A stretch of DNA of 64,000 nucleotides, taken from assembly GCA_963930775.1 (NCBI GenBank), contig OZ005690.1:4386225-4450224 (forward strand), written 5' to 3'. Source of the DNA: Cliona cf. orientalis (lineage: Eukaryota; Porifera; Demospongiae; Clionaida; Clionaidae). This document shows, one piece after another, positions 1 through 64,000 of the stretch; within the stretch, counting starts at the first letter, position 1, and every line of letters begins with the position of its first letter. The position numbers were made by a program, and so were the translations under genes. The notes beneath the pieces were generated by a model. The model did not search any database. It was not told the origin of the DNA and saw only the letters and a program-made list of their open reading frames with translations.

Positions 1-77
1 CAACAATCCGGTCACCAGAAGTGCCTCTCTCCACTGATGAAGGTACATTAGTATCAACATATGGACTATCATTGTTA

Positions 78-316
78 ACCCTCAGCGCATGCGCCGCAGG
101 GTTACGGTAGTCGTTCTGTGTGTGTGTCTGTCTGTCTGTTACCACGAAATCAGCTACCTACCTCGTTTTTACGTCGCAAACAAAGTTTTATAGGGTTCTT
201 TATGGTATTTTCAACGTTTTTACCGTTTGGCTTTTCCTGAAAACGCTTCGTTCAAGAGTTATGGCGTCATTTGCTGGTCACCGCTTCCTTCCTCGCTCCC
301 TGGCGAACTTTTGACG
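78..316 (+). repeat. Dispersed repeat with terminal hairpin (family R1)
   Basis: The block opens with a short GC-rich hairpin (AACCCTCAGCGCATGCG then its imperfect complement) followed by a TGTGTG/TCTG run. A diverged copy lies in opposite orientation at about 12607-12800, sharing the stretch around GAACGAAGCGTTTTCA and AGCAAATG. A related terminal hairpin without the body is at about 6590-6713. This is probably a non-autonomous transposon; no coding frame is credible. Confidence 0.6.
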
Positions 317-1077
317 GCCAAACAAAACAGTGATGGCTTCTTTTTAGCTCGAAATGGTTAGTTATAGATCCAACAACAGGACTGGTTCATCACTGATCGT
401 ACTACACTGGCAGAGAAGCTTCTTGGCTATCTCTGTATGCTACAAAATGCTGACACAGCATTACACACGTGATACTGCTGGACATTACGCAATCGCATGC
501 AATGTGCATTCTTGTGGTTACTCTGACATTGTGCAAGGAAGCCCATAGGTCTATAGGATGCATGTAAGCATTTGCACTAATGCAGTACTGCTCAGTGCTT
601 GCGCGCCGAGGGTTTTGCACTATAGTGCTTCATTTACACTAGTAGTACACATTTATACATGTAACTGAGCACATGTGTACCATGTGTAGTCAGTCTACCA
701 ATGCAATTACAGTTACAACTCCTCTCCCTTTACCATCTTATGCAGGGCATTCTAACTTGATTACAATGTGTCAGTATCACTCGCTGTTTTATACTACTTT
801 TATCATCAGGTACTCTAGCACAATCATCAGTAGTAATTGCAACACAGCCATCAGGAGAACTCTTAACTAGAAGCTCTGAAGAAGGTACATACATGTAATG
901 TCAACATACAATGTACATGCACATGTACACACTATACCCCTTAACATCTTCTTGCATATCCACATTATGTTGTAGGCTAATCGTTCTCCTAATTTTTATG
1001 TATTATCTTTTCGTTTACTAGAAAAAGGCCTAGGCCCAGAAGCATCCAGAGAGTTATGTCAACCCTAAATCCCATTT
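317..1077. other. No recognisable feature
   Basis: AT-rich spacer with ACATGTAC-type simple sequence. The open frames here are short, lack splice context and resemble no family I know. Confidence 0.5.
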
Positions 1078-2146
1078 GTGTTGGCAGCATCAGCGTCTTC
1101 ACCCACCAACAACTCTGTGGATGAGGAATCAGATGGCACTGATTATCTTACGCTGGAGGCAGATCTACAAGATGTCATGGAACGAGTGACAATGTTGGAG
1201 GCTGGCCAAGCTCACATTCTTGAAGCGCAAAGATCGATTATGAGGAACCAGGAGGAGATTTTTGGGAGGCTAGCTACACTGGAGAACAACTCAAACATGT
1301 ATGCATGCACCCTCATACTGCATACCTCAGCCAATTCGGATCCCTCCAACTCCAAAACATGCACCTCCAATGCTCGACAGCTCACTAGACCTCACTTTTG
1401 ATTCCCCTGGAGGTCCCATTGCACCCAGGAGTGGCCCACCAGCGTACATTCCTCCACCACCAGCACATGCATCTTCATGTAATCTACCATCTACACCATG
1501 ACGGTCCCCTCCTCTTTGTCTCGACGAAAATGACTACCTTGGGTTTGATGCTTACGGGGATGAAAATTTTGAAACAGATCCTGTCGTACCCAACAATCAT
1601 CCAGCACCTCTCCATCAGAACAACTTTGAAGATACGTGTAGTACCACAGTTGGAGAGCTTAGAGTACGTGCTCCCCAGCGTGACATGCTTCTGCCTCCCC
1701 GCAACCCTTTCCGTCCTCTCCAACAGAACCATACCCCTGATCAGAATATCGGAGCTGCATGGAGTTAGCCAGTGCACCACAGCTCCACCAAACAGAAAAG
1801 TTGCCACCATCAAACTGCCCTCATAAAAAATCAACTAAAGCCAATTGTTGCAGGTAACAATAGTCATTCGTAAGTATCCGGGTCTTGTTTATGAATGCAA
1901 GATTGGTACACTGGCAACCAAACTTGCTAAGGAAGCCTTCTTTGGTGATGATGTGTTTATCCATTGCACAGTCTCAGGCAAGCGGGACTACCCCGGGCTA
2001 CCTATTGAGGAGTTAATGCAGCTCAAGCATGCCGTATACATGCAATTCCCCCAGTATTGGAATTTGCCGTAGGAGTTTGAACCGTTATGGACGAAGTGCA
2101 AAGCAGCTATTGGACAAGCATGGAAAACGGTTAAGATCAAACAATA
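1078..2146 (+). pseudogene. BEN-domain protein, broken
   Basis: An N-terminal acidic and coiled-coil-like segment (about 1090-1300, with DLQDVMERVTMLEAGQAHI) is followed by a proline-rich stretch in another frame (1301-1500), an open segment to a TAG at 1765, and a BEN-like domain at 1851-2146. The BEN match rests on KLAKEAFFGDDVFIHCTVSG and the following helix ending in FPQYWNLP. The frame is then cut by a TAG at 2070-2072, after which the same frame continues with EFEPLWTKCKAAIGQ. BEN domains are DNA- or protein-binding modules of chromatin factors and of some mobile-element proteins. Introns could explain the frame changes, but the TAG inside the domain is hard to explain that way, so I call it a pseudogene. 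Confidence 0.6.
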
Positions 2147-2174
2147 AAACATTGAATAATAACAAGTAGAGTAC

Positions 2175-3130
2175 TTAGTAACCAGTAGCTGCACCATTTA
2201 GTTCTATAACCTTTAGTATCACTCTTCTACCGTGTCCTTTATTCCTATCTACTTTTGACCAAAATTCAATAATTCCTGCTACTAGTTTGTCCTTTGTTTT
2301 GGGCTTCATTTCAGGTGATTCCGCAGGGGTCTTCCGCCAATCGATGCCGTTTTCTGTCATCCATTGTTTGGCATACCCAGACGTATGTTTCGGGTCATTA
2401 TCCTGCATAAACTTGTGACCACTGGGATAGACATCCTCGACAAATGGTAGCACAAACAATTCTTTCTTCATAATATCTTCAAAAAAGAAAATTCCTGTCC
2501 TTCCCTTCGCGCTGATCCCGGCCCACACGTGGACTTTGGTTGGGTACTTCGGTCTGAGCGTGTGTAGATTGTACATTAATTAATCTACATGTACATGTAT
2601 CTGTATCTTATTGTCTACTGATTTTATGATCTATAACTTGTACAAGTTTCTCACCTTGGTTTGGAACGTGGAGCCTCTCCACGTTCCCTACACGCAAAAC
2701 GGTGATGACTTTCCATTTGCACCGTGCACTCATCTGACCAGATTACATCTTCAAAGCTATCTTGTGAGTGCTACTGTGCCCAGTGAAGCCTCTTGGTCTT
2801 GTTGGCGTCTCTGATGAGCTGACAATAAGCAGAGCCACGGAAGGTCCAGCCTAGAGCTGTTCTACACCGTAGAATCGTTCTCAAGGAGATGGAGTAGCCT
2901 TTGTCTATCAACAAGCGATGTAGCTTGTGAACCATAGACTCGTCTTCTAGCCTCATCTGCTCCTCCACGATATGTTTGATCTCGACATTGATCTTGCTAG
3001 GTCGGCCAGAACCTGACTGTCTCGCGATCGAACCACTCGCTCAGTAGACTTTCAGAAATTTGGCGATGCCATTCCTGGAACAACGCAATCTCTCCTCCTG
3101 GAGCACTTTAGCTATAATGGAGCTTTTAGG
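2175..3130 (-). mobile_element. Tc1/mariner transposase relic
   Basis: Read on the minus strand from 3130. A helix-turn-helix region (GNGIAKFLKVY-like, GSGRPSKINVE, then LEDESMVHKLHRLLIDKGYS) carries an in-frame TGA near 3040. The first catalytic aspartate region (VIWSDECTVQME) follows, then VHVWAGISAKGRTGIFFFE and HKFMQDNDPKHTS with the second aspartate. A 101-bp segment at 2554-2654 has GT and AG ends, and removing it joins the frame across KPR/PKYPTKV, so it looks like an intron. After SPEM the sequence jumps to KPKTKDKL: the part that normally carries the third acidic residue is absent. The element is inactive. I could not place its terminal inverted repeats. Confidence 0.8.
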
Positions 3131-3431
3131 CCTTTATTAAACCAATAGAGAATCCGCTGCTTTTTGTATGCCGAGTACACCATCTTTCACACTTCCTTGG
3201 AGTAACTGTCATCGTCCGTCTATGCGTTCAATCGAACATATGAACGACGCATGATATGAATGGTGCGATTGTATCTGCCCACAATATGTGGCAATGAATG
3301 CGCTGTGCGCACGCAACGCAGCATTGAACAATGGAACAATCACTTGGAATGTGTCAAGACGATGCCAGCGGTACGCTGAAACGATCTTTCTATGGAACGG
3401 AACGTAAACTTTTTATTGACTGCTATTGTAT

Positions 3432-4461
3432 ATTATCTTAAGAGCGGTTTTAGTCTTACCTGGCTGCATCTCATGCTGTCTTTGAGAGCACACATGTCAT
3501 TGTATGTCTTGTCAATCTGTTCTCTACCAAGACGTGTCCTCTCATAGTTTTTCATCTCAACAATAGCTCCTTTTCTGCCTTTGGTAAAGACTGCATCTGG
3601 TCTGCAGGACCTCCTTTTGTCTCCACGACCTACAAGCGTATACACTAATTCAATTATTTGATGATTATACTATATGATTTAACTTAAGCTGTTTTGTTAT
3701 AAATTAGGTCAGCAATTATTTAATCACTTAGCCCCAATTTGAGGCTTAAGAAGCTGAAGAGTTTGATGTGCTAGCTGCATATACTCCCAATTTTAAGACA
3801 AATACATGCTTAATTGTAGCTAACAAAAAGTTATGAAATTAATTTCAGTTTCAAACCTAGGAGAGTGTTGTGTAACAAAGTCATATTACAGTAACATGCA
3901 TGTACGTAGTTGCACTAACCTGGGGTGACGTTCAGCTTTTTCTGAAACTCCACCTTAGATGTGATATTCCCTCTAGCTCTCCCCACTCCCATTTTAAAAT
4001 AATCTTCAAACTCTCTTCCCTTTGCTACTGAGCTCTTAGCACCTGGTGTAGGTGCAAACAACAGCCTAGGCTCACAAGTGGCTGCCCTGCGGTTCCTCGG
4101 GCTAGTGAACTTCTCTCTCTCACTTTTCGCCCTGCCATAGCTGATTGGTGGCATAGAAGCAGCTCTGTCATTTGTGCGTCTGTTAGCACCATAGGAGCTT
4201 CTCTGGTAGCTGTATCTTGTGTGCCATGATCGAATGTTGTCGTTTAAATAGATAGTATCCTCCCAGCTGTACTCTGAACCTGAATCTCCACCACTATTGT
4301 CGTACACCAACCATTCGTCATCGTACTCTGAGCCAGAGTCGTCGCAGTCAGTGTAGTCATCTTGATCAGTGTAGTCATCATCGCTGTACTCATCACTATG
4401 GTATCCATCCCTGTCTCTGTGTCTCCATTTAGCACTCATTGTCTGTATGTGTACATGTACA
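3432..4461 (-). repeat. Segmental duplication, copy A
   Basis: This stretch is closely similar, exons and intron alike, to 10137-11211 in the same orientation. Similarity starts around TATCTTAAGAG and stops after GTGTACATGTACAAAAT. Copy A lacks whatever lay beyond intron 2. Confidence 0.85.
3460..4439 (-). pseudogene. PD-(D/E)xK nuclease-like gene, copy A, lacking last exon
   Basis: Exon 1 is 4439-3920 and exon 2 is 3629-3460, with donors CAG/GTTAGT and CAG/GTAAGA and acceptor TTGTAG. Frame and phase match the complete copy at 9455-11189. The product starts with a highly acidic D/S/Y-rich region (about residues 10-60), then a basic linker, then the nuclease core: GREFEDYF, RPDAVF and VEMKNY. 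An upstream in-frame extension to 4613 enters a MITE fragment, so the start is placed at MSAKWRH. No third exon is found downstream; the Tc1 relic occupies that side. Compared with copy B, about 9 residues between the acidic and basic regions are missing. It is probably a truncated duplicate that cannot complete the fold. Confidence 0.7.
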
Positions 4462-4485
4462 AAATTAGAGTTCTCTAGAGCCAAA

Positions 4486-4593
4486 AACCCTATTACAAGA
4501 ATATTGGCGGATTTTAATTTGGCGGTTGTAATATATACCGCCAAACTGACAAATTTAATTCCCTGCCAAATTTTCCGGGTATACGGTAATTCA
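4486..4593 (-). mobile_element. MITE fragment (GGCGG family)
   Basis: One half of the element found complete at 14935-15156. It shares TATTGGCGGATTTTAATTTG and the terminus TTTTCCGGGTATACGGTA. The other terminus is missing. It lies just upstream of copy A of the nuclease gene. Confidence 0.7.
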
Positions 4594-5574
4594 TTAAATG
4601 CAGTATATGTCATTTTTGAAATGTTACTGACATGATGCGGAATACGCTAGGTTCCGTAATGGTTCCTTAGGCATTGGAATTTTGTTTACAATTTCCTGGT
4701 GCCATGTAGGTAAACAACACATCCCATAGCAATGTGTATTATGTACATCTTAAATTGTTAATTTACACACGTGCACATCATGTAGTCTCCTTGTTAAGGT
4801 CCTATAGATTTTTTTAACATTAGTTCGCTGTTTTTGCAAGGGCACGTACATAGGTATACGTTGTACATTATTCCCTGAATACCATCAAGTATGCGTGTGG
4901 AAAAGGTAATACTAGTGTGTCAGAACAAGCCTCTTGAGAAATTTATACGCTTTTTTATGCATTTTAGTACATCGTGCATTATATTGTATTGCACAATAAA
5001 AAATTTTTGCCTTTATGCGGTATAAATTTATGCAATTGGCACTTAGTTAGCATAAAGATAACTCGTACAGAAAAAAATCTCTTTACAGTAATTTGAGACA
5101 ATAGTACGATTGTAAAAGTCTATATTACTAACCTGAATTTTGAATAGTTGCAGAATTATGATCGTCACAGTTACACTTGTATCTCTGCTTTTCAGTGTTT
5201 TGCGTTCCAGCTTTATAGTTAGAGTGAATGATGTACGGGGAAGTCCCAGGGGAACTCCCAAACTTTTCATTCGCATATACACTATCGATTGTACTCATGG
5301 AAGTGTATCTGCTATAGTGTCTCATATTACCAGGCCTTTTCCTTCAGTGTACTCGATTCATGTACAGTTTCATAATCTAGATCTTAAGATTCCTACAGTA
5401 GTGGTCAATAAAAAGTTAACGTTCAGTTCCATTGTACGATTGTTATGAGGTGAGAACGTTTCCGTTTTCACACCGTTCCGCCGTACGGGGAAGCATGCAC
5501 ACGCGCGCATCCATTGTTTTTACATTCGTGCAAACGCTTAATTGGTAGGCGTGACCGTACTGCAATAATTGACA
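4594..5574. other. No recognisable feature
   Basis: AT-rich DNA with short open frames on both strands that overlap each other and show no family resemblance or splice context. I see nothing to support a gene. Confidence 0.5.
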
Positions 5575-6140
5575 GTTCTCAATGCCGCGTGGAAAAAGAT
5601 ATTCTGGCACTAGAGTCCGTACAGAAACTAGCCTCCAAGATCTGTACAAAATTATGCCATTGAGTAAGTTATGAAGACTGTCTAGATCAGTTGCACCTTA
5701 CAACCCTTGACAGCAGAAGGAGCTTCTTGAATCTTTATTGCCTATTCAAGCTACTGAATGGATTAATACACTTTCCCAACTCCCCTATTCATTCAACTTC
5801 CAACTCACATGAGTCACACTCCCACTCTCAAACATTATGTGTCCCATTTGCGAGGACAAATTCATTTCAAAGCTTCTATTTTTGTCAAACTCCAAATCTA
5901 TGGAATAGTCTACCCCAGCAAGTGGTATCATCTGAATCACTAAAGAGGTTCAAACACCTGTTGAGAGAGTATTTAACTTAACTCAACTTATATTAATTTT
6001 AGTAATCTTAATCTTATTGTTGTCTTTAATAATTATTAGTCAGGGTGTACACTTGTATTAGCATATATTGCTATTTGTGCATCCATTGTCATATGACATG
6101 AACTATTATAGACAAATTAAACACTAAGAAGTAGAAAAAA
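5575..6140 (+). mobile_element. LINE (non-LTR retrotransposon) 3' end
   Basis: The frame from about 5575 reads KDILALESVQKLASKIC, meets one TGA near 5665, and continues as LHLTTLDSRRSFLNLYCLFK, then PFARTNSFQ, NLWNSLPQQVV and a final LKRFKHLLREYL to a stop at 5981. This is the pattern of the C-terminal tail of Jockey/CR1/RTE-type reverse transcriptase ORFs. An A-rich end follows at about 6126-6146. It is a 5'-truncated copy with no intact reverse transcriptase domain in the window. Confidence 0.75.
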
Positions 6141-6189
6141 AAAAACTTAAATGAATGCACAGGAGTGCAGAACCCTCACCGCTACATGC

Positions 6190-6241
6190 ATGCATATAGC
6201 ATGGCTCACTGAGTATACTCAGTGAGCCATGCTATATGCAT
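6190..6241. repeat. Perfect 52-bp palindrome
   Basis: The two 26-base halves, centred between 6215 and 6216, are exact reverse complements with no loop (core CTGAGTATACTCAG). It lies in non-coding DNA just after the LINE fragment. Confidence 0.9.
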
Positions 6242-7223
6242 TACTACAGTGCATGTTCAATATCAGGAGTAGTGAACTACATACCCTAGGGTACTGGTTT
6301 ACTACATACCCTGCACCTAAACAGGGTTCTGGTACTAGAGTCAGTGATCTAAGAGTTGGGGAAGGCACCAGGCTACGCCACTATGTACACTGTGACTACT
6401 TTAACTGAATTATGCACTTGAGAGCCACTGCCTGTTTACACTGTCACTGTATTGACAACTGACCAGCAGAGCACAGAATGGCAATCAGTCATGCAGTTGA
6501 GGTAGATGCCATGTAAACACAACAGCTGCACACACTACTCCACTGGGCAGGACTTAACATGACCACTCTTCCTTTATGCCGCGTATACCTATAATGCGTA
6601 CTTTCTCTATGACGACCCTTACCATTTAGCAAAAGAGGGTTGCGACGGACGGACAGACAAAAATCGCCAAACGATTGCAGTAACCCTCCGCCTACGCTTT
6701 GCGGTGAGGGTTAATAATGTAATTCATGGGGATTTTGGGAGTATCTGGGGACATAATTTTACATGGGCACGCAGAATGGGTCGAAACTAGAGATTTGACC
6801 TGAAAGAATTTTGATTCACGCCTTAGAAATGAAGTTACGGCCCTTTAAAGTTTCCCATATGTTTGTACAGGGAAGCCATGCGTTTGTAATGTTTCCGCCC
6901 ACGCGCTACGTGAGTGGCGGAGTCACGCGCGCACATAAACGTGACAACCTTTACCAACTTTTGACAAAATTGAAAGTTAGGCTGCCTGCTTGCATTGTAT
7001 GGTTCCACTATGCATCCAGCTCGATTATATGGTGGTTTTTGGACAATTTTTTTTCTGCTTAGTGTTCTGGTCTCCTTGAAAAAAAAAAGAAGAAACAAGC
7101 TTTCGAGAAGCCATGAGCGACGGAGAAGCACAGGCAGCCCCCGTACAGGCTCGATAATGTAGCAGACATCGAAAGAAAGCTGTATCTTTGTGTCTCATGC
7201 ACCTATCAATGTATTGCCCCACC

Positions 7224-7227
<4 letters not shown>
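6242..7227. other. Non-coding spacer with R1-type hairpin
   Basis: This holds a GACGGACGGACAG run and a hairpin ending in GAGGGTTAA near 6590-6713, related to the hairpin of the repeat at 78-316. Otherwise nothing is recognisable. Confidence 0.45.

Positions 7228-7260
<33 letters not shown>
7228..7260. repeat. Poly-C tract (over 30 bases)
   Basis: An uninterrupted run of C. Shorter C or G runs occur at 9136-9154, 9702-9714, 11236-11265, 42148-42165, 42474-42485 and 42605-42621. Apparent glycine-rich reading frames across these are artefacts. Confidence 0.9.
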
Positions 7261-7547
7261 ACGGGCAATGGAGGGGCATTTGCTCGCATTTGGATCGGGT
7301 AGTCCGCCCGTGATGAGGGGGGTTTTACCCATCGTACGTTCATAATATTTGGCGCCTGCGCGATGAATCGCTTCTGACCACGCCCATTCCCTTGTTGAAT
7401 CAAAAGTAAGAGAGATTGTATCCTCTTCCATCGGAGTTTCAAAACACTGGATTAACTTAGAAAGCAGACAGAACAGGTAAGAACAGCATTCTTTTGTATT
7501 TGACTCATGAATTTTATGAATTTTTATTCAATGATCTCCGATGCAGG

Positions 7548-8523
7548 ATGGCTAGCAGTTCAAGCAGAACCATCACAAAGAAGGTGTTGGTGGAACTGGG
7601 GGATGATAGCCTGCTTGTATCTTTCACTTCAGGGCTAGTGAGTGACTGACTATGAATCTTTAAAAGAATCAATAGCCACCAAAACAATGCTTGATGTTGA
7701 CGATCTCGTTGTGAAAGTGAAAAGTGAAGAATTCAGTGGAAAGTGGGTAAACTTGACGAAAGAAGATGCCGTTCCGGATAAAAGTGTTGTCATGTGTGTT
7801 GTGAGGACCTCAAAGGTATGCTCAAATCAGATCAGAACAGTGAAAGGGGGGTATGATATTGCATTGCTTTTTTTAGCCCCAGATCCTACCACCGAATACA
7901 TCGGCCGCTATTTCAGCTACAGCAACTATGTCAACACAGAGTCGTCCTCTAGATACTGGAACTACCACACACACCCAAATGAGACTGTCATTCACATACG
8001 ATAACCTGCAGCTCAAAAAACCGATGGAGAATGTATGAAATATTTTTTACAAGCTGTTAATTATTTTTGTGCATAGGAAGTGGTTTGTGTATTATCTGAT
8101 TCAATGGCAAAAATATGGAGCTAGACACAGAATCAATTTGTGATAAGGCTAAAATCTACACAAAATCTAATCTCAATGATTACCAAAAACGTATTAATAG
8201 TGCTAGCGCTGACCTGTGTGTACGTAACCCAGCATTGCTCCTTGGTAAAAAAAGGAGATTTATTTACATTGGCCCAAGAGAAGGTGCATCAAGATGGCTA
8301 CCAAAACAAGAAAGAGAAAAGCCGATCAAAGCGTTATATACCTGAAGGTGAAGCGAAGGCTAAGAGACCTAGACTGGATTCCACAGCCCGACATGAAAGG
8401 ATAGTGGAGATTCAAGACTTGATATCTGACATTGATCGTACAATTGGCTTTAAGCAGCGTAGAATCGAAACAGCAACAGCCACTCGGAATTTTAAGACAT
8501 GTGACGAGTTATCTCAAGTTTGA
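7548..8523 (+). pseudogene. Nuclear-type protein of unknown family, frameshifted
   Basis: The start at 7548 reads KKVLVELGDDSLLVSF and hits TGA after 31 codons, while the next frame (from 7642) continues naturally as DYESLKESIATKTMLDVDDL and KWVNLTKEDAVPDKSVV. The break falls in the short repeat GTGAGTGACTGAC, suggesting a one-base slip. A T/S/Y-rich linker follows. From 8115 a helical region (CDKAKIYTKSNLNDYQKRIN) leads into KSRSKRYIPEGEAKAKRPR, a likely nuclear localisation signal, and a coiled-coil tail with GFKQRRIETATATRNFKTCD. A second frame change lies near 8265. An intron probably separates the halves (about 8030-8110). I do not know a function; it looks like a broken member of an expanded family. 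Confidence 0.5.
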
Positions 8524-8741
8524 AGGCAGAGCGTGACTTTACAATTTTACAGTCATTTGCTATGTATACTCAGTGTGTGTTAATAAGGAGTCGTATGTGC
8601 ATAAATAAGTATGGAATGTATTCTGGAATGAAGATGCCTCCTTTAGTCAGAACAATATGCATGGTTCCGGCTACATAAGACAAGTGTACAATCTTAATGG
8701 TATAATAATAATATTATTATGATTATTTCTTCTCATTATAG

Positions 8742-8879
8742 CCTGGAATTGGAGGACTTCCTCCTGGTCTGAGCAGTGCAATGGACCAGATGAAGGGGAT
8801 GGGCATGGCTCCACACCTAAACCCCGCCTTCCTTCAGGAGATGGCTGCACAGGGCAATGCTGGAGCCAAGCAGAACATG
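8742..8879 (+). CDS. Candidate internal exon, Gly/Pro/Met-rich
   Basis: Flanked by TTATAG at the acceptor and ATG/GTAAGC at the donor. It encodes 46 residues in one open frame, including GIGGLPPGLSSAMDQMKGM and APHLNPAFLQEMAAQ. The APHxNPAF stretch is reminiscent of the proline-rich centre of cleavage-factor CPSF6/7-like RNA-binding proteins, but that is only a resemblance. No linked exons are firmly identified; the RS-rich exon at 13937 is a possible partner, though the phases need a missing exon between them. Confidence 0.4.
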
Positions 8880-9454
8880 GTAAGCAATAAAAAAATGTGT
8901 CATTTGCTGTATTTGTAAAAACTACCATATAGCTGGAAAATTTTTTTCGAATTTCGCCGTCTGCTTTCATTGGCAAAGATGGATCTATCAATTTTATTCT
9001 CTTATTAATTGCATAGAGGATGTGGTGACCTTTACTATTATTCGTGAAAATATTTCTGTGACACAAACGTAGCTGGGCTTGGCGAGTTAGTTGTGATGCT
9101 ACTTGTACTTGGTACTCAATAGTAGCGTACTCTCCCCCCCCCCCCCCCCCCCCCAAATGTTCATAATTAATCTCTCACAGATATCCAGAAAGTAGCCAAA
9201 ACTTTGCCCCTTAACATTGCATTTCACAAATCATGGAAGAATTTTTTCAACGATATTCGTCCTAAGCCTTAAATGTTATGCAGCCCTACATGTACAGTCC
9301 ATATACACATTATTAACTATGTATCAAAAATTTAAGTGCTATAGTTTAGTGTTCTACCTAATTAGGTCTTGAAGCTCCTACCCACTACTTTAGATGTACA
9401 TGTACCAAAAGTTTAAAAGTCCAACAATAATTGTACATGTTCAGTTAATTCTGT

Positions 9455-11189
9455 TCATATCTTGAGGCTCCTGTCGACTAGTTCGGCCAGTTCATCAGCA
9501 TCCATTTCTCCCTCCCTCACTATACTGATACCATTCCTCCTGGCGTAGTCCACCACAGACTGGTTCACTATAGTCCGTTGCCTCACATACATATAGCCTG
9601 AAACCTATTTTTGTTGTGTGCATGTATGTACAATATACTTGTATAGTTGCTTGATTGCTTGTAGAGTGTGAAAAATGGAGAGTCAGATTTTAAGTTACTG
9701 CCCCCCCCCCCCCCAATCAATGCATGATGCATGCCCATTGTGCTTTCTGCTCATGCGCACAACTACCAAGCGTACATGTATGTCTGGTAAAGATCGTCGA
9801 TATTCTAAATAATATTAGGTAGACACTGTTTAGCCAATCAAATTGCAGTATTAAATTTTGTTACAGCTGTGATCTAAGTAATGTTCGTGACATTTATAGT
9901 GACAGAAATCCATGAAACCAATCACTATGTAAGATAGATATATACCATTATTACAACAAAATAATATTATTATAGGACCTCGTAAGAGTTTATGCCTTCC
10001 TAGTCTGGTTTAAGACTGGGCGGCAAGTATATGTACAGACTGCCCCAGAAATGAGGACATTACATGTACATTTACTTGTATTCATGGACCCGGCAAAATA
10101 TATAGCAAATTTTGCACACAAACACTTCTCCATTAATTATTATCTTAAGAGCAGTTTTAGTCTTACCTGGCTGCATCTCATGCTGTCTTTGAGAGCACAC
10201 ATGTCTTTGTATGTCTTGTTAACCTGTGCTTTACCAAGGCTTGTCCCCTCATAGTTTTTCATCTCAACAATAGCTCCATTCCTGCCTTTGGTAAAGACTG
10301 CATCTGGTATGCAGTACCCCCTGTTGTCTCCACGACCTACAAAGCGTATACACTAATTCAAATTTTTGATGATTATACTACATGATTTAACTTAACTTAA
10401 AGTTGTTTTGTTATAAATTAGGTCAGCAATTATTTAATCACTTAGTCCCAATTTGAGGCTTAAGAAGCTGAACAGTTTGATATGCTAGCTACATATACTC
10501 CCAAATTTAAGACAAATACATGTACATGCTTAATTGTAGCTAACAAAAAGTAATGAAATTAATTTCAATTCCAAATCTAGGAGAGTGTTGTATAGCAAAG
10601 TCATATTATTATAGCAATATACATGTACGTAGTTGCACTAACCTGGAGTGACGTTCAGCTTTTTCTGAAACTCCACCTTAGCAGTGATATTCCCTCTAGC
10701 TCTCTCCACTCCCATTTTAAAATAATCTTCAAACTCTCTTCCCTTTGCTACTGAGCTCTTAGCACCTGGTGTAGGTGCAAACAACAGTCTAGGCTCACAA
10801 GTGGCTGCCCTGCGGTTCCTCAGGCTAGTGGACTTCTCTCTCTCACTTTTAGCCCTGCCATAGCTGATTGGTGGCATAGAAGCAGCTCTGTCATTTGTGC
10901 GTCTGTTAGCACCATAGGAGCTTCTCTGTGTATTATCAACGTTGTTGTAACCTTGTCTCCCATCACAATCATTTTTGTTGTCGTTCAAATAGATAGCATC
11001 GTAGTCTTCCTCCCAGCTGTACTCTGAACCTGAATCTCTGCCACTATTGTCGTATACCAACCATTCGTCATCGTACTCTGAGCCAGAGTCGTCGCAGTCA
11101 GTGTAGTCATCTTGATCAGTGTAGTCATCATCGCTATACTCATCACTGTAGTATCCATCCCAGGCACTGTGTCTCCATGTAGCACTCAT
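9455..11189 (-). CDS. PD-(D/E)xK nuclease-fold protein with acidic N-terminus (copy B, complete)
   Basis: Three exons: 11189-10643, 10336-10167 and 9604-9455, joined by GT-AG introns with agreeing phase, giving 288 residues. Residues about 10-65 are extremely acidic and rich in D, S and Y; about 85-145 are basic and S/R-rich. The C-terminal 140 residues carry the order of a restriction-endonuclease-fold core: helix GREFEDYF (about 150-157), PDAV (D194), the ExK pair in VEMKNY (E207, K209), then YMYVRQRTIV and NGISIVREGE in exon 3, where this fold has its late strands. The closest pattern I know is the nuclease domain at the end of bacterial polymorphic toxins. Nuclease activity and that origin are inference. 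No signal peptide is visible, so the product should be intracellular. The third exon is missing from copy A. Confidence 0.7.
9718..9806 (-). repeat. Dispersed repeat (family R2)
   Basis: It contains GCCCATTGTGCTTTCTGCTC and TGGTAAAGATCGTCGA. The reverse complement of a close copy is at about 61985-62070, and a short piece (GGTAAAGATCGTCAA) is near 25363. Probably a non-autonomous element. Confidence 0.55.
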
Positions 11190-11211
11190 GGTCTGTATGT
11201 GTACATGTACA
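10137..11211 (-). repeat. Segmental duplication, copy B
   Basis: Partner of 3432-4461, in the same orientation about 6.7 kb away. Copy B keeps the extra coding block around 10930-11010 that copy A lacks. Confidence 0.85.
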
Positions 11212-11413
11212 AAATAAGGGAAAGAATTTTGGGTGGGGGGGGGGGGAGGGAGGGGAGGGAGGGGGGAAGAGAACTACCTCAGACTGAGAGTATGACGTTC
11301 CTTGACTCTGCCTCCAATCCTACTCCTTCACAGCCACTCATACCTGCTCTTAATTATTACATGTAACCAATTCTTTATATAGCCATCGGGCTAAGGGTGG
11401 GCGTACAGCAGGG

Positions 11414-11521
11414 TGTTTGTTACCATAAATAGAACTGATGTATCAGGAAATTCCCCTAACCAGATGGTTGTTTGTTACCATAAATAGAACTGATGTACCA
11501 GGAAACTCCCTTAACCAGATA
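11414..11521. repeat. Two-copy tandem repeat, period about 55 bp
   Basis: TGTTTGTTACCATAAATAGA and the following bases occur at 11414 and again at 11469, with only a few substitutions. Confidence 0.8.
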
Positions 11522-11599
11522 GTGGTTAGGTGATAACTGGTCAAATATGTACTGTACCCCACACTATACCATGACTGTGCAGCTTTGGTAACTCCCTGT

Positions 11600-11841
11600 A
11601 AGGCCACTCCAATGAGATTCATTATTTCTCATCACCCGCCCGCCTATTTTTTTGAGCAGCGCTTCTAAACTCATTACTCATTATAATGTCGTCAAAACCT
11701 AACGCTACAAGTGCCATGTATTGTATGACAGTATGGTAAATAATGTGCTAAATTGGATAATGAATGATAATGACCGCCCGCCGCATCCTCCAGGAGATAC
11801 TGAGGTAATGAGAAACAATGAATCTCATTGGAGTGGCCTAA
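11600..11841. mobile_element. MITE with terminal inverted repeats of about 32 bp
   Basis: Starts AGGCCACTCCAATGAGATTC and ends with its complement GAATCTCATTGGAGTGGCCT. Inside each end come TTTCTCA and CCGCCCGCC in inverted order. It is flanked by TA. No coding capacity. Confidence 0.8.
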
Positions 11842-12606
11842 TGTTAGATGTTATTACATGTAGATTGTGGTACCAGATAGGGTATAAATGAGCTACATCA
11901 TTTGATACAGTCCAGTTGGCCAAGTACAATAGGTCAACAAAGCCACAATACATCTACAGCCAGCCAGGCCAGTTGGACAAACCACCTGCTGATGTCAATA
12001 GCATGGAATGAGTCAGCAAAAAGCTATCAAGCCTAGAACCCAAGATAGTCAAAGAAAGTTGCTCTAGTTTAGACTGTCATCACTTCTAGTTAGTGGTTCA
12101 TATACATGTACTGTACCACTTGTAATCGTGTCGAGAACCATTGGTGTCCGAATCATCAATCATCGTGGTCGACAAACAATGCCAATCTCCTGAACGAAAT
12201 GTTTTTGGCGAAATCCACACAATACATACGTTTAAAAGCCTACAAGAAACTATACATAATGAAGCGCTATAAAAGTGCAAAACCCTAGGCACAATAGCAA
12301 TAGCTACTCTGCCTGTTGCAAATTTGCAAGCTGTCTTTTTATAACTTAATAAGCCAGTACTATACACCAGTACTATACAGTGTAGTTGTAGAGTAGCCAC
12401 AAGAATGCACCATACAGATTGCACGGTATTACGTAATAGTACCACGTACATGCCAGATTAGTGGAAAGTAAAGCCAAGAAGCGTAGTTGATGATTGGTGA
12501 AGAGTCAGTCAAATTTTAAGAACTATCATTAGAACTACACACTACTAATCTTGAAGTGAAGCCATCGCTGTCTCTTATATCGCTGTCTCTTATATCGATC
12601 GAGAGC
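11842..12606. other. No recognisable feature
   Basis: No frame here has family resemblance or splice signals. The stretch near 12115-12235 (GAACGAAATGTTTTTGGCGA) may be a very diverged relative of repeat R1. Confidence 0.4.
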
Positions 12607-12930
12607 TCGTTAAGAAGCGAAGAAGGCCATGGTGGTCAGCAAATGTCGCTAGAACTTTTGAACGAAGCGTTTTCAACGAAATCCAGATCTTGAAAATGCT
12701 GTGAAATGACACCTTGATTTATTAACCAGGTATGTAGCAGCTGGCGTGGTAACGGACACACACACACACAGAACGCCTCGCGCATGCACCGAAGGTTAAT
12801 GACATCACCTCATTTTGGACATATAAACCAGGTATATCTGTTAGCACGGTAACAGACACACGTACACATCACCTCATTTTGGACATATAAACCAGGTATA
12901 TCTGTTAGCACGGTAACAGACACACGTACA
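12607..12930 (-). repeat. Repeat R1 copy plus 64-bp tandem duplication
   Basis: 12607-12800 is an inverted, diverged copy of the repeat at 78-316. It is followed by a 64-bp unit (CATCACCTCATTTTGGACAT onwards) present twice, at 12803 and 12867. Confidence 0.65.
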
Positions 12931-13798
12931 CACACACGGACGAATTAAAGCGACCACCGTAACCCTATGGCACACGTGCTGAGGCTTAATAACCTAGAAA
13001 GCTCAAATTTGATTTTTAGTCACTCATAGCTGCTATGGTTCCAGGGATATACAAGTAAGCATTTTAAAATGAAATTCGGTGATAGTGCGAAGTGGTCCCT
13101 TTTCTCAGATCCTGTCACAAATATAACGTGTGTGGCAAGTTCCAGGTAGAGTAGTATTATGATTGTTATTACCGTACCCTCGCGAAAGAGGGTCCACTGC
13201 GGTAAGTATATTCTTTCATTATCCTGCTACATTCGCAGGAAATTCCAAGCTCCGGCTCTTTCCGATATGGGAGGGGCAAGCACACATTGATTGAGTCAGA
13301 AGTGGCCTAGCTATGCTTCACTTTGGCAGCTTACTGCTCAGAACAGAAGGCTTGCTGTAGCTTCTAATGTTGGATCTGTGAAGCAGGAGGCCTAAACTGC
13401 TTAGAAACCAAGTCAGAAGTCCAGGGCTCTTGAGGCCTTGGAATGGTGACAGTTTGAAAATTGGCAACAAAAATCATGTTTAGCGTGAATTGGTCCCTTC
13501 TCTCAGTTCCTTTTGCATTTGCACATACTTACTGGCAATCCAAAATTCTTACATATACACAGTATATTAGAACCCACTAGTGAAGAATTGAGCACCTCCC
13601 ACTAATAAATGGGATGCAAGAGATGCATGATTGATGTCATGTAACTGATTTGTTTGTCCATGACCTCCTTTCATCATCAGGCTGCCCTATGATCATCCCA
13701 TAACCAGTAATTTGCCTACAAAAACTTTGATCACTAAGGGATTGCAAAGAAAGTATGTACATGTAGAACGATATTCATGTATATATATACTCTCCCTT

Positions 13799-13799
<1 letters not shown>
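12931..13799. other. No recognisable feature
   Basis: Non-coding spacer; I see no gene, repeat boundary or RNA signature. Confidence 0.4.

Positions 13800-13887
<88 letters not shown>
13800..13887. repeat. (CT)n microsatellite
   Basis: More than 40 CT units, then a short CA run. It lies directly upstream of the TTTTAG acceptor of the exon at 13937 and would act as its polypyrimidine tract. Confidence 0.95.
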
Positions 13888-13889
<2 letters not shown>

Positions 13890-13936
13890 TCTCACTCACA
13901 CACACACACTCTCCACCTCCCTCCCTTCCCTTTTAG

Positions 13937-14060
13937 GCGTTCCTCCAGCTCTAGGCGTGAACACCGTAGTCATGACGATCGGCCTGGTGAGCGAAATGGT
14001 CAAAGCAGTCACTGCAGCTCCAAGCATCACAGAGACGAAGCAGGAGATGAACTGGTTTTA
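13937..14060 (+). CDS. Candidate exon encoding an RS-like segment
   Basis: After the acceptor CCCTTTTAG, one frame reads RSSSSRREHRSHDDRPGERN and then SSKHHRDEAGDE, resembling the arginine/serine tail of splicing or 3'-end-processing factors. A second frame is open to a TAA at 14061. The 3' boundary is unknown. It could belong with the exon at 8742-8879. Confidence 0.35.
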
Positions 14061-14514
14061 ATTTACGTATGTACATGTACTTTGCCACTAAGGCCACACA
14101 AACTTGAATATTATAGTTCTCGTCATGAAACTAGCAATGTAGTTTGATTGGCCTAATGCCTACAGATCGATTATTACTGTATAAAATGATTAAGTTGAAT
14201 CAATAATAATAATAATTACTAGCTCTTCAGACTCTGAAATAACTATATTATTATAACTATATTACCGAGTCAGATGTTTAAGGCGATCTCCCTGTCCAGA
14301 CGTTTTTTTTCTCTAATACCATAGAGGATATGCATGGGGGGAAATATACCATTGTAATCCTCTCAATGAGTACTTTCTATAGAACACCTTTTCAAAACAA
14401 CTGGGGTAAATTTTTATTTTCAGATTTTTTTTTCTGTACCCCCCATAAATGAAAACTCAATGTCATATCAAAGTGCTTGGAAAAAATAGACATTTTGGTG
14501 CAAGTTTCACGTCC

Positions 14515-14612
14515 GTAGGGGTGTAGAAGCCGAGATATCAATGTCCTAGAAGACCAAAAAAATCGTAAAAAATTCATTTCTAGGACATAGATATCTCGGC
14601 TTCTACACCCCC
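14515..14612. repeat. Inverted repeat
   Basis: GGGTGTAGAAGCCGAGATAT near 14517 is matched by ATATCTCGGCTTCTACACCC near 14590, with TCCTAGAA/TTCTAGGA inside and a loop of about 30 bases. Probably a small hairpin transposon. Confidence 0.75.
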
Positions 14613-14934
14613 TAATAATTATTACCCCATAATTATGAATAATGAACATTAGTAATATCCCGGGTAAGCGCCCTTGGGCGCTTAAACATATTATACATCG
14701 TGATTTTGGCCTGCATGCATGGGTGCTTACCTAGCTGGGACATAATTTCTATACGTTTGTATAGAAGCTGCTACATCGACTATTTGAAATGCAACATGGC
14801 CGCTCACCCAGGAGTGGGCGCTTGCCTGGGACACTACGGTGTTCGCTAACTAAACAAGCTACAAATATTGTTACATTGTCAATAATTATGGTTTTTCAAA
14901 CTCAATCTAATGATATTAAGCCTCCAAACTTGAA

Positions 14935-15156
14935 TACCGTATAGCCGGAAATATTGGCGGGCATTAAATTTGGCGGTTGAGCCCCAAATCGCTATTGAAA
15001 GAATATTGGCGGATTTAAATTTGGCGGTTCGGTACGGGATCGCCATACGTATATATGCGAGTAGGAAATTTTGGCGGATTTTAATTTGGCGGTTGTAATA
15101 ATAGACCGCCAAACCGCCAAATTTAATTCCCCGCCAAATTTTCCGGCTATACGGTA
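14935..15156. mobile_element. MITE (GGCGG family), complete
   Basis: Termini TACCGTATAGCCGGAAA and TTTCCGGCTATACGGTA are inverted copies. TTGGCGG/CCGCCAA blocks recur inside. The ends include TA, consistent with a TA target. A half copy is at 4486-4593. Confidence 0.85.
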
Positions 15157-15172
15157 GTTACTTAATCAGATA

Positions 15173-18100
15173 TTAATGGAGATTTTTTGTCTCCGTGACA
15201 GCTGCATAGCAAATACTTCTATTCATCTCAAAGTTCTGTTGTAGCTCTGATATTGCAGTGTAGGCCTCATTTTCTCTCATCTCGAGACCTGCACATAGAA
15301 TATATAAATTTTGAGTAGAGTAGGGTTGGCATATTTCGGACAGCTAAGAAAAGACAGCGTTATATCACAGACAAACGAGCAGCACTAGATCGCGAGTATG
15401 CAACCACAGATAGGCCTAAACATTACCTACTAAACGAGCCCTTAACCGTGGCCCCACGTACTTCCGTTCGTGCAGGGCATGCGCACAAAGTACCGCTGGT
15501 TCCGGAGGTAGAGAACGGACAGTGTCGACCATTACCGGACGAAGGTGAAAAACAACACATAAAAAATCGCGGCTGCGGTTATCAATATATGAGGCATCAA
15601 AATGCATCATGAACAACATCCTTCTTACATCCTGCCTTTAGATTTGAAGATTCACCCAAAAATTGTGAAATAATACATGAATACATAAAGTAATGCAATA
15701 TATGCATTGTCCAGAAACTACCTCTGAAAGTTCTTTACAAAAAAAAATCCGGTTTATGCTTATAATAAGGTCAAAAAATTCTGGAAAAAATTCTAAAAAT
15801 TCTTCATACATTCTAGTATGCACATACCAAATGAAAAAAACATTTATCAAAAATTGATGCCGCTGTGCCATGGTAATAATAGTATAAATCTTAGATGCCA
15901 TGAAAAAACAGCTTCTTGAAAAAAATACGAAAAAGTTGCAACTGTTTAGAGCAGTGTTGTGCAGCTTCTGTGTGGATGCACACCACAAGAAATGAGATAT
16001 AGCTAGTACTTACATGGCCCCTACCTCATGGCGAATGGTGAAAGATTACGTAATACCATTGGCCGTATAAACGTAATTATGTGCGAGGCGTCCAGTAACT
16101 GCCTCCGTCCGATAATACCCTACCCTACTCTATAGCCAATACGTGCTAGATTACAATGAAAGTAAAGGTTGGAAGTAAAATAATATTATACTATAGCTAT
16201 ATAACAAGTATGTTTGATGTCACAATCATGGGTTATTAATGTGACTGAACACTACTAACAGCATGCTATAGTACAATCGAGTGCCAGTTAGTATAGCGCA
16301 TGCGCAGATGAAGACCACACCCCTCACTGGAGGCCAAGAGTACTAAGCTGATCAAACTCACCGAAGTTCTCACTCAGCTCGAACGTCGAATCTAGCTACC
16401 ACCAGACCATGACAAAGAGCAGACATCGCCTCTCGCTTCGCTCGAGGCTCGGTGGCCTGCCGAGCAGGCCTGTCGAAACGCGCGGCGCTTGCGCCGCTCG
16501 CTCGAACTCGAGAATGCATCTCTATGGCCCCTAGGCCTTGGCAACCTCGTTTGTGCACACGGCACAACCAATCGTGAGTCTTCTCAAATTGTAGGAGAGC
16601 GCATCTTTTGTGCCCTCCAGGTTAGGACACGGACTATATAAGAAAATTGATCGTCTGAAAAATATTTTTCGTTGTATATATATAATTAGCAATACTTTTA
16701 CCTGGCATTGCAGTGTAGGCCTCATTTTCTTTTATCTTGAGACCTGCACATAAGTTGACAAAGGATGTGTAAATTTTGAGTATAACAAGTGCTAGATTTA
16801 TAGGGTATCCAACGAAAAAATCAAACTTTCCAAAAGCCGCTCATTTTGCGGCATTTAGCTAGCCTACTGGGACGGTCCCTAAATCTAGAATGACATTGTG
16901 CAAAATTACTCTTACGTGGAGATACAAAAATTTGGCGTTTTTTGGCGAAATTGTCGCGCCAGATGGTTAATATGCTCCAAGCTATGATTTATTGTGGCTG
17001 CCTTACTAAATTGATCGTCCTCATCTAGTGACAGCATGAGGAAGCGTTTACCATACTGTATAACGATGGTACCCCACGTTTTGGCGAATTTTGCCAAAAT
17101 TTGGAGAATAATTAAAGTCTCGATATCTCGGCAAATGAACATGGGGGCGTGACCTGGAGTGAGAATTAGTGTCAGTCCAAGAACGTCTTCGTCCTACCAG
17201 AGTTTTGAGAAGTATTGAAAAACTTCAGTTTTTTGTGTGGAAACCCTAAGATTTAGTTTAGCAATGAAAGTCGCTAAAGGTTCGAAGTATTATTATATCA
17301 TACTAGCTATTTGCAAGAATTTACCTGGCATTGCAGTGTAGGCCTCATTTTCTCTCATTTCAAGACCTGCATGCACATAATAATTATTATAAACATTCAT
17401 TATCCAGAATTTAATAGACTATAATATGAAGAAGTAAGTTGGAAGTTCATTGACAAGATACCTGGCATTTTTGTTGAAATTTCATATACTAGGGCAATGT
17501 TGCCGGTTTTCCATCTTGAAACTATACTTTCTTTTAAGTCATTATCATAATTATCATAAGAATCTGCATGATGGTGTAATTAATTTCATTAGATGTATAT
17601 GAAAAGAGCTACAAGGATAGAAGTATGTATGGTATTATGCTTGAAAGTGTATTATTATGGCAAAAAAGAAGCATGCAGAACAGTATAAAAAAAGGGAATG
17701 TGCAGGCGTATTTGTAATAATTATTATAAGCATTGTGTACAATTAACTTAAAGATCTTCAGTGCCATGATCTTTGGTGTATCCCAACACTATTTATGTCT
17801 ATATGCAATAGTAATTTTTCAACATGACTGTTACATTAATTTATTGCCTATTTTTATTTACCCTTTGATTGATGGTGAGAGGTTTTTGCTCCAATTTTTG
17901 TCCTCCAACAGTTACAGTGCACTATAAAGGCAACCACTGATAACAACACCACCATCAGCAGGGAAATGGAAACGACTATTCCGGCAATGGTTCCTACAGG
18001 AACATCTTTTGTTTGTAAATCTGCATAATAAAGGTATAATAATATTATTATGTTGAGTATACCTAAAATCTGATACGATTGTAACTTAATTCTTCTTATC

Positions 18101-19301
18101 TGAATCACCTTTTGGAACTGGCTGATGAGTGGAAGTGGAAGTAAAAGGATTAGAGGAATAAGTGATGAAATCCTCTGAGCCAATTTGTATGTCACACCGT
18201 GCTCCAGTAAACCCAGGGACACACTGTGAGCAGTCTATGCCTGTGAAATTCTCAGCACAAACTGCTCTTGATGTGAGATCCATTGTTAGGAAACCATACA
18301 TGCCAGTGTAGTTCATCCTCACTGACTCTTTTCCCACGGGAAGGTTATGGTTGACTAAGAGAGTGTCCACCAGATCATCAACAGTGACTTTGTCATTATC
18401 CACAGCATTGATAAACAGTTGGACTCCCTGCAAAAATTAATGATTATGATGCTAAGCCTATTCAATTTATTATTATTAAAGTGTCAACAGCTATACTGCG
18501 GACAGTACCATTACTGTTAGCTACCAGCTGCATGATACTGATATAATAATAGATAGACTTATACGACCAGATCCATGGCATGGATGAGATCTGAGCTGAT
18601 TTAAACAGTATATTTGTTCATATCATGCATTCCTATCGTAGCAACCGCCCATGCATAATACTATAATTATAGTATAAGTATTATGTGAACATAATTGCAC
18701 GATGACCATGAATATCGTCAGGAGTTAAAATTTAATGCATATGGTTGGCCTCATTCCCAGGTTCTCCCCCTATAGCTCCTCTTTGTTTTGTATACCCGTG
18801 ATTTTGGAACAAGGCTAGTACCAGTTCAAGATTGCACAATGACTATGTATACTGTCAAGCATGTATTACATTATTATGCCGGGTAAGCGCTTGCATTACA
18901 CATGTCATACATGATACACCTGGGACTCATTATAGCGATCAGATTATTTGTTATAGTATTACATTCCAATCATTAGTCAGTCCAGGTAGGATCAGTGGGT
19001 TGTCCAAGCCAAGTACTGTACTCTGAGAGAAATCAATGAAGCTATCATTAAAGTTGGAGTCAGATACTACGTGTCCTGAGTAGTTAGTACATCCTCCAGT
19101 CCCCTCCTCCTTGCTACCAAGTGGTCTTAGACAGTAGTCAAAGTAGGTATCACACAAGAAATTGCTGCATTCTATCGTATTGTGGCGATCACAACAGCCA
19201 TGAGTTTGCCCGATCACACAATCTTGGCATGTTCCTGTTGGGTTGCTATAGCCATAGAGCCTCACCTCAAGAAAGTATAGACCTCCAGTATATGAAATCA
19301 C
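15173..19301 (-). CDS. MNNL/EGF single-pass receptor, 5' end not found
   Basis: Six exons with agreeing phase: 19301-18963, 18427-18109, 18020-17862, 17366-17325, 16743-16702 and 15288-15173 (stop TAA). Exon 1 of the model encodes LYGYSNPTGTCQDCVIGQT, CDTYFDYCLRPLG and IDFSQSTVLGLDNPLILPGL, the pattern of the N-terminal domain of Notch ligands (MNNL) as seen in sponge proteins. Exon 2 continues that domain and ends with an EGF-like motif (CAENFTGIDCSQCVPGFTG, then ARCD) and a P/S/T linker. Exon 3 is a transmembrane helix (IAGIVVSISLLMVVLL). The last three exons make a short cytoplasmic tail, each with NEAYTA. Signal peptide and first exon(s) lie upstream and are not identified. It is probably a cell-surface adhesion or signalling receptor; the ligand is unknown. 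Confidence 0.75.
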
Positions 19302-20908
19302 CTAAAAATAAAATTATAAAGTCTCCAAAATTAATGCTGTAGTTTATTAGGCCGTATTTTAGGAACAAATAATAAGTATAACGTTAAACATAAAACTGAA
19401 AAGTTCAATGTATCCTAAGCCCATCCATGCAATAGTTTAACTTATTGAAGCAGATACATTTAGAATCCAGAATACACCAGAAATCAGTGCTCCTTGATTC
19501 ATTTCTTGATATTCTTGTAGCTTCGAACTGAATCAGATCTATAGTTACTAGCTGTAAAGCAGACTTGTAGTTGATGGTCTGAATTTTGAGCTGGTATTTT
19601 ATACTAGACTTTGTTTCCTGCATGACTATTAATGCATGGTAACAACAGCATGACATTATTACATGCTGAGCATCAGTTCTGGTAGGTGTGTGACCGTTCT
19701 ACTGCAGGGGTATTCGTAGAATATTATAGTGTAAATGAGCATGTAATTTTATCCAGATCCAATAATAAGTTAATAATCCAGGCTTTGTTCCCATTCTATT
19801 CTGAATCAGCTCAACCATCGACTATAAGCTATAGTTACTCTGCATGAAATGTCATTACTAGAATGACATATTCAATGCTGCATAATTAGGCAGCTAACTC
19901 AATGTTGACATTCCTGTGACCTATTTCCTAACTATATCCTTGTTTTATTAGTAGTTGCATATTATAATCTGGGCATTAGTCCCTATGCCATATGCCTATC
20001 TAGATTTCAAGTGTAAGAGGCTCATGTGCTGATATATATGCAGTATGATTCTGATTAAACTTCGCTTCAGTGTTTTTATTGTGCAGCATTAAGTTAAATG
20101 CTAACGCAAAGTTAACACTAGCTGACCTGCTGGGGGACTGGAGTGAGGTATAGATCTAGAGTCTAGTACCAGGTTATCTACCTAATTATTTTCTAGAAAG
20201 AGCTTTAAATTAATGTGTGCACATGTGCATGTACGTGTACGTATGTATCTCAGACTGTTCCGTGTAACATTGTACACGAGATAGTTGGTAATACTGAGAC
20301 TTATAAGTAGTATGCTTTCTACAAAATTAATGTAGTTGTGAGTGCATGTACTTGTATCAAACATGATATTATACAGCGGATTACACATAGTACTACTGTT
20401 ACTCCATATATAAAACAAGCTATATACATGTAAGCTGGGGTGACTCAAAATAATATCTGTCCTTTCACAATGGCAGCTAGATTAAGGCCACAAGCAGCGT
20501 AAGGGTGCATCTCCCCCAAAACTCCCCCCCCTTCTTCAGCCCTCCCCTTCAGTCAGTATAGCCAACTCTGGGTTACTAGTGGCGATGAAAACCATCTGTG
20601 TAGGATGCCATTGGCGGTATGGGGCTGGTGCAGTGGCGTTTCTAGGTAGTTTCTACCTGCGTGCAAGCTAGTAAACAAAGAAAATGAATGTACAAGGATA
20701 TTAACTGATATTTACAACAGCATAATATTTCTAATAGCGTATTAGCGGTACTATATTCCATATAGACAGTATAGTTACTGTCTATGGTAGTGTAGTAAAA
20801 TTTTACGGAAAAAGAGTGTACCGTGAGTGGGTTAATATCTTAGGCAAACAACAAAACTACAAAATTATTAATGCATGTATGCGCCGTAATAAATGAATAG
20901 TGAACGTC
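19302..20908. other. Intergenic or 5' intronic DNA of the MNNL gene
   Basis: The frame at 19405-19656 (minus) is open after a possible CAG acceptor, but it lacks a recognisable domain or signal peptide, so I do not assign it. Nothing else is recognisable. Confidence 0.35.
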
Positions 20909-20986
20909 ACTACTTGGTAGTGACATCTGTGGCAAAATGTAGTGACAGTCACTAATTTTGCCACAGATGTCACTACCAAGTAGTGA
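20909..20986. repeat. Inverted repeat (hairpin)
   Basis: ACTACTTGGTAGTGACATCT followed by GTGGCAAAAT is repeated in inverted form 18 bases later (ATTTTGCCAC then AGATGTCACTACCAAGTAGT). Each arm also contains its own small palindrome, ACTACTTGGTAGT. Probably a MITE core. Confidence 0.85.
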
Positions 20987-21243
20987 TATTCACTTTCATT
21001 TTTTTACGGAGTGTGGCGGGGGCACAGGTGTATGGATTTGGTGCAGATGAACCCATGCACATGCACCCCCTGGCGGCACCACTGGGCTGGTACCCCAGAC
21101 TACAGCACCATATCAGTCAGTCGCATGAATAGTGGCCTTAGTACCTATAGTATAGGCCTGGTTCCTGTCTAAGAAGCTACCACGAGGGTGAAGGTATCAT
21201 CGACTGCTAGACTGGAGTACACTATTTAACTTATAGGTGATAC

Positions 21244-22311
21244 CCTATGGGAGGTGAATAGTGCCAAAATTAGGCACCATGCACTTTCCGGTCATAGAGT
21301 GTAGAGGAGAGGTGTATTATGAAGTGGAGGGGGCATGTTTTGTGTAGTGGAGGCATATTTAGTGAAGTGGAGGGGGTATATATTTGGTGGAGTGGAGGGC
21401 ATGTTTAGTGAAGTGGATAGGATAGTGTATATTTGGTGGAGTGGAGGGGGCATGTTTAGTGAAGTGGATAGGATAGTGTATATTTGGTGGAGTGGAGGGG
21501 GCATGTTTAGTGAAGTGGAGGGGGTGTATTTGGTGGAGTGGAGGGGGGCATGTTTAATGAAGTGGAGGGGGTATATTTGGTGTGGTGGAGGGGGTATATG
21601 CAGAGTGCAGAAGGGTCTATGTTCAGAAGACTTACGAAGTAGAGGGGTGGAGCTGTGGATCTGCACATATGGAATTTCCCTTCCATCAGCTTAGAGTATC
21701 AACAGCCAGCTCTGTTATTTTATCAGAGAATCACCAAGGTTCAAAGTTCATAGTTTAATACTATGGACACACCCGTTGAGTCCCACCCTCTAACCGCATG
21801 CACAGGAGCTTCATCCTTCTCTCTGCTTCAACAAACACACCGCAGTACCCCTCCACTCCATCAATTGCAAAGACATACCCGCCCTAAAACGTATTATCTC
21901 CACTCAAACAAAATGATCTCTCCACTTCACAAAATGTATATACCCCCTCCACTTCATCAAACATAACCCTCCCTTTCACAAATTGTACCCCCCTTAACTA
22001 CATCAACACAGCCCCTCCACTTCACAAAATATACCCCCTCCTCTCCGTCAAAGGAAAACTCTACCCTCACGAATCAGCGCCCCCTCGTCTCTATCAAAAG
22101 AAAAATCCTGCCCCCCTCCACTTCACGAAACAGTGCCCCTTCCTCTCCATCAAAAGAAAAATCCTGCCCCCTCCACTTCGCGAAACAGTGCCCCCTCCTC
22201 TCCATCAAAAGAAAGATCCTACCCCCTCCACTTCATGAAACATCTCCCCTCTACACACCGCAAACAGGAAGTGTATGTCGCCTAATTTTGGCACTCTTCA
22301 CCTCCCATAGG
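21244..22311. mobile_element. Foldback element FB-1 with minisatellite arms
   Basis: Terminal inverted repeats of about 32 bp: left CCTATGGGAGGTGAATAGTG plus CCAAAATTAGGC, and right its complement with two mismatches, ending at 22311. The left arm (about 21298-21600) is a minisatellite of AGTGAAGTGGAGGGGGTATA-type units. The right arm (about 21838-22250) carries CCCCTCCACTTCAC/CTCCATCAAA-type units, the same motif inverted. The spacer (about 21600-21830) holds no gene. Open frames through the arms are by-products of the repeat. Confidence 0.8.
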
Positions 22312-23052
22312 AGTGATCAACATAGGACTAGCTACTACGTATCATGAGTCCAAGTACCTGTATATACTGAGCCAGGGGACAAGCCTCTGGCATGCAGTGA
22401 CAATCGTGCTCAGGAAGTAGATATTAGTTGTAGATCTGAGTCTTGCGGCCAGGGTGGTCCAGCACTCACCCTTCCAGTATCATGCCTTAGCCGCTACAGG
22501 TACATGTAGCTCATCTGCCAGATTGTCATTCAGATCATGAGTATTCGATAATGTACCAGAACATGAACTTCAAGACATTCCTATTGAACTCATTGAACTC
22601 TATATTAATATATGGAATCACATTATGTTAAGATAATACTGCATACATTGAGTGATTGATATAATATAAATTAATAATAGCTACGTAGTGTGTAGTCGTG
22701 CATGTAAGTAGCTTTAGCTGAGTTTTACACCAGTATAATTGTTGATGTCTTAGAGCATAGTACACACTAGTATCATGTAGTATGTATGTATGTAATAATA
22801 TTACTCCCAAAACACTTTATTGTATTGTATAGGGATCACTGAAAGCCGAGAGGAGCCTTCGCCATGCAGCGTGCAGGGACTATACTATGTAATATATATT
22901 ACAATAAGTACGAACATACAATGTCATCACATGCATGTGGCTAATTTAAAAGCAGGACGTTTAAGGTTTCCACAAACACAAAATTTTTAAGGAGTTCTGC
23001 CACTCCCTATAAACAAAGTATAATGTGTGCATGCACTGCTTAGATTTTGTAC

Positions 23053-23240
23053 CAGGTAAAACTTGGGACAAGCCAGCTGCTGCAGCTGCAAACACCTCAG
23101 CTTGCTGGGCATCTCCAAGACTTATGCCAGTGATAGTTACTGTAACAGACTGTGTTGTTATTGTGTCCATAGTTCGTAGGGCTTGAATAGGGCTATTAAA
23201 GAATCCAGATAAGTCAGACCAATTAAAATTCTTCGATTCC
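23053..23240 (-). CDS. Candidate exon, function unknown
   Basis: An open frame between a CTTCTAG acceptor and a CCTG/GTACAA donor encodes about 62 residues, including FFNSPIQALRTMD, SVTVTITGISLGDAQQAEVF and a run of five alanines. It could be part of the extracellular region of a minus-strand gene, but it cannot be linked in phase to the MNNL gene from this window alone. Confidence 0.35.
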
Positions 23241-23472
23241 CTAGAAGTGGTATATACTTTTAGCTTAATATCAGAATTTGCTATATACTACATGATATGC
23301 TATTAGAAATGTGAACCTCTTTTTCACCAACTGACAATAGAAGTTGTTTAGTTTTCTGTTGAGTAGCTATATCAGAACTCCGAAGCCATTGACTGCATGT
23401 GAATGATTTGGTTCAAACTCTGGTGAATGTGGTTGAGTGACGTAAGTTTCTAACGATCAGTGGGTGGAAGAG

Positions 23473-26400
23473 ATGGCAAAGGAACCAGAAAGAAAATCGT
23501 ATGAGCCTGCAGCAAGAGGAGGTCACATATCGTTTTCCATCAAAGGAAAGTTGTACACATGGGGTGGAGTGACACATGACAATGATGAGTCTAGCATGAT
23601 ACTAGCAAATAATATTGACCAATTCGACCCTTACATTGAAGTGTGGAGTCGTCTCAATACGGAAGGATCGCCACACCCAGGACGAAATGGCGCTGCCAGT
23701 GCACTGCTTGGAGAACAGCTGTACACATATGGAGGATCTCAGGATGTTGGAAAGGACATGTACGCGGGTGTCCTCAGCTATCTGGATCTCGACACACTCA
23801 CGTGGTCATTGGTCAGCCCGACTGGAATTGAAGGGGCACCAATGAAAAAGACCGGATGTGGTATGGTACATCTCAGTCAAGACAAGCTAGCAGTGATAGG
23901 TGGGTATGGGATTCCCACAGACCCCACACAGCCGCAAGTTGGATCAACATTTATCAAGCACACCAGATTCACTGACGGAAGGGGGTGGACAAATGAAATT
24001 CACTTGTTTGACCTCAATCAAGGTGATCATAGTCATACTTTATAGATTCTGATATTTATACACACTTCGTGACGATTCTGTGGAGCTGTCTAATCCATGG
24101 CCACAGATAGAAATGTCCTGAAGTGTTGTAAGTTTATGCAGCCAAGTTAATAAGTCTACTATAGCAATAAGCCTGTACAGTCTAGATATCAGGGCTGTTG
24201 ATCAGAGGAATCAAACAGAAAATTGACATCTGAGCATTGACATTTATCAATTTTGATTACGAAATTAATGCAGGCATTTGGTCCTCCCCGAATCTTGAAG
24301 GAACCAGTCTTCCTCCGTGTGCGTATTTCTCATTGACGAGTATCGATCACAACCAAGCTCTCTTCTTCGGAGGAAATCAACCTGGACATGGCCGAATAAA
24401 CGACCTCTATCTCATTGACTTTGATAACATGGTTGGTATGGTAGCTACATGTGCAATTATGTTTATGTTGCCACAAATTGGGAGCCAGGAATTCTCTCCA
24501 CTAACATTTAATATTAATGGGAGTTGTAGTCTCCACTTTAAATTTGTGCAGTTCATGATGACTGTACAGCTTAGCTATAGATGTCCAATATTACGGTGGC
24601 CGAGAGAGACACACACGCACTATGATTCGACCTTAAGTGATTCGACCGTAATTCATGCCACTGTAAGCGATTCGATCCTAAGCGATTCAACCTTAAGCGA
24701 TTCGTTGGTAAGCGATTCAACCTTAAACGATTCGCTGGACCAGGTAAGCGATTCAACCTTAAGCGATTCGCTGGTAAGCGATTCGTTGGTAAGCGATTCA
24801 ACCTTAAGCGATTCGCTGGTAAGCGATTCAACCTTAAGCGAGACCTTAAGCGATTCGCTGGTAAGCGATTCAACCTTAAGCGATTCGTTGGTAAGCGATT
24901 CAACCTTAAGCGATTCGCTGGTAAGCGATTCAACCTTAAGCGATTCGCTGGTAAGCGATTCGTTCACGGTAAGCGATTCAACCTTAAGCGATTCGTTGGT
25001 AAACGATTCGTCACTAAGCGATTCTTTGGTAAGCTACCCACCGCTTCTACCTTCATTATTGCGTTAAAACATCAGCCATACCTCTTCTTTGCTAGTTATC
25101 CCGCGCGCGCATACGCAGCAAGGTGTGAAGCAATCGGGTTTATCTGTCGTCAACACGAAAATCGCCAGATGTGATGATCTAGGCATGTGAGTGAGTCATA
25201 AGCACAGGGAATCCGTAGGAATCGTCGAATAATTGGCTGAGCCTCCATTATGCCTCTAATTGTTTGATGAAGCCCACGAACGTCGTAAATACTGTGTTTT
25301 ATGGCCACGCCTATCAACCATACCCAACATCAGGCCATGTACGCAAAACTATTTTGCATATGTAGGTAAAGATCGTCAATAGGCGATCTGCAGCTACAGA
25401 TGCAGCCATCAGCACGCGGGTACACTGTAAACAGAGCTCTAGTTATTTGGGCGGTTCCAGGAACGAATCCGCCGTTTAATATAATATTATAGCTTACAGT
25501 CAAATTGCCTGCGGTGGAATTGCTTTCCAAAGAAAATCGCTATACGGTTAATAAATCGCTTATCAGTCGCAAAGCTTATCAAAGAGTCGCTTACGAAGAA
25601 ATCGAATTGCTTAAAGATGAATATTTAGCCTACCAATGAATCGCGTAGGATTGAAATCGTTGCCCAATGAATGGCCTATGGTCGAATCGCGTACCAACGA
25701 ATCGCCTAGGGTCGAATCGCTTACCAACAAGTCGAATCGCGATCGCGTACTTACCAACGAATCGCTTAAGGCTGAATCACTTAGTATCGAATCGCTTACC
25801 AACGAATGGCTTAAGATTGAATCGCTTAAGGTTGAATCGCTTACCAACGAATCGCTTACCAACGAATCGCTTACCAGCGAATCGCTTAAGGTTGAATCGC
25901 TTACCAACGAATCGCTTAAGGTTGAATCGCTTACCAACGAATCGCTTAAGGTTGAATCGCTTACCAACGAATCGCTTACCAGCGAATCGCTTAAGGTTGA
26001 ATCGCTTACCAACGAATCGCTTAAGGTTGAATCGCTTAGGATCGAATCGCTTACAGTGGCATGAATTGAATCACTTAAGGTCGAATCATAGTGCGTGTGT
26101 GTCTCTAATATAGAACACGAAGTGCACCTTTATGGCATAGATAATATATTGTAGTAGCTAGCAAGCTACTCAAGTAGGCTGGACATAGCTATCAACATTA
26201 CTTAATAAGTATCGTAACTACTTTTTTACATACTATTAGGACATTACCAGAATAGAATGTCGTATAAAACTGATCCATGGCCATCAGAGAGAAGTGCCCA
26301 TGCAGCTTGCTGTGTCGGACATGCTGGCCACACAGGCTATTTGCTGATAACTGGTGGAAGAGATAGAAATGACAAGGCACTGAACGATATGTGGCTGTTT

Positions 26401-28462
26401 AATCTATCATTGAAAAAGTGGAGTGAGGTATATAGCTATATTGATAATAATAATTATTATTATAGTAGCTATAACAATTATTATTGCGCATCTTAGCATA
26501 ATGGCATAATGATTGTGACTACAGTCACAATACAATACATTGCTCCATCTATATTAGGCGGTAGCAATGGCTGCATATTCTAAGTTAAATTCAGAATCTG
26601 TACTCGGTACTCCTACTATAATATTATAACTGATGGGGCAAACCTACCATTCAATTTAGCTATACACAATTAGAGCTGAACTAGTACATATACTTATATG
26701 CACATAATTAGCACTCTGACCGTTATATTGCTCGTGCTATTACTCAGTATAATCACACTCAGTGTATATCATTTACTTTAGCTACTCACCAAATTCTACA
26801 TGAAAATTGAATAACATTGTCCACATAGGTCTCACCAGATCAAGATTATACTCGGAGACTACCAAGAGTGTACCATTCAGCCACACCCATTATCCTTTGC
26901 CCAGGGTTGGTAGAGGTCATCGAATTTGGCACCATCTTCGAGGTAAACAATTGTGGAAGATCATTCAAAACAGCAGCAGAGACAACAATTACCACATTCA
27001 GTAAGATAGCTAACATAATAATTTTATTTATAACTACGCATACAAATTATGTCATGCAAGACTTCAGCTTAAGATATTATTGAATTAATGCACAATCATG
27101 TTAAAATTATACATTAATTGGATCATAATTATTATCTTTAATGTAGGTCAAGTTGGTTCTGAATGGGTGGTTGAGAGTGTGGCCAACAACAGCAAGCTGG
27201 GAACCAGTGAGAGAATCAGAGAGAAAATGTTGAAGATTGGTGAGAAGGCAAGAGCTGCTGCTGATGAGCGAGCGATAGAGGAAGTAGACTTTGCACCAAT
27301 TGGAGATGAGAGACTGAGAAGTGAGAACAGGTCAGTAAAATTAATCATAATTATTTAAAAGAAATTCGATTTATGTAGAATAGCTAATACTTGCAGGTTG
27401 ATTGAGCAACAGCTGGCTGCCGTACAAGATAGGGAGAGAATTGCTATGATCAGACTTGAGGAGGTCCAGCAACAAACTCAGCTGAGGGTGGAGCAAATTG
27501 AGCAGCAGCTACGTCAGGCAGAGGAGAGAGCGCGAGTAGCTGAGAGAAGGGCACATAACCTACAGCAGAGAGCACATGATGCTGAGCAACATACTACAGT
27601 GGTGGAGAGGCGACTTCACGAGATGGAGCAGAGAGCTAGAGATGCTGAAGAGGGGGCAAGAAAAGCCGAGACTATAGTGCAACAGAACAAAGAAGAACCT
27701 CATTGGTTGGTAAAGCAGAGCGAGATTGAGCTAACCGAGGAGGAGATAGGAAGAGGAGGGTGGGCAGTTGTCAAGGTGGCCAACTTCCGTAGGATAAGTG
27801 TTGCAGCCAAGTGCTTCTACCAACAGATCTTAGTGTCTTCTTATAATCGTCACATTTATGATCGAGAAATGAACATGGCTGCTCGTCTTCGCCATCCCAA
27901 CCTTGTCCAATTTATTGGAGCATCTCTTGAACAGGAGACCATCATTCTCATTGAGTTAATGTCAACAAGTCTGAGAGCAGAGCTGGAAAGAAGACCAATT
28001 GAGCATTCCTGTATTACAGCCATCAGTCTGGATGTAGCTCGAGCCCTCAACTACCTCCATCTGATGCAGCCACACCCCATCATCCATCGAGATATCAGTA
28101 GTGCCAATGTTCTCCTTGATCCACTTCCAAACAATCAGTGGAAAGCTAAAGTCTCTGATTATGGTTCTGTCAATCTGCTGCAAGAGCTTCGCACAGTCGG
28201 TCCAGGCAATCCAGTCTACGCAGCTCCTGAAGCCAGTGTCCCAGCTGAGCAGTCTCCTAAAATGGATATCTTCAGCTTTGGAGTGCTCCTGGTTGAAATG
28301 TTAACCAATAAATTTCCTGCGGTGGAGGCACGGCTGCAACTCATACACTCCATCAACCATGACGAGTTTGTGGATCTTATTGGAAGTTGCTTAAGAGAGG
28401 AGATAAAAGAGCGCCCGTCAGCTGATGAGATCATTGATAAGATCTGCACTATTTGTCATTGA
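23473..28462 (+). CDS. Kelch-repeat / coiled-coil / protein kinase fusion
   Basis: Six exons with agreeing phase: 23473-24022, 24274-24435, 26240-26427, 26829-27000, 27147-27330 and 27397-28462, giving 773 residues. Residues 1 to about 355 are kelch repeats: RGGHISFSIKGKLYTWGG, ASALLGEQLYTYGG, MVHLSQDKLAVIGGYG, HNQALFFGGN and GYLLITGGRDRND. About 420-520 is a charged coiled coil rich in Q, E and R. The kinase follows: glycine loop GRGGWAVV (537-544), lysine in VAAK (557), HRDISSANVLL (catalytic Asp 651), DYG in place of DFG (673-675) and APE (695-697). All catalytic residues are present, so it should be active; HRDISSAN suggests the tyrosine-kinase-like group. No signal or membrane segment, so cytoplasmic. 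Kelch propellers usually bind partner proteins. Intron 2 carries foldback element FB-2. Confidence 0.85.
24605..26106. mobile_element. Foldback element FB-2 in intron 2 of the kelch-kinase gene
   Basis: Ends AGAGACACACACGCACTATG...GTCTCT are inverted copies that continue through GATTCGACCTTAAGTGATTC and GCCACTGTAAGCGATTCGAT. The left arm (24620-25035) is a minisatellite of GATTCAACCTTAAGC and GATTCGCTGGTAAGC units. The right arm (25540-26090) has the complementary GAATCGCTTAAGGTT and GAATCGCTTACCAAC units. A spacer of about 500 bp lies between. The arms stay open in several frames (for instance an SDSTLSDSLV repeat), but they lie in an intron and are not considered coding. Confidence 0.85.
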
Positions 28463-28765
28463 CTTTCAGTCACAATGCTTATCATAACTATTATTCATCT
28501 TCAGTATATACAAGTAGCCATATCTATAATCAATTGCATTAGGTACGTAGCTAACCAAATAAAGTCATAACTTGTGTTGATACAATAGTAATGCATTGTA
28601 ATAATGTATTCATGCATGAGCTAAGTACTAATACTACATGTTAGACACACTAACAACCTTAAAAAACTGAAGTCTATCTAGTATTATAGCTGATAATTAT
28701 AAGTACACAATGTCATAGCAAGCTTAAGAACAAAACTCTGATGCCTAAGACTGATATGCTCAAAA
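28463..28765. other. Convergent 3' untranslated region and spacer
   Basis: Lies between the convergent kinase and RING genes. CAAATAAAGTC near 28555 could supply a plus-strand AATAAA polyadenylation signal for the kinase gene. Confidence 0.45.
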
Positions 28766-29584
28766 CTACAGCTGCCATGGCAGTACAAAGTTGCCAAAGG
28801 TCCCTGGATAGAGATATTGTAGAAAGATTCCAATCAGTAGCCCAAGTGTACATATAATCAAAAATTTTAGCACATATTTGTGTTGAACACGAAGGTGTTG
28901 TGCTTTTTCATTGCGGAGATTATTGACCTCCATTCTCGTCTGATTAAATGTAGTGCTCAAAGTCTGATATTTCATTTGCATGTCCACCTGATCTTTTTCA
29001 AGAAGATTGACCTTATTGGTCAAACGATTGACTTCAGAGGATGATTGCATGTTCGCTTGCTTCAACAATCTAACGTGTTCATTACAGTAGTCTTGCATAT
29101 GCTGGGACATGTTCATACGTGGCAGTTTCTTACGACACCCAAATGGCTTCAATTCACATGCAATCACCTCAACTGCCACCATACACACTTGCTGATGCTG
29201 CTGTTCCTCATAGCACTGCAACCGCTTCCTACACCATTTACAGTTCAATATGGTCGCGCAGTGTCTATCGAATTCCTTTAACTTTCCCTGCCATTTACAG
29301 CCTTTTCTTTTATACTTACAGTACACCTGCTTCCCTAGGAGGATTCTCTCGTGGTTTCTGTCCCTCATGTGCCTGAATTGGGGGGTTCGGCAGTGTGGAC
29401 ATCCTTTCCTCTCACTAACCAGTTTATCGATACATGGCTTGCACAGGTGGTATCCACAGCACTCAACTATCCAGGGCTCTCTCAACAACTGGAGGCACAC
29501 TAGACACTCGTGGTTTATGTCTAGTGGGTCTTCAACAAACGTAATATCGTCGACGTCTCCTTTACAGCCTTCACGAAATGACAT
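28766..29584 (-). CDS. RING / TRAF-type zinc-finger protein with C-terminal membrane anchor
   Basis: A single intact exon of 272 residues. RING finger: C27-x2-C30, then CCGYHLCKPC (C43, H46, C48, C51) and CPHC (62-65). Two TRAF-type zinc fingers follow (about 85-175), with YCKYKRKGCKWQG, HCATILNCKWC and ELKPFGCRKKL. About 180-230 is a coiled coil (VNRLTNKVNLLEKDQVDMQM). A hydrophobic helix at 238-258 (LKFLIICTLGLLIGIF) ends near the C-terminus, so the protein is probably tail-anchored with the RING in the cytosol. The TRAF/MATH domain of classical TRAFs is absent. Expected role: ubiquitin ligase E3 on a membrane. It is convergent with the kelch-kinase gene. Confidence 0.85.
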   Translation of the reverse strand: MSFREGCKGDVDDITFVEDPLDINHECLVCLQLLREPWIVECCGYHLCKPCIDKLVSERKGCPHCRTPQFRHMRDRNHERILLGKQVYCKYKRKGCKWQGKLKEFDRHCATILNCKWCRKRLQCYEEQQHQQVCMVAVEVIACELKPFGCRKKLPRMNMSQHMQDYCNEHVRLLKQANMQSSSEVNRLTNKVNLLEKDQVDMQMKYQTLSTTFNQTRMEVNNLRNEKAQHLRVQHKYVLKFLIICTLGLLIGIFLQYLYPGTFGNFVLPWQL

Positions 29585-29671
29585 TGTAGGTAGATTACAA
29601 CAAGGAGGTCACGAGCTAGATTTGGGAGTACACCCACGGCGCATGCGCAAAGAGGGGCGGGGCTGCGTGCT

Positions 29672-29935
29672 ACGAGGTGCAGACAAAATCAAAGCCATGA
29701 TGCCGTTGATGAGGGTATTGATGATGATGTCGCTCATAAGCAAATTGAAGATCCTGAAATTGAACCACTGATCAATTATTATAGCTACACCCCGGCCCAT
29801 AACTATGGCAGCTTCTGATAAATACACTCAGTAGCCACCAAAGGAATCTATTACAAAATATTAATTAGTAATTGTTAGCTAGATAGTCTTTAATAGTCGA
29901 TACACATTAATTTTGTGTACAGCTAGATTAGCTCT
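29672..29935 (+). pseudogene. Duplicated 3' end of the GGAIY receptor
   Basis: Closely similar to 36557-36815, covering the last 50 or so codons (ATGATGCCGTTGATGAG, CTGATCAATTA, ACTATGGCAGCTTCTG) and the start of the 3' untranslated region. No upstream part of the receptor is present here, so this is a terminal fragment of a paralogue or a partial duplication. Confidence 0.75.
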
Positions 29936-30369
29936 GTAGCAGCCCATTTTTTGGATCACGTTTGTTGTCAGCAAAATTAATTTATGTACATAGAAAATAG
30001 TACGCATAGCTAGCATTGTTGGTTGACGTATAAATCCACTCAGATTCGCGAGTCATGACTGTCACACAATAGCTACTTTAAAGGACCATGAGAAGATTAT
30101 GGTCTCCAACCTCCCATTTTTACGCACTGTATTTCTGTGTTTTTGGATGCCACTGATGAATTATGTGATTATTAATTATAGCTATTATGTTGTTAACCAG
30201 GAGTTTACTTCCTTTGGGGGAGGTCTCCCCCCACTGGATGAAACCCTGACCAGTATGGCCAGTACGTTTCATGAATTCTTTAGACCAATCTGCAGAAATA
30301 TCAAACATTAGTAGCTACCCACAAAAAATGCCCACCTTAAGGTACTATAGCTATAACAATCTTAATTAG

Positions 30370-31124
30370 TCATGCTTGTTTGGACATGGAAGAATCATTA
30401 GTCATAATGCTATCCCGTTTCAAAACCAGAGACTCATCATAAACGCTTTGTCTATACTTTCTCCTGTTTGGTAGGATATAGAGAGCCAGTGTATCAATGA
30501 CTGTGGCCGTCAGAGTCAGTAGGCCCATTCCTGACACAAGCTTCAACAGCAGTGTAGGCAATGAGAAGCATGAAATTTGGTTAAAGTTATATAATTAAAT
30601 TAGTGATTACCATTATCGTTTTTTCATTATAGATACTGGTACCACAAAAATAACATTAGTGGTAACCCTCTAACACCACAACAGCACTCATTACTACAGT
30701 ACAGTGTTTATGGTTTGGATGGGAGTATCATGAGTATTCCCCCTAAAATTTGTACATGTCATGCATCTGCTTGAGTTTAAAAGGTACTGGTAGTAATCAG
30801 AATGTTTTGAGGAGAGGGGCATTGAAAAAAGAAAGTGTGTAAGACTACCATTATTCTCTTCTCATCCCACTCCAATATTGAACGTTGCAAATCGTGCATA
30901 CATAGCTACATACTCTCCCGAAAGCAATTGACACTCACATACCCAAGCTTCCAGCTTGCTCAAACTCAATTCTGATGGAGTATCTCTTTCGAAGCAGCCG
31001 CCACTTAGCTCCATGGACGCCAACGTCTGATAACACCTCTTCTCTCTCCATCAGAGGGTCAACCTCCTTACTGCTGTACTCACTATACAGCACATGGTGG
31101 ACATAGTAGCGATACTCATGATCA
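30370..31124 (-). CDS. P2X receptor C-terminal exons (partial)
   Basis: Exon 31124-30943 (acceptor CCCATAG, donor TTGG/GTATGT) reads HDHEYRYYVHHVLYSEYSS and GAKWRLLRKRYSIRIEFEQA, matching the end of the P2X ectodomain before the second membrane helix. The next segment, about 30563-30370, reads PTLLLKLVSGMGLLTLTATV, then IDTLALYILPNRRKYR and a stop: the second transmembrane helix and YR(K)-type tail motif of ATP-gated P2X channels. I do not find a clear AG acceptor for this last segment, nor upstream exons for the first helix and the cysteine-rich ectodomain, so the gene may be partial or broken. Confidence 0.6.
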
Positions 31125-31137
31125 CTATGGGAGGTAC

Positions 31138-31139
<2 letters not shown>

Positions 31140-31205
<66 letters not shown>

Positions 31206-31211
31206 GAGAGA
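31140..31211. repeat. (GA)n microsatellite
   Basis: About 30 GA units on the plus strand. On the minus strand it is a CT tract ending 15 bases before the CCCATAG acceptor of the P2X exon. Confidence 0.95.
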
Positions 31212-32842
31212 GCAGACTATCCAGCCGTCCCACTTTGAGTGGGACAGTCCCTCTTTCAGACAAATTGTCCCATGTCCCACACTACCCTTATTTGGGATGC
31301 CATTTGTCCCACATTTAGCTAGTATGTGAAACAACTTACCCTCGTAGATGCTGTTCTGTCATTCAATGTAAACATTTCTATTTTTTAATATTTTGCAAGC
31401 ATTTTCAATATTTTACAGAGTTCCATATGTGATGTATGTACTATATCTCCCAGTGTTTTATGCTCAGGATTTAGTATAATACTCACAATTCTGTACATTT
31501 GGAGGCACTGATAGATGTACTCTTGAGCATGGACGGCGTAAATGCAGTGATCAGGCTGAGGCAAGCATCATCACTATATATATGATTCATGCTAAGCCTT
31601 GTGATTGAATTAAATTTTTTACATTATAATGATCGAAGTTGCAAATTAGTTATCGTGCACATCAACAATTAAATTTTATGAAAATGTCCCACTTAGTTGT
31701 GCTGAGTAGGTTGGACAGTCTAAGAGAGAGAGAGATTGAGAGAGAGAGAGAGCATGAGTTACTTTGAGTGAATGTAGGAGTAGATTAGATGGGAGTGTTG
31801 AACTACGTGCAAACACATTCTGGGAGGATGACATAGATAAGATGTAAGTAGCTAAATGAATCTGAGGTCATGTAGGTGATAGCTATATCTATAGAGCAAG
31901 CCACCATAATACCATGCAGCTGCTGTATATATTATGGTTACACATGTACAGCTACAGTCTGGGTTTACATAACACCCACTTAAAGTACAAGATATATTGA
32001 TAGTGTATGTCAGCGCAGCCTTGATGACAGTTTGTCTATGTCATCCTACTAGATCAAACGCTATTACTACGTTTTGTACTGTTACAGCTAGTAGTTCAAT
32101 ATTCTTACCTAATCTAGCTACTCCTAATCATGTATGTACGTGTACATGCATGCTTAAAGATCTAGGTACTTTATCAATCAGCTCACTAAAGAAATCTTCC
32201 AGCTTGGCTCGCAAGGGCTCCCAAGAGAAGATGCTTAGAACAGAACTAGAATCACCTCCTTTTGAAAAGTACTTATGGACTAGTATATTATGTGCATCGA
32301 CTCCTGAATGTCGCTTTCAAGTTTGTGTTCACCACACCACCATAATTATTATTATGTAAGTGGACACTTCAATTAACTTTAATTCTGCCCCGCTGAAGTA
32401 TCTCACTCTAGTCGCGGCTGGGACCATGACCAGTCATGACAGTGGGCTATCTATTGTAACGCCCCAAGTCCAGGGATTCCAAGAAAGGTAGGTTTTTAGC
32501 TCGTGAGACTCAATTTGCATCTATTACTAGTCATGCATGCATGCATGCATGCGTTACATATAATAATATTATTATGCATGCATGCATGCAAATATATATA
32601 TATTCATTCATGCATGCATGCATCATTAATTATAATAAGGTTACATTAATTATTTTTGTCCATGAGTGCGTGCGTCTGTACGAGTGGGAGGTGATCGGAA
32701 GTTATTCGACACGCCGTTGTACATCTGTCGCTATAGCTATGTGCCTTTGATCTCTCACTCTTCTTGATAAGCCGCAGTTTTGTCTTTACTGTTGTAAATA
32801 GACATAAGTTATGAAGATAGAATAATAATTATTATTCACAAG
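31212..32842. other. Spacer with ATGC-type simple repeats
   Basis: At 32534-32623 there are several runs of CATGCATGCATGCATG around an ATAATATTATTAT palindrome. A second short GA run is at 31722-31752. The open frame at 31997-32359 has no recognisable domain. Confidence 0.5.
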
Positions 32843-35800
32843 ATGAGAATGTTAGTACCTTTCTTTATCGTGTCATTATTTGGATCAATATGCATCAGGC
32901 TGACTGAGGGTAAGGTAATCTATGTCAAGCCAGTAAAACATCTTTTATCTTGCCCTGGAAACAGCAGCTGCCCACCTGGTCAGCTCTGTTATACAATGGA
33001 TTATTTAGTCAACCATAGCGGTAAATTATTTTCATCAGACAACGTCAATATAACTCTGATATTCATATGTGGATTCCACAACTATACAAAGGACTTGACT
33101 GTACAAAACCTCCACTCATTTGTCATGAAAGGAGATACAGAATCCAGAGAGAATGTCATTATTGACCATCAGCTTGGTATGCAAGTTGATAAACCCAGTT
33201 GCAGCATTATTCGGTTCTTCAATGTAAGTTTTGTGAAAATCACAACTCTGACTATGAGATGTCCGGCAATATATCTTAAAGAGAGCCACATTATAGTGAA
33301 CAGCTCCAACATATATGGTTATTCTGGCATAAAGAAAGGCTTATCTTTCATCAATGTTGCAGGCAGAGGTTCACAGGTTCTACTGGACAACTGCACATTC
33401 ATAAAGAACTGCCTTATTGAAAGTATATCTAGTGATGGGATAACTGTACGCAATAGTGCATTTCAATCATACAGACAACACAAAATCATTGCAGCACTTT
33501 CTAGTCCAGTAACATTAATAGGAAATGTGAACTTTACTGACAGTATAGATTCTGAACCATTAGTATCTCTACAAACAATTGATCTAAAATTCAAATCTTC
33601 ACTTAATATCACAACAGGTGCAACGGTGTACTTTATCAATCTTACATGTGGTGGAGGAGCGGTGTATGGGTGGAGTGCATTGATATACATTGGTGCTAAA
33701 GCAAGGGTGATCTTTATGAACAACGTAGCTGGTGTCAATGGAGGAATATTGGATATGGAAGGGAATGGGATGATTTACATTGATAGTAGAGCAAAGGTGG
33801 TCTTCATGTACAACATTAACACAGGTTTGTCCAATGGGGCAGCTGGTGTGTACATGGTAAATGGGAAGATTACTATTGGTGTTAATTCAACTGTGATATT
33901 TGAATACAACTCAGTGCATGACAATGGTGGTGGTGGTGGAGCAATTTATATCAAGAATGGAACATTGAATATAGATAAAGATGCATGCGTGAGATTCAGC
34001 CATAATTCTGTAGGTACCACTGGTCTTGGTGGAGCAGTTCTGCTACACAATGGAGAATTGATTGTTAACAATAATGCAAGTCTGATCTTTACCAATAATT
34101 CTGCAATTAGAGGAGGAGCTGTCTATTTAGTAAGCAATTCAACGATACGTGTAAATGCAGGTTATATCCAATTCTATAACAATAAAGGTTCACGGGGAGG
34201 AGCCATTTATCTCCAGTATGGAACTATGTACATCAATGCTAATGGATATGCTACATTTAATTCAAATACTGCACAAGTTCAGGGTGGTGCTATTTATCTA
34301 GAGTTTGGCTCTGTTATTGTTAATACATCTTCTCAACAACTCTGCATTTCAAGGAGGTGCTCTCTATGTTGTGCCATCATCATTTGCAATTATAGTCGGA
34401 CATCAGTCAAACATTCAGTTCACAAACAACACAGCAATTGATGTTGGTGGAGCAGTATATGCTGAGATGCAGCCAGCAGCACCATGTTTATTCATGGTAA
34501 CAGACTCTGCTGCTGAAATATCATTTGTAGCTAATCATGCAGACAACGGTGTTGGTCACCACATGTATGGGACTAGTGTAAGAAGTAGAAGATGTGATCA
34601 ACAGTCCATAGAAGTGGCAAAAAAACAAGGAAAACCTTACTGTTTACTCCAAGGTAACGAATCTAATGAATACGTCAACTTCTCCTTAGATCCTAATCAA
34701 AATGAGACACGTTCTCCCATATCCTCTGCTCCTCAGCGTGTTTGTCTCTGTGACACCATTGGTAAACCACAGTGTGCTAATTACTCACTAATCTACTACA
34801 ATAATATTGGCAGCATTTATCGTGGTGAAACCATCACCTTGTCTGCTCATGTAGTTGGCTATGACTTTGGAACTACTGTTGGCATAGTGCATGCAGCGTT
34901 TCTTAATTCAAACTCAAAGATGGGACTATCACAGAGCAATCAGCAAGTAAATAGTGCTGACAAATGTACAAAGTTAGAGTATACTGTGCTTACAAATCAT
35001 GACACGGAAGTATTACAACTGCAAACATCAGTTGTGCCAGTACCTGAAGTATCTAACCAAACTACTTTCAAGGAGATAATTAGCTTATATATAAGAGAAT
35101 ATGTTTCACATGATCATGGCTGTCTATACTATGAACTCCTTAAAACCCCTATTTATATCATCCTTTTATTGCTTCCAGGCTGCCCTCCAGGATTAACTCT
35201 AATCCATAACCATACTTCGTGCAGCTGCTATCCAATCATGCTCAATGATGACTTCAAATGCTTAATACAAAACAAAACTGGTCTCCTGCAGTGGAACAGC
35301 ACTGTGTGGGTGAATGCAACCTTTAATGAGGGTCATAGCACTGGTATCATTTACAATAGATTCTGTCCGCTATTATATTATTGCAAATTAGGTAATAAGG
35401 CAGTCAATATTGGAGATGACCCCAGCAAGCAGTGTACCTCCAACCGAACCGGTATCCTGTGTGGTGCCTGCATGGACAGCTTTAGCCTGGCAATTGGATC
35501 TTCTCGGTGTATTGAATGTCAAAACAGTCATAGCATTGCACTCCTGCTTGCCTTTGCTGCTGCTGGTGTCTGCCTTGTAATCTTTATCCTTGCACTCAAC
35601 CTCACTGTTACTCAAGGACTCATTAATGGAGTCATCTTCTATGCTAACATCATATGGGCCTACAAAATGATACTCTCTCCCGAAGAAAATCATTTATTCA
35701 CACTTCTTCAAGTTTTTATTGCCTGGCTCAACTTGGATTTTGGAATTGAGACTTGCTTCTTTGTTGGACTGGATGCTTATTGGAAGACTTGGCTACAGTT

Positions 35801-36719
35801 TCTATTCCCATTCTACATCTGGACCATTGCTGGCATTATCATTGTTGCTTGCCGCTACTCCTCTCGCCTCACTAACCTCATTGGTAGCAAAGCTGTTCCT
35901 CTTCTAGCCACACTTTTCCTTCTATCTTACATGAAACTACTTCATACTGTGATAGATGCCACCTCAGTTGCAGTAATAGCACGGTACCCACAAAACACCT
36001 CCTTTGCTGTGTGGTACCTCGATAGAAATCTACGCTACTGCCAACACCCTCATGTTTACCTTTTCGTAGCAGCCATTATTACTCTTGTGCTCCTGTGGCT
36101 TCCCTACACACTCATACTTCTGTTCACTCAGCCTTTGAGGAGAGTATCTCATCTAAGGCCACTCAAGTGGATCAATAAGCTAGCCCCTGTCTATGATGCT
36201 TACTTTTATCCTTTGAAAGATAAACACCGATACTGGTTTGGAGCAATGCTGCTTGTTCGAGGTATACTTTTGGTTCTACTGACATTAACTTCAGTGGACA
36301 ATCCAGAATTGAATATATTCGTATTATTCTTATTCATAATCTTTTTATTTTTCTTGATGTCTGTCAAATACGTCTACAAGTGAATGAACGTGAGAGTTTT
36401 TGAAAGTGCTACCTTATTGAACCTTATTATCTTGAGTGCTGGAACTCTGTACAGATGGCAATCAAGATCAAAATTGCTTTTAGTGTCAACTGGAATCACT
36501 TTTGCTCAATTCTGTGTCATTGTTGTGTGGAGTTTGATCAAGCCTTGCCTCAGTGCTGATTGGAGGTGCAGACGAAACCAAGGCAATGATGCCGTTGATG
36601 AGAATATTATTGATGATGACATCACTCATGAGCGAATTGAAGATCCTGAACTTGAACCACTGATCAATTATACACCTCGGCTCATAACTATGGCAGCTTC
36701 TGCTAAATATACTCAGTAG
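32843..36719 (+). pseudogene. GGAIY-repeat multi-membrane receptor, one frameshift and one TGA
   Basis: Signal peptide MRMLVPFFIVSLFGSIC, then a long N-glycosylation-rich ectodomain with repeated GGA(I/V)Y motifs spaced about 25-35 residues apart (GGAIYIKNGTLNI, GGAVYLVSNSTIRV, GGAIYLQYGTMYI), the signature of a right-handed beta-helix. The frame changes near 34320-34350, between GGAIYLEFGSVIVN and NNSAFQGGALYVV. A cysteine-rich region (GCPPGLTLI, GILCGACMDSF) leads into at least eight hydrophobic helices. A TGA at 36381-36383 then separates VKYVYK from NVRVFESATLLNLIILSAG, the last helices and acidic tail, in the same frame. Restoring neither break is assumed. Large families of such genes occur in sponges; the ligand and function are unknown. 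It is either a recent pseudogene or carries two sequence errors. Confidence 0.75.
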
Positions 36720-36967
36720 CTAACAAGGGCACTTATTAATCTATGACAAAAATTAACTATAGTAATTGTTAGCTAGATACTCTTTAATAGTTGATACACA
36801 TTAATGTTTTGTACATCTATAAACAACTTCTATTTTATAGTGGGAAATTCTAATTTGTATTTTTTTCTGAGGAAATTTACTACTTTGTCCACTTTCTTTC
36901 AGGAACTTTAATCACTCTGTATTAATATCCAAGATATTATGGTATACATCTTACAAAAAAAAAGAAG

Positions 36968-39900
36968 TCAAATATTACAGAGTTCCTTATTTAAACGTCT
37001 CTTGATGAGGGTCAGTGTTTGATCCTCTGCAGTGTTCAAGCTGCTTCTGTTCGCCTTTAAGCAGCCCATTGTTGGCTCTTCTACATGGAGAAAACAAGAT
37101 ACCGTGTTTATGCTAATAGAACGCAAGCAAAAAAAAATAATTTCAAATCTGATTTGCGCACAATTAGAGTCAAAATAATTCCAGGAAGTGAATTTTCTTG
37201 CGTTAATTAGATGTTGCGTTGTAATAGAACAATTAGCATAGTTTTGAGCGACGACGAATAGTGCATGGCTATCGATGGTATCGTACCTGTGCCCCTGGCC
37301 CCGATCATCACGAGGGTAGCCTGAGAAAGGCCTTCTGACAGCCGCGCCGAATGGTTAGCGATCGTGCTGATCGCAGTGCAGTTCCAACTAAGGTCAGTCT
37401 CGAGTGTAGTTTAGTACCCTCATGAACGATGAACGACACTTGCGATTTGGTTAACTACAGGCTACAGCTAGCAACGAGTCCGAGAGACAGAGCGAGGCTT
37501 CCAGAACGGTTCATTACTAAGCGGGTGTGGTTTAACCGTGCAGCACGCGGTTTGAGCATGCGCAATAGCCTCACCTTAGCACTATTGCGCTAATTGGATT
37601 CATAGAAAATAATTACAGACAGTCGCTTCCTTTCTAATAGAATCCTGGAATTGAATTTTCTTGCGGTAATTGGATCATGCGTTCCATTAGCATAAACACG
37701 GTAAACATAATTGATCCGAATATAAGGGATCTGTAATTTCAGAAGTACATTTAAAAGTACAGAATTTGTGGAGCTAAAATGCTTATACACTTCAGACTCT
37801 ACATGATATTAGAATACCATGGCGTCTGAAATTTCAGAAGTCAACGTTTTAGAATGAAGTCAACCTGAAATTCTAAGGTTGAAATGCTCAAATACTTCAG
37901 ATTCTGAAAGCTAGCATTCGAATGACAATGGGGTCTGAAATTTCAGAAGTTAACATTTTAGAATGAATCGAATGTCAACCAGAAATCTAAGGTTAGAAAT
38001 GCTATATAAGGGATCTGTAATTTCAGAAGTACATTTAAAAGTACAGAATTTGTGGAGCTAAAATGCTTAAACAGTTCAGAAGGCAACATTTTAGAATAAA
38101 GTCAACCTGAAATTCTAAGGTTGAAATGCTCAAATACTTCAGATTCTGAAAGCATTCAATGGGGTCTGAAATTTCAGAAGTTAACATTTTAGAATGAATC
38201 GAATGTCAACCAGAAATCTAAGGTTGAAATGCTCAAATAGTCCAGATTCTGAAAGCTTTATAATGACTATGGGGTCTGAAATTTCAGATGTTAATATTTT
38301 AGACTGAAATGAATCAGAAATTCTAAGGTTAAAATGCTCAAATAGTTCAGATTCTGAAAGCATTAGAATGACAATGGGGTCTGAAATTTCAGAAGTTAAC
38401 ATTTTAGAATGTAATCAAACAGAAATTTTGGGGTTGAAATGCTCAAATAGTCCAGATTCTAGAATGAAAATGAGGTCGAAATTTCAGAAGTCAGCATTAA
38501 TTTTTAGATTGAGGTCAACCAGAAAATTTAAGGTTGAAATGCTCAACTATTTCGATTCTGGAATAAAATGAGGTCTGAAATTTCAGAGCAGAAATATTTG
38601 GCTCTAAAACTTTAGAGCTGCAAATGAATTCATAATTTGCACAATATTGTACATTAAAATGTGCTTACCACTCTGTATGGAAAGATTGAGAACCCAGTCG
38701 GATGGGCTTGTGTAGAGTTTAACAAGCTCTGCATACACCCCTCTCTGGAAATCATGTGGCCCAAATGGTTCCCCACCATCATCCTTGAGGGAGTGTGCCT
38801 CTGAGTCAAAAAGGTTGGACTTCCTCACTGTTCCGTCAGAACACAAGCCGCTCCTGCCAACCACAATTGCCACAACAGACTCAGAGAGAGAACACCCAGG
38901 AGAAACTATGTGTGCAAGAATAATTATGTTATAATAATATTACTGACATTACAGACACATAATTCATTAACTGTACTCACCTCTGTCAACCTCTCCCATA
39001 TTGACAAAGCCTAACTCTATTCCTTCCAGTCCACAATCTTGAAGTGTAGTCCTCACAGTAGTGATGGAGAAGGGTTTACATGTCACAGCTGTGGTGAAGC
39101 TCATCTGCCCAAGTGTGGTGTTGATTGCCTTCACACATCTAACGCTCACACTAAGGTTTTGATGAATCTGAATAGGAAAAATGAAATGTACCTAAAGCAT
39201 ATCACATCCTACTTAAAGTATAATTACCTCTTCTTCTTGAATAATGTTGATTGTGACCAAAGTTAATCCATTGCAGTTAAGGCCATTGGAGGTGCACAAG
39301 TCTGTCACAGTGCCATAGTCAAGTGATGTATGCTGCTGCATCATTATTGCAGAGCTATTCCCCATTGAATAGCGACCCAATAGCTCAGATGTTGAAGGAG
39401 CATCCACTTTGCTCTTGAGAGCCATCTGACAGAATTCTTTGAACCTGGAAGATAGAATCAGTCCCACTGTTAACTACTTATTCCAGTGGTGTACATATAC
39501 CAATCTCTACACTAAGCTAAACCTACTGAAATGTTGGTGTAGGATTCTATTCTTGTTATATACCTCTGAGGCATACTCTTCACAGGGCACTTCTTGAATT
39601 CATCAAGGGCTTCTGGTGTGGCAAACGCTGGGAATTCCTTCTCTGCTTCTCTCCATGAAGACACGCCAGTCTCTCTCACAAACATCTCTTGTACTTCCTT
39701 TAACTTCTTTATTTCTCTGCACTCCACAGTCATCTCTTGAATTGACATCTCTTTCTTGATCACTCCTTGTAGCACAGTTATAGCTATCTGCGTGTCCAGT
39801 CCCCTCATAGCCTTGAAGTTGCTACCTGAATAAACAAACAAATTGATGAGCAATTTTTAAGTTCATGTTATTTATCTATAGATTTACAATTTTACCCTTC

Positions 39901-42900
39901 AGCTCCAATACTTTCCCTAGTGATCCTCTTTTCACTTTCTGCCCTTTCAGCATTCCCTTCCCATAGAGCTGGAAGACTTTCTCCACTAGAGAAAACACCT
40001 CATTCAGCAGAGAGGCCAAGAAAAACACGCAGGCATCATCCAGAGCAGTCACCTATTGGTACACACATCATTCAACATAATTTTGATAAAGAAGTACTAT
40101 AATTCTTTACCTCATCCATCAACAGTCCGGCACAATAGCCTCTCCAACTCTTTGGCTTCTCTGGTGTTGGCTCAGTCAAGGGTGTGTTTGTTACTTTAAA
40201 GAGAGAGTTACGGCAGAATTGTATCTATGTAGGGCGTATGAGAAACACAACTTCATCAATGTTCTCTAGGTTGAAGAAGCTAGAGATGCAATGACATACC
40301 TTCTCCCAGTGACTCATACTGTGTTGAAGAGATGTGGCATTGTTATGTTTAGAAGCCAACCTGTATGCTTCCTCATTGCTTAGACCAGAATACACTGAAA
40401 CCAGCCGAGTCCTAAAGGCAGCGGGAGGGTTCTCCAGTTCTTCACATAGAGCCTGGAGTGCTGCTCGAGAGTGATTTCCTCCAAGGGTCTCATACAGGTA
40501 CGTTTCCTTCTTTGACTCATCAAAACTCTCACCTGAATGAAGCATAATAATTATAGTCATTATTAATTATGTCAAACCAATTGCAAGTAACTGAGTTGAC
40601 ATATTGTACAGAAAGGTTATAAGGCTTATTGACGAATTTTGCTCAAATACACCAGCCGAAGTGAAAGTTTGATAATACAAACGTTTCGGCAGCTATACAA
40701 CTGCCATCATCAGTGCAATAGACAGATACAGTGGCATATATACAATTATATGAAATCCTAAAAATGAGTAAACTAAAAAACAAGCATGCATTGACATCAT
40801 AATTCACTCAAAACATGTCAATGAAAGAAGAATAAACAACACTATTGAAGTCCGAGAATGCTATAATTGTAATCAGCAGAGACCCAACATCCCTGTTAAG
40901 AGTAGTTCCGATTGTTCTGGTTTTAATGTAAGATGAGATTGAAGTAATGGACCTCATGGCTAATAACATTGCAACAGTAAATCAATCTATCATACCTTCA
41001 TCCAAGACTACTAAGCCCACTATTGGAGCTGCATTGATCGAAGGGGGGAGCCTTCATCGCCTTCTTTAACTCCTCGACCCGACCATCTTTGGCAGTCCTC
41101 AGCAAGCGATCTGAGTGAGGCTCTACCAGACAGCTGATTGGAAGTGTGTAGTAGCCTATGAAACATAATGTCATAGTGAGTTAATGTAATATTATATTGA
41201 GTAATTTGTTTAGTCTGATGGTTCAATGAATGACAGGCAAAAGTAGCTACATACCGATGAACGAGCGTAAAATAGCATCATCTAGTTCCTTCTCCTTCTC
41301 CTGGACAGAGGCTTGTGATCCTGGAGTTGTTGTCAATGCTCTCTTTGTCACTTTGATGGGCCTGATATTTGGTGTCTTCTCTACCAGAGGCCTCTTACTG
41401 AATGTACAATCATGTATGCATGGAAGTATTCAAGTATTAAAGTCAACTATTGACATACCCAAACAATTGATGCTATATAATTATATACTTAGACTAGACT
41501 TATAGTCCGGAGTGGTTTAGCCTTGGTACAATCATGTAAACTGCCCAGCTGTAGTATAACTGTGCAGTTATACCATGGGTAACTTAGCGATTACATATAG
41601 GGTACAAGCCACTAAGACCATAGCTATAGCCTGTCTACCATATACACAATAGTAACAGTTGCTGAACTTGAAACGTCCTGATGTTGTATGTATTAACTGT
41701 GTCTATCTGCTCAAGAAGATAATATTATGATTGTTGAAACGCAACATACCGAGTGTTTGAGCTTGGTGTTACACAGGGAGTGGTTTGTGAGAGGGGAGTT
41801 TGATTCAGAGAGGGCGGGGGTGATTGGAAGGAAGAGGAAAGAGACTGATCAGCCGAGCTCTGGCTGTCCAGTTCATCTGAATCTCCAAAAACGGTGGATG
41901 CAATGCCAGTGTCTGGATCCAAGGTTGGTGAGATGTACTTAGACCACACTCTTGCCACGTCTTCTTCACTTCTCGCACCTCTGGTGTGAAAGTATCTGGA
42001 TATCCTAGAAGCAGTGAAGTTAAATCCCTTTACAGTGAACCCTTTCGATTTTCCATCACTGAATTGGATCTAAAGTATGAAATGTAGAGAACAAAATTAA
42101 TATTCTAACACGCTGTCATAGTGTCACATGACCCCTCTAAAGTTGTCCCCCCCCCCCCCCCCCCCGGGACACTATATAGTGCAGTATGTCCCCAGGTATG
42201 TATTGCACCAGAGTAGGGTGTCTCCTTGGGACATTGGACACTAGAACCACTTGTCCTTTCTTAAAGAATAATCTGATGGCATGCTCCCACAGGAGAATTT
42301 GACATTTTTAACCCTCATGCAGCAAGTGCTTATGAGAGTAGTTTAAATGTGATGGAATACAAAAGTATACTTAGCTATATTCTAGCCTTGTAGCTACCCA
42401 GGCCTTTCTCCTTCTCTTGAAGGGCCTAGGTACGAGGCTAATAGCCGCTTAGCTTTGCAGGGCTGGCTCACGCCCCCCCCCCCCCGCAACATTTCTCCGT
42501 GTGGGGACGTGTAACACTGGAGAGGACATTCTACTCTAGGGCTACACATGTCTGGGGGGACACATGGCTCTGGTGTAGAATGTCTAGGGGGACACTGTAC
42601 TCGGGGGGGGGGGGGGGGGGGGCAGGCAGCACTCCGACAACGCTACCTAAGAAAGAAGTATATACATACAGATATAAGGCCAAAACCTAACTATAATGCA
42701 TGATTTTGAGGTGTCAAAATCCCGTCTTGGACTTCAAACTTGAATCAAACATTAACTTTGTAATTGACAGGAATAGATAACACTCTTAATCATTGTTTAA
42801 CTGATGCATGCTTTAGCAAAAGGCTGAAACTATATAGATAAAACAGATCTGTATTTAAAAACCCACTCGAAGAACGGTCTTGTCACCTTTCGCACAGCAC

Positions 42901-43004
42901 TGTACAGAAGTTACATATCCGTTGTCTGATTCCTTGCCACTCTTAATCACCTGAATCCTTCCATTCTTATCTTGGAGGAAGTGCCAACTTAGTGGAGGGG
43001 TCAT
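36968..43004 (-). CDS. ParB-like / methyltransferase-like fusion gene, one homopolymer frameshift
   Basis: Thirteen exons: 43004-42867, 42069-41750, 41397-41255, 41155-40996, 40532-40300, 40224-40111, 40052-39896, 39825-39564, 39444-39228, 39167-38981, 38905-38669, 37334-37287 and 37080-36968. All have GT-AG borders and agreeing phase, provided one base is dropped in the six-G run near 41042-41047 (exon 4). Total about 775 residues. Exon 2 carries FTVKGFNFTASRISRYF and an S/T/P-rich linker. Exons 4-5 form a ParB-like (sulfiredoxin-fold) domain: LPISCLVEPHSDRLL, VEELKKAMK, INAAPIVGLVVLDEG and the diagnostic GGNHSRAALQAL. Exons 11-12 resemble a methyltransferase nucleotide-binding region (FQRGVYAELVKLY, DWVLNLSIQS, GLSQATLVMIGARG), but the usual DxFxGxG-like motif is degenerate. 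An alternative upstream start is at 43067. Likely a nuclear DNA-associated protein; function unknown. Confidence 0.7.
37100..37703. mobile_element. Two MITE copies bracketing exon 12 of the ParB-like gene
   Basis: TACCGTGTTTATGCTAATAG at 37100 and its complement ATTAGCATAAACACGGTA ending at 37703 are terminal repeats. GAATTTTCTTGCG followed by TAATT occurs in direct orientation near 37191 and 37662, so two copies, one truncated, are likely (about 37100-37235 and 37575-37703). The 48-nt exon at 37287-37334 lies between them. Confidence 0.6.
37735..38590. repeat. Minisatellite, period roughly 110 bp, in intron 11
   Basis: Imperfect units containing GGGTCTGAAATTTCAGAAGT, TTAACATTTTAGAATG and AAATGCTCAAATAGTTCAGA recur about seven times, with internal deletions. 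Confidence 0.85.
42100..42640. repeat. C/G-run and GGGACA-rich region in intron 1
   Basis: Homopolymer C runs at 42148-42165 and 42474-42485 and a G run at 42605-42621 are interspersed with GGGACA/TGTCCC motifs. It looks like one or two small elements that I cannot delimit. Confidence 0.4.
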
Positions 43005-43477
43005 CTTGCTTGATTTTACGATCGATCTTACAACAAAAACCTGGCTCGACAAAAAACACTTCTTCAAATCTCGTACGCTTCACACTTCTGCGTGAAAGTG
43101 TGCGCGTGCGCGATCGATGGTAGCTATGTAAAGGACTGCCCGCCTCCAAACCCCACCCCTCCGGGCCTATACAGTACAGAGGGAGGACGGCGTCTACTCC
43201 GCAACGACGATATTAAAACGCATGTACGTAGCACACTATAGCTTATCTTGCCGACTTTTCGATACTCCTCTCAATGAATAGATCTGGGTCGTGCGTTAGT
43301 CCATAGATGATATAGTACGTCTAAACCGTTCCAAGAATGGTTCAGGTTTCCAAAGATAATATTATATTATTATTAAGTAGTTTCTGAGATAGTTAGAAAA
43401 ATTGTTTTGTTAAGAGAAAAAGCTATATATAGTGACCCGTGCCTTAATGCCCCTGACTATACATGTATATATTATTA

Positions 43478-43936
43478 TTAAATCTTAAGATTAAAGAATT
43501 TTTGAGAATGATGCGACTCGGCTTCGTCTCGGATGCCAACGACTATTCGGTTGCATATCATTTCGTCTCGAAGATCACCGTACGCACAGTTCTCGCTCAG
43601 CTGGTAGAGGCACGTTATGAACTGTTCTATCGACTCGTCTTGCTTTTGACATCTCCGATAGACTAACGACAAGTTAGTATGCTCCTCTACACGATGGGAG
43701 AGGAAGCAGAAGACACACTGCTGTCAACAAAAATCTCTGAGAGTGACCAGAAAGACTATGACAAGGTGATCACGAAATTTGACTCTTTTTTTCAAGTTAG
43801 AAGAAACGTAATTTTTGAGAGAGCCAGGTTTATGGAGAGACCCAATGCTTGGCGGAACTGCTCGAACCTCCTCTTTCACTGCTGCCATTCGTCTTACGTA
43901 TGGTGGAAAGGAAACGGTAAGGGTGGTTTTAGCTGA
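43478..43936. mobile_element. LTR-retrotransposon Gag fragments, one part inverted
   Basis: Plus-strand 43679-43831 encodes LLYTMGEEAEDTLLST and KFDSFFQVRRNVIFERARF. Minus-strand 43660-43490 encodes ESIEQFITCLYQLSENCAYG, DLRDEMICNRIVVGIRD. Together these are consecutive parts of the Gag region of Ty3/gypsy-like retrotransposons that are common in invertebrates, but here the second part is inverted and lies upstream of the first. No protease, polymerase or LTR is seen. Confidence 0.7.
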
Positions 43937-43939
43937 ACA

Positions 43940-44473
43940 GCCATAGTAACTGTTGCTGCTTTAGCTACCACCACTCCTGACACCATGTAATATACTTCAC
44001 TTGCAAGAAATTATGATGATTCAAGGAATCAAACGTCGACAGGTACACACGCAATATTATATTACAATAAAAGGAAGTGATATCATAGTATACACAATAA
44101 TAATAAACATGCATGCGCATACAGTAGTTAAATACAGTACACAATTGATAGACTACATTATTCCACACGAAGATCAAGAGAGAATGGAGTTGGCATGCAT
44201 GCTTGCGCTCGACAAAGTTTGAAATACCCGCCTGGTGCTCAATACGCATGCGCAATAACGACCCTTACGTTGATGACTTGAAATTCCCAACTGTAACCAC
44301 TACTGCGCATGCGCCAAGTGTTAATGATCCTGTGGCTCCTTGCGCCCAACATAATAATACTAGGGTGATGTAAATCATCGAGGGGGCGAGCCTTCGCTCA
44401 TAATTTTTTAAATAGTAGAGGGGGGATTGGGATGCCCCTCTAGTACAAGCAGCTATCTGTTGCTCAGCTGACA
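43940..44473. other. No recognisable feature
   Basis: Contains CGCATGCGCA motifs of dispersed repeats near 44250 and 44305 but no supported gene. Confidence 0.35.
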
Positions 44474-44504
44474 AGATAGACTGACTCAGTGAGTCAGTCT
44501 ATCT
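44474..44504. repeat. 31-bp palindrome with one-base loop
   Basis: AGATAGACTGACTCA, one base, then the exact complement TGAGTCAGTCTATCT. Confidence 0.9.
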
Positions 44505-44524
44505 CGAGGGGTATGCATCTAACC

Positions 44525-44648
44525 TGAAATCTCGTACATTTCAGCTGAAATTTTCTTTGAAATCTTGAAATCTTACTTGAAATCTTGAAATCCTGCTTGA
44601 AATCCTGAAATCTCTCGTGAAATCTTGGAACTTGAAATCTTCAAATCG
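44525..44648. repeat. TGAAATCTTGAAATC minisatellite
   Basis: Short units of TTGAAATC(C/T)TGAAATC repeat about eight times with substitutions. A related array closes the window at 63912-64000. Confidence 0.8.
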
Positions 44649-45239
44649 CATTCTATACTCCGTATATTCGTATATTTTATCAGTATACTAGCTTACCACA
44701 TGATCTTGAGACGAGTACCCGCGCGAATTACCGCGAAAAGGCAGCTGCTGCAAGCTGCTATACTAGCGCTAGGAACCGTGAAGTTGGCAGCTACTACACA
44801 CTGAAGTCCATCTGGAGGCTCTCATGTCAATATCTGGAAGGACTGGTGTGCTCATAGGCGTTCTACGTGTTCATCATTTACCGAGTGGCCTATTCATCTT
44901 TATTGCACAGCCACAAGAGCTCAAGTTGACAACCACTGGCTGAGCAGATTTGTGTTGGAGGCACGTAAGAGCAGCGGTGATCCTTACAGCTACTCCAGAT
45001 ACCCTTTACAACATTTGTGCTGGATTATTCAATTTGCGGTATATTCGAGAGCCAAGACCAGAAATAAACATCTTTAAGGATTCCAACTACGCTAATTTTC
45101 AGAGGACTTTGGATGGAGAGATGAAGCGATTGCGTGCTTTAGGCCTTGGTGTAAGAAAAGACAAGCTGAACCTATATATCATTGTTAAGGAAGAAAACAA
45201 GCTGAGATCCGGAATATTTTTTTTCCGGATTCTGTAAAA

Positions 45240-45830
45240 ATTTACACTTTAATGAACCGAGGGTGGCTTAGGATCTAAGCCACCCTCGGCTTAGGATCTA
45301 AGCCAACCTCCGCTTAGCTTAGAATCTAAGCCAGTACCATCAGCTTAGGATCTAAGCCACCCTCCGCTTAGGATCTAAGCCAACCTCCGCTTAGCTTAGA
45401 ATCTAAGCCAGTACCATCAGCTTAGAGTCTAAGCCACCCTCCGCTTAGGATCTAAGCCAACCTCCGCTTAGCTTAGAATCTAAGCCACCCTCCGCTTAGG
45501 ATCTAAGCCAACCTCCGCTTAGCTTAGAATCTAAGCCAGTGCCATCAGCTTAGGATCTAAGCCAACCTCCGCTTAGCTTAGCCAGTACCATCAGCTTAGG
45601 ATCTAAGCCACTAGTATCTAAGCCACCCTCCGCTTAGGATCTAAGCCACTAATACCTAAGACAACCTTGGCTTAGAATCTAAGCCAACCTCAGCTGCTTA
45701 GGATCTAAGCCACTAGTATCTAAGACAACCTCAGCTTAGGATCTAAGCCATTCTCAGCTTAGCATTTAAGCCAGTTCCATCAGCTTAGGGTCTAAGCCAG
45801 TCATGACTTGGGAATTACAGCTGAGGATCT
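45240..45830. repeat. GCTTAGGATCTAAGC minisatellite, left arm of FB-G
   Basis: Units of about 23 bp (GCTTAGGATCTAAGCCACCC and variants with CAACCTCC or AGTACCATCA) repeat more than 20 times. Each unit contains its own palindrome. Confidence 0.95.
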
Positions 45831-46309
45831 AAGTCACCCCCAATGTTGGCACAATAGCTTGCCTTATAATTAAGCCACAAACTACTTGAGCATAACCACT
45901 AGCCTACTTGAGATACAAACCACGTGACGTGGTCAGCAGCTCATCACCAAGACCATTAATTAAAGTATGTACCTCAGTGTACCTGAGCACTATTGTTACA
46001 TTGTATGCTGTTGACTTCTATGCAGGGATTTTTTTTGTTCATTTGCATTTACTATAATGTATTTTCAAGTTATGTTATGAACATACACCTATTTTGGTGA
46101 ATTTTAATAAAATCCCTTTTCTTGAAATCAGTCAATTGGCAATGCATGATGATACAATAGGGGACAATTATGATAACTACCATAATAATATTAAAACTTG
46201 CAAGATTTAGTGTGTTGAATGATGCTAATCAATAACTAGGAATAAATCCAGTGCTTATTGAATCTGTTCAATGTACACATATAGATGAGGATTTTGAGTG
46301 TAACTATTT

Positions 46310-49300
46310 CGGTATAGTACACATCTTGCAGCATTCTTGGTCTCATTTGTACACCCCACACTTTTTAGGTACCAAACCCATATCAGTACATTTGTTCTTG
46401 TGTCTATAACCATAGTCTAGAGTGGTGTAAACAGTAGGCATGGCATTGGTGACTTCTGTGTGTGTGAGGATGAGCATTTGTATATACTTCAATGTTATTG
46501 TACACATCTTGTAGCTTTCTTGGTCTAATTTGTACACCCCACACTTTCTAGGTACCAAAGCCATACCAGTACATTTGTTCCTGTGTCTGTAACCATAATC
46601 TAGAGTGGTGTAAACAGTGGGCATGGCATTGGTGACTTTTGAGTGTGTGAGGATGAGCATTTGTATATACTTCAATGTTATTGTACACATCTTGTAGCTT
46701 TCTTGGTCTAATTTGTACACCCCACACTTTCTAGGTACCAAAGCCATACCAGTACATTTGTTCCTGTGTCTGTAACCATAATCTAGAGTGGTGTAAACAG
46801 TGGGCATGGCATTGGTGACTTTTGAGTGTGTGAGGATGAGCATTTTGTGTATACTTCATGTCAATCGATACTGTACACATTTTGTAGCTTTTGGTCTCAT
46901 TTGTACACCCAACAGTTTCTGGGCACCAATATCAAATCAGTACCTTTCTTCTTGTGTCTATAACCATAATCTAGAGTGGTGTAAACAGTGGACATGGTAT
47001 TGGTGACTTCTGCGTGTGTGCATTCTGAGAATTTTCCATGCAATCATCTACATGTATACATAGTACACATTTCGAAGCATTTTAGCTCTCAATTCTTCAC
47101 ATAGCATCCCTTAAGTTCCAAACTTGATCAGCACCCTTATCTTGATGTTAGCAATCATACTTCTGAGTTACATTGACTGGCGATGTGGTTGAGGCATGTT
47201 CTGTGCATGTGAGTATGAGAATATCTTGTGCACATGCATTCACAGTAATCGGTACAATTATTATTGCTTTTTAGCTCTCAATTTCACATACTACATCTCT
47301 GGAGTGCCAGACTTGATCAGTATCTTTATTTTGATGTCTTTTATCATAACCTAGAGTGGTGTAAACAGTAGGCATGGCATTGGTGACTTTTGAGTGTATG
47401 AGGATGAACATTTTGTGTGTACTTCAAGTTAATCGATACTGTACACATCTAGTAGCTTTTTTGGTTTTATTTGTACACCCCACACTTTCCAAGTATCAAA
47501 ACCAGATCAGTACCTTTATTTTGATGTCTATATTCATAATCTATAGTGGTGTAAACAGTGGACATGGTATTGGTGACTTCTGTGTTTGTGAGGATGAGCA
47601 TTATTTTAGTGTGTACTTCATGTCAATTGATGCTGTACACATCTTCTAGCTTTTTTGGTCTGATTTGTACACCCCACACTTTCCTAGTATCAAAACCAGA
47701 CCACTACCTTTATTTTGATGTCTATATTCATAATCTATAGTGGTGTAAACATTGGACATGGTATTGGTGACTTCTGTGTGTGTGAGGATGAGCATTTTGT
47801 GTGTACTTCATGTCAATCGATACCGTACACATCTTGTAGCTTTTTTGGTTTTATTTGTACACCCCACACTTTCCTAGAATCAAAACCAGATCAGTACCTT
47901 TATTTTGATGTCTATATTCATAATCTATAGTGGTGTAAACATTGGACATGGTATTGGTGACTTCTGTGTGTGTGAAGATGAGCATTTTGTGTGTACTTCA
48001 TGTCAATCGATGCCGTACACATCTTGTAGCTTTTATGGTCAAATTTGTACACCCCACACTTTCCTAGTATCAAAACCAGACCAGTATCTTTATTTTGATG
48101 TCTATAACCATAATCTAGAGTGGTGTAAACAGTGGACATGGTATTGGTGACTTCTGTGTTTGTGAGGATGAGCATTATTTTAGTGTGTACTTCATGTCAA
48201 TCGATGCCGTACACATCTTGTAGCTTTTTTGGTCAAATTTGTACACCCCACACTTTCCTAGTACCAAAACCAGACCAGTACCTTTATTTTGATGTCTATA
48301 TTCATAATCTATAGTGGTGTAAACAGTGGACATGGTATTGGTGACTTCTGTGTGTGTGAGGATGAGCATTATTAATTTTTAGTGTGTACTTCATGTCAAT
48401 CAATGCTGTACACATCTTGTAGCTTTTTTGGTCTAATTTGTACACCCCACACTTTCCAAGTATCAAAACCAGACCAGTACCTTTATTTTGATGTCTATAT
48501 TCATAATCTATAGTGGTGTAAACAGTGGACATGGTATTGGTGACTTCTGTGTGTGTGAGGATGAGCATTATTAATTTTTAGTGTGTACTTCATGTCAATC
48601 GATGCTGTACACATCTTGTAGCTTTTTTGGTCTAATTTGTACACCCCACACTTTCCAAGTATCAAAACCAGACCACTACCTTTATTTTGATGTCTATATT
48701 TATAATCTATAGTGGTGTAAACATTGGACATGGTATTGGTGACTTCTGTGTGTGTGAGGATGAGCATTTTGTGTGTACTTCATGTCAATCGATACCGTAC
48801 ACATCTTGTAGCTTTTTTGGTCAAATTTGTACACCCCACACTTTCCTAGTATCAAAACCAGACCAGTACCTTTATTTTGATGTCTATATTCATAATCTAT
48901 AGTGGTGTAAACAGTGGAAATGGTATTGGTGATTTCTGTGTGTGTGTATTCTAAGTTTCCATATTATGTGCATACATCAGTAATTGGTACAATTTTCAAA
49001 GCTTTTAAGCTCTAAGATCTTCACACATCATCTCTGAAGTTCCAAATTTGATCAGCACCTTTGTCTTGATGTTAAAAATCATATTTCTGAGTTTAGTCAA
49101 CTGGCGATGTGGTTGAGACATGTTCTGTACATGTGAGTATGAGAATTTCCTGTGTACCTGCATGCATTCACAGTAATAGGTCCGATTTTCACAGCATTTC
49201 AGCTCTAATATCTTAATATAACATTCCTGAAGTTCCAAACTTGGTGAGTACCATTGATTTGATGTTAATAATCATATTTCTGACTTTCGTTAACTAGCGA

Positions 49301-50845
49301 TGTGGTTGAAGCATGTTATGCACATGTGAGTATGAGAATTACCTATAGCACATGCATGCATTCACAGTTACTGTAATCGATGCAATTTTAGTAGCTTTTT
49401 AGCTCTCAATTCCACATACAACATCTCTGGAGTACCAGACTTGATCAGTACCTTTGTTCTTGTGTCTATAACCTTAATCTAGAATGGTGTAAACAGTGGA
49501 CATGACATTGGTGACTTACTCTGCGTGTGTATTCTAAGAATTTTCCATGTGTGTACACACATTCACAGTAACCAAGGTACAATTAACCTTCATAGCTTTT
49601 TAGCTTCACATATCATCTATAAATATCCAAACTTGAACAGTACCTTTATCTTCATGTCAACAATCATATTTCTGAGTTTCGTGAACTGGCGATGTGGTTG
49701 ATGATTGTTCTGTACATCTGAGTATGAGAATATCCTGTTCACATGCATTCACGGTACTCGGTACAATTTTTATAGCTTTTTAGCTCTCAATTCCACATAC
49801 AACATCTCTGGAGTACTAGACTTGATCAGTATCTTTATTTTGATGTCTATAACCATAATCTAGAGTGGTGTAAACAGTAGGCATGTCATTGGTGACTTTT
49901 GAGTGTGTGAGGAAGAGCATTTTGTGTGTACTTCATATCAATTGGTACTGTACACATCTTGTAGGTTTCTTGGTCTCGTTTGTACACTCCATACTTTCTA
50001 GGTACTAGAACCATACCAGTACCTTTATTCTTATGTCTATAACCATAATCTAGAGTGGTGTAAACAGTGGACATGACATTGGTGACTTCTGTGTGTGTGA
50101 GGATTAGCATTTTGTGTGTACTTCATATTAATCGATACTGTGCACATATCTTGTAGCTTTCTTGGTCACACTTGTACACCCCACACTTTCTAGGTACCAA
50201 AACCATACCAGTACAGTTGTTCTTGTGTCTATAACCTTAATCTTGAATGGTGTAAACAGTGGACATGACATTGGTGACTTACTCTGCGTGTGTATATTCT
50301 AAGAATTTTCCAGGTGTGTACACACATTCACAGTAACCAAGGTACAATTAATCTTCATAGCTTTTTAGCTCTTAATTCTTCACATATCATCTATAAATTT
50401 CCAAACTTGAACAGTACCTTTATCTTCATGTCAACAATCATATTTCTGAGTTTCGTGAACTGGCGATGTGGTTGATGATTGTTCTGTACATGTGAGTATG
50501 AGAATATCCTGTTCACATGCATTCACGGTACTCGGTACAATTTTTATAGCTTTTTAGCTCTCAATTCCACATACAACATCTCTGGAGTGCCAGACTTGAT
50601 CAGTATCTTTATTTTGATGTCTATAACCATAATCTAGAGTGGTGTAAACAGTGGACATGGTATTGGTGACTTCTGTGTGTGTGAGGATGAGCATTTAGTG
50701 TGTACTTCATGTCAATCGATACTGTACACATCTTGTAGCTTTTTTGGTCTAATTTGTACACCCCATACTTTCTAGGTACCAAAACCTGACCAGTACCTTC
50801 GTTTTTATGTCTGTATTCATAATCTAAAGTGGTGTAAACAGTAGT
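46310..50845. repeat. Tandem array, unit about 190 bp, left arm of FB-G
   Basis: About 23 units at 185-200 bp spacing, marked by TGTACACATCTTGTAGCTTT, TTTGTACACCCCACACTTTC, ATAATCTAGAGTGGTGTAAA and TGTGAGGATGAGCAT. At least two unit types alternate: the standard one and one with CACATGTGAGTATGAGAAT and GGCGATGTGGTTGA. Long frames across it merely follow the period. Confidence 0.9.
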
Positions 50846-51684
50846 CAAAAGGAAAGATGGTTTATGTATGAGAATTCTAATCAATGGAGAATTTTATTGT
50901 CAGTATGTTACGAGATAGGAAACACAAGCAACCTCATACAACTCAAAATCAAATTAATAAATCTTTGAACCTTAAATTATAATACGTGTATTATTATAAT
51001 ATGGTAGGTCCAGCGTTAAATCATACACTATTGTGATTGAGCATCTATACATTATGTGGTTTTACTAGTGTGTACTTCACCTAATTGTATAAGGCACTTG
51101 AACTACACCATGTGTGTGCATCAATGTGTACTCTGTGGTGACCACAATATCATAATCATAGTATTAAGAGGGGCATATGCTCTGTGGAATTATGAAGTAC
51201 TGCACAGAGGAAAACTACTACCAATCACTAGCTCAGTACCACCATACATGCTATTATTATGGCTGGTTCATTTTCCCTATCACTTACTTCTTAGTATGCC
51301 TACCTTTTGGTTACATGTAGGTGTTAATTAGAGGGCATTGATCGTTTACATGATCATGTAAATATGTATACATGTGTATATGTACACATGTAGTGTATCT
51401 ATAGACAGAATTACATGTGCATGTGCACAGCACATGCCATGTAATATACATGCATATGATATGAGTGTGAAAGTAAGGTATGTGTGTACATGTACATACC
51501 TTAAATCAAACCCAAACCTAACCCAAAGCCAACCCAAACCCAACCCAAACCCAAACCCACTCACGTCACACACACACACAAACACACTCACACACACGTG
51601 CACGCACTTCATAGCTTAATTGGAAATTAACATCCTCTCTCACAGCCTATTTAACACAACATGTGAGCACATACAGAGGTAAAG
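50846..51684. other. Central spacer of FB-G
   Basis: The midpoint of the element, once the CACTG insertion is removed, falls at about 51323, inside this spacer. It contains a CCCAAACC-rich tract (51508-51560), a CA run and ACATGTGTATATGTACACAT-type simple sequence. No gene is recognisable. Confidence 0.6.
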
Positions 51685-52735
51685 TAAAAATGTGGCGTGT
51701 ACAAATGAGACTAAGAAAGCTACAATGATAATATTATGTGTACAGTACCGATTAATAATATTATATGAAGTACACACAAAATACTCATCCTCACACACAC
51801 AGAAGTCACCAATGCCATGTCTACTGTTTACACCACTCTAGACTATGGTTATAGACATAACACCAAAGTTACTGATCAAGTCTGGTGCTCCAGAGATGTT
51901 GTATGTGGAACTGACACCTAAAAAGCTATAAAAATTGTACTAATTATACTGTGAATGCATGTGTACAGGAAACTCTCATACTCACATGTGCAGAACATGC
52001 CTCAACCACATCGCCAGTCAATGAAACTCAGAAATAATAAGATGATTAACATTAAAATAAAGATACTGATCAAGTTTGGAACTTCAGGGATGTTGTGTGA
52101 AGAATTGAGAGCTAAAGAGCTACAAAAATATTGTAGGATTACTGTGAATGTGTGTACACATGGAAAATTCTTAGAATACATACACACAGAAGTCACCAAT
52201 GTCATGTCCACTGTTTACACCACTCTAGATTATGAATATAGACACAAGAATAAAGGTACTGGTATTGCGTTGGTACCTAAAAAGTGTGGGGTGTACAAAT
52301 GAGACCATAAGAAAGCTACAAGATTTGTACATGTACATGCAGTATCGATTGATATGAAGTACACACAAAATGCTCATCCTCTCACACACAGAAGTAACCA
52401 ATACAATGTCTACTGTTTATACCACCCTAGATTATGAATATAGACATCAAAATAAAGTTACTTGTATGGTTTAAATGCTTAAAAAGTATGGGGTGCACAA
52501 ATGAGACCAAGAGAGCTACAAGATGTGTATAGTATCGATTAATATGAAGTACACACAAAATGCTCATCCTCACACACACAGAAGTCACCAATATCATGTC
52601 CACTGTTTACACCACCCTAGATTATGGTTATAGACACAAGAACAAAGGTACTGATCAAGTCTGGTACTCCAGAGATGTTGTATGTGGAATTGAGAGCTAA
52701 AAAGCTACTAAAATTGCATCGATTACAGTAACTGT
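51685..52735. repeat. Tandem array, inner portion of right arm of FB-G
   Basis: The same approximately 190-bp unit as at 46310-50845, now inverted (GTGTACAAATGAGACCAAGA, ACAGAAGTCACCAATGCCAT, TTTACACCACTCTAGATTAT). It is interrupted at 52735 by the CACTG element and resumes at 56766. Confidence 0.9.
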
Positions 52736-53104
52736 CACTGGACAAAAAGTGAAATTTCCTGCACTACAGAAAACGTACAGTGGATGTCCAAGTGAAGTTT
52801 CCTGTACATTTTTTGTACATGCACTCATGAAGTATACTGCACAGTTCCTTAGGCTAGTGGGGAGTGAAATTTCCTGTACGTTTTTTGTACATGCACTCAT
52901 GAAGTATACTGCACAGTTTCTTAGGCTAGTGGATAGATCATGTGTCATTCATATTCTGTGTACACATGAAACTTGATGTCTTGTGTTATCTGTGCTGGTG
53001 GATACATGAAGTGTCACTAACATTTCATTCACACATTCTCCCAATATAATATAATTATGATGCAAGAAGTGGTTGGGCCAGCTCTCTACTCATACAAGGC
53101 TACC

Positions 53105-53480
53105 TACTGAATGATGAGACATCTCAGTGCCACAGCTCTCTGGCTGGGCTCATCGTTGCCCCCACAAGCTCCCTTCTCACCCAAGGCTACGATGGAACAT
53201 CTTGACAGGCTGCTGCCGAAAGATGAGACATCTTGACAGCTCTCTGGCTGGGCTCATCGTTACCCCCAAAAGCCAGAGTCTCTTCTCACACAAGGCTACC
53301 TGCCGAAAGATGAGACATCTTGACAGGCTGCTGCCGAAAGATGAGACATCTTGACAGCTCTCTGGATGGGCTCATCGTTGCCCCTCTCTTCTCACACAAG
53401 GCTACCTGCCGAAAGATGGGACATCTTGACAGGCTGCTGCCGAAAGATGAGACATCTTGACAGCTCTCTTCTTGTCTCAT
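53105..53480. repeat. Minisatellite inside the CACTG element
   Basis: Units with GAAAGATGAGACATCTTGAC, AGCTCTCTGGCTGGGCTCAT and TCTCACACAAGGCTACCTGC repeat with period variants. AGATGAGACATCTTGACAG carries a small palindrome. Confidence 0.85.
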
Positions 53481-54636
53481 TTAAAACTCTCACTCACTCA
53501 TGCAATCTCTCTGGCCCTCTTCATCTTGCATGATATGGGCGGAGTCCAAGCATGGGCCCTAACGATCACGTGACATGCATGTACCATTCATTTCAAATTG
53601 TGCTGATGCAGCGCTTAGTCTCGTCCTAGATGAAGCTGTATCCCGCTGGCACTGTGACAAGCCTCCAGATCGACATGCAAAAGCAAAATGTGAGAAATGT
53701 GGTATACTGTAATAACTGGCAAGATCTACGTAATTATTTTTAATACCTTTATACACAGGATGATGGTGTGTCACTGACTCAGGCTGCCACCGTTTTTGTG
53801 ACAGTATTATGAGCTATCATGAGTGAGGCCATACCAATTTGATGTTTTGTTTCTCGGACAAACAGGAGCTGGAAACAGACCAGGGTGGTCGGCATGAAAA
53901 TAAAAAAAAACTAATTAACAGGAGGTGTGGCCTAGTATTAGTAAATCGTGAGCATCACCAGTCCACAGACGGCCAGCTATCATTTTTGTAGTGAAACCTT
54001 GCATTCTAGAGCAGTTTTGATGATCGTTTAGCTTACAGCACTATCAGTAGCAGACTAAGAGTGTTCTTTCTAGTGAGTACTCCTGGCCTATCACTATTAT
54101 AATGTGAGGAATGTTAATTAAAAAAATTTTATTTTTTTTTTAATCAGCCAAAAACAGACCCGCCGAATCCGAGAAACAAAAAATTAACTTGGTATGGCCT
54201 GACTTGAAAGCAATTAGGCCTCAGTTATTATCTGGTAAGTTGATAGAATAACTATAAAACAGTTTAAACCATACAAAATAATTTGCCAGGTGAACCAGTG
54301 AGCCCGGCTGTGCTGTGTGGTGTTAGTAGCCTGGATGTTTGGAGCTATTCAGTACCAGACGGTTGCTTTGAGGTACATGTGGCTTTACATCAAAGTTATA
54401 TAATTGGTAAGTTCATAATGTTACATGTGAGGCTATTGAACTTTATTTTTGGAAAATTGTACCATGTACAAAATATAGCTGCCTATAGAGCAACCGTGCG
54501 TGATGTCATCACCCAATACAAATCACTTCTGCATGGCAAACTGTCACGGTACGAATGTGTGCCATACTTAAGCCATAACTCTCCCAGAATTACTGAATGT
54601 GTACAATGTATGCCACAGATTAATGTACTGACCTTG
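53481..54636. other. Internal region of the CACTG element
   Basis: A plus-strand frame near 53575-53720 (LSLVLDEAVSRWHCD and KCEKCGIL) and another at 54283-54640 (PAVLCGVSSLDVWSYSVPDG) are open but match no transposase I recognise. They may be captured or decayed coding sequence. Confidence 0.35.
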
Positions 54637-56340
54637 TATGGCATTCCAATACTGACAAAATTGGCAAGCTCAAAATGTATGGTCAAACTTGAGTCAGATA
54701 TATGGTCAAACTCAAATATGTGGTCAAAATTGTTGTCTATATGGTCAAAAGCCAAATATATGGTCAAATTTTATATGATCAAACTCAAATACATGGTCAA
54801 ACGAAAGTTATGGTCATTTTTCCCATATATGGTCAAACATGCAGCAAATATATGGTCAAAATTCAAGAAAATCCCCTTCATAATAGTCACGGATATGACG
54901 TATCTATTAGTTAATTGGACCGACGTGACGTCAACAGAATCCGCGTTTGCGAATAAAATTCGCGATCCGGCGCGCGCACAAACGTACACTCACGATCCTT
55001 ACCTTATGTAGTCTGAGACTCGTTCATAGACCCGCCCCCTTTAGGGCGGAGTCTAGGGACTTGATCATTTCGCTCCGCTCCTACGTGGGAAGGCTGGTGC
55101 GCGAGACTAGGTACAATCGGACATTGTATTGTATGGTATTAAAGCAGTATGGTAAGCATGAATGAAACTACTAGCTATTCATGTACTATAATAATATATA
55201 TCCTTCTGCACCTGGTGTGTCTTACCTTCGTCTCAAAACCAGATCGCTCCCACCGCAGCGTTCAGTTCTTTCAGGATGAACGCGCGTTCATCCTGAACGC
55301 TGCGGTGGGAGCGGTCTGGTTTCGAGACTAGTGTTACCTGGCTGGGCTAGCCTTATCCCCAGGCCCTCTCTCGATCTCCCAGTATTTATTATGAAAGATA
55401 GAGAGAGGGCCTGGGGGACAGCTCAGCTAATTTCATTCATACTTACCTTACAATGTCCTATTTTACCTAGTCTCGCGCGCCAGCCCTACGAAGAAGGGAT
55501 TGTAGCGGAGCGAGATGGCCAAGTCGCCAGACTCCGCCCCAGAGGGGGCGGGTCCGTGAACGTAGTCTCGTCCCCAGACCCCACCCTCGAGGAGGAAAAG
55601 GGTCTGGTGAACTTGGGCTGAATCCTCGGTTCTCCGTTCTACGGCGCATGCGCATATGTGCCGACAAGGCCATGCAAAGCTTGGTTCTGATTGGTCGCTA
55701 TGGCTGCGTTTGCATGTGATCGCATGCCCGCAACCGGCAGTAAAACAAACCTTGAATCTGATTGGTCGGCGAAATTGAATAGCTATACAGACGGTATAGC
55801 GATGTTGCATTCCTGCGGTAAGCTTGTCATATGACTGAGCCAAAGCTACGATCTCATTGGCGCGTGGAAATTCCTCAGCGCAGGCCCAAGGATTCTGCCC
55901 AAGTTCACCAGACCCTTTTCCTCCTCGAGGGTGGGGTCTGGGGACGAGACTACCGTGAACGATACTACATAGCGGGTAAAGGATCGTTTGTGCGCGCGAT
56001 CGCGAATTTTATTCGCGAACGCGGATTCTGGCTGTGATTCTGTTGACGTCACGTCGGTCCAATTAACTAATAGATACGTCATATCCGTGACTATTATGTA
56101 AGGGGATCTTCTTGAATTTTGATCATATATTTGCTTCATGTTTGACCATATATGGGAAAAATGACCATAACTTTCGTTTGATCATGTATTTGAGTTTGAT
56201 CATATAAAATTTGACCATATATTTGGCTTTTGACCATATAGACAACAATTTTGACCACATATTTGAGTTTGACCATATATCTGACTCAAGTTTGACCATA
56301 CATTTGAGCTTGCCAATTTTGTCAGTGTTGGAATGCCATA
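54637..56340. mobile_element. Foldback element FB-3 (ATGGTCAAA arms)
   Basis: Begins TATGGCATTCCAATACTGAC and ends with the complement GTGTTGGAATGCCATA. GACCTTG flanks both sides (54630-54636 and 56341-56347), a 7-8 bp target duplication. The left arm (54660-54880) is a minisatellite of ATATATGGTCAAA units; the right arm (56110-56310) is TTTGACCATATAT units. Inside the arms are longer matching blocks (GGACCGACGTGACGTCAACA, GCGAATAAAATTCGCGA). The centre is filled by other hairpin repeats. Confidence 0.85.
55030..55960. repeat. Nested hairpin repeats in the centre of FB-3
   Basis: GGAGTCTAGGGACTTG...GCGAGACTAGG at 55065-55110 is mirrored by CCTAGTCTCGCGCGCCAGCC at about 55466. A strong hairpin at 55235-55330 has CGCTCCCACCGCAGCGTTCA against TGAACGCTGCGGTGGGAGCG. 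AGACCCCACCCTCGAGGAGG near 55580 is inverted near 55920. Several MITEs have inserted in one another. Confidence 0.75.
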
Positions 56341-56765
56341 GACCTTGTGTGTATTTATTTCTCAATACAGAGTGACCAGAAGCTACCAGAAGCTATGTGA
56401 ACTCGATATGTAACTAAAGGTTGAACATATTTAGTAACTGTGTACATAATATGACTGTACTATAGTGTTGCTTTATAGTGTATGTATGCTGTATTTTTGT
56501 AGTGTGTTGTCATTTGTTGAAAACTATTGATTTCATGCATTTTTTCGTCAGGATACCTGATATGTCCTTAAATATTTCCTACAGTATGATAATTCATAAA
56601 TCCTCTGGTACATGATCTGTGTAGGAAATTCAGCCCTATCCTCTACCTGAGACGCTACCTAAAATGTGTAGTTTCCTATAGTATGGATAAGTGAAAGGGA
56701 CATCATGTGCCCTTCATGTTTTGTATACAAAAACTGTGTTAGGAAATCTCTCTCTTAGTCCAGTG

Positions 56766-59700
56766 TGTGAATGCATGCATGTGCTATAGGTAATTCTCAT
56801 ACTCACATGTGCATAACATGCTTCAACCACATCGCTAGTTAACGAAAGTCAGAAATATGATTATTAACATCAAATCAATGGTACTCACCAAGTTTGGAAC
56901 TTCAGGAATGTTATATTAAGATACCGTAGAAACTGGTTGTTAAGCGCATGCGCTTATAACACGCGGCAGCAAGAAAATATGCGCTTAATAAAAAGTATGC
57001 GCTTAACAGGAAGCATGCGCTTAATTAAAAGTGCTAAAACACGGTAGGTGGGGCATGCGTAAAGAACGTGTCGAGGATAGAAAGGCCTACAACGGCGGCC
57101 AAGAAGCGACCAGAGAGCGTAATTCTCGACGTTTTCTTCTCCAGCCTACTTCTAGCCTTCTTTCTGGGCTCATGTAATCGATCGCTCGTGGTTCAGCTGG
57201 CTTGCTGGGCATATGCGCCTAACAAAGAGCGGTAAAGCTCGCACAAAACTATGAGCTTAATAAAAAGTATGCGCTTAACAGAGAGCAGCGCTTAACAACC
57301 AGTTTCTACGGTATTAGAGCTGAAATGCTGTGAAAATCGGACCTATTACTGTGAATGCATGCAGGTACACAGGAAATTCTCATACTCACATGTACAGAAC
57401 ATGTCTCAACCACATCGCCAGATGACTAAACTCAGAAATATGATTTTTAACATCAAGACAAAGGTGCTGATCAAATTTGGAACTTCAGAGATGATGTGTG
57501 AAGATCTTAGAGCTTAAAAGCTTTGAAAATTGTACCAAATACTGATGTATGCACATAATATGGAAACTTAGAATACACACGCAGAGTAAGTCACCAATAC
57601 CATGCCCACTGTTTACACCACTATAGATTATGAATATAGACATCAAAATAAAGGTACTGATCTGGTTTTGATACTAGGAAAGTGTGGGGTGTACAAATAA
57701 AACCAAAAAAGCTACAAGATGTGTACGGTATCGATTGACATGAAGTACACACAAAATGCTCATCCTCACACACACAGAAGTCACCAATACCATGTCCACT
57801 GTTTACACCACTATAGATTATGAATATAGACATCAAAATAAAGGTAGTGGTCTGGTTTTGATACTAGGAAAGTGTGGGGTGTACAAATTAGACCAAAAAA
57901 GCTAGAAGATGTGTACAGCATCAATTGACATGAAGTACACACTAAAATAATGCTCATCCTCACAAACACAGAAGTCACCAATACCATGTCCACTGTTTAC
58001 ACCACTATAGATTATGAATATAGACATCAAAATAAAGGTACTGATCTGGTTTTGATACTTGGAAAGTGTGGGGTGTACAAATAAAACCAAAAAAGCTACT
58101 AGATGTGTACAGTATTGATTAACTGAAGTACACACAAAATGTTCATCCTCACACACTCAAAAGTCACCAATGCCATGCCTACTGTTTACACCACTCTAGG
58201 TTATGATAAAAGACATCAAAATAAAGATACTGATCAAGTCTGGCACTCCAGAGATGTTGTATGTGGAATTGAGAGCTAAAAAGCGTTAAAAATTGTACCG
58301 ATTACTGTGATTGCATGTGCACAGGATATTCTCATACTCACATGTACAGAACATACCTCAATCACATCGCGAGTCAACGAAACTCACAAGTATGATTGTT
58401 AACATCAAGACAAAGGTACTGTTCAAGTTTGAAGTTTAGAGATGATGTTGAAAGAATTAAGAGCTAAAAAGCTATGAAAGTTGTATTTTGGTTACTGTGA
58501 ATGTGTGTACACACAATGTCATGGAAAATTCTTAGAATACACATGCAGAGTAAGTCACCAATATCATATACACTGTTTACACCATTCTAGATTAAGGTTA
58601 TAGACACAAGAACAACTGTACTGGTATGGTTCTAGTACCTAGAAAGTGTGGAGTGTACAAACGAGACCAAGAAAGCTACAAGATATGCACAGTACCGATT
58701 GACATGAAGTACACACAAAATACTCATCCTCACACACTCAAAAGTCACTAATGTACCATGTCCACTGTTTACACCATTCTAGATTAAGGTTATAGACACA
58801 AGAACAAATGTACTGATCAAGTCTTATACTCCAGAGATGTTGTATGTGGAATTGAGAGCTAAAAAGCTACTAAAATTGCATCGATTACAGTAACTGTGAA
58901 TGCATGCATGTGCTATAGGTAATTCTCATACTCACATATGCAGAACATTCCTCAACCACATCGCCAGTCGACGAAACTTAGAAATATGATTGTTAACATT
59001 GAGATAGAGTTACTGATCAAATTTGGAACTTCTGGGATGTCGTGTGAAGAATTTAGAGCTCAAAAGCAAGAAATGTGTATAATATATACGTACTACATGT
59101 AGCTGATTGCATAGAAAATTCTTAGAATACATACAAAGAAGTCACCAGTACCATGTCCACTGTTTACACCACTCTAGATTATGAATATAGACACAAGAAC
59201 AAAAGTACTGGTCTGACCTTGGCACTTAGAAAGTGTGGAGTGTACAAATGAGGCCAAGAAAGCTACGAGATGCATGTGTACAGTATCGATTAACATGAAG
59301 TACACATAAAATGCTCATCCTCACACACACAGAAGTCACCAATACCATGTCCACTGTTTACACCACTCTAGATTATGAATATAGACACAAAAACAAATGT
59401 ACTGATCTGATTTTGGTACCTAGAAAAAGTAGGGTGTACAAATGAGACCAAGAAAGCTACAAGATGTGTACGGTATCGAATGAAGTATGTACACAAATGC
59501 TCATCCTCACACACACAGAAGTCACCAATGTCATGTCCACTGTTTACACCACTCTAGATTAAGGTTATAGACACAAGAATAAATGTACTGGTATGGTTTT
59601 GGTACCTAGAAAGTGTGGGGTGTACAAGTGAAACCAAAGAGCTACAATATGTGTACATGTAGTACCGATTAATATGAAGTAGTATACACACAAAATGCTC

Positions 59701-60240
59701 ATCCTCACACACACAGAAGTCACCAATACCATGTCCACTGTTTACACCACTCTAGATTATAATTATAGACACAAGAACAAAGCTACTGGTCAAGTCTTGT
59801 ACTCCAGAGATGTTGTATGTGGAATTGAGAGCTAAAAAACTATGAAAATTTTACCGAATAATATACATACATGTGCACATGAATTCTCATACTTGCATGT
59901 GCAGAACATGCTTCAACCACATCGCCAGTCAATGAAACTTAGAATTATGATTGTTAACATCAAGACAAAGGTACTGTTCAAGTTTGGAACTTCAGAGATC
60001 ATGTGTGAAGAATTGAGGGCTAAAAAGCTATAAAAATTGTACCGATTACTGTGAATGTACGTATATGTACGTACATAGAAATTTAGAATACACAGACACA
60101 GAAGTCACCAATGCCATGTCTACTGTTTACACCACTCTAGATTATATGAATATAGACACAAAAACAAAGGTACTGGTCTAATTTTGTTACCTAGGAAGTG
60201 TTGGGTGTATAAATGAGACCAAAAAGTTACCATAACAAAG
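56766..60240. repeat. Tandem array, outer portion of right arm of FB-G
   Basis: The inverted approximately 190-bp array resumes after the CACTG element with GAATGCATGCATGTGCTATA and continues to about 60240. A short insertion at about 56925-57310 (ACCGTAGAAACTGGTTGTTA and its complement TAACAACCAGTTTCTACGGT, with GCGCTTAA blocks) is itself a TIR-bounded MITE. Confidence 0.85.
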
Positions 60241-60539
60241 GTGTGTACTAGCTGTACTGGACTGATTTTAAGAAAGGGGATTTAAAACGTACCAAAATAT
60301 GTGTATGTTTAATACAACATAACTTGAAAATATTTAATATTATCATAATAAATGCAAATGAACAAAAAAAATGGATTGAAACAAGATGATTTGTGACAAA
60401 ATTGTCTCACAAACACGAATAATAATAGTTTAATGGCCTTGGTGGTGAGCTGCTGACCACGTGGCTTGTATCTCAAGTATGCAAAGTGGTTATGCTCAAG
60501 TAGTTTGTGGCTTATAAGGTAAGCTATTGTGCCAACATC

Positions 60540-61432
60540 AGTGGCGGCTTAGATCCTAAGCTGTAATTCCTACTCAAAGGATCTGAGCCACTCTCCACTT
60601 ACATGTAGCGCTATTCTGAGCTTAAAATCTAAGCCAGAGCCATCAGCTTAGGATCTAAGCCAACCTCGGCTTAGGATCTAAGCCACCATCAAGCCAGCGC
60701 CATAAATAGGATCTAAGTTACCCTCTGCTTAGGATCTAAGCCAATCATGATTTAATTCTAAGCAGAGGTTGGTTTAGATTCTACGCTGAGGGTGGCTTAG
60801 ATCCTAAGCTGATGGCACTGGCTTAGATTCTAAGCTGAAAATGGCTAAGCGGATTGAGAGTGGCTTAGATCCTAAGCGGAGGGTGGCTTAGATCCTAAGC
60901 TGATGGTACTGGCTTAGATTCTAAGCTAAGCGAAGGTTGGCTTAGATCCTAAGCGGAGGGTGGCTTAGATCCTAAGCTGATGGTACTGGCTTAGATTCTA
61001 AGCTAAGCGGAGGTTGGCTTAGATCCTAAGCTGATGGCACTGGCTTAGATTCTAAGCTGAAAATGGCTAAGCGGAGAGTGGCTTAGATCCTAAGCCAAGT
61101 GTGGCTTAGATCCTAAGCAGAGGTTGGCTTAGATCCTAAGCGGAGGGTGGCTTAGATTCTAAGCTGATGGTACTGGCTTAGATTCTAAGCTAAGCGGAGG
61201 TTGGCTTAGATCCTAAGCTGATGGTACTGGCTTAGATTCTAAGCTAAGCAGAGATTGGCTTAGATCCTAAGCTGATGGTACTGGCTTAGATTCTAAGCTA
61301 AGCGCAGGTTGGCTTAGATCCTAAGCGGAGGGTGGCTTAGATCCTAAGCGGAGCGTGGCTTAGATCCTAAGCTGATGGTACTGGCTTAGATCCTAAGCCG
61401 AGGGTGGCTTAGATCCTAAGCCACCCTCGGTT
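60540..61432. repeat. GCTTAGGATCTAAGC minisatellite, right arm of FB-G
   Basis: Inverted counterpart of 45240-45830, longer (about 0.87 kb), with units such as GGCTTAGATCCTAAGCGGAG and GGTACTGGCTTAGATTCTAA. Confidence 0.95.
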
Positions 61433-63116
61433 CTTTAAAGTTACAGAATCCGGAAAAAAAATATTCCGGATCTTAAATGGATACTGTTCTGTGGGAAAAA
61501 AGGGTCCTGGGTGAAAGTGATCCATAAACCTTGCTTGACACTGTCCTGTTTCTTTGTGGAATTCATTTCGCTCTCCGCAGTGGTCAAGAGCATCGAAGTC
61601 TTTAACTGTCACAGTTTGAGCTTCAGACAGATGAAGATGGATCTTCGTTTCTCCTTTACACCGAAAACACATCAAAAAACTAGAGCTCTGTAGAGCACAT
61701 ACCCCGCGCGCACATTGTGCAATCTATGCCATTGCTTTTGCCAGCCCGGTGTGCATGCATGGCTATTTTGTGAACTTCAGAAAATTAGTTGAAGTGCTGC
61801 AGCTACCAGAGGTCCCAGTGACAAAAAGCACTCTTTCTGCACCAGATCTAGACTACTAGGAGATATGAACTAATACTTTCAATATTTGTTTTTGTGATAG
61901 TATAGCCATGGCATAGGGCTGCAGATTTCAGCTCCCTCAGCGGATGCGGATGGACTATAGATTTTACGAGCATTATTAATTTCGACGATCTTTACCAGTA
62001 ATATTCTTGGCTATTTTAGTAATAGTTGTGCGCATGAGCAGAAAATACAATGGGCATGCATTATGCATTGACGAGGCACTGTCGATAGGCGTGGCTACGT
62101 TAGCCAACAAAAAGGCACTATTTGTGTCGCCCGTGGACCGTATCCATCGATTTGACGCACACCGAAGCTAGTTTTTCGCCGAATTCCGGATTGATTCGTT
62201 GTGCTTACGAGTCGCTTAGATGCCTATATCTCGAGATATGGCGATTTTTGTGCTCACGACGACAACAACGACACAACCGATTACTTTACCCCTTGCGCAT
62301 GCGCGCGGGGTAATAACCAGGGAGCTAGGGCTTTCAAGCTCATCGTAAACAAGATAGCTACACCTGATAGATTAGAACCAGGCAACGCTGTGGGTTAGAT
62401 TTATTCTCATAGCATGCAACACTCTTGGACTTTAGCTGAAGTATATCGTCCAGCTGATCATGATGATATCGTCTACCTGACACTCCTAAAGAGGTCTAAA
62501 GGTGATACGTGGTACTCAAAGGTGCCAATAGGACACAATATGCTGTCCAAAATGGTCTCTCATCTATGCAGTGATGCAGGGATCTTGGGATTCAAGACCA
62601 ACCATTCTCTTCGAGTGACCTCTGCAACTCGTCTCTTCCACAGTGGAGCTGATAAACAGCTAATAATGTCTCATACAAGACATAGAAGTGTAGATGGTGT
62701 TCGCACCTACAAGCGGGAGAGTCAAGAACAGAAAAGGTCACTATCTAACGTACTGAATGCTGCGTCAAATGGACAGCCTACGAAGAAGCCCAAACTTGAT
62801 CTGATAGACACAGAAAAGAGGGGACATGCAGTCGATCAACCACTTCAACACTCAACATGCATGCAAGTACACACACTGCTACTGCCACTGCAGTCAGCTT
62901 CAACTTTACAGGCTGCTCTTCCATCACTATCAACTATGTAAATTAAGGAATGACTTAATTATTATCATTCAAGTACTTTCCTTACTCAGATACTGTACAG
63001 GTCTTTGGATCAGTACTTGTTTGCTTTATTCAGTTATTGTAGTATCACATAATATGATACCCTATTGTTCATGTGTCATGCAGATTCCTGAGCATTAATT
63101 TTCATTGTGCTGCTTG

Positions 63117-63574
63117 GTAGGGGTAGGTAAATTATGCTGGCATAATTTTGAGCATAATAGGTGTCACTGTGTGTAAGCATTTGAGAATTATGCTAGCATT
63201 TTAGGCATCAACTGGCATACTTTTGAGAATTTTAGGGCACACAATTGCAAGGACCTGTTAATTAACTGCATGACCTTTGTCACAACATCTGGACTACTTA
63301 TTATGGACTCGTAAGGGTTGATCAATCAGCTGGTACCAACTTTCGAATCCGAACACATGTAAAATTGAAATGGCTGCACTCTGTGATAGTGTAATTGAGT
63401 CTCATCTTTGTTTTACATCGGTTTTTGTTAACATTATTGTCGGTTCAACTTGAGCATAATGGGCAATGTATTGGGAATTATAGGTGCACTTCTGGAGCAT
63501 TATTAGGTATTTTTTGAGCATTTGAGAATAGCATTATGGACCAAAAAATTAGCATAATTTATGTATACCCCTAC
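63117..63574. mobile_element. MITE-like element with GTAGGGGTA ends
   Basis: GTAGGGGTAGGTAAATTATG at the left is matched by CATAATTTATGTATACCCCTAC at the right with a small indel. GAGCATAAT and TTATGCTAGCATT motifs recur inside. TGCT-like flanks suggest a target duplication, but imperfectly. Confidence 0.6.
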
Positions 63575-63911
63575 TGCTGGGTATGTACATGTAAATAGCC
63601 TCAGAGGTGGGTGTATAAATATGGTAGGTGTATAAATTAATATTTATACACCTACAAGAAATTTATATACCTACAAGAAGGGTATAATTACTATGTGGTT
63701 TATACACTTCCAATAGAGTGATCTGATTGGTCAGAATGTAACGGCCATGGTACAAGACTTTAATATTAATGTTCTGTGTTGTTCTAGCTGGCTATTATTA
63801 TTATAGTATATCGATAATGACCATCAGTTCTAGCTGATCTGTCATAGCGCTATTTCGATAGTATCAATAATAGCTATTATAGCATATTCACAATAATTAT
63901 CGAACATTTCC

Positions 63912-64000
63912 TGCCACTTGAAATCCCGAAATCTTAGTTGAAATCTCGAAATCTTCACTGAAATCCCGAAATCTTAGTTGAAATTCCGAAATCTTCGATG
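63912..64000. repeat. TGAAATCCCGAAATCTTAG minisatellite, cut by window end
   Basis: Four or more units of TTGAAATC(C/T)CGAAATCTT. Related to the array at 44525-44648 and in the same orientation. Confidence 0.8.

Follow-up and report, generated by a model that had tools for sequence, protein, structure and literature searches.

The window analysed here is a stretch of 64,000 nucleotides (C2:4386225-4450224) in the 217-Mb genome of the sponge Cliona cf. orientalis, and about 16,300 bases of it are taken up by a foldback structure lying within a broken tyrosine-recombinase gene (Table 1). Tandem repeats make up most of its two arms, as the earlier note had described them: TRF finds arrays of short palindromic units (23-bp type) close to both ends, and arrays of a ~190-bp unit internal to these. 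In a minus-strand BLAST of the copy against itself most of both arms is covered and a central unique spacer is left between them; the other uncovered stretches are the nested insertions, a 150-base piece (46134-46283), and a piece adjoining the nested CACTG element. Inverted matches account for 73% of the copy, its two nested elements counted in. Because the CACTG element and the MITE can be delimited exactly, the former with TGT on either side, the arm lengths proposed earlier for the copy without the CACTG insertion hold, at 5.64 and about 5.76 kb as reckoned from the spacer and that element. The copy contains two ORFs that reach 150 aa or more: a reading frame running through the array (46343-46843), and one in the CACTG element for which a Pfam search gave no match. 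No transposase was seen among them, as had been noted before, and an Rfam search of the window gave no match. The CACTG element itself holds inverted ATATGGTCAAA arrays (54665-54872 and 56176-56312), with more inverted stretches at about 55000-55950.

Table 1. Features of the foldback copy and its insertion site (positions in the window)
Feature	Position	Strand	Basis or remark
Foldback transposon copy as present	45205-61488	.	Left tip short by 15 bases; tip and duplication defined on other copies
Left remnant of inferred target duplication, CTG	45202-45204		Followed by the tip's last A at 45205
Right copy of inferred target duplication, CTGT	61489-61492	+	Flank joining, paralogues
Left 32-mer, inner part of tip	45206-45237	+	Inverted-repeat match, genome search
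Right 32-mer, inner part of tip	61441-61472	-	Inverted-repeat match, genome search
Right tip, outermost 16 bases	61473-61488	-	AACAGTATCCATTTAA read inward
Left subterminal array, palindromic GGCTTAG(G/A)ATCTAAGCC sites	45267-45802	+	Predicted transposase-binding
Right subterminal array, palindromic GGCTTAG(G/A)ATCTAAGCC sites	60619-61421	-	Predicted transposase-binding
Left arm, ~190-bp tandem array	46317-50842	+	TRF, BLAST
Right arm, ~190-bp array broken by two nested elements	51685-60230	-	TRF, BLAST
Central spacer, gene not found	50848-51684	+	BLAST self-comparison, genome matches
Nested CACTG...CAGTG element, 4030 bp	52736-56765	.	TGT either side
Nested MITE in right arm	56924-57311	.	Termini CCGTAGAAACTGGTTG, TA either side
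Interrupted tyrosine-recombinase gene, left piece	45106-45204	+	Flank joining, paralogues
Interrupted tyrosine-recombinase gene, right piece	61492-61602	+	One in-frame stop
ORF with phage-integrase domain PF00589	62414-62941	+	Likely 3' part of interrupted recombinase gene

The 32-base blocks near the two ends, identical and in inverted order, recur across the genome: 52 occurrences were found at up to 3 mismatches (45 exact), and none for a reversed-pattern control. The earlier note had proposed this search as one that would count against a mobile element if no other copies appeared, and they did. Reading outward from 32 distinct ends, we found 16 extra bases, AACAGTATCCATTTAA, in 30; the two ends without them are the left end of the window copy and C10:1849789. 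The blocks, once described as perfect 32-bp ends, are therefore as identical as claimed but form only the inner part of a longer tip, and the element does not end at 45206 and 61472: its right end reaches 61488, and on the left the final A is all that remains of the outer 16 bases. A 21-mer across the outer tip has 73 matches in the genome (49 exact; control, 4), including, among those with 3 mismatches, at least 7 that belong to an unrelated LINE-like repeat. This repeat, AACATTATCCACTTCAGATCC, which looks similar to the tip and of whose 7 places 3 were read, was discarded as a family tip, being poly-A-ended and LINE-like. Eighteen pairs of tips, with no more than 1 mismatch per tip, face each other on one contig at spacings of 7.7-32.9 kb; two more copies have one imperfect end (the window copy and C6:2436775-2447688), and the partners of the remaining tips are not among the genome matches. 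The family thus numbers about twenty copies, each a mobile element with mirrored, repeat-built arms.

Eleven copies besides that in the window were fetched whole, and all 11 show the full tip on both sides with exactly 4 bp repeated outside it and none longer: GGAG, TGTT, GGAG, TTAT, TATA, GTGT, CAAA, TAAA, TACA, ATAG, and TTTA. The flanks of two further copies, on C7 and at C1:35562654, give CTTT and CATG, so that a 4-bp duplication is present in 13/13 copies with both flanks at hand. Joining the flanks of the window copy through a single CTGT restores the reading frame of the recombinase gene, which we take to be Crypton/ZMYM-like: it reads EENKLWEKRVLGESDP, then one stop. The joined translation of 70 residues (with X for the stop) can be aligned from end to end with genomic paralogues that are uninterrupted, the best at 70% identity within a 551-codon open frame. 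Several of the top paralogues are one codon shorter than this query, a shortfall probably due to a frameshift lying upstream of where the flanks join. The left end looks as if 16 bases, a T and 15 bases of the tip, were lost after insertion; the window copy would then have entered at CTGT and later suffered this deletion, and since a single A is all that its left end retains of the 16 outer bases, it is probably immobile now. Dispersed copies, facing tips, constant duplications, and the match of the empty site bear out the transposable foldback element that had been proposed from the window.

Of the 11 fetched copies, 10 are covered by inverted matches to 79-98% and have no open frame of 150 codons or more; in the remaining one (L053+L054) coverage is only 62% because a transposon, which also holds the open frame, is nested inside. 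Each of the 11 has between 31 and 52 occurrences of a palindromic site of 13 bases (CTTAG-RAT-CTAAG, with its reverse), all of them within 1 kb of an end; the window copy has 44, against a first-order Markov expectation of 0.0, and the rest of the window has none. The ~190-bp unit appears restricted to the family as far as the matches listed go (at least 320; 33 of 109 candidates scored), every place among them being a locus with a known tip. The tip is near-invariant and the array units vary by roughly 5-25%, a difference that would fit selection on a recognition site. The spacer is more uneven: in the fetched copies it matches at 97-99.8% over most of its length in 6 of 11, at 91% over most of its length in L041, and in two pieces of 95-98% in L045 and L055; in L043 the match is limited to 134 bases, and L049 has none. 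Genome-wide, its identity is 82-100% where it matches at substantial length, with some copies at only 82-89%. In one copy (L041+L042, C2:5379843-5391033) the two arms agree at ~96-97% identity along long stretches, and both tips are of one variant; in the 9 other copies compared, the ends differ by diagnostic bases. Copying of one arm onto the other is a possible explanation.

At least one larger copy carries genes. On C7 (3837500-3854362; 16.86 kb, arms of 6.26 and 4.70 kb), the 0.84-kb spacer is missing, and in its place stands a 5.9-kb core (C7:3843763-3849666) with two divergent, open, multi-exon genes, as predicted models: A, running leftward (10 exons, 698 aa), and B, running rightward (7 exons, 513 aa), both without a stop and with all introns GT-AG. 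Core DNA is present at length in only one other copy, C1:23568928-23580075, at 90-94% identity; there the B gene is split by ~9.4 kb and gene A was not found. The junction of arm and core in this second copy is collinear with that of C7 except for a ~53-bp gap, an exact tip lies at C1:23566504, and the next 1.5 kb inward is family arm sequence. The non-coding copies have only a stretch of 84 bp, about 77% identical, in common with the C7 core. A further candidate autonomous copy is a 32.9-kb unit between family tips (C1:35562654-35595550) that contains nested insertions as well as an A/B pair that has diverged. Its left arm is broken after ~110 bp by what looks like a hAT gene, and a common repeat precedes the A gene.

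Protein A carries the Pfam domain DUF7869, which is distributed over molluscs, echinoderms, amphioxus, a cnidarian, and many metagenomes, and which none of the papers found in our search of literature outside subscription names. The fold predicted for a homologue of A is the RNase-H fold known from DDE transposases, with three acidic residues, the third being E or D; in the model of a shorter homologue the first acidic strand is absent and no useful match was obtained. B found no relative among 7992 scored candidates of a protein database, its residues 1-414 had no match among PDB sequences, and NCBIfam gave none for two A homologues or for part of B. The two genes tend to lie side by side. 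With B loci counted from one B exon (23) and A matches merged by hand (45 loci), an A locus lies within 25 kb of B at 18 of the 23 B loci, all 18 in divergent orientation, against 0.24 expected; the B loci without a neighbouring A are C1:23579036, C1:2316151, C2:4426557 (in the window), C1:33866244, and C6:4462514. Apart from C1:23579036 (92%), the A and B loci elsewhere are only about 24-49% identical to those of C7, and the pairing therefore looks old. Around another A/B pair, 2 kb read on each outer side yielded further exons, with neither arms nor tip. In the window, gene-B-like fragments (43% identity over 72 aa, plus a second exon) lie at 39915-40551 on the minus strand, 5 kb to the left of the foldback copy, and no gene A was detected. 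Five other loci (C12:1152992, C12:3968539, C10:3522912, C14:6120648, and C14:7343719) have an uninterrupted DUF7869 frame of 699 codons with equal score and apparently represent another lineage that spread recently; no B locus is near them among the loci listed.

We consider it probable, at roughly two chances in three, that the feature in the window is a non-coding, slightly truncated, 4-bp-duplicating foldback likely moved in trans by the DUF7869 protein A, a predicted DDE transposase that the two-gene core encodes together with B. Where the earlier note held the mobilising enzyme to be unknown, a copy with genes has now been found, and with it a candidate DDE transposase, whose assignment we infer along with its binding, its catalysis, and the role of B. 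Protein A, perhaps with B, would recognise the tip and the palindromic sites clustered within 1 kb of the outer end of each arm, bring the two ends together, excise the unit, and reinsert it with a 4-bp stagger, by cut and paste. Mobilisation in trans, the same enzyme moving gene-bearing and non-coding copies, seems to us the most economical reading. The inner ~190-bp arrays, not being coding, would be free to expand and shrink through tandem-repeat slippage or unequal exchange.

CACTA/EnSpm transposons have CACTR tips and duplicate 2-3 bp; with its tip AACAGTATCC and 4-bp duplication, the present family falls outside that group. Its defined tips and constant duplication are those of a DNA transposon of the TIR order, and its long inverted tandem-repeat arms around a middle domain are those of the foldback class. 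Array-armed foldbacks of this kind are already known in animals, contrary to the earlier opinion that they are little described there: Tetris in Drosophila virilis, in whose description foldbacks of Drosophila melanogaster, sea urchin, and Chironomus are also named (PMC4079207), Galileo (PMC3573991), and Tm1 of root-knot nematodes (PMC3169594). The accessible text of these sources shows how alike they are in overall plan, which speaks for an ordinary foldback of Mutator type (FB- or Tetris-like) or of P type (Galileo-like). Tetris too is apparently non-autonomous, the arms on either side of its middle domain containing ~220-bp units in tandem (PMC4079207); Galileo has long repetitive arms that vary by tandem repeats, in which secondary transposase sites were proposed (PMC3573991); and Tm1, a Mutator/Foldback element, has composite array arms and both non-coding and transposase-bearing members (PMC3169594). 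Yet the same sources give duplications of 8-10 bp for Tetris, 7 bp for Galileo, and commonly 9 bp for Tm1, against 4 bp in 13/13 copies here, which excludes membership and makes this explanation very improbable. Other differences concern the arms, stated to reach 1,735 bp in Tetris and about 1.26 kb in Galileo and to consist of 13-15-bp repeats in Tm1, lengths that the present arms of about 5 kb exceed, and the enzyme: P-type in Galileo, Mutator-type by title in Tm1, and not found by the authors of Tetris, whereas the present family has its gene-bearing copy. A further explanation, in which the structure arose by inverted segmental duplication or as an artefact of assembly and is no mobile element, could not have been dismissed from a single window alone; dispersed copies with common tips, differing flanks, and exact 4-bp duplications refute it, and we give it practically no weight.

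More serious, if still unlikely in our estimation, is that A and B are a passenger of C7 or a degenerate nested transposon, and that an unlinked transposase preferring the same ends, for instance one of Sola type, drives the family. Nested coding elements do occur in other copies: the coding regions of the C5 and C9 copies were each considered as the engine and rejected as nested, that of C5 being bounded by separate inverted ends and flanked by a duplication, ACTG. Core DNA at length is confined to two copies, and many of the loci with an A/B pair have no family tip in their vicinity. The C7 core, however, replaces the spacer, whereas the C9 copy retains it and has its insert in an arm. At the C7 borders no duplication is visible and no inverted 10-mer is shared within about 300 bp, a test that is weak because the C9 insert failed it too, with no inverted 10-mer at borders where an apparent 8-bp repeat, ATTGACAT, was read by eye. 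The collinear arm-core junction in the second copy and the reproducible pairing of B with a gene predicted to be of DDE type likewise argue for A and B as the engine. Among known families, Sola is the main one that could contain the present elements, compared here by description only: according to the accessible text it has 4-bp duplications, as here, some members of more than 15 kb, and an acidic-triad transposase, but its inverted repeats measure 11-1124 bp, its triad is DDD (here the third acid is E or D), and neither a partner gene like B nor array arms are mentioned in that text (PMC10741241). The piggyBac and Kolobok groups, with their TTAA-specific duplication as stated in the accessible part of PMC9587614, do not accommodate a family with TTAA in 0/13 duplications. 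By the Repbase rule for a family as given in the part of PMC4455052 available, duplications of equal length and agreement over the first 11 terminal bases, the window family and the gene-bearing C7 copy belong together, the window copy being compared by its right tip only.

Returning to A and B as the engine, what is new here is the 4-bp duplication and the candidate enzyme. A single genome supplies copies without genes, one copy whose predicted genes have open reading frames, the complete tip, and the length of the duplication, and the engine is therefore directly testable. DUF7869 would gain a function, and the mobility of array arms about five kilobases long would be explained. More tentatively, and with somewhat less than even confidence, we suggest that DUF7869 proteins, with B as their divergently encoded partner, drive a superfamily of cut-and-paste transposons that duplicate 4 bp and have yet to be described, of which the foldback family would be a giant parasite lineage, carrying dozens of predicted palindromic binding sites at its ends.

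Several other elements were noticed along the way. The 4.56-kb transposon nested in the C5 copy (L053:5102-9658; C5:2179686-2184242) has ends CACGGGTGTTTCA and the ACTG duplication, and its ORF matches the RAG1 importin-binding domain of Pfam (E 1.2e-8) and, below the cut-off, a RING-like finger; it resembles the N-RAG-TP type. The C9 insert (L073:4334-7000 and L075:1-1450; C9:3965833-3969948) has a 782-codon open frame, a 518-codon part of which matches the RAG1 recombinase PF12940 weakly, below the cut-off (E 2.9e-4). In the window itself, a second, unrelated pair of inverted tandem arrays lies at 24605-26106, with units of 15, 30, and 45 bp and arms about 75-92% identical, and two related ORFs on the minus strand (3915-4613 and 10638-11189) have nearly identical C-terminal halves, a local duplication.
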